From positions 34,256,353 to 34,320,352 of the forward strand of contig NC_092639.1 in NCBI RefSeq assembly GCF_039555335.1: a DNA stretch of 64,000 nucleotides. Reading direction: 5' to 3'. The DNA is from Amphiura filiformis. Taxonomy: Eukaryota; Echinodermata; Ophiuroidea; Amphilepidida; Amphiuridae. The number at the start of each line of letters is the position of its first letter. Position 1 is the first letter of the stretch. Below the pieces are notes generated by a model. That model saw only the letters and a program-made list of their open reading frames with translations. It was not told the DNA's origin and did not search any database. Both the position numbers and the translations under genes were made by a program. Below, piece by piece: positions 1 to 64,000 of this stretch.

Positions 1-291
1 TACAAAAATATCCGTCAAGTGGTTTAGCTTTAATGTCCTTCGGAAGAGAACGGTCCACAAGTGAGTGATAGTCACTAAAAGTTGCATTCGATTTACACAG
101 GGAATTTTGCAGGCCATGCGTGCCCTTCCTAACTAAAACACCAAAGTGCGAATATTTCCATACATCTAAATTAGCTAAAAATTTAGGACATGTTACAAAA
201 CTATATTTTCAGAAAGTACAAAATAAATTAGCCGGTTATATTTTACACAGTGACGTTAACTAGGCAATGCCTTATACCTATAACATACACT

Positions 292-985
292 CCCAGCAAA
301 CACAAAAACGTTTTAAAAACGTTTTAAGTAAATTATATTTTGGCTTTTGGTTTAGGTAAAAACGTTTTAATAACATTAAAATGTCGGGTTATATAAAGGC
401 CATGATAACGTTTTAAAACGTTTTGTATGAAAACACACTCCAACAATATTTTTTAATGTTTTCAAAAAATGTTATTGTAAACTATTTTTGCAAACATTTT
501 TGCCAAATATTTTGGCAATATTTAAATAACGTTATGTTAAAATATTTAAACCCAGCAAACACAGAAATGTTCTTAAAATGTTTTTTTCAAAACATTTTAA
601 TAACATTTAAATGTCAGGTTATATAAAGGTCATGAAAACGTTTTTAAAACGTTATTGCAAATATTTTGGGCAAACATTTTTCGCAAAATATTTTTTCAAC
701 CCCAAAATAACATTCTGTTTAGAATGTTTTGTATCAGGTGTTCAAGAATGTTTTTGGAATGTTATTAAAACGTTTTTATAGCCTTTATATAACCCGACAT
801 TTAAACGTTTTCTGTAAAACATTTTTGTTTGCTGAGCAGTAGATTATCACAAAATGTTTTTTAAGGTTATGAAAACGTTTTATACTCTTAATATACCCTT
901 TATATAACCCGACATTTAAACGTTTTCTGACAACCTTTTATAACCTTTTGCGAATGACGTCGAAAACGTTTTGTGTTTGCTGGGC
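292..985. mobile_element. AAACGTTTT-rich foldback element
   Basis: Ends CCCAGCAAACACAAAAACG and its inverse CGTTTTGTGTTTGCTGGG. The interior has more than a dozen AACGTTTT-type motifs and partial internal ends at about 551 and 828. Fragments recur at about 8915-8975 and 25125-25165. Confidence 0.75.
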
Positions 986-1448
986 TGTTTGTAGAGGGCA
1001 CGCGTCAATGGTGAGAGCACTGTACTGTGTATTGTGTATAGGAAAATGAACAGTAACTGCAGTATGAATTGTACTTTCAAGCGCAGTGGCGGCGCTACGT
1101 GGGGGGGGGGGGTTACATTACAAGTGTTAAATCTACCTCGTATGCCAAATTTGGGCAAAAAACGAATCGATCATTTTTATGTTAGGGCCGTTTCTCTATA
1201 GCTCTCTCTTTTTTACATGTAATTCTATGGATAATGTGTCCGTTGAGGGCAATACAGCCTCCATTTTAGGCAAAAGTTAATTTCTAAAAATATGAAATTT
1301 TCAGAATATGATGTGCCAGAAGAAATATAATCAAGTAATTGCCCTGCCTGCCCCTAAAAGTACCATACCTCAATGATTATAAAACTATTCTTAATTGTTG
1401 ACCCCTGTTCAATGAGTGAATGTTCGTAGTCATCCAGTAGTTTCAAAC

Positions 1449-1643
1449 AGAATTTTGGAATTAAATCTATATAATACTGGAACTTACTTTTTGCAACTGT
1501 TGCGACGTACGTTGCGTCTGGAACCACCAGACTTCATCAGGCAAATGACCCGCTGGACTGGTCACGTGATAGCCGTCTATCACAGCCCAGCGGGTCAGTT
1601 GCCTGATGAAGTCTGGTTGTTAGATTTAATTCCAAAACTCTGT
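1449..1643. repeat. Strong hairpin with flanking direct repeats
   Basis: Arms CAGACTTCATCAGGCAAATG at 1529 and its inverse ending near 1614, extended by GACCCGCTGG, a short loop at about 1573-1576, and outer arms with TTTTGGAATTAAATCT. TGTTGACCCCTGTT lies on both sides (about 1397 and 1642). Confidence 0.75.
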
Positions 1644-2634
1644 TGACCCCTGTTGTTGAGACCGAAAAAGTGTCCAAATGGGTGAAAATGCGCGAGACTC
1701 ACTTCAAATGCGTGAGAGTTGACAGACCTGCAAATGTTGAAGCTACGCTAACCCGCTCCCCCTGAAAACAAACGACCACTTCTTTCAGTCGTAACTCAAA
1801 ATCGATCTTAGGGATAAACAGTTCATATTCCTTATATGAGCTCTCTCATATAAATCATATGTTCGTGTAAGTAGAAAATGCTTTATGGCCATATGTTGAC
1901 TTTCCAACCACGTGTTTAAGCTACTTCGTACCATGATACTTTTTACGTTACAAAGCTACTATATACCAGCGTAATTGATTCTGAGAGCACAATTCATCAC
2001 CCTTTTAAACATGTGCAGCTTGAAAGCTTTCAATTTAAACCATAATTCAAGGAACAAATAAACCATGAGTATATTTGGCATGAAAATGTTTTGTGATCCA
2101 TCATTTGATTAGGATTTAATTGAAGAACAAAGGTAAGATGCAAATATGGTTTCTCAGAGAAGTGTAAAAAGAGTATGTAAATTATTGAAAATAATAAGAA
2201 AACAATGGCAGTGTACGCGGTTCTCATGAATATTTGGCAAATTGAATTGGCTGTGGACGGCGATATGTAAATTGGGTGATGATGTCACAGCTCATTATAG
2301 TTTGTCACTCAGTCTATGGTAACTTGTTGTTATTCTGCACTTCTTGGTAATTGCTGGTAATACCATGAGAGGATGATCATGTAAATGAGAATGTACACAG
2401 TGCACGGCTATAGAGGTTGTGTATATGACGTATCATACCGCAAATATGGCGGACTACTCAAATGCATTCAACAAAAGCATGATTGCAATCTACCTCGACA
2501 GTTCGTCTCACACACATAACAAATGCACAGTCATCAAATATGTTGATGACAACATTTGATTGAATGAACTGTACTGCGCTACTGATACCGGTAAAGGACA
2601 CCGGTTCAAATCCTTTGTTGAAATGTGTACATTA

Positions 2635-3862
2635 GGGTGATTCACAAAAAATGAAATTGATATTTTTCAACGGGACACCCCCTCATTTTGTTCATTTTGG
2701 TAATAAAATTATACCTGCAAAATATGAAAAAAATTCAAAAAAGTTTAGGGGGTGCTACCGGTCAGTGAACTTTTGTACACAAAGTCAATGGGATTTTTTG
2801 TCAAAAATTTCAAACGCTTATTTCAGGGCCTAAAAAGTCTATCAGGCTTGCAAAACTGAAGTAAATGTTCAATGATATACCTAACTTTGTGAAAACATGG
2901 GTTTTACCAAATTAAAGTACATAGTTGACTGTAATAATAAAAAATGTTTCAAAAGTGACAGAGGGAGTGTAGCTCAAGAAAAGAATACCCTGGGATATCC
3001 CCTGGAATCCCACCAGGCACCCCAAATGTATACCTTATTGAACTGAACTGTTGATAAATATTAGTTTACCTAAATGGTGATACCAGCTTTTGAAATCTTA
3101 TGTAATAGTAACTATCAAAATCCATACATCTGTATCAGGGGTGGTCATTATGGCCATACCTGATGAAGATTTGTATTGTTTGAATTGAATGACCACAGGA
3201 AGGATTAGATTCACCATGGTTGAAAAGAAATGTATATAAATTGGGGTCACAACATTGGATAGTGGCCAGTTCAAAACTACACCTTGTGCAAGGTACTTGT
3301 GACAAGTGGCTAAGACACATTTACTACTGGATTACACATTAAACATTACACTACACTTACATAAAATTACAAACCTACACACATTCAACACTTGAATAAC
3401 ATAATTTACAGTTACAAACCTACATACATTTCAATCATTTAAAAAAAAAAGAAAGAACTAGAGCCCCATAAACACAACTTTATATTAGCCAAGTACCATA
3501 ATATTTTGGCTGTTCCAGCAACTGCCTTGCCCCAAATGTAACAGTTTTCACAAAAATGCAATTTTCTGGAAAGCGGTTTAACATTTTTACAATTTTCTTT
3601 AGCATTTATTTTAAGGACATTACTCACACTATGATCAAATATTTTTGGCACAATCAGGGAAAATTAACATGGCTTTTTTGTGTTGTAAAGAAAATGGCTC
3701 ATAAATCCCATTGACTTTGTGTACAAAAGTTCATTGACCGGTAGCACCCCTAAACTCTTTTGAATTTTTTAATATTTTGCAGGTATGATTTTATTATCAA
3801 AATGAACAAAATGAGGGGGTGTCCCGTTGAAAAATACCAATTTCATTTTTTGTGAATCACCC
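2635..3862. mobile_element. TA-flanked element with about 165-bp terminal repeats
   Basis: Ends GGGTGATTCACAAAAAATGA and its inverse, TA duplications at 2633-2634 and 3863-3864. Arms 2635-2800 and about 3697-3862 are nearly identical. No transposase ORF. Confidence 0.85.
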
Positions 3863-3864
3863 TA

Positions 3865-6600
3865 GTGTACATGCTATGCAATATCGATCAGCCAAGCAGT
3901 TCTGGAAAATTGCGTCAAGTGGTCATGAGTCGATGCGTGATCGATTTGCATAAAGTTGGCTCGACTGGGTGGTTTCCGACCAATATTTATGAATATAGCA
4001 TGGTACATAAACATAAACAGAATGATGTCCAAATTTGGCTCAAATATACGTTAAGGTTCATACTATCGAGTGAGTTTCATATTTTTAATAATGACATTAT
4101 GCAGTCATGTCTACAGCAGAATTCACCACGACCTTTGCAGGACTTAAACCCCATTACACCAAGATAAACCTCATTCAAAACAGCTCAACTATGCTAAATC
4201 AGGGATGCGTCTGATATCCCTGGTTAAATCCATAAACATGTGTCTGATTTACCTGTGCGATATCGCAATGTGCTGTGATGAAATAGGTATTATAATTTCG
4301 GTTGGATGCACCATTACAAAGCAAACGCACATTTACAATACTGAGCGTGGCCTTTGTTTCCGAAATGAGAACAAAAGTCTGCATATTGTTATCCAGCCAT
4401 GTTGATGGTACAACTCATGTCAAACTTGTCACTTTTATTGTGATCGTATCACACAAGTAAATGAGAAACATGTCCTTTTAGACTTAACACGGTTTGGAAA
4501 AAGTTTTTCCATTTTTTAGCTCCCTATCGGGCAGTCAGCACTCAATATTTGGGAGGGCTCGACAACAATCTTCCCAAAATCGCATTTTAATCATTTTTAG
4601 ATGACCATAGAGGGAAAGAATTGAAGTTTTTTTACAGTTTCTATGGGGAAAATTGATGAAACCGATCACACGATGGTGCTAGCTCGAAGTTGGAGCTATC
4701 TCGAGTCAGCTGTTGAGCACAATTTGCCATTAAAATTATACGTCCGACTGTTATGAAATTTTGGAAGACTCTCTTCGGAAAAACAACTCGACAACAGCTT
4801 TCCCGTGACATTTTTTACTTCAAATTGTAGTATGTTAAGGATGAACATTATAATTCACAAGTGAGCCTCTATAGCTATTATTGGGTGAAGGGGTTTCCCT
4901 CCAGTCCACTAACTAGTATATTGCTTATTCCTACAGTACAGTGATTGAGCTAAAGGTCAATCATCAATTGGAGCGCTGTGTGTGCACTGAATAGGAAAAA
5001 CGGACAAAAATGAATGAATTTTTATGATTTTTTTTATTAATGGTAGCACACAGCCTTCTGTACATGTCAGGTGGAATTCTTGGTTGAAATTACATCAGGT
5101 ACATGGGTCGGTTTTTTATTTTTTAAATTCTTTTTTTGCATGTAAGATGAAGATAACATAATTCAAATCAATATTAATTGTGATATTTTGGCCTAAATAC
5201 ATTTGTTTAGCAAGATACGGCTTTCGAAAGGAGTGGATTTGAACCCGGGACCTCTCACACCTTAACCAGTATGTGCTTTTCAAGTGAGTGTCTGATTATT
5301 TACGTAGTCAATTCACCACACGGATGAATGGGAGATGTCCGATCTTTTATTATGGAGCCTGTCACCAATGGCGTAGCCAGGGGGCAAGCGGAAGTCTTGC
5401 CCCCCCTCCTTCCCTCCTGTTGAATGCTGGCCGTCTTCTTGCCTGCCCACTCCCCCTCTGAAAAGTCCCGGCTACGTCGTCGCACCTAGAAAATCATGAT
5501 CACGTGATTTTCACAAAATATCAAGCTTCATGCCGATGTGCAAACTCTGGCTCTTCACATACATGACATCACATGAAACCGGCAAAGTCTTATCTTACCA
5601 TTCATCGCTCTCAAGTGGCTCTTGTTCCTGAATATAAAATCATGTCTAACTCGTCTTGCGATGTTATGTATCCTTGCATTTCCAGCCGTTTTTCCCAACA
5701 TCTAATTCCCTCTCCATCCCGGCATTCTATCATTTTAGAAAATGAACAAAGAATGCCGTGTTTCATTTTGAAACAGACTTAACCTCTTTTAGGGTAATAT
5801 CTTTTAGGATAAATATGTTCACACATTTGAAGTATGTTAGTGCATTGCCCCAAGTGACCCAGAGAGAAAGCTTTCCAGTGTGCTTTAATACTTGACAAAA
5901 TCCTTTTAAGTCGATGCTTAGTAATTGCAAGAATTATGTCATCTTGGTTTTAAACTGTATATTTGCATGCAAACATTCGTATCACGTTACGCGTGAAATA
6001 TCTCGATAGGAGTTTATATCAGGCGCGAATTTGCCACACACATTATGTGTGGGGATAACCCAAATTTAAAGTTTCTGATTGAATACCGGTTTACGAAAAT
6101 ATATAAACCGGCATTTGTTTCGTCAAAGCATCTGGGCCTTAGGCTCTACCATTCAGTCGCTTGTGATCATGAGTCCTTCAAATTGCGTCTATCAATCAGC
6201 TGGGCCCACAAGCCTCAATATTCCAGTCGCTTTTAACTAGCGGTTTACATCTTCACAGTATGAAACGTTTCTAAATGTTACGTATTATGGAGAAAATGTA
6301 ACGAACACTCGACGTAATAGATTGTACACAAATCTATAGTCTGCCCGCCTCCAAAAAATTTAAACAGACATTCGCATAATCTGCAAACATCTCGTGAAGG
6401 GAGGACAGAGCTTAAAACAAAATATAAACCAACGTTGAATTGTCAATATTCATGATGTTTATATCCTTATGAGAATGGCTCACCTGATAATAATTAATAG
6501 CAGGGGATGACACAAAATTCACGTTTTTATATTAGCAACGCAAAGCTATGCGAATTCCGTAGGTTTGTGATCTACAAAGTGAGGCAAGGTATCAATCGGT
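3865..6600. other. No gene seen
   Basis: AT-rich sequence between foldback elements. Apart from the tRNA-like fragment and a CAATGGCGTAGCCAGGGGGC repeat end near 5366, no exon borders with coding text were recognised. Confidence 0.5.
5219..5290 (-). repeat. Possible tRNA-derived fragment
   Basis: The minus strand contains GGTCCCGGGTTCAAATCC, a good B box/T-arm, preceded by GGTTAAGGTGTGAGA. No convincing A box or acceptor stem is visible, so this is more likely a SINE remnant than a gene. Confidence 0.3.
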
Positions 6601-6681
6601 TATGAATAATTCACATAACTCTTACTCGACCCTTTTATTGAGGTGACCACATGGATGTGTCGTAAGTTTAGAGAATCGTAC

Positions 6682-6825
6682 CTGTTGAAGAGAATAAAAA
6701 CGCCCTCTAGCAAGTTCACACCTCCGGAAATGGGTGAATCTACTATGATCCCACCAGGCAGCAGTGATATTTGTTTTTCAAAGAAAATCTTTTTTCTCTC
6801 CATTTTTATTACCCTGTACATGAAT
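6682..6825 (-). CDS. Exon-like ORF of unknown function
   Basis: A TTTTCACAG acceptor at 6826 and an AACAG/GTACGA donor at 6681 bound an open frame of 47 codons. It includes ISLLPGGIIVDSPISGGVNL and then LEGVFILFNR, a beta-strand-rich pattern. No family is recognised and no neighbouring exon was found. Confidence 0.3.
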
Positions 6826-7516
6826 CTGTGAAAACATATCAATCTGCACTATAATCAGACATAATGGTCCAGTGGCTCACATGAACCTCCCTGTTTACAC
6901 ATACCCTTCTTTTGAACGCCATCCCGAGTTAAAGCGAGAAGATGCTATTGGTGCAGTAACCAATCAGACGTATCGATATACATATACATGTATGTGCAGT
7001 TGCCGTTAAAGTTGAAGTAAATTTTCAAACTTCATTTCGCAAACTCTCTGTATACTCGATTATTTATCTTTATCAAATAACATATCTGTTATTTTATGAA
7101 TAGAATTCTATCATGCAGATGGACCGATACAGCAGAATGACAACTAACACCGTATTTAGCTCGATTTCACCAGAACTCGGCACTCAAGATTTTCAAAAGT
7201 CACTTCTAAGTATACACACAATAAATTGAAAGGTTACATTTATTTTTATACCAAAATGTTATACTATGGAAAGCCGATTGTTTACTTTGATCAGCGGCTT
7301 AACAAGGCCCTATGTCACAAGGGAAAACACGGAATCTGCAAAATGGCTGAAATCACAGTAAATTGCTGAAAATGATGCTAAATTGTGCTAAATTGATCAA
7401 CCACAGCAAACTCAGATAAATTTTACAAAATTGTTTCAAATCTTGACCAATTGGCTAAAATCGCCAACAAAATTGCTATGAAAGCTTTTAAAAAATCTAC
7501 AAATTGGCCATATATA

Positions 7517-8828
7517 GGGTCCACAACTTATAAGTAAGTTCCCCCTAAATACTTTTTTAAATAAATCGAAAACTATCTTACAAAATGCAAAGGTATGGGT
7601 AGCCGTATTTGTTTTACACATATGGACCAAATTATAGCGTCGCACGTCATTGCGTTCAGTCACAATGGTTCATTATGTAAAAAAAAAGAGACCGTTTTGA
7701 ACAGTGTTAAAGGGGGGTAACCCTATCGGTTTAGAATATGGATTCTCTTCAAACTTACATACAATGTCAAATATTGTCCCCTTTATCCATCTATGTGAGA
7801 AAACGGGAACAATTTCAGCATAAATGTGAATAATTAGCATATTAGCAAGCCAATACACTGGTACGCGTGAATTGCATTCTGATCAGGCATCCCGAAAACA
7901 ACGGCCGAGCGCATGTCCCGGTGGAAACAGGAAGTGTTCGCCTTGGCACTGAAAACCGGCTCGCCCCTGTACACTTTTATACCCTCTATTCATACTGATT
8001 AATCTTAAAAAACATTACATATCACTGCGCTCATTACCATTCTTGACAAGATAGCCCATGCTGTATTTACTTCGCTTAATTATTTCTTTATTTTTAGCTA
8101 TATGATGCACATTTTCACATATTTATGATTTTTCTTTGTTTAATTTTTTTTGTTTATATATTCCTCGTATCATGCTTGACAATATAGGTCATGTTTCCTT
8201 ATTTATTTCGCCTCTTATGTATTTCTTTATTTTTGTTTTTTGTTTTATATCATTATAGCGCCATCTATAGTTTGACATTAGGGGGCATATTTGATGTATT
8301 TTTGCGGACGAATTGGTACTGGGGTGAAATCTTCCGAATCTATTCCCATTTCATTCTATAACTACCCAAAACTCCCGTGTCGTGTAAAATGCGAATAACT
8401 GGTAGCCTGTAAAAACCGCTGTGTTTCATGATTTCTCCGGAAATACATCGACTTGGAGCGTCAAATTTCAGGATAGTAATGAGAAAAATAGTATCTATGT
8501 GATACCAAAACCTCATCAACAATGAAAAAAATCGGGTTACGGACCTTTAAAAGTTGCATCTGAGTCCGTAGGAGTCAGCTCTCAAACAATAGAGTAGACC
8601 AGGTCTATTCATGTGTTTGTTAACGAAAACCTGACTGCTATGGACTCATGTGCAACTTTTAAAACAGCCTCTTTTCTTACACAATTAACCATTGTGACGT
8701 GTAACGCTATAAATTGGTCCACATGTGTAAAACAAAGATCGCTATACATATCTTTTTACTTTTTACATTTCGTAAAATATTTTTTGACTTATTCTAAGTA
8801 TTAGGGGGAACTTATAAGTTGTGGACCG
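7517..8828. mobile_element. TA-flanked element with about 200-bp terminal repeats
   Basis: Left end GGGTCCACAACTTATAAGT, right end inverse of CGGTCCACAACTTATAAGT, TA at both ends. Arms continue through TTCCCCCTAA and ACACATRTGGACCAA-type blocks. No transposase. Confidence 0.8.
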
Positions 8829-8997
8829 TATATTTAGCAAAAATAATGTGCGATTTACCGCGTTTTCTACCTATTGGCTTCTTTGGAAAGTGGATCCCTC
8901 ACAATGGAATTCTTCAAAACATTTTACATAACGTTTTAAAACGTATTTGTTGGTGATGTTGTTGTGTTTGTCGGGTAATATGTATAGATAGACTCTT

Positions 8998-9440
8998 ATA
9001 CATGTTTTCAACTCTTGGCATTTTTAAAGGCTTGACATCAATCTACGTGATGCAGCCGTTGATTTCAGTATGGTCAGGGCAGTTCCCACCATGTGCTATA
9101 TTGCTGTTCAATAAAGGGTCGATCGGATCATGTCACATTTTATTATTTCTTTCCTTGGTTGCACATTTCCATAAGCAGCAACGTTGTGACGTTTCTTGAT
9201 TTGTTTTGCAAATTGCAATTCAAACTTACGAAAAATGGTACATGTACTTTATAATACTACAAGCAAACTTACATAATGTATTTAGATAGACGCTTATGCA
9301 TGTTTCCAACTTTTGTATTTTTAAAGGCATATTATACTCAATGGAAGTATCAATCTATAACGTGATGCAGCATTGATTTAAGTATAACCAGGGCAAACCC
9401 CTTCATGTGATACATCAGGCAAGTAACATTATAGAAAGTG
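8998..9440. repeat. Dispersed repeat, units 1 and 2
   Basis: TTTTCAACTCTTGGCATTTT through CCAGGGCA-type text occurs at about 9001 and 9298; a third, with the preceding AAACTTACGAAAAA block, is at about 11440-11640. Confidence 0.8.
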
Positions 9441-9893
9441 GTGGGTGTAAGTAGTGTCACAAAAATGTAGCGGTTTTATACTTTATTTAGTTCTTCTTTA
9501 CAAGAAATAGAGGTTACCGCACACTTACACCCAAATCAAGTTTAAATACATTTAAGAAGCATTAAGAAGTTTAAAAGAAGCATTAAGTAGTTTTAAAAGC
9601 TTCCCCTGACATATTTGTAATCAAGTTTAAGAAGCATCCACTGACATGATATATTCAATATAATGTCGTCTAGTTGTACGCGTTGTTTGATATAGATAGA
9701 TTCGAATATATATATATTCTTAAAACCAAGCTACTAAACTCATATAATTTATATATGAGGTTTTGTTTGTTCTAAGAGAATAGTAAACCGTTTGAAGGAA
9801 AAATCACCTTGATCACAACTGCCTAATTTATGTACATCAGAAGCACGTTATAAATACCATTCAAGATACTTAGACCACAGATCCTGGAAAGAC

Positions 9894-10148
9894 CATCGGT
9901 TAAAGCATAAGCCGTCACTTAAGGGTCTGCGACGCTCTAAAGTCATCAACAGCCTTTTAAATACGCAATGCCGTAGCATCATGAATCGGTTCTTTAATTT
10001 GATTGAGGTTAATCCCTTGTGCCCGTAGGTGTTGCTTAAGCTAATCTTTTATAGGCATGTCCACCATACAGGTGTTTCTAATCTTCTGGTTGAACCAACA
10101 ACTGCCCTGACGGTGGGCAGATAAGGTTTTTGAGTGAGGCTCGGCTTA
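9894..10148 (-). pseudogene. Decayed duplicate of the U-box exon
   Basis: The minus strand aligns with the U-box exon at 13606-13887 over almost its whole length, for example the segments encoding the helix around GCAACACCTACGG and GATGCTACG, and the end including the stop region. Several indels and in-frame stops (for instance a TAA after a 'CATGCCTA' stretch) destroy the reading frame. The similarity continues into the 3' flank (9790-9893 versus 13500-13605) and part of the upstream intron (10200-10300 versus 14650-14790), so this is a segmental DNA duplication and not a retrocopy. Confidence 0.75.
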
Positions 10149-10332
10149 GACCGGGGTGGCGGGGGGGGTACTCCAACTCCAACCGCTGGAACTCTTAGCT
10201 GTTCATATTAGCATCTTAAGCAAAACATATGTCCGAAGTAATTTTCAGAATAAACCTGATAAATATCGTGAAATTGGGTAAGCGGTCCAATTAAAAAAGA
10301 CACATTGTTGATGATAAAAAAAAAACACTTAC

Positions 10333-10422
10333 ACGAATGTTATTTATGACAAGTTTATTGCTAGCATCCAAAATATTTTTCTTCACCTCTGCATTCAAAC
10401 GTGATTTTCGTTTTTCCGCCAT
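10333..10422 (-). CDS. Candidate first coding exon of another minus-strand gene
   Basis: ATG in a good context (A at -3, G at +4), then 30 codons to a strong donor (CGT/GTAAGTG). It reads MAEKRKSRLNAEVKKNILDA and ends in NNIR: Lys/Arg-rich and helical. It lies 3 kb beyond the end of the fusion gene and just upstream of the decayed U-box copy. No following exon was identified, so it could be chance or an old first exon. Confidence 0.35.
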
Positions 10423-11379
10423 TGTAGGCACTGGAATAGACGCAAGATGTGATCACAAGTAACATCTTCCATCTGTGATTTTATTTATAATCTTACTTAT
10501 TTCATGCAACTTAACATTTCCATCCAGTGAGTCATGTAAAATCGACTGGATATTGGATCAATGTTCAACATACAGTTTGCGGAATTCATCTTTTTTAGCA
10601 ATGTTGCCATACTTTTGTGTGCTGTGTGTGTAGTTTACATTCCACATAGCTAAAGTCATTTACTATGTTCTAAATCTGTTTCCCATTACATGTTAAATAT
10701 GCATTAAGATTTTGAATTTTTCATAATAAAGCACAAGCTACACTGATACTCTTCTAAATAGCTACAAGATAGCATAATCTATTACAAACAGTAGTGTTAT
10801 TATCAATATTTATACCACGACATACTTTATTTTACAATAAATAGGTTCGACCTAGATCTAGAAATGGATAAGTATTATATGAATAATAAAGTTGTAATGG
10901 TATGGTACGCACTTATATTAAGTTCAGCTTGAAAACTGAATTTATACTACATCGCTGAGTGATAGCGAGTGGGTTTTTTTTTTAGCCAATGAAGTACTTT
11001 TTTATTTGCTGCCTTCGGAATAGCGTGTTACCTTATTGGTCAAAATAATATCAATCGCCCGTCGATCAGGGATGGATTAAGCTTTAAGCTACCTCATATG
11101 ATCTCTGTTTTCTCAATCAAAAAAACAATACGACGCATTATTTGTTAACTTTTAAAACTATTTGTCACAAGCTGGTCCAACTAGTTCAAAGGAGACAATT
11201 TTGCAAATTGAGTTACTATAATTTTCAAGTAACTGAGCAGAAATCCTTACATATCAGCTTATTATTTAACTTTATAATATCTTTTCTTATTGTGTATTTT
11301 ATTCTTTTTTGCTCCATTTTTGCCTCTATCTCAATTTTGCAATTTAATTGACCTGATTGGAATTCAGATTATGTCAAAT

Positions 11380-11640
11380 TTGGTTACTTCTCTCCTTGGT
11401 TGCACCTATTTTCATAACAGCAACATTGCAAACAGGTTCCTTGATTTGTATATATTGCAAAGTGCAATCCAAACTTACGAAAAAAGTAATACTACAAACA
11501 AACTTACATAATACATGTATATTTAGATAGACACTATATGTTTTCAACTCTTGGCATTTTTAAAGGCCTGGTATCAATCTATGACGCGATGCAGCATTGA
11601 TTTCCGTATAACCAGGGCAGTTCCCGCCATGTGCTATATG
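11380..11640. repeat. Dispersed repeat, unit 3
   Basis: Matches 9110-9410 in order and orientation (GGTTGCACAT, TGCAATYCAAACTTACG, TTTAGATAGAC, GATGCAGCATTGATTT). Confidence 0.8.
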
Positions 11641-12217
11641 TGACCCGGCAGCACAAACGAGCCGTAAATTCCCTAAATTGTATTCTGAGTTATGGTGTAA
11701 AATGTGTACGAAGGTCGTATTCATCGGTCACTAAAGCTGGCGGCGACATCTGTCTTATTTTGATAGTCACAACACCAATCAATAATCCTATTATTGAAGT
11801 GGATAATAAGCTTCTACCTTAGATGGCTATAGAACTTTTAATAACTCTGGTCTTTGTTTGCTTTTGCTAAATCCTTTTCAAGTGGTGGGTTATTTGTATA
11901 GGTATGCATAACCAACAATTAACAATGAGAGAACCTTCTTAAACCTCGTTGACTTGGGGATGATTTGAAATGACCGCCAATTATGACTGTTTGATATTTA
12001 TTGCCAGCAATGTGGAAAAAGAGACACACATAGAAACGAAAAAGCTATAATTTTGTTGAAGGAGCAAAGTTTAACTAACCATAACTCCGCTTCTGGATAT
12101 CGTTTGAAGTCAAATGATATACCATTTTTAAGTTTATGATGTTTATTTTTTAAACACGAAATAAAACAAAATTGACCGGGGGAGGAATTTACGGCTCATT
12201 CGCCGTGGACGGTCACA
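11639..12217. mobile_element. TGTGACC-family element, uninterrupted copy
   Basis: Terminal inverted repeats TGTGACCCGGCAGCACAAACGAGCCGTAAATT / mirrored at 12180-12217, flanked by TATA/TA. It serves as the empty-site reference for the insertion at 47910-49595. Confidence 0.75.
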
Positions 12218-12219
12218 TA

Positions 12220-13480
12220 TTGGCGAGGAATAAAAATGCCCTACATCATATACATCAGGATGTGGAGTGTTAGTATCACCATGATAATGTAGAAGTTGTA
12301 GCAGTACTGTATTTAGTTTTTATCCTTACCAGATAAATCAATCTCCTCTGCTACTATATAGTATTATATGATACTTGATGATAGGTTTCCATACGCCCAA
12401 ACCAAGTTTAAAGAGAGACATTCCGTGATTTATTTGTTAGTTGTTTGATATGGATACATCAGATATACGAATATATACAAAATATTTAGGCCACTATTCA
12501 ATTTTCTAACAAATGCCAGGGAGATTTGAACTGCAACAAACACACATAAAGTTGCTCAAATGCAACTGTGCTGTAATAACGTTTTGGGGCTCAACTCGAC
12601 AGAAAGACGCAATTCTTAAGCAAATGCATTTTAGTAAGACTATGTCTCCGACCTGAGCTTACATGTATATTTCTATTGAAATAGACGCCTCATAATGTGG
12701 GACTTGTCAAGCATTTAAGTTGACCTTGGATCCATGAACAGTTTTCTATGATTGATACAATTATACTGCCTGGCATTACAGCAACATAATGGAGGCACTA
12801 TCATTTATCCCCTCAAAGGAGACAAATATTTTATTTTTAGGAATGGCTTAAAATTGAAGGATATAAGTCAATATAAAATTGTCCTTTGGTGTTTTCATAT
12901 GAAAACAATTGGTTAAATGGCAGAAATATGAAGCTCTAATCTGCTCTATTCAATATACCTGTACAAGTGTCCGTATGAAAGACATATCCTCCAAGATTGA
13001 CTAATACCCGGGACTAATATGTGCCCTTTTACCCTTATGAAGTGTTCAGTTGTATCACTTGCAGGTATGTTATCACCCTATACTTTTGACAAAAATGCAA
13101 AAACTTCCATCAACCTCTGATTTTCGAATGATCTTTTTTAGATTTGATTATTTAACGAATCACTGACCCGATCACTGATAGGGCCTGATTTTGTCGCATC
13201 ATTAAACCACAGATCAAACTATACTTTTTTATGAATCCTTATGACCCGAATACTACTTTGGTTTGATCTTTTATTGAGTAAATCTGCAGTTTGACCCCTC
13301 TTGTACATTTGAGGGCCACTTTTTGCCACAAATGCTTTTTTTCTATTATTTCAAGGTCATTTGGAAAGTTATAACTTGTTTTCATATATTCTTCTGCTTA
13401 ACTAAGACGTGAAAGAAATTGCTCATATACACATATTGATACATATGAATATTTCAACTATAATATGTTTTCTTTTCTGC
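12220..13480. other. No gene seen
   Basis: Unique-looking AT-rich sequence downstream of the fusion gene's poly(A) signal; nothing recognised. Confidence 0.5.
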
Positions 13481-13486
13481 ACAGAT

Positions 13487-13492
13487 TTTATT
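13487..13492 (-). promoter_or_regulatory. Poly(A) signal AATAAA
   Basis: The minus strand reads AATAAA 114 bases downstream of the U-box stop codon, a normal distance for a short 3' UTR. This supports 13606 as the real end of the fusion gene. Confidence 0.6.
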
Positions 13493-13605
13493 CCCGAGAT
13501 AATAATAAAACTGTGTGAAGAGAACAATCGCCATGACCACAACTGCGATAAACTTTTGTACATAAGATGTACGTTATAAACACTACACCATTTAACACGT
13601 CTTGA

Positions 13606-13887
13606 TCATCGGTTAAACCACCAAGCCGTCACTTTGGTTTGCGACGCCCTAAAGTCATCAGCAGCCTTACGTATTGACGTAGCATCCTGAAGCTCTCCTA
13701 TGGTAAGCGGTTCTTTCGATTGCGGGTCGGTCGCATGTGTCCGTAGGTGTTGCTCTATAGCCAATCTTTCGTAGGCATAGCCACCAGGAGTTTCTACTGG
13801 TTGGACGAAGAGCTCTTCTGTCAACGGACAGATAAGATGTTTGGGCGTGGGTCGGCTTGCATGATCAGATGCGGATCCAAGAATTTC
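13606..13887 (-). CDS. Last exon: U-box domain and stop codon
   Basis: The acceptor (pyrimidine-rich tract, then TTCAG) ends just before 13887. The exon is 94 codons including the stop at 13606-13608 and starts in phase 0. The U-box core starts at residue 488 with HLICPLTEELF, then PVETPGGYAYERLAIEQHL, a DPQSKEPLT segment and a final helix. This matches the U-box pattern C-P-(I/L)-T-x-E-(L/I)-(F/M)-x-x-P-V followed by a G-x-(T/A)-Y-(E/D)-R helix and an S-P-(M/L)-T-like loop. U-boxes are RING folds held by salt bridges instead of zinc and dock E2 enzymes. Here the E2 is upstream in the same polypeptide, separated by only about 30 residues. The chain ends about ten residues after the domain, so the U-box is C-terminal as in CHIP and UBE4. 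Confidence 0.88.
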   Translation of the reverse strand, partial: EILGSASDHASRPTPKHLICPLTEELFVQPVETPGGYAYERLAIEQHLRTHATDPQSKEPLTIGELQDATSIRKAADDFRASQTKVTAWWFNR

Positions 13888-16800
13888 CTGAATAGTAAAA
13901 AGAATTGAAAGAGAATCACACAGAAAAAGTAAAATGACTAATGGGCAGGAAAAAGAAAGTGATTGAATGAAGTGTTGTAACCGTATGATAATACAATTTC
14001 ACAATTCATTATAAAAAGCACGAACTCCTCATTTACCCACTTTTTGTATATGTTGAAAGTGAAAGTTTCGAAATACAAAGTAACCAAATGCATTGAATGT
14101 CAAAGACTGTACATAATCAGTGGAAAGGATATCATGCCAAGTGTACCAAAATGAGAAAATCAATACTGAAAATATGTTATACATGACCAGGGGTCCATTT
14201 CACTCAACTTTACGATGCTTCGTAAGTCTCGAAATCGTTCGTAACTACTAGTAATGACGAGTCATAAGTTCCATTTCAATAAACTTACTTACGAACGGTA
14301 TCCTACAAATAGGGATTTACTACAGGGACCCTTCGTAAAGTTACATCTAGTATTGGGTATTCGTAACTTTATGAACGGTTACTGGAGTTACAAAGGTTTA
14401 GTGAAATGGACCCCACCTAGCAGCAACAAGTCAGACAGTAATTTAAACCCGGGAATTCAAACAAATCTCTACGAGTTGAGGTTGGTTATCGATTGCAAAC
14501 TTTAAGTTAAAAAGAGTCAACTTGCATATTGTGACAGACAAATGCGACATGCAAATCATCTCAAGATCTTTCAAACATAATAGCTACGTATGCATTTGGC
14601 TAAGTTTGCTTGCGATTGTTTACCATGTTTACGGTAAACCTCAGGGAAATCTTCGCTCTTCATATTGTCACTTAACCAAAACATAATGTCCAAAGTAAAT
14701 CTTCAGATTAGTCCTAAACCCTGTAAGGCCATATACATGTAATCCATGGGATGTTCGCAAATCTAGAGTGATAAGTAAAATCGTCCAATGCAAAGTTAAT
14801 GATGTTTGTGAATTGGATGTTACCATGGTTACAGCAACAGGTGATCCGCAACAGGTGATGTCTAAATTGAAGACACATCGTCAAAGCTTGTTGACCTTCC
14901 TTGACAACATGTAAGTCTGACATATAGATTTGGGTTTGACATTTTGGTTCGTTCTCACCAAACTCATTTAAATTTCAAAATGGTCCATACGTACACCAGC
15001 TGAATTCCAGGTGGCATGTGGGTGTTTTGGGAAAAAAATCGCCCACTAGTGAGACGAACAAAATTCGTCCCACAAAAGTATCCTACAAGTCGCCACTGAT
15101 ACCGTGTTCAACGATGTAAGGTACCCGGATGTACACAAACTCCACACGCAAAAGTATAGGCGAAAATGACAGGTTGCAAGGAAAATTGTTATTGCAAAAT
15201 AGTGGCATTTATTGCAAAGGGTAAAATAATTTGACCCGAAACATAAACTCTTTATTTGGGTTTTCCATTACGGAAAAAAAAATAACGACGGAAAAGCTAG
15301 ATATAGCTGATTTAAAAACTTATATTTAATTATTTCCGTGCTAAATGGGCGTGGCAATTGGCCATATTGATGACGAAATGGGATTCTTACGGGCATTAGG
15401 GTCAGAACTGTGTAGCTGCCGATGATGTTATTTGATAATTTTTGCACGTGATGATAGGGAACGTAGGGGTTGTCATTTTCTTCGGAAGGAATGGGTCATG
15501 AATTTATTTATTTGGGAGTAAAGAGAAATATTTCCCCTCCCCCTGTAGTGCCGCCACTGAATATAACCATGACCCTAATTTTAACTCGAATTTTAACGTA
15601 AATTGACGAAACTATTATAACTTTAGCCCTTTTCGGAATAATGACCCTCTCGAATTAATAGGCTAGATGTCCCCGCCCGACCCCTCAACCCTAACTTACT
15701 CATTCGCTCGCTCACATATTAAAATGGACAAAAAACAAATTCAAAAATGTGTTTTTAGCACCTTTTTGTGTCTCTGCATGCTAAATCGGTAATATGTACA
15801 CCCTTTGATGTACAACTTAGAGTATAAACACGTAGATGACTGCACATGATCTGATCATCCCGGCTGGAAGATATTGAGGAAGATGTATACTATAAAAAAT
15901 TAGTTATGTTTGTACCCGGGTGTAAATCAATTCGGCATCACAGGAACAATGCTTTACGTAATCTATTGTTTATCCTTCGATATCCATGATTTATCCTTGC
16001 AAATTAGCATCGAACCTCCAGCCAATGTTCCTTGCCAGTGCTAGCCACGAAACAAGGTCACAACTGTAGCCACTCCCTCAATGGTCGCCATTTCAGTGAT
16101 TGACAGTGATGTGATGCAAATATGGCGCTGGCCATCTGGTCACGTGCGCATTTATAAAAGCGCATTTATATATATAACCGAAGTCTACTGTTTATGTTGA
16201 TAACCCGATCCGCTAAAACAACAAGAAACGTCACAGTCTGTCAGGTCTGTATCAAAATGATTGTTACCTCTGCACTTTCTATGGACAAGACGGACACATC
16301 AAAATATAACATAAGACCCACCTTTAGTTGTTATAAGGTGTTATAAAACTACAAATTCTGGTCATTTCAATGCTACATTTTGAAGAAGCATGCTTTTCAA
16401 TAAACATCCAAACTCAACTGATGGGTATCAATCATTTGATACAACTTATACAAGGAGTCAAGGACCCTTCAAGCAATCGACTATCTACAACTTATGTAAC
16501 GCCGACATTTAATAAGGTACCATGAAGTATACATTAGACAGTTGTGTAACAGACCTCTCGCGGTTGACTTCAATTAAACAATAAAAAAACAATTTAAATC
16601 AGCTATAGAATAAAACGAGCAAAATGTTTTAGAATGAATGCTTGCGCGTACCAAATTCGTGCAAAGTCAAGTTAATTCAATCGGTATGGCTTTCGACTCG
16701 CATGGTGCTTTGTGTGTAATCAATGTAATTCGTAAATATGTTAACTTTCGCAGAATGCGGGGCAGAATGCTCCTGTTAAAAGTTAAGTACCTTGACAATA

Positions 16801-19800
16801 CCCCCCTTCCCAATATCCTAGTCAAGGATCATGACGAATCAAATACTAAATTGTCCTAGTTTACGCTAGCTTAAGGGGGTACTACACCCCTGGCCAATTT
16901 TGTGCATATTTTTGCATTTTTCTCAAAAATTATAGCGCATTGGTGACAGATAAGATATGTATATTATAGGGGCAAATACTACAACTACTGCACTGAAAAT
17001 TCAGCAACTCAAGGCAAGTAGTTATTGGTTTATCGATCAAATATTGGTTTTCCCTCATTTTTGACTGTAACTCCACAACTGTTGTCTGTACTGAAATAAA
17101 ATTTCCAGTGCAGTAGTTGTAGTCCTTGCCCCTATAATATACATATCTTACTTGTCACCAATGCGCTATACTGAAAAATGCAAAAATAGGCACACAATTG
17201 GGCAAGGGTGTAGTACCCCCTTAATACACTTCCACAACTCAGGACGCTGATTCTGGCTGCGCAGATTCATTGATTGCGGTGTGACTAAATCATTCGCCTC
17301 TAACAGATCACAAGCTCATTTAATGTATGAATGTAATGTTCTCCAGATAATTAAAAACAAACCTAAATATGATTACCTGTATGCATTCCGTAAGCGGTTT
17401 TGCAGCATGTTTCCTTGTCATTTTCCGAGCCTTGGTATTGTATTCTGTTGGATCTGTATGGTATTCCTCGGCAACGACCCTGCATGCATAAACCAGAACC
17501 AAAAATGTGTTGTCGTGCAATAAATATATTTTTCGTGACCTCACGTGAAGCCCCAGAATGCTACACGTTCCACGCTCTCAAAGTACAAGTCAGAAGTATG
17601 TCCTTCGTGAAGTGCCCTCATTCATAAACAACAAAGTAGCTAGAGTGTCTCGAAACTACCAACTTGCGACTTTATGCCCATATCATGGTACCAGGTCACA
17701 TATTCACATTACGCTTCAGGTCCATTTCAGGTTTTCAGTTATTCTCCTTATAACATCTTTAGTTCCCAACGGAACTCTTTCACTGTCCCAGCAATGACCA
17801 CTTTACCAAATTGTCACACACACTGATAGCCAGACTAGAGTCAAGTGACTCTCTAAGTGGACTAAACAAGCACTGACTCTCAAAAGGAGTCACCTTGACT
17901 CTACTTGTGGATTCAATTGACTCTACATGCAGAGTCGTCGACGGAGTCAATAAATTTATGACTCTTGAAGAGAGTCAGACTCTGCAATAGTTTACCTGTT
18001 GACATCATGGAATGTATATTCTCCCATACCTAAGGGATGATGTTCAGCCTAATTTTTTTATCCTGTCGTCTGACGATCGCCTATATGTGACCGTACAGCA
18101 CGAATGAGCCGTAAATGTCCTCAATTGTATTCTGAGTTACAGTGTAAAATGGGCATGAAGGTCGTATTCATAGGTACCTCAATTTGGTGCTACGTGTACC
18201 TCATTTAATGAGATACACGTAGCACCAAATTGAAATACCTATGAATATGACCTTCATGCCCATTTTACACTGTAACTCAGAATACAATTGAGGACATTTA
18301 CGGCTCATTCGTGCTGTACGGTCACATATGGCGTGAAACTCAAAGTAAAGTCTCATATTCCGGTAGGTATATACTTTGAATTTTTATGTTGATGTACATC
18401 TATGTGTATCATTATTTTGTGCTATTTCCAAACTGTCGGAGTGAACCTGTAATGGAGTCAGGGTGACTTTATAAATGGAGTCTGGATTACTCTAGAAGCA
18501 GAGTCCAGCCACTACGCGACTCTATGTCTAAAATGACTCCATATTGGGAGTCAAATGACTCCTGTGTAGAGTCATCAACGGTGACTCTTCCGCGGAGTCA
18601 AGAAAATTATGACTCTTCAGGGGAGTCAGATGACTCCCAATATGGAGTCATTAGACATAGAGTCGCAGAGTGGTTGGACTCTGCTTTTTGAGGCACCCTG
18701 ACTCCAATTTGGCTTTCAGTGTAGCCATGAGGAATATATAACACAGATTGGGATTTAGTTACATCAGGTGACATGCGTGTATGAAATACCTTGCAAAAAT
18801 CCCTGATACATTGTTACGACAAAAAGACACTTCGGTTTCTGCATGAATGAACACAAAAGGGCAAAAGGGAGAAAGTTAACCAACTTTACACACGATCAAA
18901 AATAAAGGAATCGCTCACCGAAATAAACATAATCAGCCATTACTAAACGCGTGTCAAGGGCTAACCGTTCAAAAGACTGGGACACTTCATCAATCCTTGA
19001 AAGGGAAGAGATCGAGACGAGGGGACATTCTTTTTCACATTTTCGATCCTCTCCTCCAAAACATCAACGCTTTGAGAAACCCGGAAGGTTTCTGGCGAAA
19101 CTATCAGCATAAGTTTTTCCTTTGATCTTGACAAAGAATTTTAAATAGCTGATCAGATGATCTTATTCAGCTACGTCCAGCTTTCCAGAAAGTGACCTTC
19201 GCCTGAGGCAATTGGTTTTCCAATGTTGACAGTTGGTAACAGGTGTCATGATAGGCAATCAGTTACATCAGATGATCGTGTTCTGTCTAGCTTTCCAGAA
19301 AGTGCCCTTCGCCTGAGGCAATTGGGTGTCAATTGTTGGGTCACAGTGGAGTGAAATGCATGAGGTATTCAACCAAACAGGACAGTGAAATAGGACAGAC
19401 TGGTATGTAAAAGAGTCTGTACAGCGAATTGAGTCGATGGGCACAAATCGGTATACGGATTGATGCATGCCGCAAGTTATCTCCAATAAAATCATAAAAC
19501 TTCAGTTTGAGGGGAAATACTTTTGCAGAAAGAAGTCAAGAATTTACATGTCATGAGAAATATTCCTAGGAGCTCAAAATTCTAATTATATTTTAAGTAG
19601 ATAGGAAAGCAACGGGCAAATAACTTTCTATTGATTTCAAGAAGGCGAGCTTCGTTTAAGATTGGGAGGCATGTAATCAATACTTCCAGAGTGTAATTAA
19701 AATTCCATTTCAAGGAGAGTATATCTTACATCGCGATATACAGGGTGTCCCAGAAAAAATTACCGAGTGAATAAAATTGAACGTAAGTCGAGAAATAGAC

Positions 19801-22800
19801 ATCAGAATCAAAATTCAAAATGTAGCGCATAGCCTATTTTGTTGTGCATCACATACGAACATTTTATTTGATTCGGTTGACTGGTTCCGGAGAAATGAAC
19901 GATTGCATAATGCGTGCATCAATGCAGTTCATTCCAAGTTTGATCTACAGGCGCTTTTTTCATACTCACTCACCGCTTCCTAAAGCTTGTGTATCTCATT
20001 AAATTTAGTCTACATTACCTATTTAAATCCGACGGTTTTATGTCATTCATGCTTTCACTGAAGATGAATAACAGTTTTTCCGAGAAAACTTTGATTTCTG
20101 CAATTGGAAGCTCTCGAACTTTAATTCTTTAGCTTGTGCAAATATACTTTACAAAGGACATTTGAGCCAAGAATGACAATGATCAAGTGCTTACAGCTTT
20201 ACGTGTGATATTTGATACCACGCAACATTAATGTTGAAGTTTTTAACTTTGCATTACAATTTCTTGGAAATATTCCGAAAACATTAATGTGTGTGTGAAA
20301 TTTTTAAACCAGCTGGAATTCTTTATGTAGTAATTCTTTATGCAACATTTATATCAACATTAACGAAAAAAGATACTTACAAATACCGAGCATCATCTTA
20401 CATGCAAGCTTTCATTTTCAATATCGTGCAGGTTTTCAAATTTGAACAAAACCCAATTAAATGTTTTGCAAGAAACAGGTTGTTTAAAAAGAACGAAAAC
20501 GATTTCATAGAACAAAATATGAAGCCCATTGACAGTTTAACCACTAGTGCGCATTGTGTTGAATGATCTTTCTTGCAAACTTGGAATGAAGTGATTTAAC
20601 ACATGCTCATATCTTCGCGATTAGTCAACTGATTCCAGTAAAATTGGCGTATAAGATGCAGAATAAGATGGATTACACGCCGATGTTTAGATTTTTGGAT
20701 TCTGATGTCTATTTTTCGACTTACGTTCAAATTTATTTGCCCGGTAATTTTTTCTGGGACACCCTGTACAGTGTACAGTTAGGATGAAAATTTTACAATG
20801 GAAATAAACAGAAAAACATTAATCGAAGAAGGAAAATAAACACATAAAACCGAAAATTAACTTCAAAAGGCTAAAAGGCATTGCAAATCTCAACTTTATA
20901 CATTTTCAGTGAGTTTTTCTGCTAAAGCTATTTGTCTAAAAACGTCAATGGCGCTTATGTTATATGCCTTTCTCTTCTACATTTTGTCTTTTTTTCATAT
21001 AAAGGGAAAATAAATTTAACAAAATAAAAAGGTATTTCTCAATCTACGGTCCTACCTACTCCTTAATACACGTGACGTAATTTGTTCCCAGGTACATTTT
21101 CTGGCTCTGTTGTTGCGTCTTTTGAACTCATCATCATCATGATGTGAGACGCGGCTTTTTTCATCAACTCATTAGTCGCATTAAATGCATTTCACTGCAT
21201 AAGCTGCTATACGTTGGCCATACGATCCACTTAGAACTAGACCTCGTAGTTTCATTTTGATAGGAATCCAGGACTGTCGTCTGATATCCATATTGTTTAC
21301 TCTAAAGTACAACCAGGGAATAACGAATGACGCAAAAGGGAATTCGGGTGCCACTATACATTGAAATCTTGTTTGGTTTTAACCCGTGTTGTAATGTACA
21401 AGTTTTAATAATTCAGATAAAACTGTCACGTGTTGTGTGAAGGAAATAAGTTAATGATGTTTATTCGGGCTATATCAATAATTTTCAGTGGCTCCTTAAA
21501 AACAAAAGACAGTGCACTACATCATGTATATGTGCAACCCCCACTTTAATTTCGGGAAAAACCAGCCATTAGCCAATTGACAGAGCCTGTTATTACACCT
21601 CATACATATTCATGAGCAAATCATAGCACTTTATTGGTCAATTGCAAACGACACGACCTATTTCACCTTGCGATAGTTTTCAATACCTACATGACAAGCT
21701 CATCCCTGTAGCCTAAGTTCGGTGTAATGAATAACATACACTCTCAGGTACTACGTGCTTTATATCTGGGAATTAAGGCAACTATTTTTCCCACTGTACT
21801 GGCTACGAGCCTATCACCCCCCAAACCCGGTGATAGCCCGTAGCTAGTACCGAGGGGGAAATAGTTGCCCTATTTCCCCGATATAAACAGTGTGTATATA
21901 GTATTTGTATTATGTATATTTATCTTCTTAATGTTACCTTTATAAGCAGGCCAGTTCACGAATGCTCATATATTTTGATGTAGAACTATACACTTAAGAT
22001 CTATACCTACGTGTCGAGTGGGTCATCCGGTTCTGGAGTCATGAGAAGCCCATAAATGGCGCTCAGTATCTTGTACATCGTGATGTCTGAACTGTAATCA
22101 CGGTCAAATATGCTGTGACAAATCCGACCAACGCTATTGATATTGCAATGATGAATCTGTGTATTTGGTAAAGGATCACATATATATAGTTCACAAATAT
22201 ACACACCGCACAAAAAGAAAGTTCACCTTTCTCTCAAGGTCATAATTTTTGATACAATTGATTAATAACTACCAAAAATTTATAAATGTGCACGTGAAGA
22301 AATTTTGTAAGTTACAGATTGATGCATCAGTTGCGATAAAACAACTCGAAATCTTCTCGAAGTACGAAAACTGAAACCTTTCAAATTCAAGCAGAGGACT
22401 AGACAATAGGCGCTATATTGTAGGAAGAGGGTTAGAGTTCAGAGGGGAAACGTCCAAGGGTTAGAGTTCATAGGGGAAACGTCAAAGGTTTAAATATGGT
22501 TAGGTCACTCAGGCAGTCTCTCTAATTACCTGTTGTAATACCAGTAGGTAAAAATATTAATATGTTGAATTTATGCTCTATTTCTAGTTATTAAATATAA
22601 CCAGGCTACGAACTACCGGGAACAAACTATTCTGTAGTTAATATAGATCAAATATGGTGGTGACTTTGAGATACCTGCGCATAACGTAAAACGTCTGTCT
22701 GATTTAGCATGGGTGGGAGTTTAAAACGCATGGTCGAAGGTGCTCTAAGACTAGCCAGAGACTACCCGATGGAAACGCTTCAAACACATACCATGCGTTA

Positions 22801-25800
22801 TAAATATAAAATGGCGGATATGTGTATCTTAGGTCGAACATTGTTTGTGACCATTGACTCTACATTACAATATGCACTTTCACCCTCCTGATTGTAACGC
22901 CAAAATAACGGGATGCTTAAAGTTAGTGAGCTTTAGTGTTAGTGTTAGTGTTAGGGTTCAGGTTTAGGGTCTAGGTAGGGTTAGGGTAGTGTTAGGGTTA
23001 GGGTGGCAATCCTGTGATTTCGGAGCTGCGAAATCCCAGGATTTCGGCAAAAAATTTCTGCCGAAATGATTTCGGCAGGCTTATACCGAAATCCCGTTAT
23101 TTCGGCCCAACATGATAATTATGTTGGTGTACAATATGGTGTCACAGGTGTGTTGTGGCTACTTTAACAATGCCACAGATCTGCAGATCAACGTTTAGCT
23201 GAACACAATACCATGCCAGGGAATAATGCAGTTTGGCAAGGTATAGTGTATATTATTCTAATGCAATCTCTAAATTGCAATCGATTAAAATCACAGACAT
23301 TATTGAATCACATTGTGTGAATAATATTTCAGCGTTTCTCAGTTCATACGGGAGATCTTAATTGGGACGATGGTTTTGAGTGCATAAATTTATAGCTAAG
23401 GGGTTTCCCTGGAGTACTCTTGTCGAGAGCTTGGAATAACTTAGGAAATCATTAAGATATGCTCAGAACAGCATCCTTCCGTAGCGATAATTTAATTGGG
23501 CATATTACAGGTGAAACGGAGCATATAAAAATATTTGGTCAGGACAATTTTTTGCTTAATGATAAAAGTTGAAGGTACGTCAGCAACACTTAAGGGGGGT
23601 TTTCACACATCCTCCAACCCAGCAATTGAGAATGTCACTCAAATCTGGGAGAAATCAGAAATCATAAGCAGAAATGAAAAACACTAATACAGAACTGAAA
23701 ACTTAGAAAGGCCCATTGTATTAGTCATTTCCCCCAGCCTTAATTACCTGGGATCATGTAGGCCTACCCATTAGCGCCAATCCGGCTTGAAAGATGGGGA
23801 TGTGTGGGTGTGGGGGGGGGTAACCAGCCAAAATTGTTAAAAGTGAGTGAAAAGAACAAAAAATTTGTCATTTTGCCGAAAGGTGGGGAACACGTACCCC
23901 TACACCCACCCACCCGGGATTGACGCCCATGGGCATACCTCCCAAACCTAACATGTGACGATACCAATAGAACTATTATGAATCTAAATTGGGGAATTAG
24001 TCCATGGGAAAGGAAAGCGAGGTACCAGATTTGGAGTCCCAAGGGATGAGGGAATGAACGGGAACGGGAATGACTATCACGAAATGAACCAGATGAAACA
24101 GAAATTAAGTATAACAATTTATTATGAATTCACATCATCAGACAAACTGATCAAAATAATATAATGTATGTATTAATATAAAGTCTTACCAGAGTTACAT
24201 CGCATCATAATAATTATAATTGAATATGATTCACGTGCAAGACATGATGACAATATAATCGTCATCATGTTGACCAATCTATCTAATCATCATGAGCCAC
24301 CCTGAGCACGTCTACACCGGTCGCAGGGTTAACAAGGAGTGAAGTCTTCATTAACGCACAAACAAAACATCGCTTCAGCCAGTGCAATTGATGCACGGAT
24401 ATAAAACGTTCACTTGATGAATGGTTATCATGGCTTACTGCACTAAGATCAATATCAATTATCGAATGAATTATCGTCACAACAGAACAATTAGCGACAC
24501 AGCATAATGTCGCTAATGAAAATAGTGCACCCTTGCATTCGCCTTGAGTGCTAATCATAACGCACCTCTAATTTTGTAAAGCGCACACTTGTTGGAGAGA
24601 CAATTTTGCAATTTTTCAATTTTTTTTTCTTTTTACTCTGTCAGTGAGCTGTAGGCTTCCAAGACTAAAATATCATAGCAAAGGATACTGGTGTGATGAA
24701 ACGGACGACCGGTGGAACTGTTGGATAATTATTTGGAAAATCAGCGAAAAGTGCAAATACGCCATTCTCGTAGGGTGTTCCAGTTGGACCAGTCATGAAG
24801 ATACGCCAGAAACAGACGCTGAAATAAAGAAAATAACGAAAGGTGTGTGAATTTGCCATGGAATAGAATGTCCTTTGGAGGAGCAAGTGTCAACATGAAG
24901 CCATGGTGCTAAAATACCGAGAACCACGACTTCTCATTTTGAACTATATACAAAAATATCCATATCATAAAGAATGCATTTGTTGGCTGCTACATGCGTC
25001 TCTTTTTACATAATCATGATAATAGCTCTGAGAATAAATACCAAACTCATCTCAACTGGAAGTCACGTTAAAATGTTACTTAAAGATGTTTTTGCTAAAA
25101 ACCAAAACCCAAAATAACCCCCCCCCGTTTAAACGTTTTAAAAACATTCTGTGTTTACTGGGTGGACAATTATTTTTTTCAGATTTTTTCATGGAAATAA
25201 TCTGCCAACTAATTTACTTGGGAACAAAAGTATACTATGAGTATATTGTGTGTTAATTACTGTGTTAATTCTTACTTGTTTTGTGATGGAAATATCTTAA
25301 ATGCTGGATGAGGTTTCCGGTGTATCTTGGACATCTCTTGCATAACACGAAACACTATTGGCCGAGTAGCCATTGCAGATTGACCTTTGTTGGCGGCATA
25401 TTTGAGAGATCTGCAACATGCATGAATTTACACAGTCAAAATCAGGATATTCATCATGTTCATTTGATATTCCCATCTGTCTTGCATATAAATGCAAAAA
25501 AGTATTTTTTTGCCCATAATGCGGCCCATACACGTTCAAGCTTATTGATCAATATCAAAGACCCTGAATACAAGAATGGATACATAAATTAGACCCCGAT
25601 AGAGGGCAGGGCCTAAAGAATGCGGAAATTATGGGGTAAAGAGTATTTTAAAAAGAGTAAAAAGTAGAGACAGTCCACCATTAAGGTTACTCGTGCTTTC
25701 TTGCCCTGTGAGGTCCTTATATCGGGGCCGCACTTGGAGTGTTTAGTCATCGTATGAGAGTCGCCGACCTCGGGCCTGGCGGGCCTGCGGCCTTCATGTT

Positions 25801-28800
25801 TTATATTGATACCGAACCATGATGTGTTGATACTATATCAACAAAAACATCAAGGTTACAGGGCCGGCAGGCCCGAGCCCCACGACTCCCATACGACGAC
25901 TAAACACTCCAAGTGCGACCCCAATATAAGGGCCCCGCTGAGCAAAAAAGCAAAATTAACCGTAATGTAACATTGATCAACAATAACCTCAATTTAACAT
26001 TCACCCATTGCCACATTTGTGCCGTATATTCAGAGCGATATAGTCTGAATATCGAATGTGATTCAGTGCGATATAGACTGAATAATAGAGAGACCAGGTT
26101 GAATAATGATATATACGGTAGTAGCGTGAACTCACAAATCAGTGTTTGTAACTGGCCCTCTGACATCAGATGGGAGTCTATGCTCTGGATGATCATCATA
26201 TGGCCTGGTCCTCGACAACCTTTCCAAATCCGACTGAGCAGAAATAAGAAATATATCTCCAGAATATTAGAACAGTCATAGGCTTGCCTTTAAAAAGTAA
26301 ATAAAATTCCCTGTAAAATTCGTTTGATCACACAATAGCAAATACAGCCATTACATATATACACGGGCTGATCACAGTTCAGATCATGCTACGATTGTGC
26401 ATATTCAAAAAGCACCGGGAAGAATGGACAGTGCAGTCATAGGTTAACATCCAGACTAACTGCGCGATACATTATAGAGGTTTCATGGTTTGATCATAAT
26501 ACTTACCGAACTTCTGACCGGTTGACTAGATCTTTCTTCCCGAACTGTTGATGACAACATCGTCTCCAACTCAAATAATTTGCTTGCTTCTACTATGTTG
26601 ATAGGGCGAAAACAATACCCACCTGTGTGTTTAATTGAAAAAAAACCCGCATTGAATATTTATAGTAGTCATTATGGCTCGAGGGACACCAAAATACAAA
26701 CGTAAAATACCTGGCAACTAGTTGCCATGTAAGTCTATCATAAAAACGACGATTTTACAGGTATTTCATCGTATAATTAGCATATCTACGGTATATTGCC
26801 ATAAATTTACGATAGAATGACCTTAATCATGTATAAAATACGGTAGAAGGCACGTATATTTTACGGTAAAATACCTAGAAACTGGTTTGCCAACATTCTA
26901 CCGTTAAAATTACAGTTGTTGCCGTAATGTACACTGCACATTATACGAAATAGTATTTACACACAATCTGTCAGGATAATACGGCTATTTACTATTTAAA
27001 AATATTGAAGATGCAGCACTTTACACCCCCCCCCCCAACATACCCCACACACAAATAAATAAACCAATACAGTCTAACGGTACTAACATGCCTATTTTCA
27101 GTTAAATAGTCATTCCAATTTTACGGTAAATAACCGTCAAGTTTACGGGAAAGTACCGTAAGGTTCATGCAAGCTGCCTTAAACATAATCAACATACCAG
27201 AAGCATGGCAAAGGCCTTTCAGTGTCTGGTCGTTTTCGGTTCCAATATGAATTGCATCGAGAACTATTTTTTCCAACTGAAAGAAAGTACATTTCACACA
27301 AGAAAATCAGTCAAGTAGAAACTATTTTGCAATTCCATCAATATGCTGTCTTCAGGTTAAATACATGTAATGATAGCCATAATATACACTAAGCCAAAAA
27401 AAGAAACTTATAATCACAAGGTCATATCTTAAAATCCTGTCCATCAAAATGAACCAAAATTTACACACAGGATTACTTCAATACTCTACTCTAAACACTG
27501 TCAGTTGTCCAACTGACACAGCAGCAAAATGTACTGACATGGAATAGCATCCTGACCACATTCATAGTCCAATAATTGGCACCCAGCACAAGAAATCTGT
27601 GAGAATTATCTCAAATGTTGCTCAAAATGGTTGCCTAAATTTGACCTCAACTTACTTCCAATTTCTTTGCGATCGTCACAGGGTTTGATGTTGATTTGGT
27701 GTCAACTCCATCAGAGAGGCAAATGATTCGTCTAAAAGCACAAAAAAGTTACTTTAAAATATTACCGATAACCAAGGTTGTATGTAAGTGTAAAAGTCAA
27801 ATTTCGGCCTTTTTTTAAAAGTAATTCAGTCAGGAGTGCACGTTACAAGTTGGACATAATTTATATATTTCTACCTTTTGCAGTGAGGAAATCGTGCCTT
27901 GATTTCTTCAAACTGATCTATGGCTGTACTTATTCCATCGTAGATGGCGGTCATGCCGAATGCTCTCATTTTTTCTAGCTTTGCCTGCAATTTATTAAAA
28001 CAATTTTTGGAAATTACACTTATTATGACAATCTCAGCATTTTGAAAACATTAACATAAAGGCCATAAGATTATGTATTCAAATAGTATTGGGTCAAAAC
28101 TCATACGGTATTTAAACTACCACAAGAGGAAAAACCATATCAGTTTGTAAGCGCTCTTTAGCAAGTCATAGTTCATTGAATTTACAACCGTATGACAAAA
28201 CAGGCGAAAATAGTAACTTTTTGCACAAGATTTGAATTTAAAGAGAATTGGCCATTGCTCATTCTAGTGACGCTAGTTTATGGACAATATAAGTGTGCCT
28301 TTTCATTTAATGACATAAAATTTGACAAATATTGTAAGGAATACTTGAGGTTTTTACTTTTAAAACCTATATTTTGGTCAAAAAATGTGCTTGGAAATTA
28401 GTTTTTAACAGATTTACCACATTCGCCTTGCTATAACATATCTGTTATCTGTTGATCTAGTGACGAAAAGTGTTTTTAAGGGGAAGTGTTAGCTTTCGTT
28501 TGATATAAAAAAAGAATTCTGATTGGATGAAGGGAACACTTGAGGTTTCGACAAAAACCAATTATAGAGGCTCATTTTCCAGTTATTTTCCACAGTTCAT
28601 CCGATGCTATGCACTCAACCGTGTGGTGTAATCAAAGACTGTGGTGGAGACAATTCACTGCTTGCTGTTCTCTGCTTGGAAGCTCTTGGACGAAAATGTT
28701 TACTCAGGTGTATCGAGGTGGAAACTGTGCGTAGTTGTTTCATAAGAGAATCGTTTTTGTATAGAAACCTTTCCATATGATCAAAGAAGTAGAGAACAAA

Positions 28801-31800
28801 ATTAAACATTTGCTCGTCTTTAAATAGGACGTCTACTTTACCTTAAACTCAACAAAGAATTCGGTTAATCTGCCGGTAACCGTAGGTGTTGAATTAAATG
28901 TTACCAATCCTACAACATGCTGGAAATTGTAAGCCATACTCCTATCAGCAAATGTACAAAACATCTGCTGAACCACTTCAAGTCTCGATTGATCCGACCT
29001 GAAATTGTACGATGTAAAATTTCGTGAGGGATTTAAAAGTAGTTATAATAAACACTGTGACAAAACATAAGTTCCTAGAAATAATTAGTTTATTTCCCCG
29101 TTTGTAATGTATTTCATCATTTCTGAAGGCAACATTTTCCAGGGAATTTTGGAGTCTCGAAGTTTCGAAAACTTCTTGTCTAATGCTAGAAACACATGAA
29201 CTTCTAAAGAAACACCAGTAGTGCCTATGGCAGATCGATTGACAAGGTTTCGAAACTTTGAGATTCAAAAAACTGTGAGTACATAATCTTGGATATTGTT
29301 TTGAGACTTTATGTACATAATTGTCATAATTATTGTCGTTAATAACATTTCTGACATTAGTATAATATTCCCTTTAACTTATAATGATATAATGTAATAT
29401 GATACCGTATTACTGTACAATTTATTATGCATGAAGACAACGTACATTTAAAAACAAATACAAAACTGAAGACTTACCCGTCATCTGAATCGTCCCTGTA
29501 AAGAAAACAGTTAAAAATATAAAGGAATTCAGGTTAATGTCCAAAGGATTAGGCATACGCATTATAATACGTAACATGTACAATATTCTTTGATGTTAAA
29601 TGACATAGTTTTACGGCAAATCAAGAAATTCGAGGTGTATACCCAGCACAGAAAGCAACGAAACACATTAGAGAATGAATTTGGAAAACCTTCTGATAAT
29701 TACAAACACTCGCTGAGCAGCAAGACCTTCCCTCTAAGCTTTTAATCCGATAAGCTGATTATCTATTTGTTTTCATGAATTGGAAGACATTCTTTGATGT
29801 ATTACTGAGCTCAATCATCTGAAATTACTGGAGCGTGAGCCACCCAGGCTGGTGGTTCAGCAGAGTATTTTATTAACAGAAGGTTTTCTCCAAATTCGTT
29901 TCCTAATGAATGGGCTATTCCAGAAATTAAAGGCACCTCTCCCCCTAAAAAAGTCATTATTTTCACAACCCTAAAGAAGACATGGGAATTCCCAAGAAAA
30001 ATACACCTTTTTATTTTAGGCTTGGGAATTCCCAAAAACTTTGGCAAAAATTTGCCTATCTTCTTTAGGGACATTTTTTATTTATTTTTTTTTGATAAAA
30101 TTTTGGTCTGGGAATTCCCAAAAATTTATGGTACAAACTTACATGTCTTCTTCTAGGGGGTGCCATTAATTTTTGGAATAGCCCAATACATTGGGAAAGA
30201 AGACACAAATTGATGGGGAAAAAAGAAGACCAAAATACATGGGAAAAAGAAAGTAAAGCGAGCAAGAAAGAGAGAGGAAAAGGAAAGAAAGAGAAATTTA
30301 ATGTAGCCTTAATACCTGGCAAAGGAATTTGAATCCATCGATCCGCTGACGTCAACAGCTATCTAAATTATTACGACATGAGTAACAAAATAATAATTTC
30401 ATTATATTTTATTTTATAACGCAATGTAAAACCCGAACGATTTGCACTTTCCATGATAATGGCCAAGTTTTGTCACCCGCACTACATTTATATAGTTAAA
30501 AGGCTGCATTACATTAAAAGTTTCCATTTACGAACGTCAATTTTTTAGGTAGAGCTTTTATGGTGTTGAAATTAATCCACACCTGTCTGATCTTTATATT
30601 TTACACATGCAGTTGGGAAGACAAAATATGTTAATTTATATTCACCACGATAGCTTCTGTTGGAGTCCTAGTAAATAGACAGTCGGTACCCGTCACCACA
30701 TCAGTTGTGCTAAAATACTTCTTTGTTCTAGAGATGGAAAGAAAAATAAAGAAAGACCAAAGCTGGGTGAGTATTTCCAAATTTTTCCCCTGCGCACCTT
30801 TTAATAGATTCCAAATACCTTCGATGTACACTGGTCACATCATCACTCGCACCCCACCCACCTCTCTGAGCCACCACAGTCTACACACCCCTACAAACAC
30901 CCCACCCCATCATACATACACGAAATACACATAATTGTTCGATGTTAAGGTTAAGATTTTGCAATACAAGGGGCCCAGAGACAAACAGGAAATTTCTTGA
31001 TTGGTCAAAAATCCATCGCTCATTGCTCAGCAACTGAATGTAAATTTGGCTTTACCATGTTAACATTTAGATATATATTTTCTTTCTTTCACCGTATATA
31101 AATAATGACATTTCATGTGGATAAACAAATTGTTCTGTATTATTTTAAAGATAGTTCTGCAATATAATGTCTGCACAAAAAGTAACTCAGCTGTTATAAA
31201 TACGCATATAGATTCAGAACTAATAAATGTTTTAACAATATTTCAACATAGAGAGAAGCATGATTTATTTACACGCATTTTGATACCACATTCGTCAAAT
31301 GTCGTTCAATATTAACAACACAGTAGTGCTTTTACAGAAAAATACCCGAATTTAAAAGTTGCCGTTTACAGCGATCAATGGTTATAATGCCAGCACTGTA
31401 AACACGTAAAGCCCGCCATTATCTTCACGCTTACTTCAAATCAATACAAATAACTGCAACTTTTAAATTGGGGTATTTTTCTTTCAAAACACTGCTGTAT
31501 TGTCAATATTGAACAAAATTGGACAAATTGGGTATCAAAATGCGCGTAAATAAATCATGCTTCTTTTTATGTTAAAATATTGTGAAAACAATTATTAGTT
31601 CTGAATCTATAGGCGTATTTATAACAGCTGAGTTAGTTTTTGTGCAGACTTTAGTTAATTAATGTTCACCTTTCAGCGAGGGTATCCGCATCTTCACTTT
31701 TGGTAGCCTTGGCAACTGGGTCGTAAAGTTGAAGAGGATAGGCATCCGCAGCAGATTTACTCAGCTCAGAGAAGACAACGGTAGGCCTGTTATAGAAGAA

Positions 31801-32336
31801 AACTCGAGAATGTGCGTAAAACATGGCTAATTCTCTCTAACCATTTTTGTGGATATCAGCCTAGGCGTATTCGTTTCTGTGATTCATGCAGTCGCGTTGT
31901 ACACGTGTGATGGGCAAGATACCCTTTTTCGGTGTCATTATTTGTATTCTTAAACATTGCACTATAGGACAACATAAAATAAATTATGACTGGACAGGGT
32001 GTCCGAACAACTGGCTACGATGTCTTTGTCATGAATAGAAATTCACCATCTTTCACTTACCAAATTCATTTAGAGTTACTAGCGGTACGGGAGTGGACCC
32101 GCCTTTTAGCTGCAGTGGCGGTTTTATCTTCAGTCTGTCAAATTTGCTCTGAATTGCTCGTAGATCGTTCAAGCTCTTTCCTGTAATGTCCTTCATCCTG
32201 CTCATAGTTTCAAAAGAAGCACGTAAAATATCATCATCATTACTACATCATCACCATCATTACTACATCATCACCATCATTATCATCTTAAGCATTATCA
32301 TCATCATCGTCGTCATCGTTACACCACCACAACCAC

Positions 32337-32382
<46 letters not shown>

Positions 32383-35300
32383 GTAAGCATCATCATCATC
32401 ATCATCATCGTAAGCATCATCATCATCGTCATCACTATTATTATCATCGTCACCATCATCAACACTGACTATCATCATCATCATCGTCGTCATCGTGTTA
32501 CGAAAGGCACACTCTGCTCAGAATTTTGAAGGAAACTTGCTGCCCGTTTGATTATTTGCTGTAGTTGTTTTCAATACTTTTAAAAGTTTGGAGGAGTTTC
32601 ATATCCCATCATTTCGGTGATGTGATACATTGCATATTATTATAAGGCACTTGTAACGTATTAACTAAATGACCATTCTGTGCAATGAGACCTTACCGCG
32701 AAGACAGCGTGACATTACTTGGAGGGTCCCATACATGGCATGATTCGGTCGTTAGTGGGTAGCACAATAGTAGTTGCTGCATGTCTAAGTCGGCAGAGCA
32801 TCGGAGGGCTTCGTCATCGGATGTTCCTGATGTTTCAAAGGTAAAAGGTCAAGTGCAATATGAATAATTGTACGAGGTATTGTTATAAAAAAAATTATTC
32901 TGAAGAAACGAATGTCATTGTGCACTGATGTATTTTTATTTTGTGTTTGTTTATTTTTGCCTTTCAACCCACGGGAGGAGTGGGTTCCTAGTGTGCGGTA
33001 GATTTTCATTTTCAGGCTATTATACAGTATCAGTAAAAAAAATTCTTTAGGGAACACACCAAAACATCGATGAAATTCTACGAACGAAACTGCACTACAA
33101 GATTCTTATTTGGGCTGCCTGCACAGGTACACCGTCGACAAGACACTTGCCTGGTACTGTGCAGTACCAGAGGAGTACCAGAGTAGTAGCACTAGGTCCG
33201 ATTATGTACAGTAGCAGCATCGGTACTATGTAGGTACTTTGTTATTTTTTTGACCCATTTCCGGTTTCGTTACAGACGAGGAGGTAGGAGTCAACTATGA
33301 AACGGATCTTAGTTACGTTTATAGCACGATGGCATGTAAAACTGCGTCATTCTGAAGAAAAGTTGAACAATGATGGCGCTATTTATCTAAGAGGAAGACA
33401 CTTGTAAAATGGTATTAGAACATCAGCAAACAGACTAACAAATGACAAGTGAATTTAAAAAAAACCTTTTTATCATGAAATGTTAGGTATAACTCATATT
33501 AATTGGCCAATTGAAATTTAAAATATATGTTAATAGCGCCCTCAATTTTCACACAAATGTACAGTTTATAGAATTAAATTTACCATAAAAAAAGCAGAAA
33601 AAGATGCATAATTTGATATAGAAACGAAAAACTATGTTAAAAATTGCTGAAAAATATATGCACATTATATACAATTTATTAGTGTGATAGCTGTTGATAT
33701 GATTCAGGTCTAGAATTGAACATTATAATAATGTTTTGTTAAAGAATTTAATAAATGATCACGTCAAACAGCCGTGATAAGATTTGATCTTTTGGTTTGT
33801 TTCCTTATAATATTTTTATCACTCAAAACACTGATTTTTTTAGTATGAGCGGTGCTTGATGCTTGATGCTTGCTTGCATGGTTTATAAACCAGTTAACGC
33901 CCCCTGCAACGTGTTTACCGCTATTTAACTATTGAACATTGCATTTGATCGCGGGGATGGCGTACTCTAATCGACTTGTATCATGTGTATTGTCAGGACT
34001 CTTCGTCGGGGGGAGTATCGGCCATCCCGTAGCACTGAAAATTGCGAAAAACCTGCATCATTTCTGTTGGATGATGTACAAATGAATCGTACAATAAATT
34101 AAATAAAAGCTAGATAACATTTCTTTCCATGGACATTCTTTAATGAAAGTCATTACTCTTATAACCTGACGTTTACGCGACAAAAACCTTATATGTTTGT
34201 TCAAGGCTTCGACGTTTTTTCGCGGCGGTGCCGCGTCGCAGTTGGTTGTTATTGCACCAGTTTCTCGCAAAGGCGAACTATCATACATACGTACTATTAT
34301 ATTCTCTCGGTTGGGGTTGTTCCATCTATTGCATACACTTACCCATTTCTCACATCTGTCAAAGGGGATACCCTCGTGAAACCCCTGTTGTTCAGTGTAA
34401 GCCTACAGGGCTTGGCCGTTTCAGCCAATTTTCTCCGCATCGAAAATACCAATTTCCTTTTGTAATAATTAGGAAATCGAGCTTTTTGAATTGTTTCACC
34501 AACATGACCAAGAGGTATTTATTTCATGACATGTTTTGTGATTTCCCTGATTGAGAGCATCAGGGACAACGTGTTAGCTTAAAAAAAAGCGGCCATCTCA
34601 CTTAACCATGCCAGGAAATGTTTCCAGACATGTGTTATCAACTGTCAACATTTGACAACCAATTACCTGAGGCGAAAGGCACTTTCTGGAAAGCTGGACT
34701 TAACAAGACCCTCTGATATAAGCCATGTAACTGATTCCCATCTGGGTTATTGTCCCTGGCTGTATTTACCATGCTCACCCGGCAAACTGGTAACTTTGTA
34801 ATGTCAAGGACAGGGAACAAATTCCTTTACGAACTTATGCCCATGTCATACTCCTTAACGCAAGGAGTGTAGCTTTTTCTGTTATGTAACTTCCATCGCT
34901 TACATGAAAGGTGATTTTCTATATCTGATAGATAGGTCGCGCTAGCATGCTCAAACGTCAAATCGTTAGCAGTTGCAGATGATGGTGGATGCGATATCGC
35001 GATTTTTGACGTCGCCATTGGATTAACACATAATCATGAAATCTTCACAAACAATTCTAAATTTGTTATGTGGTGTCAAAGCAAAATTATCTTACTCTAA
35101 AACCGTTGGGGTTCTGCAAAGTACCCCACTGCAAGTATGTTAATTGTCCATTTATAATCGCTAACCGTGTATTGTGAATGGGGCTGTCAGCCCTGTATCT
35201 TCGCCAGCCTCGTACGTCCGTGTTGCGTGTCCTATGCCGCCTGAGCAGTTGACTCTGTCGTAACGGCGCCAACTACGACTGAACCAATGTTGCTCAGTGG

Positions 35301-35807
35301 ACTTCCGCTGGTAGCGACTGTGCAAACGCTAACAGCGTTTGATCACTAGCAGTTTTTGATTCGCACGCTGTGATTGCTAGTATGGTATGGCTTCAAGAAG
35401 AATTAAGAAACTTTAAGGGAGCTGCAGCGTAATGACTGCCGTTGGTACTGAATAACATCTAAATTATAAAAAAGTAATACTCACCATTGGCAAAATCTTT
35501 CTCAAAGTCATGGATGCACATAACTTCACCTTTTCTTGGTACGTTGACGGGCAAGAATAAACGCGTCTTGCAGTGGGAGCAATTCAGACCAATTTCTTTG
35601 AATTCGTTATTTGAATTATTTCCCTGTAGATAAACCAGGAAGAAATGATAACACGATAAAATGAATACAACGTGAAATCATATAATCATTGCATTCACAA
35701 GACTCGCATCAGTTTTTGTTTTTGCACCGGAATGTAGTCGTGTTCGTGACCGCAAGAGCATAGGAAGGATTGAGGGTTGATATCAATACCTTGAGACAAT
35801 TCACAGG
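13606..35807 (-). CDS. vWA-E2(UBC)-U-box fusion gene, whole locus
   Basis: Multi-exon minus-strand gene. From 31786 to 13606, fifteen exons join with GT/AG borders and matching phase at all fourteen junctions, giving 564 residues (numbered from the 31786 exon). The order is: vWA about 62-250 with MIDAS residues D70-x-S72-x-S74, T152 and D184; a linker rich in Arg/Asp/Pro; UBC about 315-460 with active-site C401; U-box about 488-555; stop. Known families: vWA domains bind ligands through a metal ion; E2s carry ubiquitin as a thioester; U-boxes recruit E2s and act as E3s. Inference: one chain could carry both E2 and E3 functions, with the vWA choosing the partner or substrate. Exons at 32.1, 35.5 and 35.7 kb likely lie upstream in the same gene; the 32061-to-31786 join is out of phase and unresolved. 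The N-terminus was not identified. I recognise no named family with this order. Confidence 0.85.
14190..14414. mobile_element. Short MITE
   Basis: Inverted ends GGGGTCCATTTCACTCAAC and GTGAAATGGACCCC, 225 bp, with internal CGTAAG/CTTACG-type mini-repeats. Confidence 0.75.
14800..16870. other. Intron, no exon seen
   Basis: Lies between the U-box exon (13887) and the 17377 exon. It contains CAGTGGCG-type repeat ends (about 15097, 15550) and a TATAAAAG with ATGCAAAT upstream at 16110-16160 that could be a chance promoter look-alike. Confidence 0.45.
16875..17220. mobile_element. TTAA-flanked foldback (piggyBac-like MITE)
   Basis: TTAA on both sides (16871-16874, 17221-17224). Terminal repeats of about 125 bases start GGGGGTACTACACCC and include GCGCATTGGTGACA and ATATGTATATTATAGGGGCA. 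TTAA duplication is the piggyBac hallmark; no transposase is present. Confidence 0.75.
17377..17479 (-). CDS. Exon: C-terminal helices of the E2 domain
   Basis: 103 bases, starting after a GCATGCAG acceptor and ending before GTAATC. It completes the split Thr codon from the previous exon and then encodes 34 residues (438-471). The stretch AEEYHTDPTEYNTKARKMTR matches the end of UBC domains, where a short helix (xxEYxxxxxEYxxKARxxTxKxA) packs on the fold. It ends in phase 0, exactly as the U-box exon requires, so UBC and U-box are joined without an intervening domain. Confidence 0.85.
17820..18722. mobile_element. GACTC/GAGTC-rich foldback element
   Basis: Ends CACTGATAGCCAGACTAGAG (left) and the inverse of CACTGAAAGCCAAATTGGAG (right). 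The interior is packed with GACTC/GAGTC pentamers in both orientations, including a long palindromic segment around 18530-18660. It is split by the 241-bp foldback at 18086-18326. Confidence 0.7.
18086..18326. mobile_element. TGTGACC-family foldback, 241 bp
   Basis: Almost perfect palindrome: each arm has TGTGACCGTACAGCACGAAT, AATTGTATTCTGAGTTACAG and GGTGCTACGTGTA. It is inserted inside the GACTC/GAGTC-rich element at about 17820-18722. Confidence 0.9.
19140..19340. repeat. CTTTCCAGAAAGTG repeat pair
   Basis: Two units at about 19177 and 19290 share AGCTTTCCAGAAAGTG and TTCGCCTGAGGCAATTGG. An inverted relative is at 34640-34705. Confidence 0.75.
19741..20766. mobile_element. Mariner-like non-autonomous element
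   Basis: Ends CAGGGTGTCCCAGAAAAAAT and its inverse, inverted similarity of about 75 bases, TA on both sides (19739-19740, 20767-20768). The 1-kb interior has only short ORFs. Confidence 0.8.
21757..21890. repeat. Hairpin, about 60-base arms
   Basis: GCAACTATTTTTCCCACTG and GGTGATAGCCCGTAGCTAGT pair in inverse around CCCCCAAACCC. No ORF. Confidence 0.75.
22011..22156 (-). CDS. Exon: E2 active-site segment
   Basis: 146 bases between a TACACAG acceptor and a GTAGGT donor. It encodes residues 389-436 plus two bases of Thr437. It contains the E2 active-site pattern HHCNINSVGRICHSIFDRD: His-Cys-Asn in the place of the usual His-Pro-Asn, and the catalytic-position cysteine C401 in GRIC. This is followed by the conserved GLLMTPEPDDPLD segment, which in E2s is the xxLLxxPNPxDPL loop. 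The key nucleophile and Asn are both present, so the domain is predicted active unless the Cys-for-Pro change matters. Confidence 0.88.
22898..23105. repeat. Foldback with internal TTAGGG-like array
   Basis: Outer AAAATAACGGGAT and inverse ATCCCGTTATTTCGG; an internal array of TTAGTG/TTAGGG units (22936-23008), then a CCGAAATC/GATTTCGG hairpin. Confidence 0.7.
23110..24680. other. Intron, no exon seen
   Basis: Between the 24689 and 22156 exons. A poly-G stretch near 23812 and short repeats only. Confidence 0.5.
24689..24818 (-). CDS. Exon: central beta-sheet of the E2 domain
   Basis: 130 bases. The acceptor is TTTATTTCAG and the donor is a modest CCA/GTATCC. The first base completes Asn345; residues 346-388 follow. 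The W-R-I-F-M-T-G-P-T-G-T-P-Y-E-N-G-V-F run is the canonical E2 GPxGTPYExGxF motif, and FPNNYPTVPPVVRFITP is the canonical FPxxYPxxPPxVxFxT strand. It ends in phase 0 and runs directly into the His-Cys-Asn of the next exon. Confidence 0.88.
25276..25410 (-). CDS. Exon: N-terminal helix of the E2 domain
   Basis: 135 bases between a GTTGCAG acceptor and a strong GTAAGAA donor. The first base completes Leu300; it encodes residues 301-344 and two bases of Asn345. RPIVFRVMQEMSKIHRKPHP fits the first E2 helix (RxxxELxxIxxxP), followed by an AFKIFPSQNN strand. The reading frame is fixed by the upstream (26136) and downstream (24818) joins. Confidence 0.82.
25712..25934. repeat. GC-rich foldback in an intron
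   Basis: Arms carry CGCACTTGGAGTGTTTAGTC and its inverse plus CGGGCCTG blocks; the centre is TGATATAGTATCAACA-like. It lies between the 26136 and 25410 exons. Confidence 0.8.
26136..26233 (-). CDS. Exon: linker between vWA and E2
   Basis: 98 bases with a TTTCTGCTCAG acceptor and GTGAGTT donor. It encodes 32 charged, low-complexity residues (268-299) plus two bases of Leu300. No domain is recognised; the Arg/Asp/Pro-rich composition suggests a flexible tether. Its phase (0 in, 2 out) is what is needed to bridge the vWA and UBC exons, which is the main evidence that it is real. Confidence 0.75.
26507..26622 (-). CDS. Exon: last helix of vWA and start of linker
   Basis: 116 bases; acceptor CACACAG, donor GTAAGT. 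It encodes residues 230-267 starting GYCFRPINIVEASKLFELET. In vWA domains of this type the 'LCHASGGYCFRP' region is the last strand, followed by the C-terminal helix. The exon ends in phase 0. Confidence 0.83.
26690..27170. repeat. Cluster of TTTTACGGTAAAAT motifs
   Basis: Many TACGGTA / TTACGGTAAA units in both orientations, partly foldback, interrupted by a poly-C run (27028). Intronic, between the 27198 and 26622 exons. Confidence 0.6.
27198..27276 (-). CDS. Exon: vWA strand with DAIHIGTENDQTL
   Basis: 79 bases; acceptor TTTCTTTCAG, donor GTATGTT. It encodes residues 203-228 and one base of Gly229. DAIHIGTENDQTLKGLCHAS is the typical late vWA strand (VxxIxIGxxxD..L) and helix. Confidence 0.84.
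27656..27731 (-). CDS. Exon: vWA strand carrying MIDAS Asp184
   Basis: 76 bases; acceptor GTGCTTTTAG, donor GTAAGTT. It encodes residues 178-202: RIICLSDGVDTKSTSNPVTI then AKKLE. The hydrophobic strand ending in L-S-D-G is the vWA strand that supplies the third MIDAS residue (D184). Confidence 0.86.
27875..27984 (-). CDS. Exon: vWA segment carrying MIDAS Thr152
   Basis: 110 bases; acceptor AAATTGCAG, donor GTAGAAAT. It encodes residues 141-176 and two bases of Arg177. The segment MRAFGMTAIYDGISTAID holds the G-x-T-x-(I/L)-x-D/G pattern of vWA domains; T152 is the second MIDAS element. Confidence 0.86.
28842..28998 (-). CDS. Exon: first helix and central strand of vWA
   Basis: 157 bases; acceptor AATTTCAG, donor GTAAAGT. 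It encodes residues 89-140, beginning SDQSRLEVVQQMFCTFADRS (the helix after the MIDAS loop) then HVVGLVTFNSTPTVTGRLTE, the usual vWA (V/I)GLVTF strand. Phases match both neighbours. Confidence 0.85.
29478..29495 (-). CDS. 18-base microexon within the vWA domain
   Basis: A strong acceptor (TTTTCTTTACAG) and strong donor (GTAAGTC) flank just 18 bases on the minus strand. They complete Arg82, encode Asp-Asp-Ser-Asp-Asp, and give two bases of Gly88. The microexon fits the phase between the MIDAS exon and the next helix exon (2 in, 2 out). Skipping it would keep the frame and remove six acidic/polar residues close to the metal site, so it is a natural alternative-splicing candidate. Confidence 0.7.
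29911..30185. mobile_element. MITE with TGGGCTATTCCA ends
   Basis: Terminal repeats TGGGCTATTCCAGAAATTAA / inverse of TGGGCTATTCCAAAAATTAA. The interior repeats GGGAATTCCCAA three times. It lies between the MIDAS exon (30316) and the microexon (29495). Confidence 0.8.
30316..30362 (-). CDS. Exon: MIDAS DxSxS motif of vWA
   Basis: 47 bases; acceptor TAATTTAG, donor GTATTAAG. It encodes residues 67-81, IAVDVSGSMDSNSFA, plus two bases of Arg82. D70-V-S72-G-S74 is the complete DxSxS metal-binding motif. The exon is tiny and easy to miss; it was found by searching the intron for the motif expected from its neighbours, and its phases (0 in, 2 out) fit both. Confidence 0.82.
30646..30727 (-). CDS. 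Exon: lead-in to the vWA domain
   Basis: 82 bases; acceptor TCTCTAG, donor GTG/GTGAAT. It completes Arg39 and encodes residues 40-66, ending TRTPTEAIV, which runs straight into the first vWA strand (IAVDVSGSM) of the next exon. No separate domain is recognised in the first part. Confidence 0.75.
31670..31786 (-). CDS. Exon upstream of vWA
   Basis: 117 bases; acceptor TTCTTCTATAACAG, donor GTGAACA. Only one frame is open: 38 residues, ending with two bases of an Arg codon completed by the 30727 exon. The text (FSELSKSAADAYPLQLYDPV) is polar and unfamiliar. It needs two bases from the preceding exon, but the nearest upstream exon found (32061) supplies only one, so a small exon is probably missing. 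Confidence 0.7.
32061..32180 (-). CDS. Probable exon upstream of vWA
   Basis: An open frame ends at an excellent donor (TTTG/GTAAGTG). It encodes about 39-50 residues including KSLNDLRAIQSKFDRLKIK, helical and Lys-rich, then a Pro/Gly-rich tail. The 5' border is uncertain: an acceptor at 32180 (ATTACAG) would fit in phase after the 35485 exon, giving Gly at the join, but it lacks a good adjacent pyrimidine tract; acceptors a little upstream would be out of phase. An ATC microsatellite begins about 50 bases upstream. Confidence 0.5.
32229..32495. repeat. (ATC)n microsatellite
   Basis: Long imperfect CAT/ATC trinucleotide array with TCG and ACC interruptions. The opposite-strand poly-Asp ORF and the plus-strand poly-Ser ORF are by-products. 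Confidence 0.95.
32500..34820. other. Intron, no confident exon
   Basis: Between the 35485 and 32180 exons. Overlapping ORFs at 34190-34560 come from a locally GC-richer stretch; a minus-strand piece ending at a GTAAGTG donor (about 34331) is a weak exon possibility. Confidence 0.4.
33112..33245. repeat. CAGTACCAG-rich repeat
   Basis: Shares GCCTGCACAGG, CAGTACCAG and GCAGTAGCAGCA-like blocks with 50605-50765. Confidence 0.7.
34904..35018 (-). CDS. Candidate alternative first exon
   Basis: ATG followed by 38 codons (MATSKIAISHPPSSATANDL and on to NHLS) and a GTAAGC donor. An in-frame stop lies upstream, and a relatively CpG-containing stretch (35150-35350) lies where a promoter could be. 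It would not fit in phase with the 32180 exon (it would create a stop), so if real it uses another exon or belongs to another transcript. Confidence 0.25.
35485..35623 (-). CDS. Probable exon: cysteine-rich, zinc-binding-like
   Basis: 139 bases; strong acceptor (TTTATCTACAG) and strong donor (GTGAGTA). It encodes 46 residues with C-S-H-C, then PVNVPRKGEVMC. The Cys-x2-Cys plus a later Cys, with the similar Cys/His set in the next exon upstream, suggests a zinc-binding module. Family not identified. It lies on the same strand as the vWA-E2-U-box exons. Confidence 0.65.
35704..35807 (-). CDS. Probable exon: Cys/His-rich segment
   Basis: The acceptor is CTTTTAG. Two bases complete a codon, then CELSQGIDINPQSFLCSCGH and EHDYIPVQKQKL follow. 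Cys and His spacing (C, then C-x-C-G-H-x-H) looks metal-binding and complements the C-x2-C of the next exon 80 bases away. The in-phase donor (CGA/GTCTTG) is weak; a better-looking GTGAAT site six bases on breaks the frame of the next exon. The start phase matches the donor at 54490. Confidence 0.5.
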
Positions 35808-36144
35808 CTAAAAGTATGACCTACCATGTTAGCTAAAACGACAATTTTAGTCAAAAATTGTCTTATTTGGTCGATAATTAACAAAATAAGGCCAATATTA
35901 ACAACTAAAAACAAAACAAAAAAAACGATTCATGGAAAGAAATGTATAGATTACAGAAAACACACAAACGGCCAATTTTGGATTTTTACTTTTTCTATAG
36001 TGTATTAATTTGACAAAATTTGAGATTTTCTCCAAAATGTGTGTTTTTACCTTTATTGATTAATTTCCATTCCAAAAAAACCTATAAACATCTTGCATGA
36101 ATAATACAGAATACTTTTAATTACTGCATTTCTGAGAGTGCACA

Positions 36145-36775
36145 CACTGTTAGGACGGTTGGGTTAATTTTTACCCAACCACTGGGTGCTACATGAACAA
36201 AGTTTTTCTGGGTTAACGTGTTACCCAACCCCGGTTAGGTAAACATGGTAAAGGCTACACAAAATTATGGTATATGTTTAAAAAAATTTGTTGGGTAATA
36301 TAATTTTACCAAATGGTATTGGGTACTTAATTTACTACATTATTGGGTACTTTATTATGTTTATGTCCATTTATTGGGTAATATATTGCCTTACTCAATG
36401 GTATTGTGTAAATTCCTAATGGTATTGGGCAATTATTTTACCACATTATTGGTCCATTTGTTGGGTAATATATTGCCTTTACCCAATGATATTGGGCAAT
36501 TTCCTGATGGTATTGGGCATTTATTTTATTACATTTTAGGCTAAATTTTATCTTTTTATCTTTACCCAATTCAACATTTAACACTTTTACATGGCGTCAT
36601 TTAGATATATATATGCCAACAAAAAAGTAGGAATATACATTCTGTGGTGTTACACTGTTTACCCAACTAATGGGTAAACTAAGAGACAAAATGTTTACCC
36701 AACCATTTATCCATGTTGGGCAAAGTTTACACAACCAAATTTTACCCAAATGGTTTACCCTGTGTTCTAACAGTG
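36145..36775. mobile_element. Foldback built from TGGGTAA-type repeats
   Basis: Ends CACTGTTAGGAC and inverse GTTCTAACAGTG; the interior has about 20 TTGGGTAA/TTACCCAA motifs, the middle ones as direct repeats (TATTGGGTA). Confidence 0.75.
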
Positions 36776-37599
36776 CAGACACGAAGCTCGTGAATAATGA
36801 CTGAACTTATGTGTACTAATTTATTGTACTTGTACTAATTTATTGTGCTAATCACAATAGTCATTAAATCGACTGCAACAAAAACAAAATGCATAACACA
36901 ACAATGAATTTATTGGAAACATTATGGAATATCCAGCTCTTGTGCAGTCTGCAGCAGATAATGGTTCCAATCAGTTATAAACAATGCAAATACGTATGGT
37001 ATTACCAATTTAAAGTACTAGACAATGCCAAATTATATGGGCTAATCAATTTATTTATTTTTACAATATGGTAATAGAGTGTCTCGAAAAAAATTCCCTT
37101 GGGAAATATTAGTTTGGAAAAAAGACCCTCCATATTTTTAAAGAAACCCTATTATAATACTGTCTGTGTTTATCATAAACATCCATGGGCTATAGTTAGA
37201 AACCATACACTCCCTATGGAAGGAATGGCATAAATCTTCCACACAGGGAGTGTGGATTTCTAATAGGGTTACATGATTGGGTGATTCCAATTGAAGTGTA
37301 CACCCCTTGTGTGGGAGATTAAGGTCATGTCTTTCATACGGAATAGCCCGATAAGCCTGGATGAAAACCACATTGTAACCATATGTCATTGTCCGCATCG
37401 CATTCGATTGGTTTGACCAGGAGAAATTTATATATGAACATACAATAGACTGGTGTGACACGACGTGTAAAGATACGCTGGGGGAGGGGGGTCAAATAAG
37501 CTTCCGACCCCACCACCAAAACGAAGCCCCAACCACTCCCCCATTTGTCCTTGTTTGTTGTTTTTGTTGGTTTTGAAACTTTTGACCACCAATTGATCA

Positions 37600-37830
37600 A
37601 AAATTAAAAAAGTCCGAAAATAAGGTTCTCTAGTCCGAACGTTCGCTGTTACGCTACACCATAACCCTAAACCTACCCCATCGTAAACCTAACTCTAACC
37701 TTAACCTAAACTTTTGGACTACCGAACCCTTTTTATGTTTCGGACTGGACTAAAGAAACTATTTTCGGACAAGCGAACCTTATTTTTGGACTTGCAAACC
37801 TTGGGCCTTGCGAACTTAAGCGTTCAGCCA
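37600..37830. repeat. CGGAC-rich repeat with CCCTAA-like array
   Basis: AGTCCGAA/TTCGGACT segments flank a degenerate CCCTAAACC/CCTAACTC array (37662-37712). Confidence 0.6.
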
Positions 37831-37989
37831 CTTTAATCACGGCTAGGAACCAATAAAATTGCAGGACGTGTCTCATGTATAATGGCTCATAGGCTTTAAG
37901 TCTGAAAAGAGCCGTTCACTGAAGACTGTCCCTTGTCAACATAGAACAAGCAGACGTCGCCTAAGTTAAAAGCCATTAAACCTTTTTAA

Positions 37990-38420
37990 TTAAAAATTGA
38001 TATTTTTGAAATTTAACAGTCCTCGAAGTCAATTGTATAAATCTAATGATATGTATTAAAGTGTATGTAGCTGGGTTGAAAAGTCATCCTTCATTTGAAA
38101 ATTTTGACATTTCGTATTGAAGATGTAAATTACCCCCCCACAAAAACACCAAAACACCAACAAAATGTAGGCCTGTTTGGGGGAAATGTATATCTTCGAT
38201 ATGAAAGGTCATAATTTTCAATTGGTCGGCTTTTCATCCCAGCTATATACACTACAAGTACATATCATCATTTATGTAGTTTACTTTGAGGACTGTTAAA
38301 TATCAAAAATATTAGAAATATCAATAAAATATAACGCGAAATTCAAAAATCTAAATTATTTGATATCAGAAGGACATTCCTCGTATTCAGAATGCAATTT
38401 GACATATATGATGTGCTCTC
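37990..38420. mobile_element. Foldback element related to 45507-46170
   Basis: Shares GTGTATGTAGCTGGG, AATATGAAAGGTCA-like and GAGGACTGTTA-like arm sequences in inverted pairs around a C-rich centre. Confidence 0.65.
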
Positions 38421-38429
38421 AGGTCCCCC

Positions 38430-39815
38430 AACAAATACTGTGCAAACGTTGCTATCCGGTTCCCTAAAGAAAAATGGCATACACATTATTTTGAAACATA
38501 CTGTAAACGGATGATTTCATCATCGTACTTTTTTACCATGGTTTATATGTTGATTTTGTCAGCCACCTGCATACAAAACGCTTTTAATCATCAAACTTTT
38601 AACAAGAACTGTCTTTAAAAAAGACAACGCCATGGATGAAGAGCCTGTTTCATAATTTTCAAGTACTTGAAATGCTAGTAATTGTTTGTGTGTGACACAA
38701 CTAACCGGGTGGGAAATATCAGCATTTATTGGTCAACATAGGTCTACATTTACTTGTAACAAGAGCTCAATGGAAATCACATCCACCGAGTTTCACGACA
38801 ATCCAACAATCAATATTCAGACGACCTTAAGAATGTTTGCTGCACAAGGGTGATCATATCAACCAAGTTTTATGACAATCCAACTATCTATCATCAGTAA
38901 TTGTTAATCTTGATATGACCTTGATAGTTTTGACGCTCAGTTGTGATTAGATGCACAACGTTTTATGACAATCCGACAATCAATACTTTGTCGACCTCAG
39001 ATGACCTTTAACAATTTTGGTGCAGAATTGTGATCGACAATCAATACTCAATTCACCTCGGATGACCTTGACCTGACCTTCAACATTTTTGCGCGTACAC
39101 CCATCATGTCTATAACAATCTAACTCCTACAACTTCCTGTCAACTCTCTCATTCATAACTCCAAACTTCTGTCTTTTTGCCTTTTCTGTCTTATACCATT
39201 TACCAATATTTAGTACGCTACAGTTTTTAATTAAATGGTTAAAACTGAAAGAAATATGGCTCCTGCAATCCCTTAAAAGCATGGCATTTTATTTAAAATA
39301 TATTTATTCGCAATGTATAGTTTACTGTTAGTTACAATCAAAAAGACTGATTACTCAATGCAAACTTGTATTTTCTGAATGTGAAGGAGACTACGTGCAC
39401 TAGATAACTTTCTTATAATAAAATCCGTTTCTGAGTATATACGAAAAAAGTCAGATACCAGGGATTTATGTATGTGGTATAACTGATTACATATTTAGTG
39501 AACTTTGGCTACTGGGAATTTCAATACTATTTGGCTGATACCGGAAAAACAATTGGACAAAAACATCCTATTTTCGTCCAAATTTAACCAATTTGAATAT
39601 GTTGGGTGTCAATCCGGACAGAAAATGAGCCATTCGCCAGATTTCGATGATTACAGCAAATTTCATCCACTGAACAAAAAAAACCTATCCAGCACATTTC
39701 ATAACTGCCTAAATCTGCCTAAAGTATAATAAACAACCTCATCTCTTTTTCTGAAAATAGACATCTTCAAGGTCATCACACAAAAAAGTCATGCATATGC
39801 AAAATGAAGCAAATT
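38430..39815. other. No gene seen
   Basis: Contains repeated TTTATGACAATCCAACWATC-like phrases (38800-39060), probably an old dispersed repeat; otherwise nothing recognised. Confidence 0.5.
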
Positions 39816-39816
39816 C

Positions 39817-40020
39817 AAATACGCGGATTTAGGGTTTCTCTACCTGAAGTCAATCTGTGCCGAAATTCCTTCCCACAATGCAATATGGGTATTGCATAAC
39901 AAAGAATATTGATTAATCTCCGAACTGTATCTATTGTTATGCAAAACACTTATTGTATTGTGGGAAAGAATTTCGGTACAAATTGACTTCCGGTAGAGAA
40001 ACCGTAAATCCGCGTATTGC
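39817..40020. mobile_element. Foldback MITE with GGTTTCTCTACC ends
   Basis: ATACGCGGATTTA and GGTTTCTCTACC at both ends in inverse, inner CCGAAATTC blocks. A second member is at 55252-55440. Confidence 0.8.
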
Positions 40021-40318
40021 CATGCCAACTTGGTAATATGTATGTCGTAACCCAATCTCGTACATTATAGCACACAGTTTTGGTTTGTGGTTTTGAAATA
40101 TTGCAATTAAACATTGGTTCTGTCAAATATAAGACGCAAAAACCCAAATCTAGTACAAACAATCATCATAAAGATATAGCAAACTTTCCATGGTAGAGAT
40201 TGGACCCAAGACAAATTACACCTAAATGAAGTGTAAATTCAGGGTTAAACAGCTATGGCGGTAAAAGTACATTGGGACTCTCAACTCTGTTATACATTTC
40301 TTTATAGACGTGGTTTAA

Positions 40319-40674
40319 GGGTATACGATGTATTGTTGGTCGAAGCAGCAAAAAAATGTTGTTCACAACATCTTGCGAATGGTAGTGAGCTTTAGCAAAA
40401 ATTGCATTGCTCAATTCATAGCGAGCGTGTAGTAGAATTCAAATATCACATATATACTTTTGTAGGTCCTGTGGTTCTTGAGTTATGTTGTAAAGAGGGC
40501 TGAAACAACAACACTTCTGTGAAACGTACATAATTCATTAACAACAATAAATTAAGCAAGTTTTCAAAGTATATGATTTGTAGAATGAACCTTTGCAAAA
40601 CACCAAAGTGTTATTTTTCAATAATATATTGATTCAGATAATGGCTGCTTCGACCAACAATACCTCGTATAACC
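40319..40674. mobile_element. TTAA-flanked element with 35-bp terminal repeats
   Basis: Left GGGTATACGATGTATTGTTG and right inverse GGTTATACGAGGTATTGTTG, both continuing GTCGAAGCAGC; TTAA at 40315-40318 and 40675-40678. Confidence 0.7.
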
Positions 40675-41234
40675 TTAATTGTATATGCCGTCGCGCGTCG
40701 GTTGTGTTTTTATCTACCAAACAATGTTTCTACGAAGCACAAAATCATCCGGATTTAACTGAAATAAATCATGAGATACGGAAAATTCTAGCTATAAAGT
40801 ACACTAACTTAACCCTGCACATATTGCGTATTAACCCTCTCAATGCGGGTGTCTAGTACAGACGACAAGTTTCAATTTTTTTTAATTTAAAAATTTCAAA
40901 AATTGTAAATTATCATTATCATATTTGGAATCAGCATGAAAAATGCATTAAAATGAGTACAAACAAGCCCAGTATTGGTTCAGTGGTTCTTAAGATAGCT
41001 CTTAAGATTTCAAAATATCTCAAAACTTGAAATTTTTATGATGAAGCCTAGCACGCAGAGCATTAATGATAAGCACAAAAGTGCTAACACAATACTAATT
41101 TAATAAACGCATATACCAAAATCTATTATCAGGTCCGCAATACATGTATAAATATAAAGATATTTTGGTGGAAGAATTTATATGATCACTCGTTACAGAA
41201 ACTCGCAGCCATCCAGCGTCTGTTTAAAAGTAGG

Positions 41235-41253
41235 AAACTCCATACTACATATC
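41235..41253. repeat. LINE target-site duplication, left copy
   Basis: AAACTCCATACTACATATC, identical to 45403-45421 at the other end of the L1/Tx1-type element. Confidence 0.9.
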
Positions 41254-41419
41254 TTTTTGTATTTCATGCCCGAAATCGGGCTTTTATTTAAATCATTTCA
41301 TGCGTTGCAAATAAAAACAGTACAATAATAATACAAGCACAAAAAGAATATACAAAAAGAATATACAATACAGATAAGTTCAAGGTGGGTAGTATATAAA
41401 ACAATACAATATTCTATTC

Positions 41420-41901
41420 CAGTACACTTTTATGGAGTTAAGGATTTAAGTCGGCACCACACCCCCTTACAAACCCGTGACCATCCTTGCATTCCTCTCA
41501 ACAAATTTGGAGAAAAAATGCAAAAATAGGCACAAAATTAGCCAGGGGTGCAGCACCACCTTAACGGTATACATAATATACAATACAATAAAGGCTACTA
41601 AAATATCCAAGATATAATGCATCACAACAAGTTCCAGACAAGCATATAAATGGGGTCATGAAATTAATATGAATTTTCAACAAACAAATTCTAGTACACT
41701 TTTATGGACTAAAGGATTTAAGGCGGTACCACACCTTCCGACAAAACCATGACCATCCTTGCATTCCTCTCAAACAAATTTGTAGAAAAATGCAAAAATA
41801 GGCATCAAATTGGCCAGGGGTGCAGTACCACCTCAACCGTATACATAAAATGCAATAAGGGCAAACTGAGATATCCCAGATATCATGCACTACAACAAGC
41901 T
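41420..41901 (-). repeat. Tandemly duplicated unit in the LINE 3' UTR
   Basis: Two diverged copies, 41420-41633 and 41693-41901, spaced about 273 bases. Both contain ATGCAAAAATAGGCA and an AGGGGTGCAG(C/T)ACCACCT stretch that also ends the TTAA-flanked element at 16875-17220. Confidence 0.8.
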
Positions 41902-42780
41902 GAGAAAGGGATCCCACTTTTTAAAATGTAAATCCAACTTCAATTTTCTTTGTGCACAAAAATGTTCAAGCTTCAAGGTATCAACAACAATATTTTTGAA
42001 ACCATTAAAAGATAGCTTAGACTGCTCACATCTACACTTGTAAATATATCTTCTAGCAATGAGCATAATTTGATTAATACCTGCCCAGTAATTAACATTT
42101 GTATCCAGTAAACCAAATACTTTACTAAATTCATCGAACTCAGGTATGAAATCAAAATAAGTCTGAATACTTTGCCAGAAAGAGTTCACAATATTACAAC
42201 TACCAAAAAGATGTACAATGGTTTCCTTCTCTGTTTTACAAAAGACACATTTATCATTGTCAACCAAACCAACTTTGCACAGCCAGTCATTAGTTGGCAA
42301 AATGTTATGAGTAATTCTGTACTGAAGCCATCTTAATTTCACATCTAGCGTAGCTCTGAAAGGCATTAAATACAACTCGCAACATTCGGCTTCGGTCATA
42401 TTATAAACTCTTTTTAATGAAAATTGGCTAACAGGATCAGTTTTAATGCTATCAATATATGACTTATAAACATCCCTGGACTTCAGTTTCAGAAGTGGAA
42501 CACTTCCTCTCGATAAGTTGATCACTATGCCTAAGTCCTCTGGAAGGGTCGTCCCCTCCTTACCAATCATGTCACGCCAACTTTTTGGAATTGCATTAAT
42601 CAGTCCAAACCATTTAAGCACATCAATTCTATTATAGTTATCACCCATCCTATTAGCAAAATTCTTAAAATTGCCTTTGTCATCAATGAAATCGTTAATT
42701 GTATGGAAGCCTGCTTCCTCAAACTTAGAGTAGTACACCGACTTTTTACCAATCAGAATACGCTTATTATTCCAAATCAC
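41890..42780 (-). pseudogene. LINE ORF2: C-terminal part with zinc knuckle
   Basis: Continues the 42777 frame after a one-base shift, starting at VIWNNKRILIGKKSVYYSKF, a standard segment after the RT thumb in L1/Tx1 elements. Near residue 180 lies C-V-F-C-x8-H-x4-C, the CCHC zinc knuckle of this group. It ends KKWDPFLSLL-stop, 640 bases before the element's 3' end. There is no real start codon; the apparent GTG is mid-protein. Confidence 0.85.
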
Positions 42781-45128
42781 TTGTTTGCAAACCTCGATAG
42801 CATTTTTGGCTCACCTGAATTAAACTTTGACCATAATTTGAATGCATTCAAATAGAATGGGGGAATAATTCCTGATAGTGTTCGAAAATCAAAATTACAC
42901 TCCAGAATACCTGTGCCACCCAGGTTTCTTAGATAAAATATTAAGATACTTTTCCACCCAGATTTGTTTGGCATAATTAGTCTCTTAAGCCACATAACAG
43001 ATTGTGTTTTGATTTTTGCTTGTAAGTCAACCATTTTCAAACCACCTTCATCTAATTCTCTACACAAAACAGACCGTTTTATTTTATCTGGGCCATTCCA
43101 GATGAACTTGTAAATAATATCATTAACCTTCTTTTGAATACTTAATGGCATACCAATCATTGCTGAAGTATAGAGAAGTTTTGATAAACCAAATGTTTTA
43201 ATCACCAAGATTTTGCCAATTGCTGTTAAATCTCTCTGTTTCCATAAATTTAATGTACATTCCAGAGATCTTATTCTATCATTGTAGTTCAGTTTTATCA
43301 CCTCTTTTTCCTCATATGCAAAGTAAATTCCTAAGATTTTTACAGTCTTAGTCCACTGTACATCCAGCGGTTTGTTTTTATTATCCCTGACACTTCCGAT
43401 CCACATTGCTTCGGTCTTATTATTATTTACTTTTAAACCAGAACATGACTGAAACTCCCTTAACACTTTCATAGTACATTTAACTGAATCAATATCCTTA
43501 ACAAATAGACACATATCATCTGCATAACAAGACATTTTCACCTGTGTACCTCGATCGCTAGGATCGATTTGAATGCCCACAATGTCCTCATTATTATTCA
43601 TCTGAATACAAAGGACTTCAATGGCCAAATTAAAGAGCTGACAGCTCAGGGGATCACCCTGTCTAAGACCACGATTAATGGGGAAATACCCGGTCGACAC
43701 ACCATTATTCATAACACAACTTGTGATATTATTATAAAAAGTATCAATCCATTTCTGAATAGAACTTCCAAAATTAAACTTTTTCATTACATGTTGCATA
43801 AATTTATGATCTATTGAATCATATGCCTTTTCAAAATCTATACACAGTAAAATTCCAGGGATGTCTCTTTCTTTAGTAAAATATAAAATATCAGCCACAG
43901 TTCTTACAGCATCCCCAATATATCTACCAGGGACAAAAGCAGATTGGTTACAGCCGATTAATTTTGGAGAAACCTTAGCAATCCTTTCGGCAATGACTTT
44001 TGACCCAATTTTCAAATCCACATTAAGCAAAGTAATGGGTCTATAATTATCCACCTTACGTTTGTCTTTATTTTTTTTCAAAATTAATGTTATGACACCT
44101 TGTTTTTGAGAATTTGTTAATTCACCCAAATTATAACTTGCATTCAAGCAGTCAACTAGGAAACATCCAAATTCAACCCAAAAAGTTTTATAAAATAGAA
44201 CTGTGAGACCATCATTACCAGGTGACTTGCCATTTTTCATACTGCTAAGTATTTTATAACATTCCTCGATCGTGAGCTCACCTTCACAGCTCTTTTGGTC
44301 ATCATTTGACAATTTGGGAATTGAATCATTAAAAAAACGTTGAGATGATGGCGAGTCAAGATCAACTTCTTTAGATGAGTATAAAGTAGAGTAAAAATGT
44401 TTAATCTCATTCAAAATATTCTTTTCATCAACACATTCTGTACCGTCTTCACTTAACACGCATCTGATGGTGCTTTTGCTTTTATTTGACTTTTCCAGAT
44501 TGAGAAAGAACTTACTATTTTTCTCCCCTTTTTCCAACCAGTCTGCTCTAGATCTTACAACTACTCCTTGGGTTACATACTCATAATGATCATCAAGATC
44601 AGATTTCAACTTCTCCCAATTAGTATTTGCTTCATCACTAGGATTGGTATTAAGTATATCTTCAGCCTGTTTGAGCTTCTTTTCCAAGTCATTAACCTTA
44701 CAATTTCTTTCTTTAACTTTAATTTTACTGTACAACTGTGTATAACAACGAATCTCATACTTCATTAACTCCCAAAGGATTCTTTGATCAGTCACATCAC
44801 TATACTTTTCAATCCAATCTGATCTTTTATCTCTTAACTCACCAATAAACTTAACATCATCACATAAAGAATCATTAAATTTCCAGTACGAAGGGCCATG
44901 ATTATTATTATCATTAGGTTCCAAATTAAGATGAATTGAAGAATGATCAGTATTAATTGCAGGGCAAATATCACACTTTTTAACCCAATCTTGTAAGTTC
45001 TCGGAAATAAACCAGTAATCAAGTCTACTCTGAATTAAGGGATTTCGTTGGCGCCAAGTATATTTTCTAAGATTTGGGTTTCGAACCCGCCAGATATCAA
45101 TAAGGTTTAACTGATCCATTAAATTCAA
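42777..45128 (-). pseudogene. LINE ORF2: reverse transcriptase
   Basis: A 783-codon open frame. After a charged linker come the RT blocks: VDNYRPITLLNVDLKIGSKV, QSAFVPGRYIGDAVRTVADI, the catalytic LLCIDFEKAYDSIDH, GLRQGDPLSCQLF and the active site CYADDMCLFV. All three catalytic aspartates are present. The spacing and wording are those of L1/Tx1 LINEs. The frame closes at a TGA at 42777-42779; the protein plainly continues in the next frame, so this is a one-base frameshift. Upstream it is cut off from its endonuclease. Not a host gene. Confidence 0.92.
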
Positions 45129-45135
45129 AACGGCA

Positions 45136-45402
45136 TCAACAACACAGGCTTTTTGGTGCAGGTTACCCCGCTTCTGTCAAGATGATAATTCAACATCACA
45201 TTAAAATCCCCGCCACAGATAATACATTTATCAACACTGTACAAATCAGAGAGAATGTCTTTAATTTATTATAAAATGGCATTTGCTCCTGAGAATTTCT
45301 ACACGGAGCATACACATTAACCAAAAGTATGGGGTTATTGTTCACCTTCATGTCTAAAATAATGTATCTTCCTTCGGTGTCAGTATAATTCGAAATAATT
45401 TC
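45136..45402 (-). pseudogene. LINE endonuclease remnant
   Basis: Reads ILLVNVYAPCRNSQEQMPFY in one frame and then, after a frame change near 45270, CGGDFNVMLN in a second. LVNVYAPN and GGDFN are conserved AP-endonuclease motifs of non-LTR elements. A second frame change near 45150 leads into the main ORF. The front half of the domain is missing. The apparent initiating ATG at 45411 belongs to the target-site duplication, not to the element. Confidence 0.8.
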
Positions 45403-45421
45403 AAACTCCATACTACATATC
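45403..45421. repeat. LINE target-site duplication, right copy
   Basis: Same 19 bases as 41235-41253. The pre-insertion site can be read by removing one copy and the element. Confidence 0.9.
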
Positions 45422-45506
45422 GTTGCTGAAGATTGTTCTTCTAAACAACCACGGTAAGTCTCTTTTAATTAACTGAGTATGAATTTATTGAATTCTAACA
45501 TTCTTA

Positions 45507-46170
45507 AGGGCTGGGGTAAGAACGTTTGGACAATATTTATTTTGGGACAATAGAGCACATCAGACATATCGAATTGCATTCTGAATACGAAGAATGTACT
45601 TCTGATATCAAATAATTTTGATTTTTTGTAATTCGAAATGTAATATATATTTTATGGCAAATCATTAAAAATTGATATTTTTGATATTTAACAGTACTTG
45701 AAGTAAACTTTATAAATCTGATGATTTATACTTAAAGTGTATGTAGGTGGGATAAAAAGCCGACGATCAATTGAAAATTTTGACCTTTCGTATTGAATAT
45801 ATGGATTTTTTTTCCAAAAACACCAAAAAAAATTAGGTCTTTTTTGGAAAAAAATTCATATCTTCAATATGAAAGGTCAAAATTTTCAATTGACCGTCGG
45901 CTATTCCTCCCAGCTACATACACTTTAAGAATATATCATTAGATTTATATAACTTACTTCGAGGACTGTTATATATCAAAAATTTGAAAAATATCAAATT
46001 TTTATAATTTGTCATAAAATTTGTATTATATTGTGATTTTTTAAAATGAAAATTATTTGATATCAGAAAGACATGCTTCGTATTCAGAATGCAATTCGAT
46101 AGGTCTGAGGTGCTCTCATGTCCCACAAAAAATACTGTCGAAACGCAATAAACGCTCATTCTAGATCCCT
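45507..46170. mobile_element. Long foldback element
   Basis: About 300-base arms in inverted orientation: left arm from AAGGGCTGGGGTAAGAACG, right arm ending GCTCATTCTAGATCCCTT. A related, shorter foldback is at 37990-38420. No ORF. Confidence 0.75.
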
Positions 46171-47255
46171 TAATGCATTGGCCTATTCCAGTTGAAATTC
46201 ATACACCCCTAATGCGGCCCATACACGTTCAATCTTAATTGATCAATATCAAAGACCCTAGATACAAGAGTGGATACAAAATCTACCATTGAACACGCAC
46301 AATGGTAGATTTTGTATCCACTCCTGTATCTAGGGTCCCCAATATTGATCAATATTTTGATCGTGTATGGGCCGCATAAGTAATATTGCATGGTTGACTT
46401 GTCATTTGTGACCGTCCACCACAAACCAGCCGTAAAGTCGGCCCCTGGTCAATTTTGTTTTATTTCGTGTTTAGAAAATATATATCATAAGCTTTAAGGG
46501 GAATAATACCCTGATTTTCATCAGTACCCTTCTTCTTTTTTTTCTTGCAAATGTATGAACTACATAAATATGTTCATCATCTCATGTCCTAAACTTATAA
46601 AATATCTCTACCTACAAAGTGATTTTAAACCATTTTAGAAAATCATTTTAGCCCTACATATTGTTTTGTTTACTGTATCCTGGTAACTGAGATGTGTGAA
46701 CATAACAAACCATAATTTATTCTATTGAACATGTCCAAGTAGAATACATGAATAGAATACATTAAATCCTTTGTTATACTATCTATAGAAATGTACTCAC
46801 TGATTATAACACTGAATAAATTAAATAGGCCTAATCTCTTCCACATAGACAATTTAATACTACACCATGTATGTACAGGGCATGGCATCCTTGTATTACG
46901 TAACAAACCGGAAGATGTAGTTTAAGTCTAGACAATAGGCGGATTAGCGGCCATTTTGTCTTCTACATGATTTTATTCACGTGTCCTTATACTTTAGTAC
47001 ACAAGTATATAAGTTAACAGGTTTACAATTTTAAAATTATATTTTGTGTATACAATATATTCTGTAGTAAATCGATCAAATGACGGTGATTGTTCAGGTA
47101 TTATATGCTTGATAGAATTAAATTGTCTGACCAGCTAGTATTCTCCTCCGCTGTCATTGTGATTCCAGCCACTCCACGTACCGTGTTGCGAAGGTGGAGG
47201 AGACTAAAGCTGTATTAACGGAAACGGAAGGGGTTAAAAATGATGTAGTTTAAGT
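45850..47255. repeat. 1.41-kb tandem duplication, copy A
   Basis: Nearly identical to 47268-48668, differing by a handful of substitutions and one- to four-base indels. It contains the right half of a foldback element, a GCGGCCCATACACG hairpin (46213-46379) and the left part of a nested TTAA element. Confidence 0.95.
46213..46379. repeat. GCGGCCCATACACG hairpin, copy A
   Basis: Imperfect palindrome with arms from ATGCGGCCCATACACG to CGTGTATGGGCCGCAT. The second copy is at about 47623-47790; a one-arm relative is at about 25515-25600. Confidence 0.8.
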
Positions 47256-47267
47256 TCATCCGGAAAA

Positions 47268-48668
47268 ATATCTTCAATATGAAAGGTCAAAATTTTCAAT
47301 TGACCGTCGGCTTTTCCTCCCAGCTACATACACTTTAAGAATATATCATTAGATTTATATAACTTACTTCGAGGACTGTTATATATCAAAAATTTGAAAA
47401 ATATCAAATTTTTATAATTTGTCATAAAATTTGTATTATATTGTGATTTTTAAAAAATGAAAATTATTTGATATCAGAAAGACATGCTTCGTATTCAGCA
47501 TGCAATTCGATAGGTCTGAGCTGCTCTCATGTCCCACAAAAAATACTGTCGAAACGCAATAAACGCTCATTCTAGATCCCTTAATGCATTGGCCTATTCC
47601 AGTTGAAATTCATACACCCCTAATGCGGCCCATACACGTTCAATCTTAATTGATCAATATCAAAGACCCTAGATACAAGGAGTGGATACAAAATCTACCA
47701 TTGAACACGTTCAATGGTAGATTTTGTATCCACTCCTGTATCTAGGGTCCCCAATATTGATCAATATTTTGATCGTGTATGGGCCGCATAAGTAATATTG
47801 CATGGTTGACTTGTCATTTGTGACCGTCCACCACAAACCAGCCGTAAAGTCGGCCCCTGGTCAATTTTGTTTTATTTCGTGTTTAGAAAATATATATCAT
47901 AAGCTTTAAGGGGGAATAATACCCTGATTTTCATCAGTACCCTTCTTCTTTTTTTTTCTTGCAAATGTATGAACTACATAAATATGTTCATCATCTCATG
48001 TCCTAAACTTATAAAATATCTCTACCTACAAAGTGATTTTAAACCATTTTAGAAAATCATTTTAGCCCTACATATTGTTTTGTTTACTGTATCCTGGTAA
48101 CTGAGATGTGTGAACATAACAAACCATAATTTATTCTATTGAACATGTCCAAGTAGAATACATGAATAGAATACATTAAATCCTTTGTTATACTATCTAT
48201 AGAAATGTACTCACTGATTATAACACTGAATAAATTAAATAGGCCTAATCTCTTCCACATAGACAATTTAATACTACACCATGTATGTACAGGGCATGGC
48301 ATCCTTGTATTACGTAACAAACCGGAAGATGTAGTTTAAGTCTAGACAATAGGCGGATTAGCGGCCATTTTGTCTTCTACATGATTTTATTCACGTGTCC
48401 TTATACTTTAGTACACAAGTATATAAGTTAACAGGTTTACAATTTTAAAATTATATTTTGTGTATACAATATATTCTGTAGTAAATCGATCAAATGACGG
48501 TGATTGTTCAGGTATTATATGCTTGATAGAATTAATTGTCTGACCAGCTAGTATTCTCCTCCGCTGTCATTGTGATTCCAGCCACTCCACGTACCGTGTT
48601 GCGAAGGTGGAGGAGACTAAAGCTGTATTAACGGAAACGGAAGGGGTTAAAAATGATGTAGTTTAAGT
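47268..48668. repeat. 1.41-kb tandem duplication, copy B
   Basis: Second copy, offset 1410-1414 bases from copy A. The junction (about 47256-47267) has about a dozen extra bases. The high identity indicates a recent event. Confidence 0.95.
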
Positions 48669-49595
48669 CGAACAATAGCGTGACGTAGTTTCCGGCATTG
48701 TTCCTATGCACTTTCACCCTCCTGGTATGTATCTTCTATAATGTGTTGTTAGGAAAAGAGATTAAAAAAGGCTATAAGGTCATCAAAGGTCAGGTTATAG
48801 GTCATTGGTTCAGGTCAAATTCAGGCATCAATTTTGAATACATGTGATAGTCTGTGATATCATACATGTCATAATGAGGCATCAATTTTGATATTTTGTC
48901 TGTTACTGGATATATAATGGAAATGTGTGAGGTGGATATACTAAAATACCTTGGGATGTAAATGGTGAGTACAATTTAGATTGCCTAGTTGAGATGGATT
49001 GGGCAAATAAATATAAAATAGTTACCAAAATCACAAAAATGAAGCTTACGGGAAACTACCTAATATGGTGGTATAGGTGACAAAACCAAAAATAATAATA
49101 CAATCTTTTTCAACATTGCTGTAGTGTGGTTGTGGTAACCTGTTACCTATGGCTTAATTAAGTTTCAGTGAAATAGTGTCGCAAGTTCAAAATACTAAAT
49201 ATAACTCAACATTGAAAATAGAAGCATTTTAACCGGTTCGTTTTTTGATAGTTGTGGAGCACCATGTTAATGAAGTCATAAAAGAAATCAGGGACCACTT
49301 ATTCCCATTTTACATATCAACATTATTTCCCTAATGTGTTAGCAACACATTTTAAAATTTTAACGAAATCCGTTGATAGTAAGCTTTCCAAAATGAAGTG
49401 AATTTAAAACATCAGTGATGTACCACTTTTTGGCTTATACCATTAGAAGCATGTACACGTCATTGATACTGATGCCACCAATTGAACGAGAAGATTTGCC
49501 CCTTCATTTTGCATACCACTTTGTCCAATTTCTTTTTCTCATTTCTTCACAAAATGCAAAAAATGCAAAAAAAATGCAATGGGTGTTGTACCCCC
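47910..49595. mobile_element. TTAA-flanked element, 1.7 kb
   Basis: Left end GGGGGAATAATACCC, right end inverse of GGGGGTACAACACCC, TTAA at 47906-47909 and 49596-49599. The uninterrupted relative at 11639-12217 has a single TTAA at the matching point. No transposase ORF recognised. Confidence 0.7.
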
Positions 49596-49844
49596 TTAAA
49601 ATGGTCATTTGACTTCAAACGATATCCAGAAGCGGGGTTATGGTTTGTTGAACTTTGTTCCTTCAACAAAATGGTACCTTATTTCGGTTGTACATGTGTC
49701 TCTTTTTCCACATTTTTTAAATTTTCCATATCAAACAGTCATAACTGGCGGTCATTTCATATCATCCCCAAGACAACGAGGCTCAGGAATATCCTCTCAT
49801 TGTTAATAATTGTCGGTTATACAATACATAAATAAATGAAATAA

Positions 49845-50151
49845 ATGTAGATATTTTTATAGTGCTTTATGCCGTCCGTAAACAGCCTCAAAGCGCTATA
49901 GATTTATTCCGCCGTCATTAGAATATGTCAGAACCACGTTTGCAGCCTACAAATGGCGCAGGGTTCATCAGTACAACGACTGTGACTACCCCTAACAGCT
50001 TCCCATTGCACATGGGTGGGGTGAGGCAAGCGAGGCAAAGCGCCTTGCACAAGGGCGCAACACGGTGGTGGGACGGGGACTCGAACCCACGCACGTCGAG
50101 CAATCTCTCAGATTATAAGTCCAAGGTCGTAACCACTGAGCTACCGTGTCC
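49845..50151 (-). mobile_element. tRNA-derived SINE
   Basis: On the minus strand it starts GGACACGGTAGCTCAGTGG (pol III A box) and has GGTTCGAGTCC (B box) about 60 bases on, then a body with GCAAGGCGCTTTGCC and a 3' part ending GCACTATAAAAATATC and an AT-rich tail. The long stretch between the anticodon-like region and the B box suggests a Leu/Ser-type tRNA origin. It is inserted in a TGTGACC-family foldback element (47822-50457). Confidence 0.8.
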
Positions 50152-50604
50152 TCCAATGGACATACCTAGACAAAATACAATACTTTGTACCCACCACCTT
50201 AACTGGATTTAGCCAAAGCAAACAAAGACTAGAGCTATTTAAGAATTCTATAGACATAGGTAGAAGCTTATTATCCTCTTCAACAATAGAATTATTGATT
50301 GGTTTAAAAAGTGTTCGACTGGCACTAGCAAAATGAGATACATGTAGCACCAATTTGAGGTACCTATGAATACGACCTTCATATCAAGCACATTTTACAC
50401 TGTAACTCAGAATACAATTTGCCGACTTTACGGCTGGTTCGTGGGGGACGGTCACATTTGTTACCCACTGGGTAGCCATAATCAGTGCCAAGGTATTGCT
50501 GGTCCTTTTTGAATGTAACCCGTACATTGGGACGGTCGAGGTAAGAGGTTCGCACTCTACTCTTTGTGAAACTGACTGTGATATACACTACCAGATTTCT
50601 ATTG

Positions 50605-50765
50605 GGGCCGCCTGCTATGCCTGCACAGGAACACCATCACCAAGGTACTTGGCTGGTAGTGCAGACAGTACCAGTGTAGTATCAGTGCAGTAGCAGCAGT
50701 ACCACTGCTGGTGGGTCCTGTGCAGTAGCAGCATTGGTATACTGCGCCAATAAAGTATCCTTACA
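50605..50765. repeat. CAGTACCAG-rich repeat, second copy
   Basis: Counterpart of 33112-33245. Local hairpins include CAGTACCACTGCTGG. Confidence 0.7.
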
Positions 50766-51260
50766 CTTGGAAAAATAATCACAATTTCCAAACTGAACAA
50801 CATTAGAGCAAATTTGTTTTTTTAATGCACTATTTAATTCTGCACATGACGAAGGTCCAGTTTCAAAAGTGACAAAGTGAATGGCTAATTTATGCGTTTG
50901 GCTTTAATTTAAAACGAAAGGAAAAAAAGAAAACTGAAATAAAAGAACTGACAAATAAAATGAGTTATGAAAAGTACAGAGAAGTAAAAACTGAAATAAA
51001 ACTGCTTTAAATAACGCTTCATTGAAGAAACTGTGTTGTCTCTTTGTTGCGCTTGTTGGAATCTCTTTGTGCCGTGTTTAGGCCAGTTTGTCAATTTTAA
51101 AACTGGACCTTCGTCTAGTCAATTGCTTGTACCTTTAAAGCACTTTGTCTTTCATGTGCTATTTTAGTACACCATTGGTACAGGCATGCAAAGAGTAGAA
51201 ATTCGAGGAAAAAATGCTTCTGTAAAATAATATTGTAGAATAATTTCTCTAATTCTCCAG

Positions 51261-51570
51261 GACATGACAATGCCGAAGACGGTTATCTTGTTGTTACTTG
51301 CCATGCTCACGATTCATGAAGTGAGTTCCTTCTTGGACCATGCCGGACAGGTTGCATAGGAAGAGGAACGCTGTTGTGGGTCAAGCGAAGAACTGCCACC
51401 GCCGCGTCAAGAGGAACGTTCCTGGGGTGCCGGACAGGTTGCACATGAAGAGGAACGCTGCTGTGGTTCAAGCGAAGAACTTCCACCGCCGCGTCAAGAG
51501 GATGATACCAGGCAGGTGCAGCAAAGGGCGTTATTTAACGAAGAGGAACGCAACTAACCTGGGCAGATAG
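51261..51570 (+). pseudogene. Neuropeptide/prohormone-precursor-like sequence, frame broken
   Basis: After a good acceptor (CTAATTCTCCAG) two nearby ATGs open a signal-peptide-like stretch, MTMPKTVILLLLAMLTIHEV. From about 51340 a different frame carries two copies of a 29-residue repeat and a third partial one (periods 87 and 93 bases, both multiples of 3). In that frame each unit is bounded by Lys-Arg pairs: KR-NAAVVQAKNFHRRV-KR, KR-NVPGVPDRLHM-KR, ending KR-NATNLGR-stop. GC-rich third positions favour this frame. Dibasic cleavage and tandem peptides are the hallmark of secreted peptide precursors. The signal frame instead hits TAG in repeat 1, so either a one-base frameshift killed the gene or there is a sequence error or unrecognised splice. 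The peptide family is unknown. Confidence 0.45.
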
Positions 51571-53346
51571 AGACGGCGATTACACTCTGATCGTACGCGC
51601 ACGGGATAATTGATTTTATCAACGCATAACATAATATAGGTGGTGGTTTTTGATATATTACAATAGGGTGGATTAGCATAATGACTTGTGTTGTACATTA
51701 TACAACTTGTCACAAATTGATATCGTTGTGATTCGGACATAATACCAAAAAAGGTAGCAAATTTTTGAATTTTCTGTGAAAAAGGAGTGGTTATAATGAA
51801 AATAATTATGTTACGTCGATGTCTTGGGAACACTTGATTACGAAAACTAACTTCACATCAAATTCTTTGATGTTTTGAATTAAACCATGCACATTTAAAA
51901 GGATACAGTGGGAAATATGCCAACAGTTTTGATCTCTTATCTGTCTGTGTGTTTTATTTCTTTTGTATCCTCGGTTACTCATTCAGTGGTTAATACAAGT
52001 AATCACCTGACCCTCCCCCCCCGTCTACACTAGGGAGTCCTGCCCCATCAATATACTCAGCCTGTCCTCAAGTAGCCTATCCAGTCATCTGGTCATCATT
52101 AGGGCCGCACCAAGCCCATACGCAGGGGGGCGGTGCGGAAAAATCAGGGTTTTTATGCTTTTTGGTCAAAAAAGGTCAACATTTTGGGAACAAATCCACT
52201 TTTCATAAAATTGCCCCTTGGAAAAAAAGGTCCACGTTTTCAAAATCCGCACAACCCCCACCCCCTCCCCCAATAAAATCATGCGTATGGGCCCGGGCGC
52301 ACCATTATCCAGGGAGAGCAATCAGAGCATGGAATCAGAGCTTGGGTTGGGCGAAAAACCTTTATTACGACCAAATCTGCATTACCAAATTTAAATATAC
52401 TAGTAGGCCTACATCTTTAATATCACTGATTATGCAAAGAGTTGAGTAGAGGGAATTATGGAATTATAGTTTTGTTCTTCTTCTTCAAAAGTTCACCATA
52501 ATTTATGTTCAAAAAATTCCATGCATGACCTAACCTGGAAATCTATAAATGGTGCACACCTTGTAGAAGTTTCCATTCCTTCCATATGGAAGACATGGCC
52601 TCAATCTTCCACACAGGGAGTGTGAATCTCTAATAGGGTTACCTGAATGGGTGTCTTCATTTGAAATTCACACTTCTTATACGGACTTCCATATGGGTCG
52701 AGTCTTGCCCCCCTCCCCCATTTTACCCTCCCACCTGGGCTCATAATTATTGCACAGCCCCTTAATAATAATCAGTCCAGTTAGTATACATCGAATTTAG
52801 ATATTCGTTAGTTGGTCACGGGGCCGACATTATAGAAAACAATCAAGTGACAAGTGATAATCTATTATACACAACAAAAGAATGGTTGGTTTTTAAAAAA
52901 AAAGGTCAATGACTTGCAATAAGCTTATTTTAAAATGAGTCTATAGCTACATGTAACTATTTTGTATTTGTTATTCATGGTTGAGATTTTGTTTTTCAGA
53001 TGTTTTGAACAATGAAATTGTACAGGACAAGACGACACATGGTAATCTTCGTCATCTTTCCTTCTTTCTTTTTTTTTATTTTTAAAGCTTTCAGTCATTT
53101 TTTAGGTCTTATATTCCAGAAAAAATTCTGAACCGACCTACCTGGCAAGTCCGTTCGCGCGTAGGACATGTTTGTTTTTTGTCGCCTTATGAAAATGTTA
53201 CAATAGTCCTTTAATAATCATTTTACACTTACTTTTGATTTGTGCAGCAAGTATGCCCAACAAAGAGCCGAATGTTCGAACACGTCCTTATCTTGCACTT
53301 CATCTGTGTAAAAGATGAATAATACGACTACTTGATTAGGAAAGTT

Positions 53347-53578
53347 CACTTTTCGGAGAAATACATCAACTTTGTCAAAATTCTGCTGACAGTTCTATAT
53401 ATGTTTATGAACTATCATATAGGCTACTTATACTTACACACATTCGTAGCGACTACTTCTTGCACTTTTCGGAGAAATGCATCAACTTTGTCAAAATTCT
53501 GCTGACAGTTCTATATATGTTTATGAACTATCATATAGGCTACTTATACTTACACACATTCGTAGCGACTACCATTAT
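53347..53578. repeat. 116-bp tandem duplication
   Basis: Two nearly identical copies starting CACTTTTCGGAGAAAT and ending CGTAGCGACTAC. Confidence 0.95.
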
Positions 53579-54489
53579 AGAGTACTATAAATATGTGGAC
53601 CTGGCAGCTTTAATACATTTTGATGTTTATTCGATCAGCAAGAGCATTCAATTTATTTAAATGAACTTCATTAATGAAGCGCCTAAAGTCAGGTGGGTGA
53701 TAAAGAAGATTACATCGACGGCTAAAGCCTCCTTATAGACTTCAGACCCGCACAAGCACACATTTGGGATACATGAGAACAATGGTACCACTTTACACAT
53801 GACTCCCCTTACACATGACTTTATTATGGTCACTTATTGATACCCGCAAATCGGCATCAAATGAACAAAGCATTACGTAATCTATTGCCGCTCCTTTCTA
53901 TCTCTAACCTCCTTGCATACGACTATAATAGTTCAGAATTCCGATTTTAAAGTTTTTCTTAGCAAAATTCCAATAAAAAACTCACGTTTTCCAGACATTT
54001 TCGGCAATTTTGCTAAGAAAAACTTTGAAATCTAAATATTGTATTCTTATTATCTGTATAGTTCAGAATTCCCTTTCTGTTTCTTGAAAGCATGAAGCTG
54101 TCAACAATTACAGCTGGCACGTGTATGGACATGCATATGACTAAAGTAAACAAGTTATGGATACTTTAATAGCTAATAAGCAATAACATGTCAGAAAAGA
54201 TTGATTGATAATAATGCATTTCAATTTTTGGTATTAGGTATAAAGTTGTCAACAATAAATTGCTATAGCACGTGTAGTGGCATGTATACGATTCAGAAAA
54301 GTTGTACTAAAAATACCTTTCTCGCATTTCTGCTTTTTTCAGCATTTGATTATTTCATCTTTTTCCAGTAAAAAAATCACCTAGCTTTAGTCAGCCCCTT
54401 ATACACAGGAAACATTTTAAATTCACATTTATTGGAGAGATCTTATTGCACCATTTTAGTTATAAGAAAACAATAATGTTAAAACTTAC

Positions 54490-54541
54490 TGGCTGGGAGA
54501 ATCCTTCTGAACAAGAAGTACAATCCTTCAACAACTGCAAC
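54490..54541 (-). CDS. Candidate exon, possibly N-terminal part of the fusion gene
   Basis: 52 bases; acceptor TTTCACACAG, donor GTAAGTT. In phase 0 it reads VAVVEGLYFLFRRILPA with one base over. The start phase agrees with the exon ending at 55474, and the end phase agrees with the exon starting at 35807. No domain is recognised. Assignment to the vWA-E2-U-box gene across the intervening 18.7 kb is inference from strand and phase. Confidence 0.5.
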
Positions 54542-54664
54542 CTGTGTGAAATTATCACTATCAAAAATAAGTCGCTACGAATGGGATAACAGATATGTTG
54601 CAATATAAAGATGTGTTTTACTCGACAAGCTATTTCAGACCATTTGCGTTGAAATCGGAGGGAG

Positions 54665-55025
54665 TATATAAAACGGGGACCCAAAAAACGGGGACCCCGA
54701 AAACGGGGAACCCTTAAAATCACCCCATAAAGTTACTGACAAATTTCTAGGGGTCCCTGTTTTTTCAACTTTAGGGTCCCTGTTTTACAGATTGACCCAG
54801 GGTAATCTGTAAAACGGGGACCCCAAAACGGGGACCCCTATTTTTCACTCTATTTTAGGACTGATGAGTCTCCAAATCTCGACAAAATATTCACCATGGA
54901 TATACTAATATTACAAATGTAATTTATGAAAGTAGTAAGCACTTCTTATATAGTTGTCCAATATACAAAATTTTGGGGTCCCCGTTTTACAGATTGACCT
55001 AGGGTAATCTGTAAAACGGGGAAGA
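54665..55025. repeat. AAAACGGGGACCCC hairpin cluster
   Basis: At least seven copies of (A)ACGGGGACCCC or its inverse, including two hairpins with stems TTTTACAGATT / AATCTGTAAAA around GACCCAGGGT and GACCTAGGGT. Confidence 0.85.
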
Positions 55026-55251
55026 GAGGAATAATTTGGTATGGTTTTTGACCAAATTTGTGCAACTTGTGAAATGTGACCTCTGACCGTGAATATGGCC
55101 GGAGTGATAGGAATTACTGTTATTAGGACCATATATTCTTATTTTATAGGACCATAAAAGGAAGATAAAAAAGTTAGTTTGGTAGAGTCCTGGCAAGGGG
55201 CAGATACACATTAAACCCCTATATATAGGACTAATACGTGGATCATTGGTG

Positions 55252-55440
55252 TCACTACCGGAAGTCAATTTGACTAAAATTCTTCCTACAAGGTAACAAT
55301 AGATACAGCTGTGAGGATAATCTATCTCCTTTGTAATGTAAAATCGCATAGCCTGCAGCTCGGAGGTAAATCCATCTGCTTTTTATACTGTTGTATTGTG
55401 GGACCGAATTTCGGTTAAACTGACTTCCGGTAGAGAAACC
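55252..55440. mobile_element. Second GGTTTCTCTACC-family MITE
   Basis: Inverted ends with ACCGGAAGTCAATTTG / inverse at 55415-55440. It ends 34 bases from the predicted exon at 55474. Confidence 0.75.
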
Positions 55441-55473
55441 CAGGATCCATGTATAATTAATGAAGATCCTTAC

Positions 55474-55590
55474 CTGCTCACAGAAGATCAAGGAGCTTCT
55501 ATCTGCAAGTTTCTTGAGGGCTACAATCAACGGAGGCCAGTTAGTAAGCTCACGGATCAATCGAAGACAGTTGGAATTAAGTTCCGACAC
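55474..55590 (-). CDS. Candidate exon, hydrophobic helical segment
   Basis: 117 bases, 39 codons in phase 0, with acceptor TTTCAATCAG and donor GTAAGGA. The text includes CLRLIRELTNWPPLIVALKK and FCEQ, a helical pattern with no family I can name; a death-fold or armadillo-like helix pair is possible. A 291-base tandem duplication to the right repeats the acceptor and the first bases of the exon, and a foldback element ends 34 bases beyond the donor. Confidence 0.55.
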
Positions 55591-56135
55591 CTGATTGAAA
55601 TTGATCAGTTAACGTAAACACGTTGCAGAAGCAGCAATCTCGTGAAAAATTGGCAAAGATTCATCATTTTATAAGATAAATAATAATGTATTAGTCTTTT
55701 TTATGAATATGTTTTCCAGGAATGCAATTTGAAACTAATTGATTAGGAATATCTCATATGAATATCTCATTCCAATCTATAGAAAAAAATTGTAGTAGCC
55801 TATAGTAAGGTTTCAGCATATTAATAAAATCGAAAGGTTTCAAGGAATCAATCGAAGACAGTTGGAATTAAGTTCCGACACCTAATTGAAATTGATCAGT
55901 TAACGTAAACACGTTGCAGAAGCAGCAATCTCGTGAAAAAAGATTCATCATTTTATGCGATAAATAATAATTTATTAGTCTTTTCTATGAATATTTTTTC
56001 CAGGAATGCAATTTGAAACTAATTATTTAGAAATATCTAATGAATATCTCATGCCAATCTTTAAAAAAAATTGTAGTAGCCTATAGTAAGGTTTCCGCAT
56101 ATTAATAAAATCGAAAGGTTTCAACATTTTAATCT
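55557..56135. repeat. 291-bp tandem duplication
   Basis: Two copies (about 55557-55845 and 55848-56135) with small deletions. The left copy includes the 5' border of the exon at 55590; the right copy repeats only that border. Confidence 0.9.
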
Positions 56136-56139
56136 TACT

Positions 56140-57900
56140 ATATAGTAGGCCTGTGGGTTTTTTTTGTACAGCCCTGTATGGACAATTTGTGAAATAATAA
56201 TGAATTTCCATCATTTTGGGCAATCAAAAAATAATGGAGATAATATTACTTGCCTTGATGATATAATTATGCATCACATACTGATCTCAATAGGCTGCTT
56301 GTGATGTTTATTATCATTATTGTAGTTCATATTGTTATTCTAGAATTTCAGCATTCTTTTTTCTTTTATGAATGAACATTATATGGGATTATACAATAGT
56401 GTGATAAGACCTCAACATCAAATATGTGATGCGATCAAGCAAAATCAGTCGGAACTAGGATAGTAAAAAAACATTTACAAAGCTGCATTTTGCAGAAAAC
56501 CAGATTGAAATTGAGAAACCAGTTCCAATGATATGAGCAATTAAAGAGTTTCCAAAACAACAGAAAACAAAAGGAAAAATTTCCTTTGTTTGGCTATATC
56601 GCAAATTCAATATTTCCGAGTTCCCACTGATTTGGCTTGATCGCATCACATACGGTATATATCAAGTTAATTTTACAGTGCCTCATTTCAAATGTTTAGT
56701 TTTAGTTTTGGTTTTGGTTTTGGTCACGTGGTTGCCTATTGTCCTGCCTAACCACTTGAATGATAAGATATCAAACTCATTCTTTCTACCTTTCTTATAA
56801 GTGGTGTGAAGAAAAAAATTATTTGGTTTGAAGTTACCTACTCTAAGTATACAAAAGAAATGTTTACATTTCGCAGTGCAATATTCACGAGGAGATAAAT
56901 CGAGCATGGTAATCTACATTGAAAGACGTGGTTTACAAAATCGAATAAGCCTAGGCTATTTCACCTGTGAAAAAATATAGACCATCGAAATATTTGCATG
57001 CGACATTACAAATGGGCCACTTTTGTAATTGTATAGGTGCTATAAACAAAATCGATTCATGTCCTTAATCCCATGTACCAGAATCGATAGAAGGCCATTA
57101 TATGACCTCTAATAACCTAATGACTTTTACTGAAGCAATTTTTACTGCAAAAAGTAGAAGATAGAGGGGAGAAGAGATTGTGTGTGGTGTGTGTGTGGGG
57201 GGGCAAGGGGGTATGGGCCGGGAGAAAGAGAAACAGATGGGAGAGAGCATTGGAAGTGAAAGAGAAGGGGAGGCGAGCTCGAGATGAAGATATCGAATGT
57301 AGGGGAGGAGGAGGGGGGAGAAGGAGCCACTTAGGGAAGAGGTGGTTATGTAGGGAGGGGAGCCCCCACTTACAGAGGTATGGGTTGTGCTTCCCGGGGA
57401 TAATAAACTAATTCATAATCAAATTATCTCCATGCATCGTTTATGTTTCATACAAACAAAGCCCCCACCCCACCCCCATCCTTCAATATACGCGCATGTA
57501 TATAATTTCTAGGCCTAGAACTCGTGAGTGTAGTATGCCACCTTCGACAGAGAGCATCAACTGTCGTCCGCGGGATAGATCTCCGATATCAATCATGATA
57601 ATAATTATGTTACCACAATAGGCTATTGTATACTTCTGGTTATATACCCTATACTGTGTCCTCCCAGCATAATAGTGTTATGATTGCAGACCAGATCTGC
57701 TCTACTTTTTAATCCCTTGATTTTTGGTTTCTGAACAAAGAGAAACCAAAACTAAAGATTTGAAATGAGGGATCTCTTCACAAAACAATTAGATGACAAT
57801 AAGAAAAAATCACACAAAGCCGTCTTTGAGTTAGATCAGTATGTGATGCACCCGACGAATCAATAAAACTATACTATACAAAACAATAATTAACAGGGAG
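56140..57900. other. No gene seen
   Basis: AT-rich sequence, a GGTTTT-repeat run at about 56700 and the purine-rich tract; no coding exon recognised. Confidence 0.5.
57160..57370 (+). repeat. Purine-rich low-complexity tract
   Basis: Strongly G/A-biased plus strand with GGGGGGG and GGAGGAGGGGGG runs. ORFs here look composition-driven. Confidence 0.8.
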
Positions 57901-58125
57901 TGAGATATACTGCGCACAAAAAGTATTCGAACACTTGAAACAAAAGCAAAATCTTGAAGACACTTCACCTTAAATCAAACCCATAATGTGCCGTGTCACA
58001 CTGTCTGGGTAAAATCAAATATCTATTCTAGCCAATTGAAGAAAGTGTAAAAAAGGATGCACCATATGGCTTCAATTTATTGAACCTGCATTTTGCAACT
58101 TTTCCAACCCCCTGTGTATGATTAA

Positions 58126-59582
58126 AATCAAAAATCAAATATCAAAAATGGTTCCAAATACATCAAAGCTCGATCCTATAAAAGGTTCAGCGAAGATTCT
58201 TTCCAACAAGAACTGTACAAAGCTAATTGGAACGTTTTTGAAACTGATGACCCTAATATTGCCTGTGACAATTTTATTTCCATTTTTGTTCCCATAGTTC
58301 CTGTCAATCCCCCTCCCTGGATAAATAGTAAGTACATTGACCTTAGATTACAGGCAAATAAGGCTAAGGAAAAAGCCCAAAGATCCAAGACCCAATCTGA
58401 TTGGGATTCATTTAGGAATTTAAGAAACTCTCTGAATATTTTGTCTGGTAAACTCAAACGTGATCATTATACAAATAAAATTAGTGAAGCTGGGAATGAT
58501 TCAAGATCACTCTGGGCAATCTTAAAAACTATTTTAACAAATAAGACTAATAATAAGACTATCACAGGTATAAATAGTAATGGTGTGTATGTAACAAACA
58601 ATAAAGATATTGCAGATTGTTTCAATTCATATTTTTGTAATGTAGGTCAAAGATTGGCAGAAGTTTTTGTTGATGATACATCTGGGACTGATAGCCACTT
58701 GGATGACACTGCCCAAAGAATACTCAAGTTCCGCGAAATCACAACCGAAGATGTTTACAAACAACTCTCCAAAATGCCCGCCGGTAAGGCTACGGGACTT
58801 GACGACATCAGTCCCAGATTGCTGAAAGCAGGAGCTCGTGCAATAGCTGAGCCTATAGCTCACATTATGAACCTGAGTATTCGCAGTGGGGTTGTGCCAT
58901 CCATGTGGAAGCAAAGTAGAGTTACACCTATTTTCAAAGATGGAGACAAGCTTGAAACAAACAACTACAGGCCCATTTCAATAATTTCAGCAATTATGAA
59001 GGTGTTTGAAAGATTAATTCATGATCAGTTGTATAGTTATTTACAGGATAACGATATTATGTCATGTGACCAGTCAGGCTTCAGACCAAAACATTCCACT
59101 CAAACTTGCCTACTAGATGTCACACACTACCTTCTCCAAAATATGGATGATGGTTTGCTCACTGGTGCTCTCTTTCTTGACCTAAAGAAAGCGTTCGATA
59201 CAGTCCATCATGAAACGCTTCTTAGCAAGCTGAGCAAGAGTGAAATAAATGGTTTGGAGCTTGACTGGTTTAGATCGTACCTAAGTGAACGTCTCCAAGT
59301 TTGCAAAATTAATGATGCCCAATCTGATATGCTCCCTGTCCTTTTTGGCGTGCCCCAAGGTTCCATCTTGGGGCCTTTGCTTTTTAGCTTATATGTTAAT
59401 GATCTACCTTGTCTTGTTGACAAGAAACAAGCTAAAGTATGTCTCTATGCAGATGATACAGCCATCTTTGCCAGGGGACAGGGTGCATCTCAGATTGCTG
59501 AAATCCTAACTCATGAAATGGATAAAGTGGCTAAATGGTTGTGTAAAAATAAACTTACATTGAATGTCAAAAAAATAAAGTT
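58126..59582 (+). pseudogene. CR1/L2-type LINE reverse transcriptase
   Basis: Open frame running from about 58129 into the RT. Motifs: MPAGKATGLDDISPRLLKAG, NNYRPISIISAIMKVFERLI, DQSGFRPKHSTQTCLLDVT, catalytic LFLDLKKAFDTVHH, FGVPQGSILGPLLFSLYVND and LYADDTAIF. The catalytic Asp residues are intact. The upstream 100 residues (including PVNPPPWINSKYIDL) are the usual link to the missing endonuclease. A one-base deletion near 59581 ends the frame (NVKK then IKL). Confidence 0.9.
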
Positions 59583-59831
59583 ATGCTGTTTGGAACAGAT
59601 GCCAAAATGGCAAGAAATTCTGAAGCTTTTACTGTGAAGATACAAAATGAAGTCTTAGATGAGGTACATTCATTCAAATACCTGGGTGTTTATCTAGACC
59701 AATCACTTTCTTGGGGGGCTCACATAAATCATGTTAAGAACTCAGTAAGTAGAAAAAATAGAACTAGGACCTTTCTACAAGATGACACATTAAATACCAT
59801 GTATCAGTCTTTAGTCCTCCCATTACTGTGA
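59583..59831 (+). pseudogene. LINE RT thumb region, second frame
   Basis: Continues the RT after the frameshift: MLFGTDAKMARNSE, then FKYLGVYLDQSLSWGAHINH, a standard 'KYLGVxLDxxLxWxxHI' block. It ends at SLVLPLL-stop, where a few bases (the usual FDY before C-D) are missing. Confidence 0.85.
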
Positions 59832-59832
59832 T

Positions 59833-60255
59833 GTTGTGTGGGGAAACGCTGCCAATAAATGTATGTGCAAGTTGACCAGGTTACAAAATAGAGCTGGCAA
59901 AACCATTCTCAAAGTAAACAGGCGTTTCCCCACCAAATCCATACTTGAGTGTCTTGGGTGGAAGGATCTTGACACTAGAAGGTTACTTCATCTCAATACT
60001 ATGGTTTTTAAATCTATCACTGAAAATGTCCCTAGGTATTTGTGCAATATTTTTCATAAAGTCAGTGACAACTCCCCCTACCAAACAAGAGGTAGTGAGC
60101 ATGGTAACTTAGTTCCACCCAAAATAAGGATTTCCACTGGTAAAAGAACTTTTAGATACAGAGGAGCAATTTCCTGGAATAGACTCCCAGTTGGTTGTAA
60201 AAATCCCCTTCCACCTAGTACTAAAAACTTCAAGCAGGTTATGAAAAAAATGTAA
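59833..60255 (+). pseudogene. LINE C-terminal region, third frame
   Basis: Resumes with CDVVWGNA and LTRLQNRAGKTILKVNRRFP, then a typical C-terminal end, FRYRGAISWNRLPVGCKN to FKQVMKKM-stop. Together with the two preceding pieces it makes an almost complete RT-to-C-terminus with two frame breaks. Confidence 0.85.
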
Positions 60256-60990
60256 TTTTCTCTTTAGATCTTGTTTCATCAAAAATTGGTGCATTTTTTT
60301 ATATCTTTTTTTATCTTGAAATGTTCAAATGTTTGTGTGCAATTTTTCTGACTGGGTGAACCCCTGACTTTTGCACCACTAGCTCTGCCCCCCCCCCCCC
60401 GGGGCATGGCCATGGGCCCATTACCTGGCTGCCTGTGTGTTGGTAGTGGCGGCATGTGGGTCTGGGAGCCTGACTGTGTGCTCGCTTTTGCTATGGGATG
60501 TTGGCTCCTGGGACGTATGTTGTGCTGCCTGCTCGTGGGTAGTGTTTTGGGGCCCATGTGGGTGCTCCGGTGGGTGGAGTGGGCGGTGGTGGGGGTCGGG
60601 GCTTCATCCAATGCAGGTTATGAATAACGTATTATTTCCTCTCTATTTCTAGTTTCATATTAATTGGTGCATTTTTATATCTTTAATTTCTTTTGAACTA
60701 TTTAAATGTTTGTGTGCAATTTTTCGGACTGGGTAAACCCCTGACTTTTGCATTTCTAGCTCTGCCCTCTGGGGCATGGCCATGGGCCTAATCCCGACTG
60801 CCTGTGGGTTGGTAGTGGCGGCATGTAGACCTGGGAGTCACCTGTGTGCTCGTTTTTGCCTTGGGATGTTGGCTCATGGGACGCATGCTGGGGCTGCTGG
60901 CTCGCGGGTAGTGGTTTGGGACCCGTGGGGGTGCTCCGGTGGATGGAGTGGGCGGTGGTGGTGGTCAGGGCTTCATCCAGATCTTTACAC
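60256..60990 (+). repeat. Duplicated GC-rich unit in the LINE 3' UTR
   Basis: Two copies about 375 bases apart, each with AATTGGTGCATTTTT, ATGTTTGTGTGCAATTTTT, GGGGCATGGCCATGGGCC and GTGCTCCGGTGG. The local GC content is far above the surroundings; the ORFs here (60406-61057) are by-products. Confidence 0.85.
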
Positions 60991-61455
60991 TGGTTTAGGT
61001 AGCTGGGGTGCTGTTGGAGTGTTTTTCGGGCTGACCCCGGTGTTTGCCTGCTGGTAGCATGTCTTGGGCGCAGGGATGTTCTTTTCCATTCAGTTATGTC
61101 CCTGCGCTTCTGTTTCTTGTTCTTGGATATGCTGGGTCAGATCTGACGTTGCTCCAGCTTTGGCCCCAGATACCATAATCCATTGTGTTTTGTCATAAAA
61201 AAAATATTTAAAAAATAAAAATTTTCTCTACTGTTTGTATATTTCCTTGATGCTTTTGATGTAATGTGCAATCATATGACCTATGCCTTAAATGATGTTT
61301 TTATTGTATTGCTCTTGATGTAATTTGTTGTAATATGTGCAATCGTATGATATAATGTTTTATATGCCGTTTTTTATTGTGTATTATATGTATGGCCTTG
61401 TGCCACCTGGGAACCAAGGAGAACAGTGCCAGTGCATTGATTGGTCACCCCAGGT

Positions 61456-61462
61456 TAAATAA

Positions 61463-61541
<79 letters not shown>

Positions 61542-61543
61542 AC
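61456..61543 (+). repeat. (AAAT)n tail of the LINE
   Basis: About 22 tetranucleotide repeats directly at the LINE 3' end. On the minus strand it creates a spurious FIYL-repeat ORF. Confidence 0.95.
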
Positions 61544-62437
61544 AAGTCCCCTTTTTGCTTCTGCTTTGGACATCCAACACTGTATATTTAAAGCAATAAT
61601 AGCTAATAAATTATATAATAATAGTGAAAACTTGTCCACGGCGAATGGCTTCAATTTGCGGATTTTTCAAACTAAAATTGTACACAATAATAGTGCCAAA
61701 ATGGTCCATCAAATGGCTTCGATTGGGCCTGCAGTTTGCAAAGGTTTCTCACGTCTAAGGGGGCGCATCCCACAGACACCCCATGCGTTCGCCCTTTTCC
61801 GTTCTGCTTTGAACATCCGACACTTTAAATCTTCATTTCACAAATTTTTGGCTTTTTCAAACTAAAATAATACTCAATTATAGTACCTAAATGGTCCACC
61901 AATTCAATTGGGCCTTCATTTTGCACAAATTTCTCACTTTTCAGGGAACCATATCCCCCTCAGACACCCCCCTGCGTCCCGCAAGCACGGCGTTATGCCC
62001 GCTTCGCAGCCATTATTTACATTTTCTACATCAACCACTGACCACCCCTACACACACACCCCCCTCCCACCCCCACACATACACACTTTCAAAATCATTC
62101 CGCCGCCACTGGCTCCTTCAGGGTGATTTCTAACGGGCTCATTATAGCGTGACAAATCAACACTCACTCGTCAACGCAGTGCTCATAATTAGCTTGTTTC
62201 GAGAGAAAGATCTATGTTGTCACTTTTTGAATTCTTTTTTAAATTCAAATTGTGAAAATTTGGAAAAATAAAGTCGCATAATGTCGAATGAGGTATCAAA
62301 ATAAGCGGAACAAAATACTCCACCTATTTATTACTTCATTTGGTTCATCAGGTTTAGTAACTTTAAGATATTACTTTTGAAGTGTTCGGATACTTTTTAT
62401 GCACAGTATAGATTGAGTAAAACCAGATACCACTTAC

Positions 62438-62642
62438 AACAACACACAGGAAACAAGCAAACGTAGACAATCCTTTACGCGTCTGCTCAACATGCGGCTG
62501 CACATCACAATTGAAATTTTGGAGCCATCCTTGAGCTCTGCTATCGACTGATTGGATATCGATCAATATGGTATCGCCTTCTTTGATTCCGTTATTTTGG
62601 AGAGTAGTGTGGCAGTTCAGTGTAAACGACGAACCAGGAAGT
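62438..62642 (-). CDS. Candidate exon, possibly N-terminal part of the fusion gene
   Basis: 205 bases; acceptor AACCCACAG, donor GTAAGTGG. Of the three frames only one is open throughout: 68 residues, including TLQNNGIKEGDTILIDIQSV and then a Cys-containing hydrophobic end (LSTFACFLCVV). The 'NGIKEGDTI' text resembles the last strand region of ubiquitin-like folds, which is a weak hint only. It ends in phase 0, matching the exon at 55590. A mariner-type element with a LINE inside it ends 29 bases beyond the donor. Confidence 0.55.
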
Positions 62643-63054
62643 CTGTGGGTTTTTGTATAATAATATTTCTTATCATAAATATCATAAATATTGGAAGCAC
62701 AATTTTTTAATGTAATATTTCACTGGAATTTACTTGATTTTGGAATCGTGCATCAAGAAATTTGAGTTTTGTTATTTAACTTCATTAATTAATATTAATA
62801 TTTAGAAACTATTTTGGCAGTGACGACCTTGGAAATAATGGGTCCAGTTTAATGGATTGAACCGGTGACTGTTGATTTTTGTGGTGAAAAACCAGAGGAT
62901 GTGGAGTTTAAAACCGTAATGGGAAGATCCAACTCTGATGGTTTAAGTATCTTCAGGAATCGTACAGATTTATATATATATGAACATTATAATGTAAGGT
63001 CATTGACGATCTTGAAGTAGACAGCAAACAAATAGTGGCACATAATAGGCATGC

Positions 63055-63415
63055 GCGTATTTGGGGGGGCTTTGGGGCGCCAGCCCCCGGGGTCAAAGTA
63101 GGGGGCGGCCAAAACGGAGGGGCGGCGGAAGAAGAAGGGGCGGCAAAAACAGGGGCGGCAAAAACGAAGGGGCGACAAAACGAATTAGCAAAGAAAAAAG
63201 GGCGCCAAGCATAAACATTTTTTTTAAAAGGTTGCTTTTGGGACGCTAGCGCCTAAAATCCTTCTTTTTTTTTTTTTTTTTTTTGCTCTTAACTTTTTCA
63301 AACGACCGTGAAAAAAATTGGGTCAACCTTTTCGGGCTGTTAAGGAAGGGGCGGCAAAATTGTTTCTGCTTCAGCCCCCCGGGGTTGGGGCGGCCACGGT
63401 ACGCCACTGATAGGA
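63055..63415. repeat. GGGGCGGC-rich repeat
   Basis: At least five GGGGCGGC(A)AAAAC-type units, a poly-T run (63265) and a right end with CGGCCACGGTACGCCACTGA. The CAGTGGCGTA end is common on invertebrate repeats; similar ends occur at about 1082, 5365 and 15550. Confidence 0.6.
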
Positions 63416-63707
63416 CTTGCAGAAATACACTAATCATAGCTTAAGCAAGAGGAGATAGAAGAGAAAGATGGACACACACTATTTATAGCTTTAAAGCAAG
63501 AGGAGATAGAGGAGGAAGAGGAAAACTCTCAACTGCTTCCGAAAGACCTTAACACTCAGCCAGATTGAATACACATTAACCAAATAATTCGCAAGAGGAG
63601 AAAAAGTCGGAGAAAATAAAGAAAACAAATGGTGAGAGAAGTGGTATAATTGAAGACCAAATTATATAAAGCAACAGAGGACCAAAAGCCATCAACAGGA
63701 AACTACG

Positions 63708-64000
63708 ATGGGTGGGAAATCTCTTATCATCAATATGGACAAAATCAGAGCTTACAGACAAGATCAAGATCATCAGAAAAAAATTGAAGAATTTTACAGA
63801 GAACTGTATAGTACAGATATCCCAAACTGGAGATTGAATAAAGATGGGACTGACAAGGCAGAGAAAATAACACCAATTCTAAAAGATAAAAGTGCTTTGG
63901 ATCAAAATAAAAAAGGCTCCTGGAGAAAATCAATAATAGCAGCTGATACACACAAGTTGGAAGGAGAAGATACCATAGATATTTTAGCCAAACTTTTCAA
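63708..64000 (+). mobile_element. RTE-type LINE fragment, runs off the window
   Basis: The frame from an ATG at 63708 stays open to the window edge. It reads KKIEEFYRELYSTDIPNW, then a degraded equivalent of the 'MKNGKAPGEDxI' block, then LEGEDTIDILAKLFN. These are landmarks of the region before and into the RT fingers of RTE-like non-LTR elements. The motif wording is eroded (for example GSWRKSIIAADTHK), so this is an old copy. Confidence 0.6.

Follow-up and report, generated by a model that had tools for sequence, protein, structure and literature searches.

Introduction

Natural fusions of a ubiquitin-conjugating enzyme (E2) with a ubiquitin ligase (E3) are, to our knowledge, few. The U-box proteins LubX, CHIP/STUB1 and UBE4B use separate E2s. 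A vWA domain shares one chain with a RING in the plant RGLG/WAV3 ligases, and Rpn10 and the vWA proteins of TFIIH are subunits of the proteasome and of TFIIH that are not known to have an E2 or U-box. A BIR domain is the defining feature of BIRC6. The available part of one paper names BIRC6 and UBE2O as human E2/E3 hybrid enzymes (PMC13061254).

The locus described here belongs to the brittle star Amphiura filiformis and combines a vWA domain, an E2 core (UBC) and a U-box. It lies in a window of 64,000 nucleotides, the whole stretch of DNA that was analysed. The family to which it belongs is old and widely scattered, present in databases and almost unstudied. A conserved E2-U-box fusion would offer a ready-made single-chain system for E2-E3 activation and a natural counterpart of the engineered UbcH5-RING fusions in the PDB, and its N-terminal modules pose the testable question of what the enzyme recruits. 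Because the family name is an automatic label, a correct description would improve many annotations.

Exon Structure of the Locus

The original prediction placed a single gene on the minus strand, with fifteen exons, GT/AG borders and continuous phase. These exons, from 31,786 to 13,606, hold up: all 14 introns run GT..AG, and the joined frame has 564 open codons followed by TGA. The NCBI annotation predicts an A. filiformis protein, P0002 (577 aa), that is 100% identical to the fifteen-exon translation over 100% of the query. There is no ATG at 31,786; the 13 additional residues of P0002 come from the bases directly upstream, with an ATG at 31,824, so that P0002 numbering equals the original numbering plus 13. 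Chance open reading frames as the source of the reading are ruled out by the Pfam E-values given below, and tandem separate genes within the span by its one phase throughout. A tRNA scan returned 0 genes.

The extent of the gene had been underestimated. Seven further exons, mutually in phase, lie upstream at 32,061..62,642, which makes the gene about twice as long as the fifteen exons, and it runs out of the window; its predicted N-terminus, in the model P0065, is beyond the window. The features are as follows.

62438..62642, minus strand: u1, C-terminal part of the ubiquitin-like domain (UBL) and beginning of the helical region (AG/GT borders, one open frame; 100% identity to P0065)
55474..55590, minus strand: u2, helical region (splice frame, P0065)
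54490..54541, minus strand: u3, helical region, VAVVEGLYFLFRRILP (splice frame)
53233..53303, minus strand: u4, helical region, VFEHSALCWAYLL (splice frame)
35485..35623, minus strand: u5, degenerate U-box-like domain, part one (splice frame, P0065, profile comparison)
32697..32826, minus strand: u6, degenerate U-box-like domain, part two (splice frame, P0065, profile comparison)
32061..32197, minus strand: u7, pre-vWA linker, its frame one base off the next exon (100% identity to the end of P0065)
31670..31786, minus strand: first exon of the original prediction, pre-vWA linker (spliced frame; P0002 identity)
30646..30727, minus strand: linker and beginning of the first vWA strand (spliced frame)
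30316..30362, minus strand: vWA exon with the MIDAS motif DVSGS (spliced frame, alignment)
29478..29495, minus strand: vWA microexon of 18 bases (spliced frame)
28842..28998, minus strand: vWA exon (spliced frame)
27875..27984, minus strand: vWA exon with the MIDAS Thr, P0002 165 (spliced frame, alignment)
27656..27731, minus strand: vWA exon with the MIDAS Asp, P0002 197 (spliced frame, alignment)
27198..27276, minus strand: vWA exon (spliced frame)
26507..26622, minus strand: exon with the end of the vWA domain (spliced frame)
26136..26233, minus strand: linker between vWA and UBC (spliced frame)
25276..25410, minus strand: linker and beginning of the UBC (E2) domain (spliced frame, Pfam)
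24689..24818, minus strand: UBC exon (spliced frame, Pfam)
22011..22156, minus strand: UBC active-site exon with the HCN motif and the catalytic Cys, codon 22120-22118 (spliced frame, alignment)
17377..17479, minus strand: C-terminal part of UBC (spliced frame, Pfam)
13606..13887, minus strand: final exon, C-terminal U-box and stop codon (spliced frame, Pfam)
9893..10147, minus strand: decayed duplicate of the U-box exon, outside the gene (sequence match)

The decayed duplicate, 3.5 kb downstream of the last exon, matches it in 189 of 269 columns (70%, E 3e-28), contains stops and frame breaks, and serves as a yardstick of decay.

The whole domain order is seen in a paralog model of 1,127 aa, P0064, on another chromosome-size contig: SAM-like, UBL, helical, degenerate U-box, vWA, UBC, U-box. 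Its identity is 80% with P0002 and 70% with P0065. The window itself holds the end of the UBL and the helical and degenerate U-box exons; spliced at the ordinary acceptor, these do not share a frame with the vWA half. P0065 matches a SAM-like model at E 7e-4, which does not reach the Pfam cut-off. The profile comparisons drew on 23 and 19 segments; the degenerate U-box compared with the C-terminal U-box of the family at 95.3%, with a single control, against the UBL, at 0.4%. A second, more N-terminal UBL that had been read by eye was discarded, as it has no Pfam match and its profile reaches 17.7% against the other UBL.

Domains and Catalytic Residues

A Pfam search of the translated chain, which the original prediction had suggested as a check, finds all three domains above the curated cut-offs: VWA_2 at 65-185 (E 2.7e-11), UQ_con at 321-457 (E 3.2e-37) and U-box at 486-554 (E 1.4e-12). 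The residues named in advance are also in place, namely the MIDAS motif DVSGS with Thr152 and Asp184 and the active-site Cys401 (Thr165, Asp197 and Cys414 in NCBI numbering). The UBC fold and its catalytic Cys are present by Pfam, alignment and fold search, and the protein has HCN, upstream of this Cys, where a canonical ubiquitin E2 has HPN. The hydrophobic E2-contact residue of the U-box is Leu506, and its second loop has both the basic 'linchpin' and the loop Pro. The AlphaFold2 model of P0002 is a confident prediction across several domains, with a pLDDT of 87.9 and a pTM of 0.83. No BIR domain was matched by Pfam in P0064, P0065 or the 564-aa half, and the families listed for that half, which extend to E 1, include no RING model.

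Conservation was read from alignments of chosen subsets of the sequences in hand (21, 47, 48, 18 and 36 proteins; a gap filter removed 0 of the 36), and residues were counted in the 48 aligned relatives. The catalytic Cys and the Asn of the H-x-N motif are each kept in 46/48, and the Asp that corresponds to UBE2D Asp117 in 45/48. P0049 and P0051, which lost the Cys, also lost the His and Asn, so these residues are retained or lost jointly. The MIDAS Thr is found in 44/44 ungapped sequences and the second MIDAS Asp in 47/47; within DxSxS the ungapped counts are 34/37 for Asp and 34/39 and 33/38 for the two Ser. The Ile of CHIP that we take to contact the E2 corresponds to Leu or Ile in 33/37 ungapped sequences and in 19/19 of a U-box-only alignment. 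HCN replaces HPN in 31/36 relatives. That HCN is invariant, as the first 21 sequences implied, failed on the 36, of which three fungal-type proteins carry HPN and a further two carry neither motif.

Other positions have drifted. Those aligned with UBE2D Phe62, Pro95 and Ala96, presumably the E2 positions at which E3s usually dock, keep Phe in 4/48, Pro in 10/48 and Ala in 5/48, and the Asp87 position is Asp in 1/48 and mostly Ser or Asn. The second-loop U-box position that we take to be the basic 'linchpin' is Lys or Arg in 4/19, and the loop Pro is present in 4/19.

Distribution of the Family

The three domains occur together in 44 of 86 distinct related proteins fetched (P0002-P0087; counted by hand from precomputed Pfam lists). 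By search, the counts are 25/62, 16/21 (P0002 recounted) and 5/6 (P0064 recounted). In the first relative search, 50 of the 62 proteins have vWA and UBC with or without a U-box; in 25 of these 50 the Pfam lists hold no U-box, so a tethered E3 need not accompany the pair, and some of the 25 are partial models. In the searches that gave 62 and 6 proteins, scoring was limited to the 8,000 candidates with the most words in common, so absences, as from tetrapods and other echinoderms, mean little.

The combination had been thought singular, and this was not borne out. A protein of the sponge Oscarella has the same domain order, with 35% identity across 99% of P0064. The combination is also found in an acorn worm and in many fish, and it is rearranged in fungi and protists. 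Two fish proteins, P0022 of Scophthalmus and P0086 of Merluccius, are auto-named 'putative bifunctional E2/E3 enzyme R795(-like)', and the name 'R795-like' used for the family is taken from such labels. Together, the locus model, the paralog model and the 44/86 relatives, all of them predictions, support one polypeptide with vWA, E2 and U-box. The joined chain of the original prediction is supported; its fifteen-exon extent is not.

The prediction had also named a well-described family as grounds for rejecting it; the family exists in databases, and no description of it was found in the open-licence papers searched, which were screened mostly as listings. For the name R795 no mimivirus-gene paper surfaced, only an eel paper. 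In the main text of a giant-virus ubiquitin paper (PMC11915834) the terms 'VWA', 'von Willebrand' and 'ubiquitin-conjugating' do not occur, and the parts available of a PARP paper (PMC4245714) and of a further one (PMC11354881) give no lead on the family. Prokaryotic relatives were sought by a pattern scan of genome contigs, with 27 pattern matches and 0 relatives, and four scans of IMG/VR with a few short patterns gave no close relative. A fold search matched an 'E2 ubiquitin-conjugating enzyme' of Hokovirus HKV1 (Klosneuvirinae), A0A1V0SEK3 (1,329 aa), over 400 columns with 33% identity (E 2.4e-36). A match of 400 columns is longer than the vWA or the UBC by itself and so presumably takes in both. 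The next viral match among those listed is far weaker (E 5.7e-12), and R795 is not named among the best 50 matches listed.

The Proposed Enzyme and Alternative Readings

That this is a self-contained ubiquitin-transfer enzyme, as first proposed, is plausible from the conserved catalytic residues. By a slight balance we think it probable that the locus makes up most of a gene encoding a self-contained E2-E3 hybrid of about 1,100 residues, in which the U-box activates the tethered UBC and the vWA and N-terminal modules recruit clients; the catalysis, the pairing in cis and the module roles are what we infer. E1 would load ubiquitin onto Cys414 (P0002 numbering) in the UBC. The U-box tethered at the C-terminus would bind this UBC, or the UBC of an adjacent chain where the SAM makes the enzyme oligomeric, and push E2~ubiquitin to the reactive state, so that an outside E3 would be unneeded. 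The vWA, via its MIDAS, and the SAM-like, ubiquitin-like and degenerate U-box modules may choose and hold clients or link the enzyme to a larger assembly. Drifted E3-docking positions would be expected of an enzyme relying on a private tethered U-box, and would fit a dead interface equally. Since HCN stands for HPN and Asp87 is mostly lost, the transfer chemistry could differ. Canonical U-box activation across the family is weakened as a proposal by the absence of the basic linchpin and of the loop Pro from most relatives.

A counterpoint to a self-contained hybrid at this locus is the one-base frame offset between the two halves of the window copy. NCBI has two models on the contig, P0065 and P0002, the end of one and the start of the other both falling within the 274-base intron between 32,061 and 31,786, and the split was apparently made because, with the ordinary acceptor at 31,786, a one-base offset separates the frames of the two halves. 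The predicted protein of the paralog continues through the equivalent place. The window copy may thus be broken or split, giving an N-terminal protein (SAM-like, UBL, degenerate U-box) and a C-terminal one (vWA, UBC, U-box), or it may be a recent pseudogene, with the paralog doing the work. We hold this possible, if rather unlikely, for the borders and frames of the 22 exons (2,547 bases) are otherwise intact, in contrast to the stops and frame breaks of the last-exon duplicate, and 3 of the 17 AG sites in the 274-base intron, including 31,802, are in frame. Sequencing error also weighs against it: the available part of the published A. filiformis assembly paper gives nanopore R9.4.1 reads and a flye assembly of QV 31.6 (PMC11310086), and about 1.7 base errors of all kinds are predicted in 22 exons at that quality if the window was drawn from that assembly. 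The offset could be an error in the assembly or a true frameshift, or splicing could use a different acceptor.

Other readings concern the protein itself. The UBC could be a pseudo-E2 (UEV-like) scaffold, with the U-box recruiting an outside E2; the HCN motif, the loss of the Asp87 equivalent and the Cys-less P0049 and P0051 point that way, and we nevertheless consider it improbable against a catalytic Cys and motif Asn kept in nearly all aligned relatives. It is harder still to believe that gene prediction alone joined the domains and that real mRNAs keep vWA, UBC and U-box apart. The joined animal models are genome annotation as far as their labels show, but the order is repeated in sponge, acorn worm, many fish and both A. 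filiformis copies, and one open phase passes through 14 introns here.

The self-contained hybrid can be extended into a bolder picture that we regard as speculative and unlikely as a whole. It would be an ancient eukaryotic 'one-protein' ubiquitin writer whose E2 gave up the surface common to ordinary E3s and responds to its own U-box alone. An Rpn10/TFIIH-type vWA with a working MIDAS, together with the N-terminal UBL, would attach the enzyme to the proteasome or to some other complex, where it might act as an inducible defence. Such an enzyme would have persisted from sponges through to fish, with exchange between its hosts and giant viruses, and in fungi and protists it would have been rearranged so that the U-box lies within the vWA.

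Comparison With Known Systems

The fish proteins P0022 and P0086 have vWA, UBC and U-box in the brittle-star order and share the HCN motif. P0022 is 39% identical to the query and P0086 33% to the paralog P0064, P0086 has a SAM-like match below the cut-off, and both names are automatic, after a mimivirus protein. The Hokovirus protein A0A1V0SEK3 resembles the chain by fold. UBE2D-type E2s are the nearest to the brittle-star E2, which differs in having HCN for HPN and changed E3-docking positions. The nearest U-boxes by sequence are those of LubX, CHIP/STUB1 and UBE4B, and the brittle-star U-box has its E2 in the same chain. The vWA is nearest to Rpn10 by sequence and to TFIIH subunits by fold; the fold match is a lead only, because model residues outside 325-476 were barely tested in the fold search, and the lack of a match in that part was given no weight. 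Compared with the plant RGLG/WAV3 ligases, the brittle-star chain has a U-box and no RING match up to E 1. Like BIRC6 and UBE2O, as described in the available part of the paper cited above (PMC13061254), the brittle-star chain, known here from sequence, would place E2 and E3 function in one polypeptide. It has no BIR match to set beside BIRC6, and it differs from both human enzymes in that its E3 part is a U-box and in the addition of a vWA domain.

The vWA, E2 and U-box Exons

The original prediction placed a vWA domain, an E2 (UBC) core and a U-box in a single chain encoded on the minus strand, and this part of it holds. Fifteen exons extend from 31,786 to 13,606 of the window. Their introns are GT..AG, and they form a single frame of 564 codons to the stop. 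All three domains exceed the curated Pfam cut-offs in a search of the translation, and the residues that had been named (DVSGS, Thr152, Asp184 and Cys401) are correct. In a search of ~5.8 billion proteins, P0002, an NCBI-predicted protein of 577 residues from the brittle star Amphiura filiformis, was identical across the whole translation. A damaged copy of the last exon is found ~3.5 kb downstream of the end of the gene:

9893-10147, minus strand: decayed duplicate of the last (U-box) exon; its DNA matches at 70% identity and contains both stops and frame breaks

Unconstrained copies therefore visibly decay at this locus, whereas the gene's own exons stay open.

Upstream Exons and the Full-Length Chain

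The same prediction started the gene at 31,786, and this is contradicted by seven additional exons upstream. When fish and acorn-worm relatives are compared with the window, their N-terminal halves give collinear minus-strand matches as far as 62.6 kb. The borders of the seven exons are all AG..GT, and the exons share one open phase among themselves. Their products are the end of a ubiquitin-like domain (UBL), a conserved helical region and a degenerate U-box. In one pairwise comparison, the family profile of the degenerate U-box matched the C-terminal U-box of the family with 95.3% probability (E 2.4e-8), and one control comparison with the UBL gave 0.4%. Other features lie in the large introns of the gene:

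41890-45176, minus strand: long ORFs of 799 and 306 aa, whose translations resemble retroelement reverse transcriptases by eye
45858-47255 and 47268-48668: tandem direct repeat in the 17.6-kb intron, 99.2% identity over 1,402 aligned bases
58126-60255, plus strand: long ORFs of 503 and 146 aa, with the same resemblance by eye

A single model, P0064 (1,127 aa), covers the whole chain and comes from another A. filiformis gene, on a different contig (67.5 Mb, vs 67.8 Mb for that of the window). P0064 is 80% identical to P0002 and 70% identical to P0065, the NCBI model for the N-terminal half of the window copy. The two copies are sisters in the tree (ultrafast bootstrap 100), in which several deeper nodes are weak. 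The domain order of P0064 and of the fish and sponge chains is SAM-like, UBL, helical region, degenerate U-box, vWA, UBC and U-box. The SAM-like match is under the Pfam cut-off in every protein where it is listed. For the UBL, the Etheostoma (E 7e-7) and sponge (E 1.3e-10) proteins pass the cut-off, and P0064 (E 0.029) does not. An extra UBL N-terminal of the first is only our own reading.

NCBI splits the window copy into P0065 and P0002 within a 274-base intron (32,061 to 31,786). With the ordinary acceptor the halves are one base out of frame, and 3 of the 17 AG sites in this intron would keep the frame. The predicted protein of P0064 is continuous across the corresponding place. The published A. 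filiformis genome was assembled from nanopore reads, and its authors report 0.00068 as the error rate of the flye assembly (PMC11310086). At this rate the 2,547 exonic bases should contain ~1.7 errors of any type, assuming that the window derives from that assembly. The offset at 32,061/31,786 may be a real frameshift in the window copy.

Distribution Among Eukaryotes and a Possible Giant-Virus Relative

All three domains are present in 44 of the 86 related proteins fetched (hand count from precomputed Pfam lists). Among these 44, the proteins with a named source are from ray-finned fish, coelacanth, acorn worm, A. filiformis, the sponge Oscarella and the fungus Aureobasidium. The Oscarella protein is 35% identical to P0064 and covers 99% of it. 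Some relatives have the parts rearranged. In three proteins (P0078 of Aureobasidium, P0083 and P0045) a U-box lies within the vWA domain, between the DxSxS strand and the remainder. A UBL is inserted at this position in Arcella P0033 and, by eye, apparently in P0032. In the Pfam lists, the U-box is missing from the vWA–UBC proteins of Dictyostelium and Pelomyxa.

Other combinations were also seen. P0035 and P0036 have a MYND zinc finger (precomputed Pfam PF01753) in place of the U-box, with vWA and UBC. In the NCBI protein P0061, vWA and UBC are fused to TPR repeats (precomputed Pfam). The E2 of P0049 and P0051 is without His, Asn and the catalytic Cys, and judging by these residues both are probable pseudo-E2s with a vWA domain.

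Pattern-based scans found no relatives in prokaryotic genomes or in IMG/VR. The top match in a fold search of predicted viral proteins (BFVD) was A0A1V0SEK3, a 1,329-aa protein annotated 'E2' from Hokovirus HKV1, a giant virus of the Klosneuvirinae (E 2.4e-36, 400 columns, 33% identity); the next match was far weaker. This match suggests that genes may have been exchanged between giant viruses and eukaryotes.

An Expression Lead from Eels

For silver eels carrying a nematode infection of the swimbladder, an immune-defence table lists a gene under the annotation 'probable bifunctional e2 e3 enzyme r795' at 0.18-fold (p 0.008), near CXCL10 (0.23), CXCL11 (0.17) and GBP5 (0.05) (PMC5560681). A role of the family in immune biology is only a lead, because the table was chosen by immune GO terms, the eel gene is known by annotation name alone, other immune genes in the table go up, and the table holds a value for this gene in silver eels and none in yellow eels (PMC5560681).

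Comparison with Known E2/E3 Hybrids

The databases already hold the vWA–UBC–U-box family under automatic names; two fish proteins, P0022 and P0086, are called 'bifunctional E2/E3 enzyme R795' after a mimivirus protein. Exact-word matching in open-licence PMC papers, for the domain combination, E2/E3 hybrids and the R795 name, found no description of the family. BIRC6 and UBE2O are given as the recognised human E2/E3 hybrids (PMC13061254). Hence, we file the vWA–UBC–U-box proteins as a new version within the E2/E3-hybrid kind.
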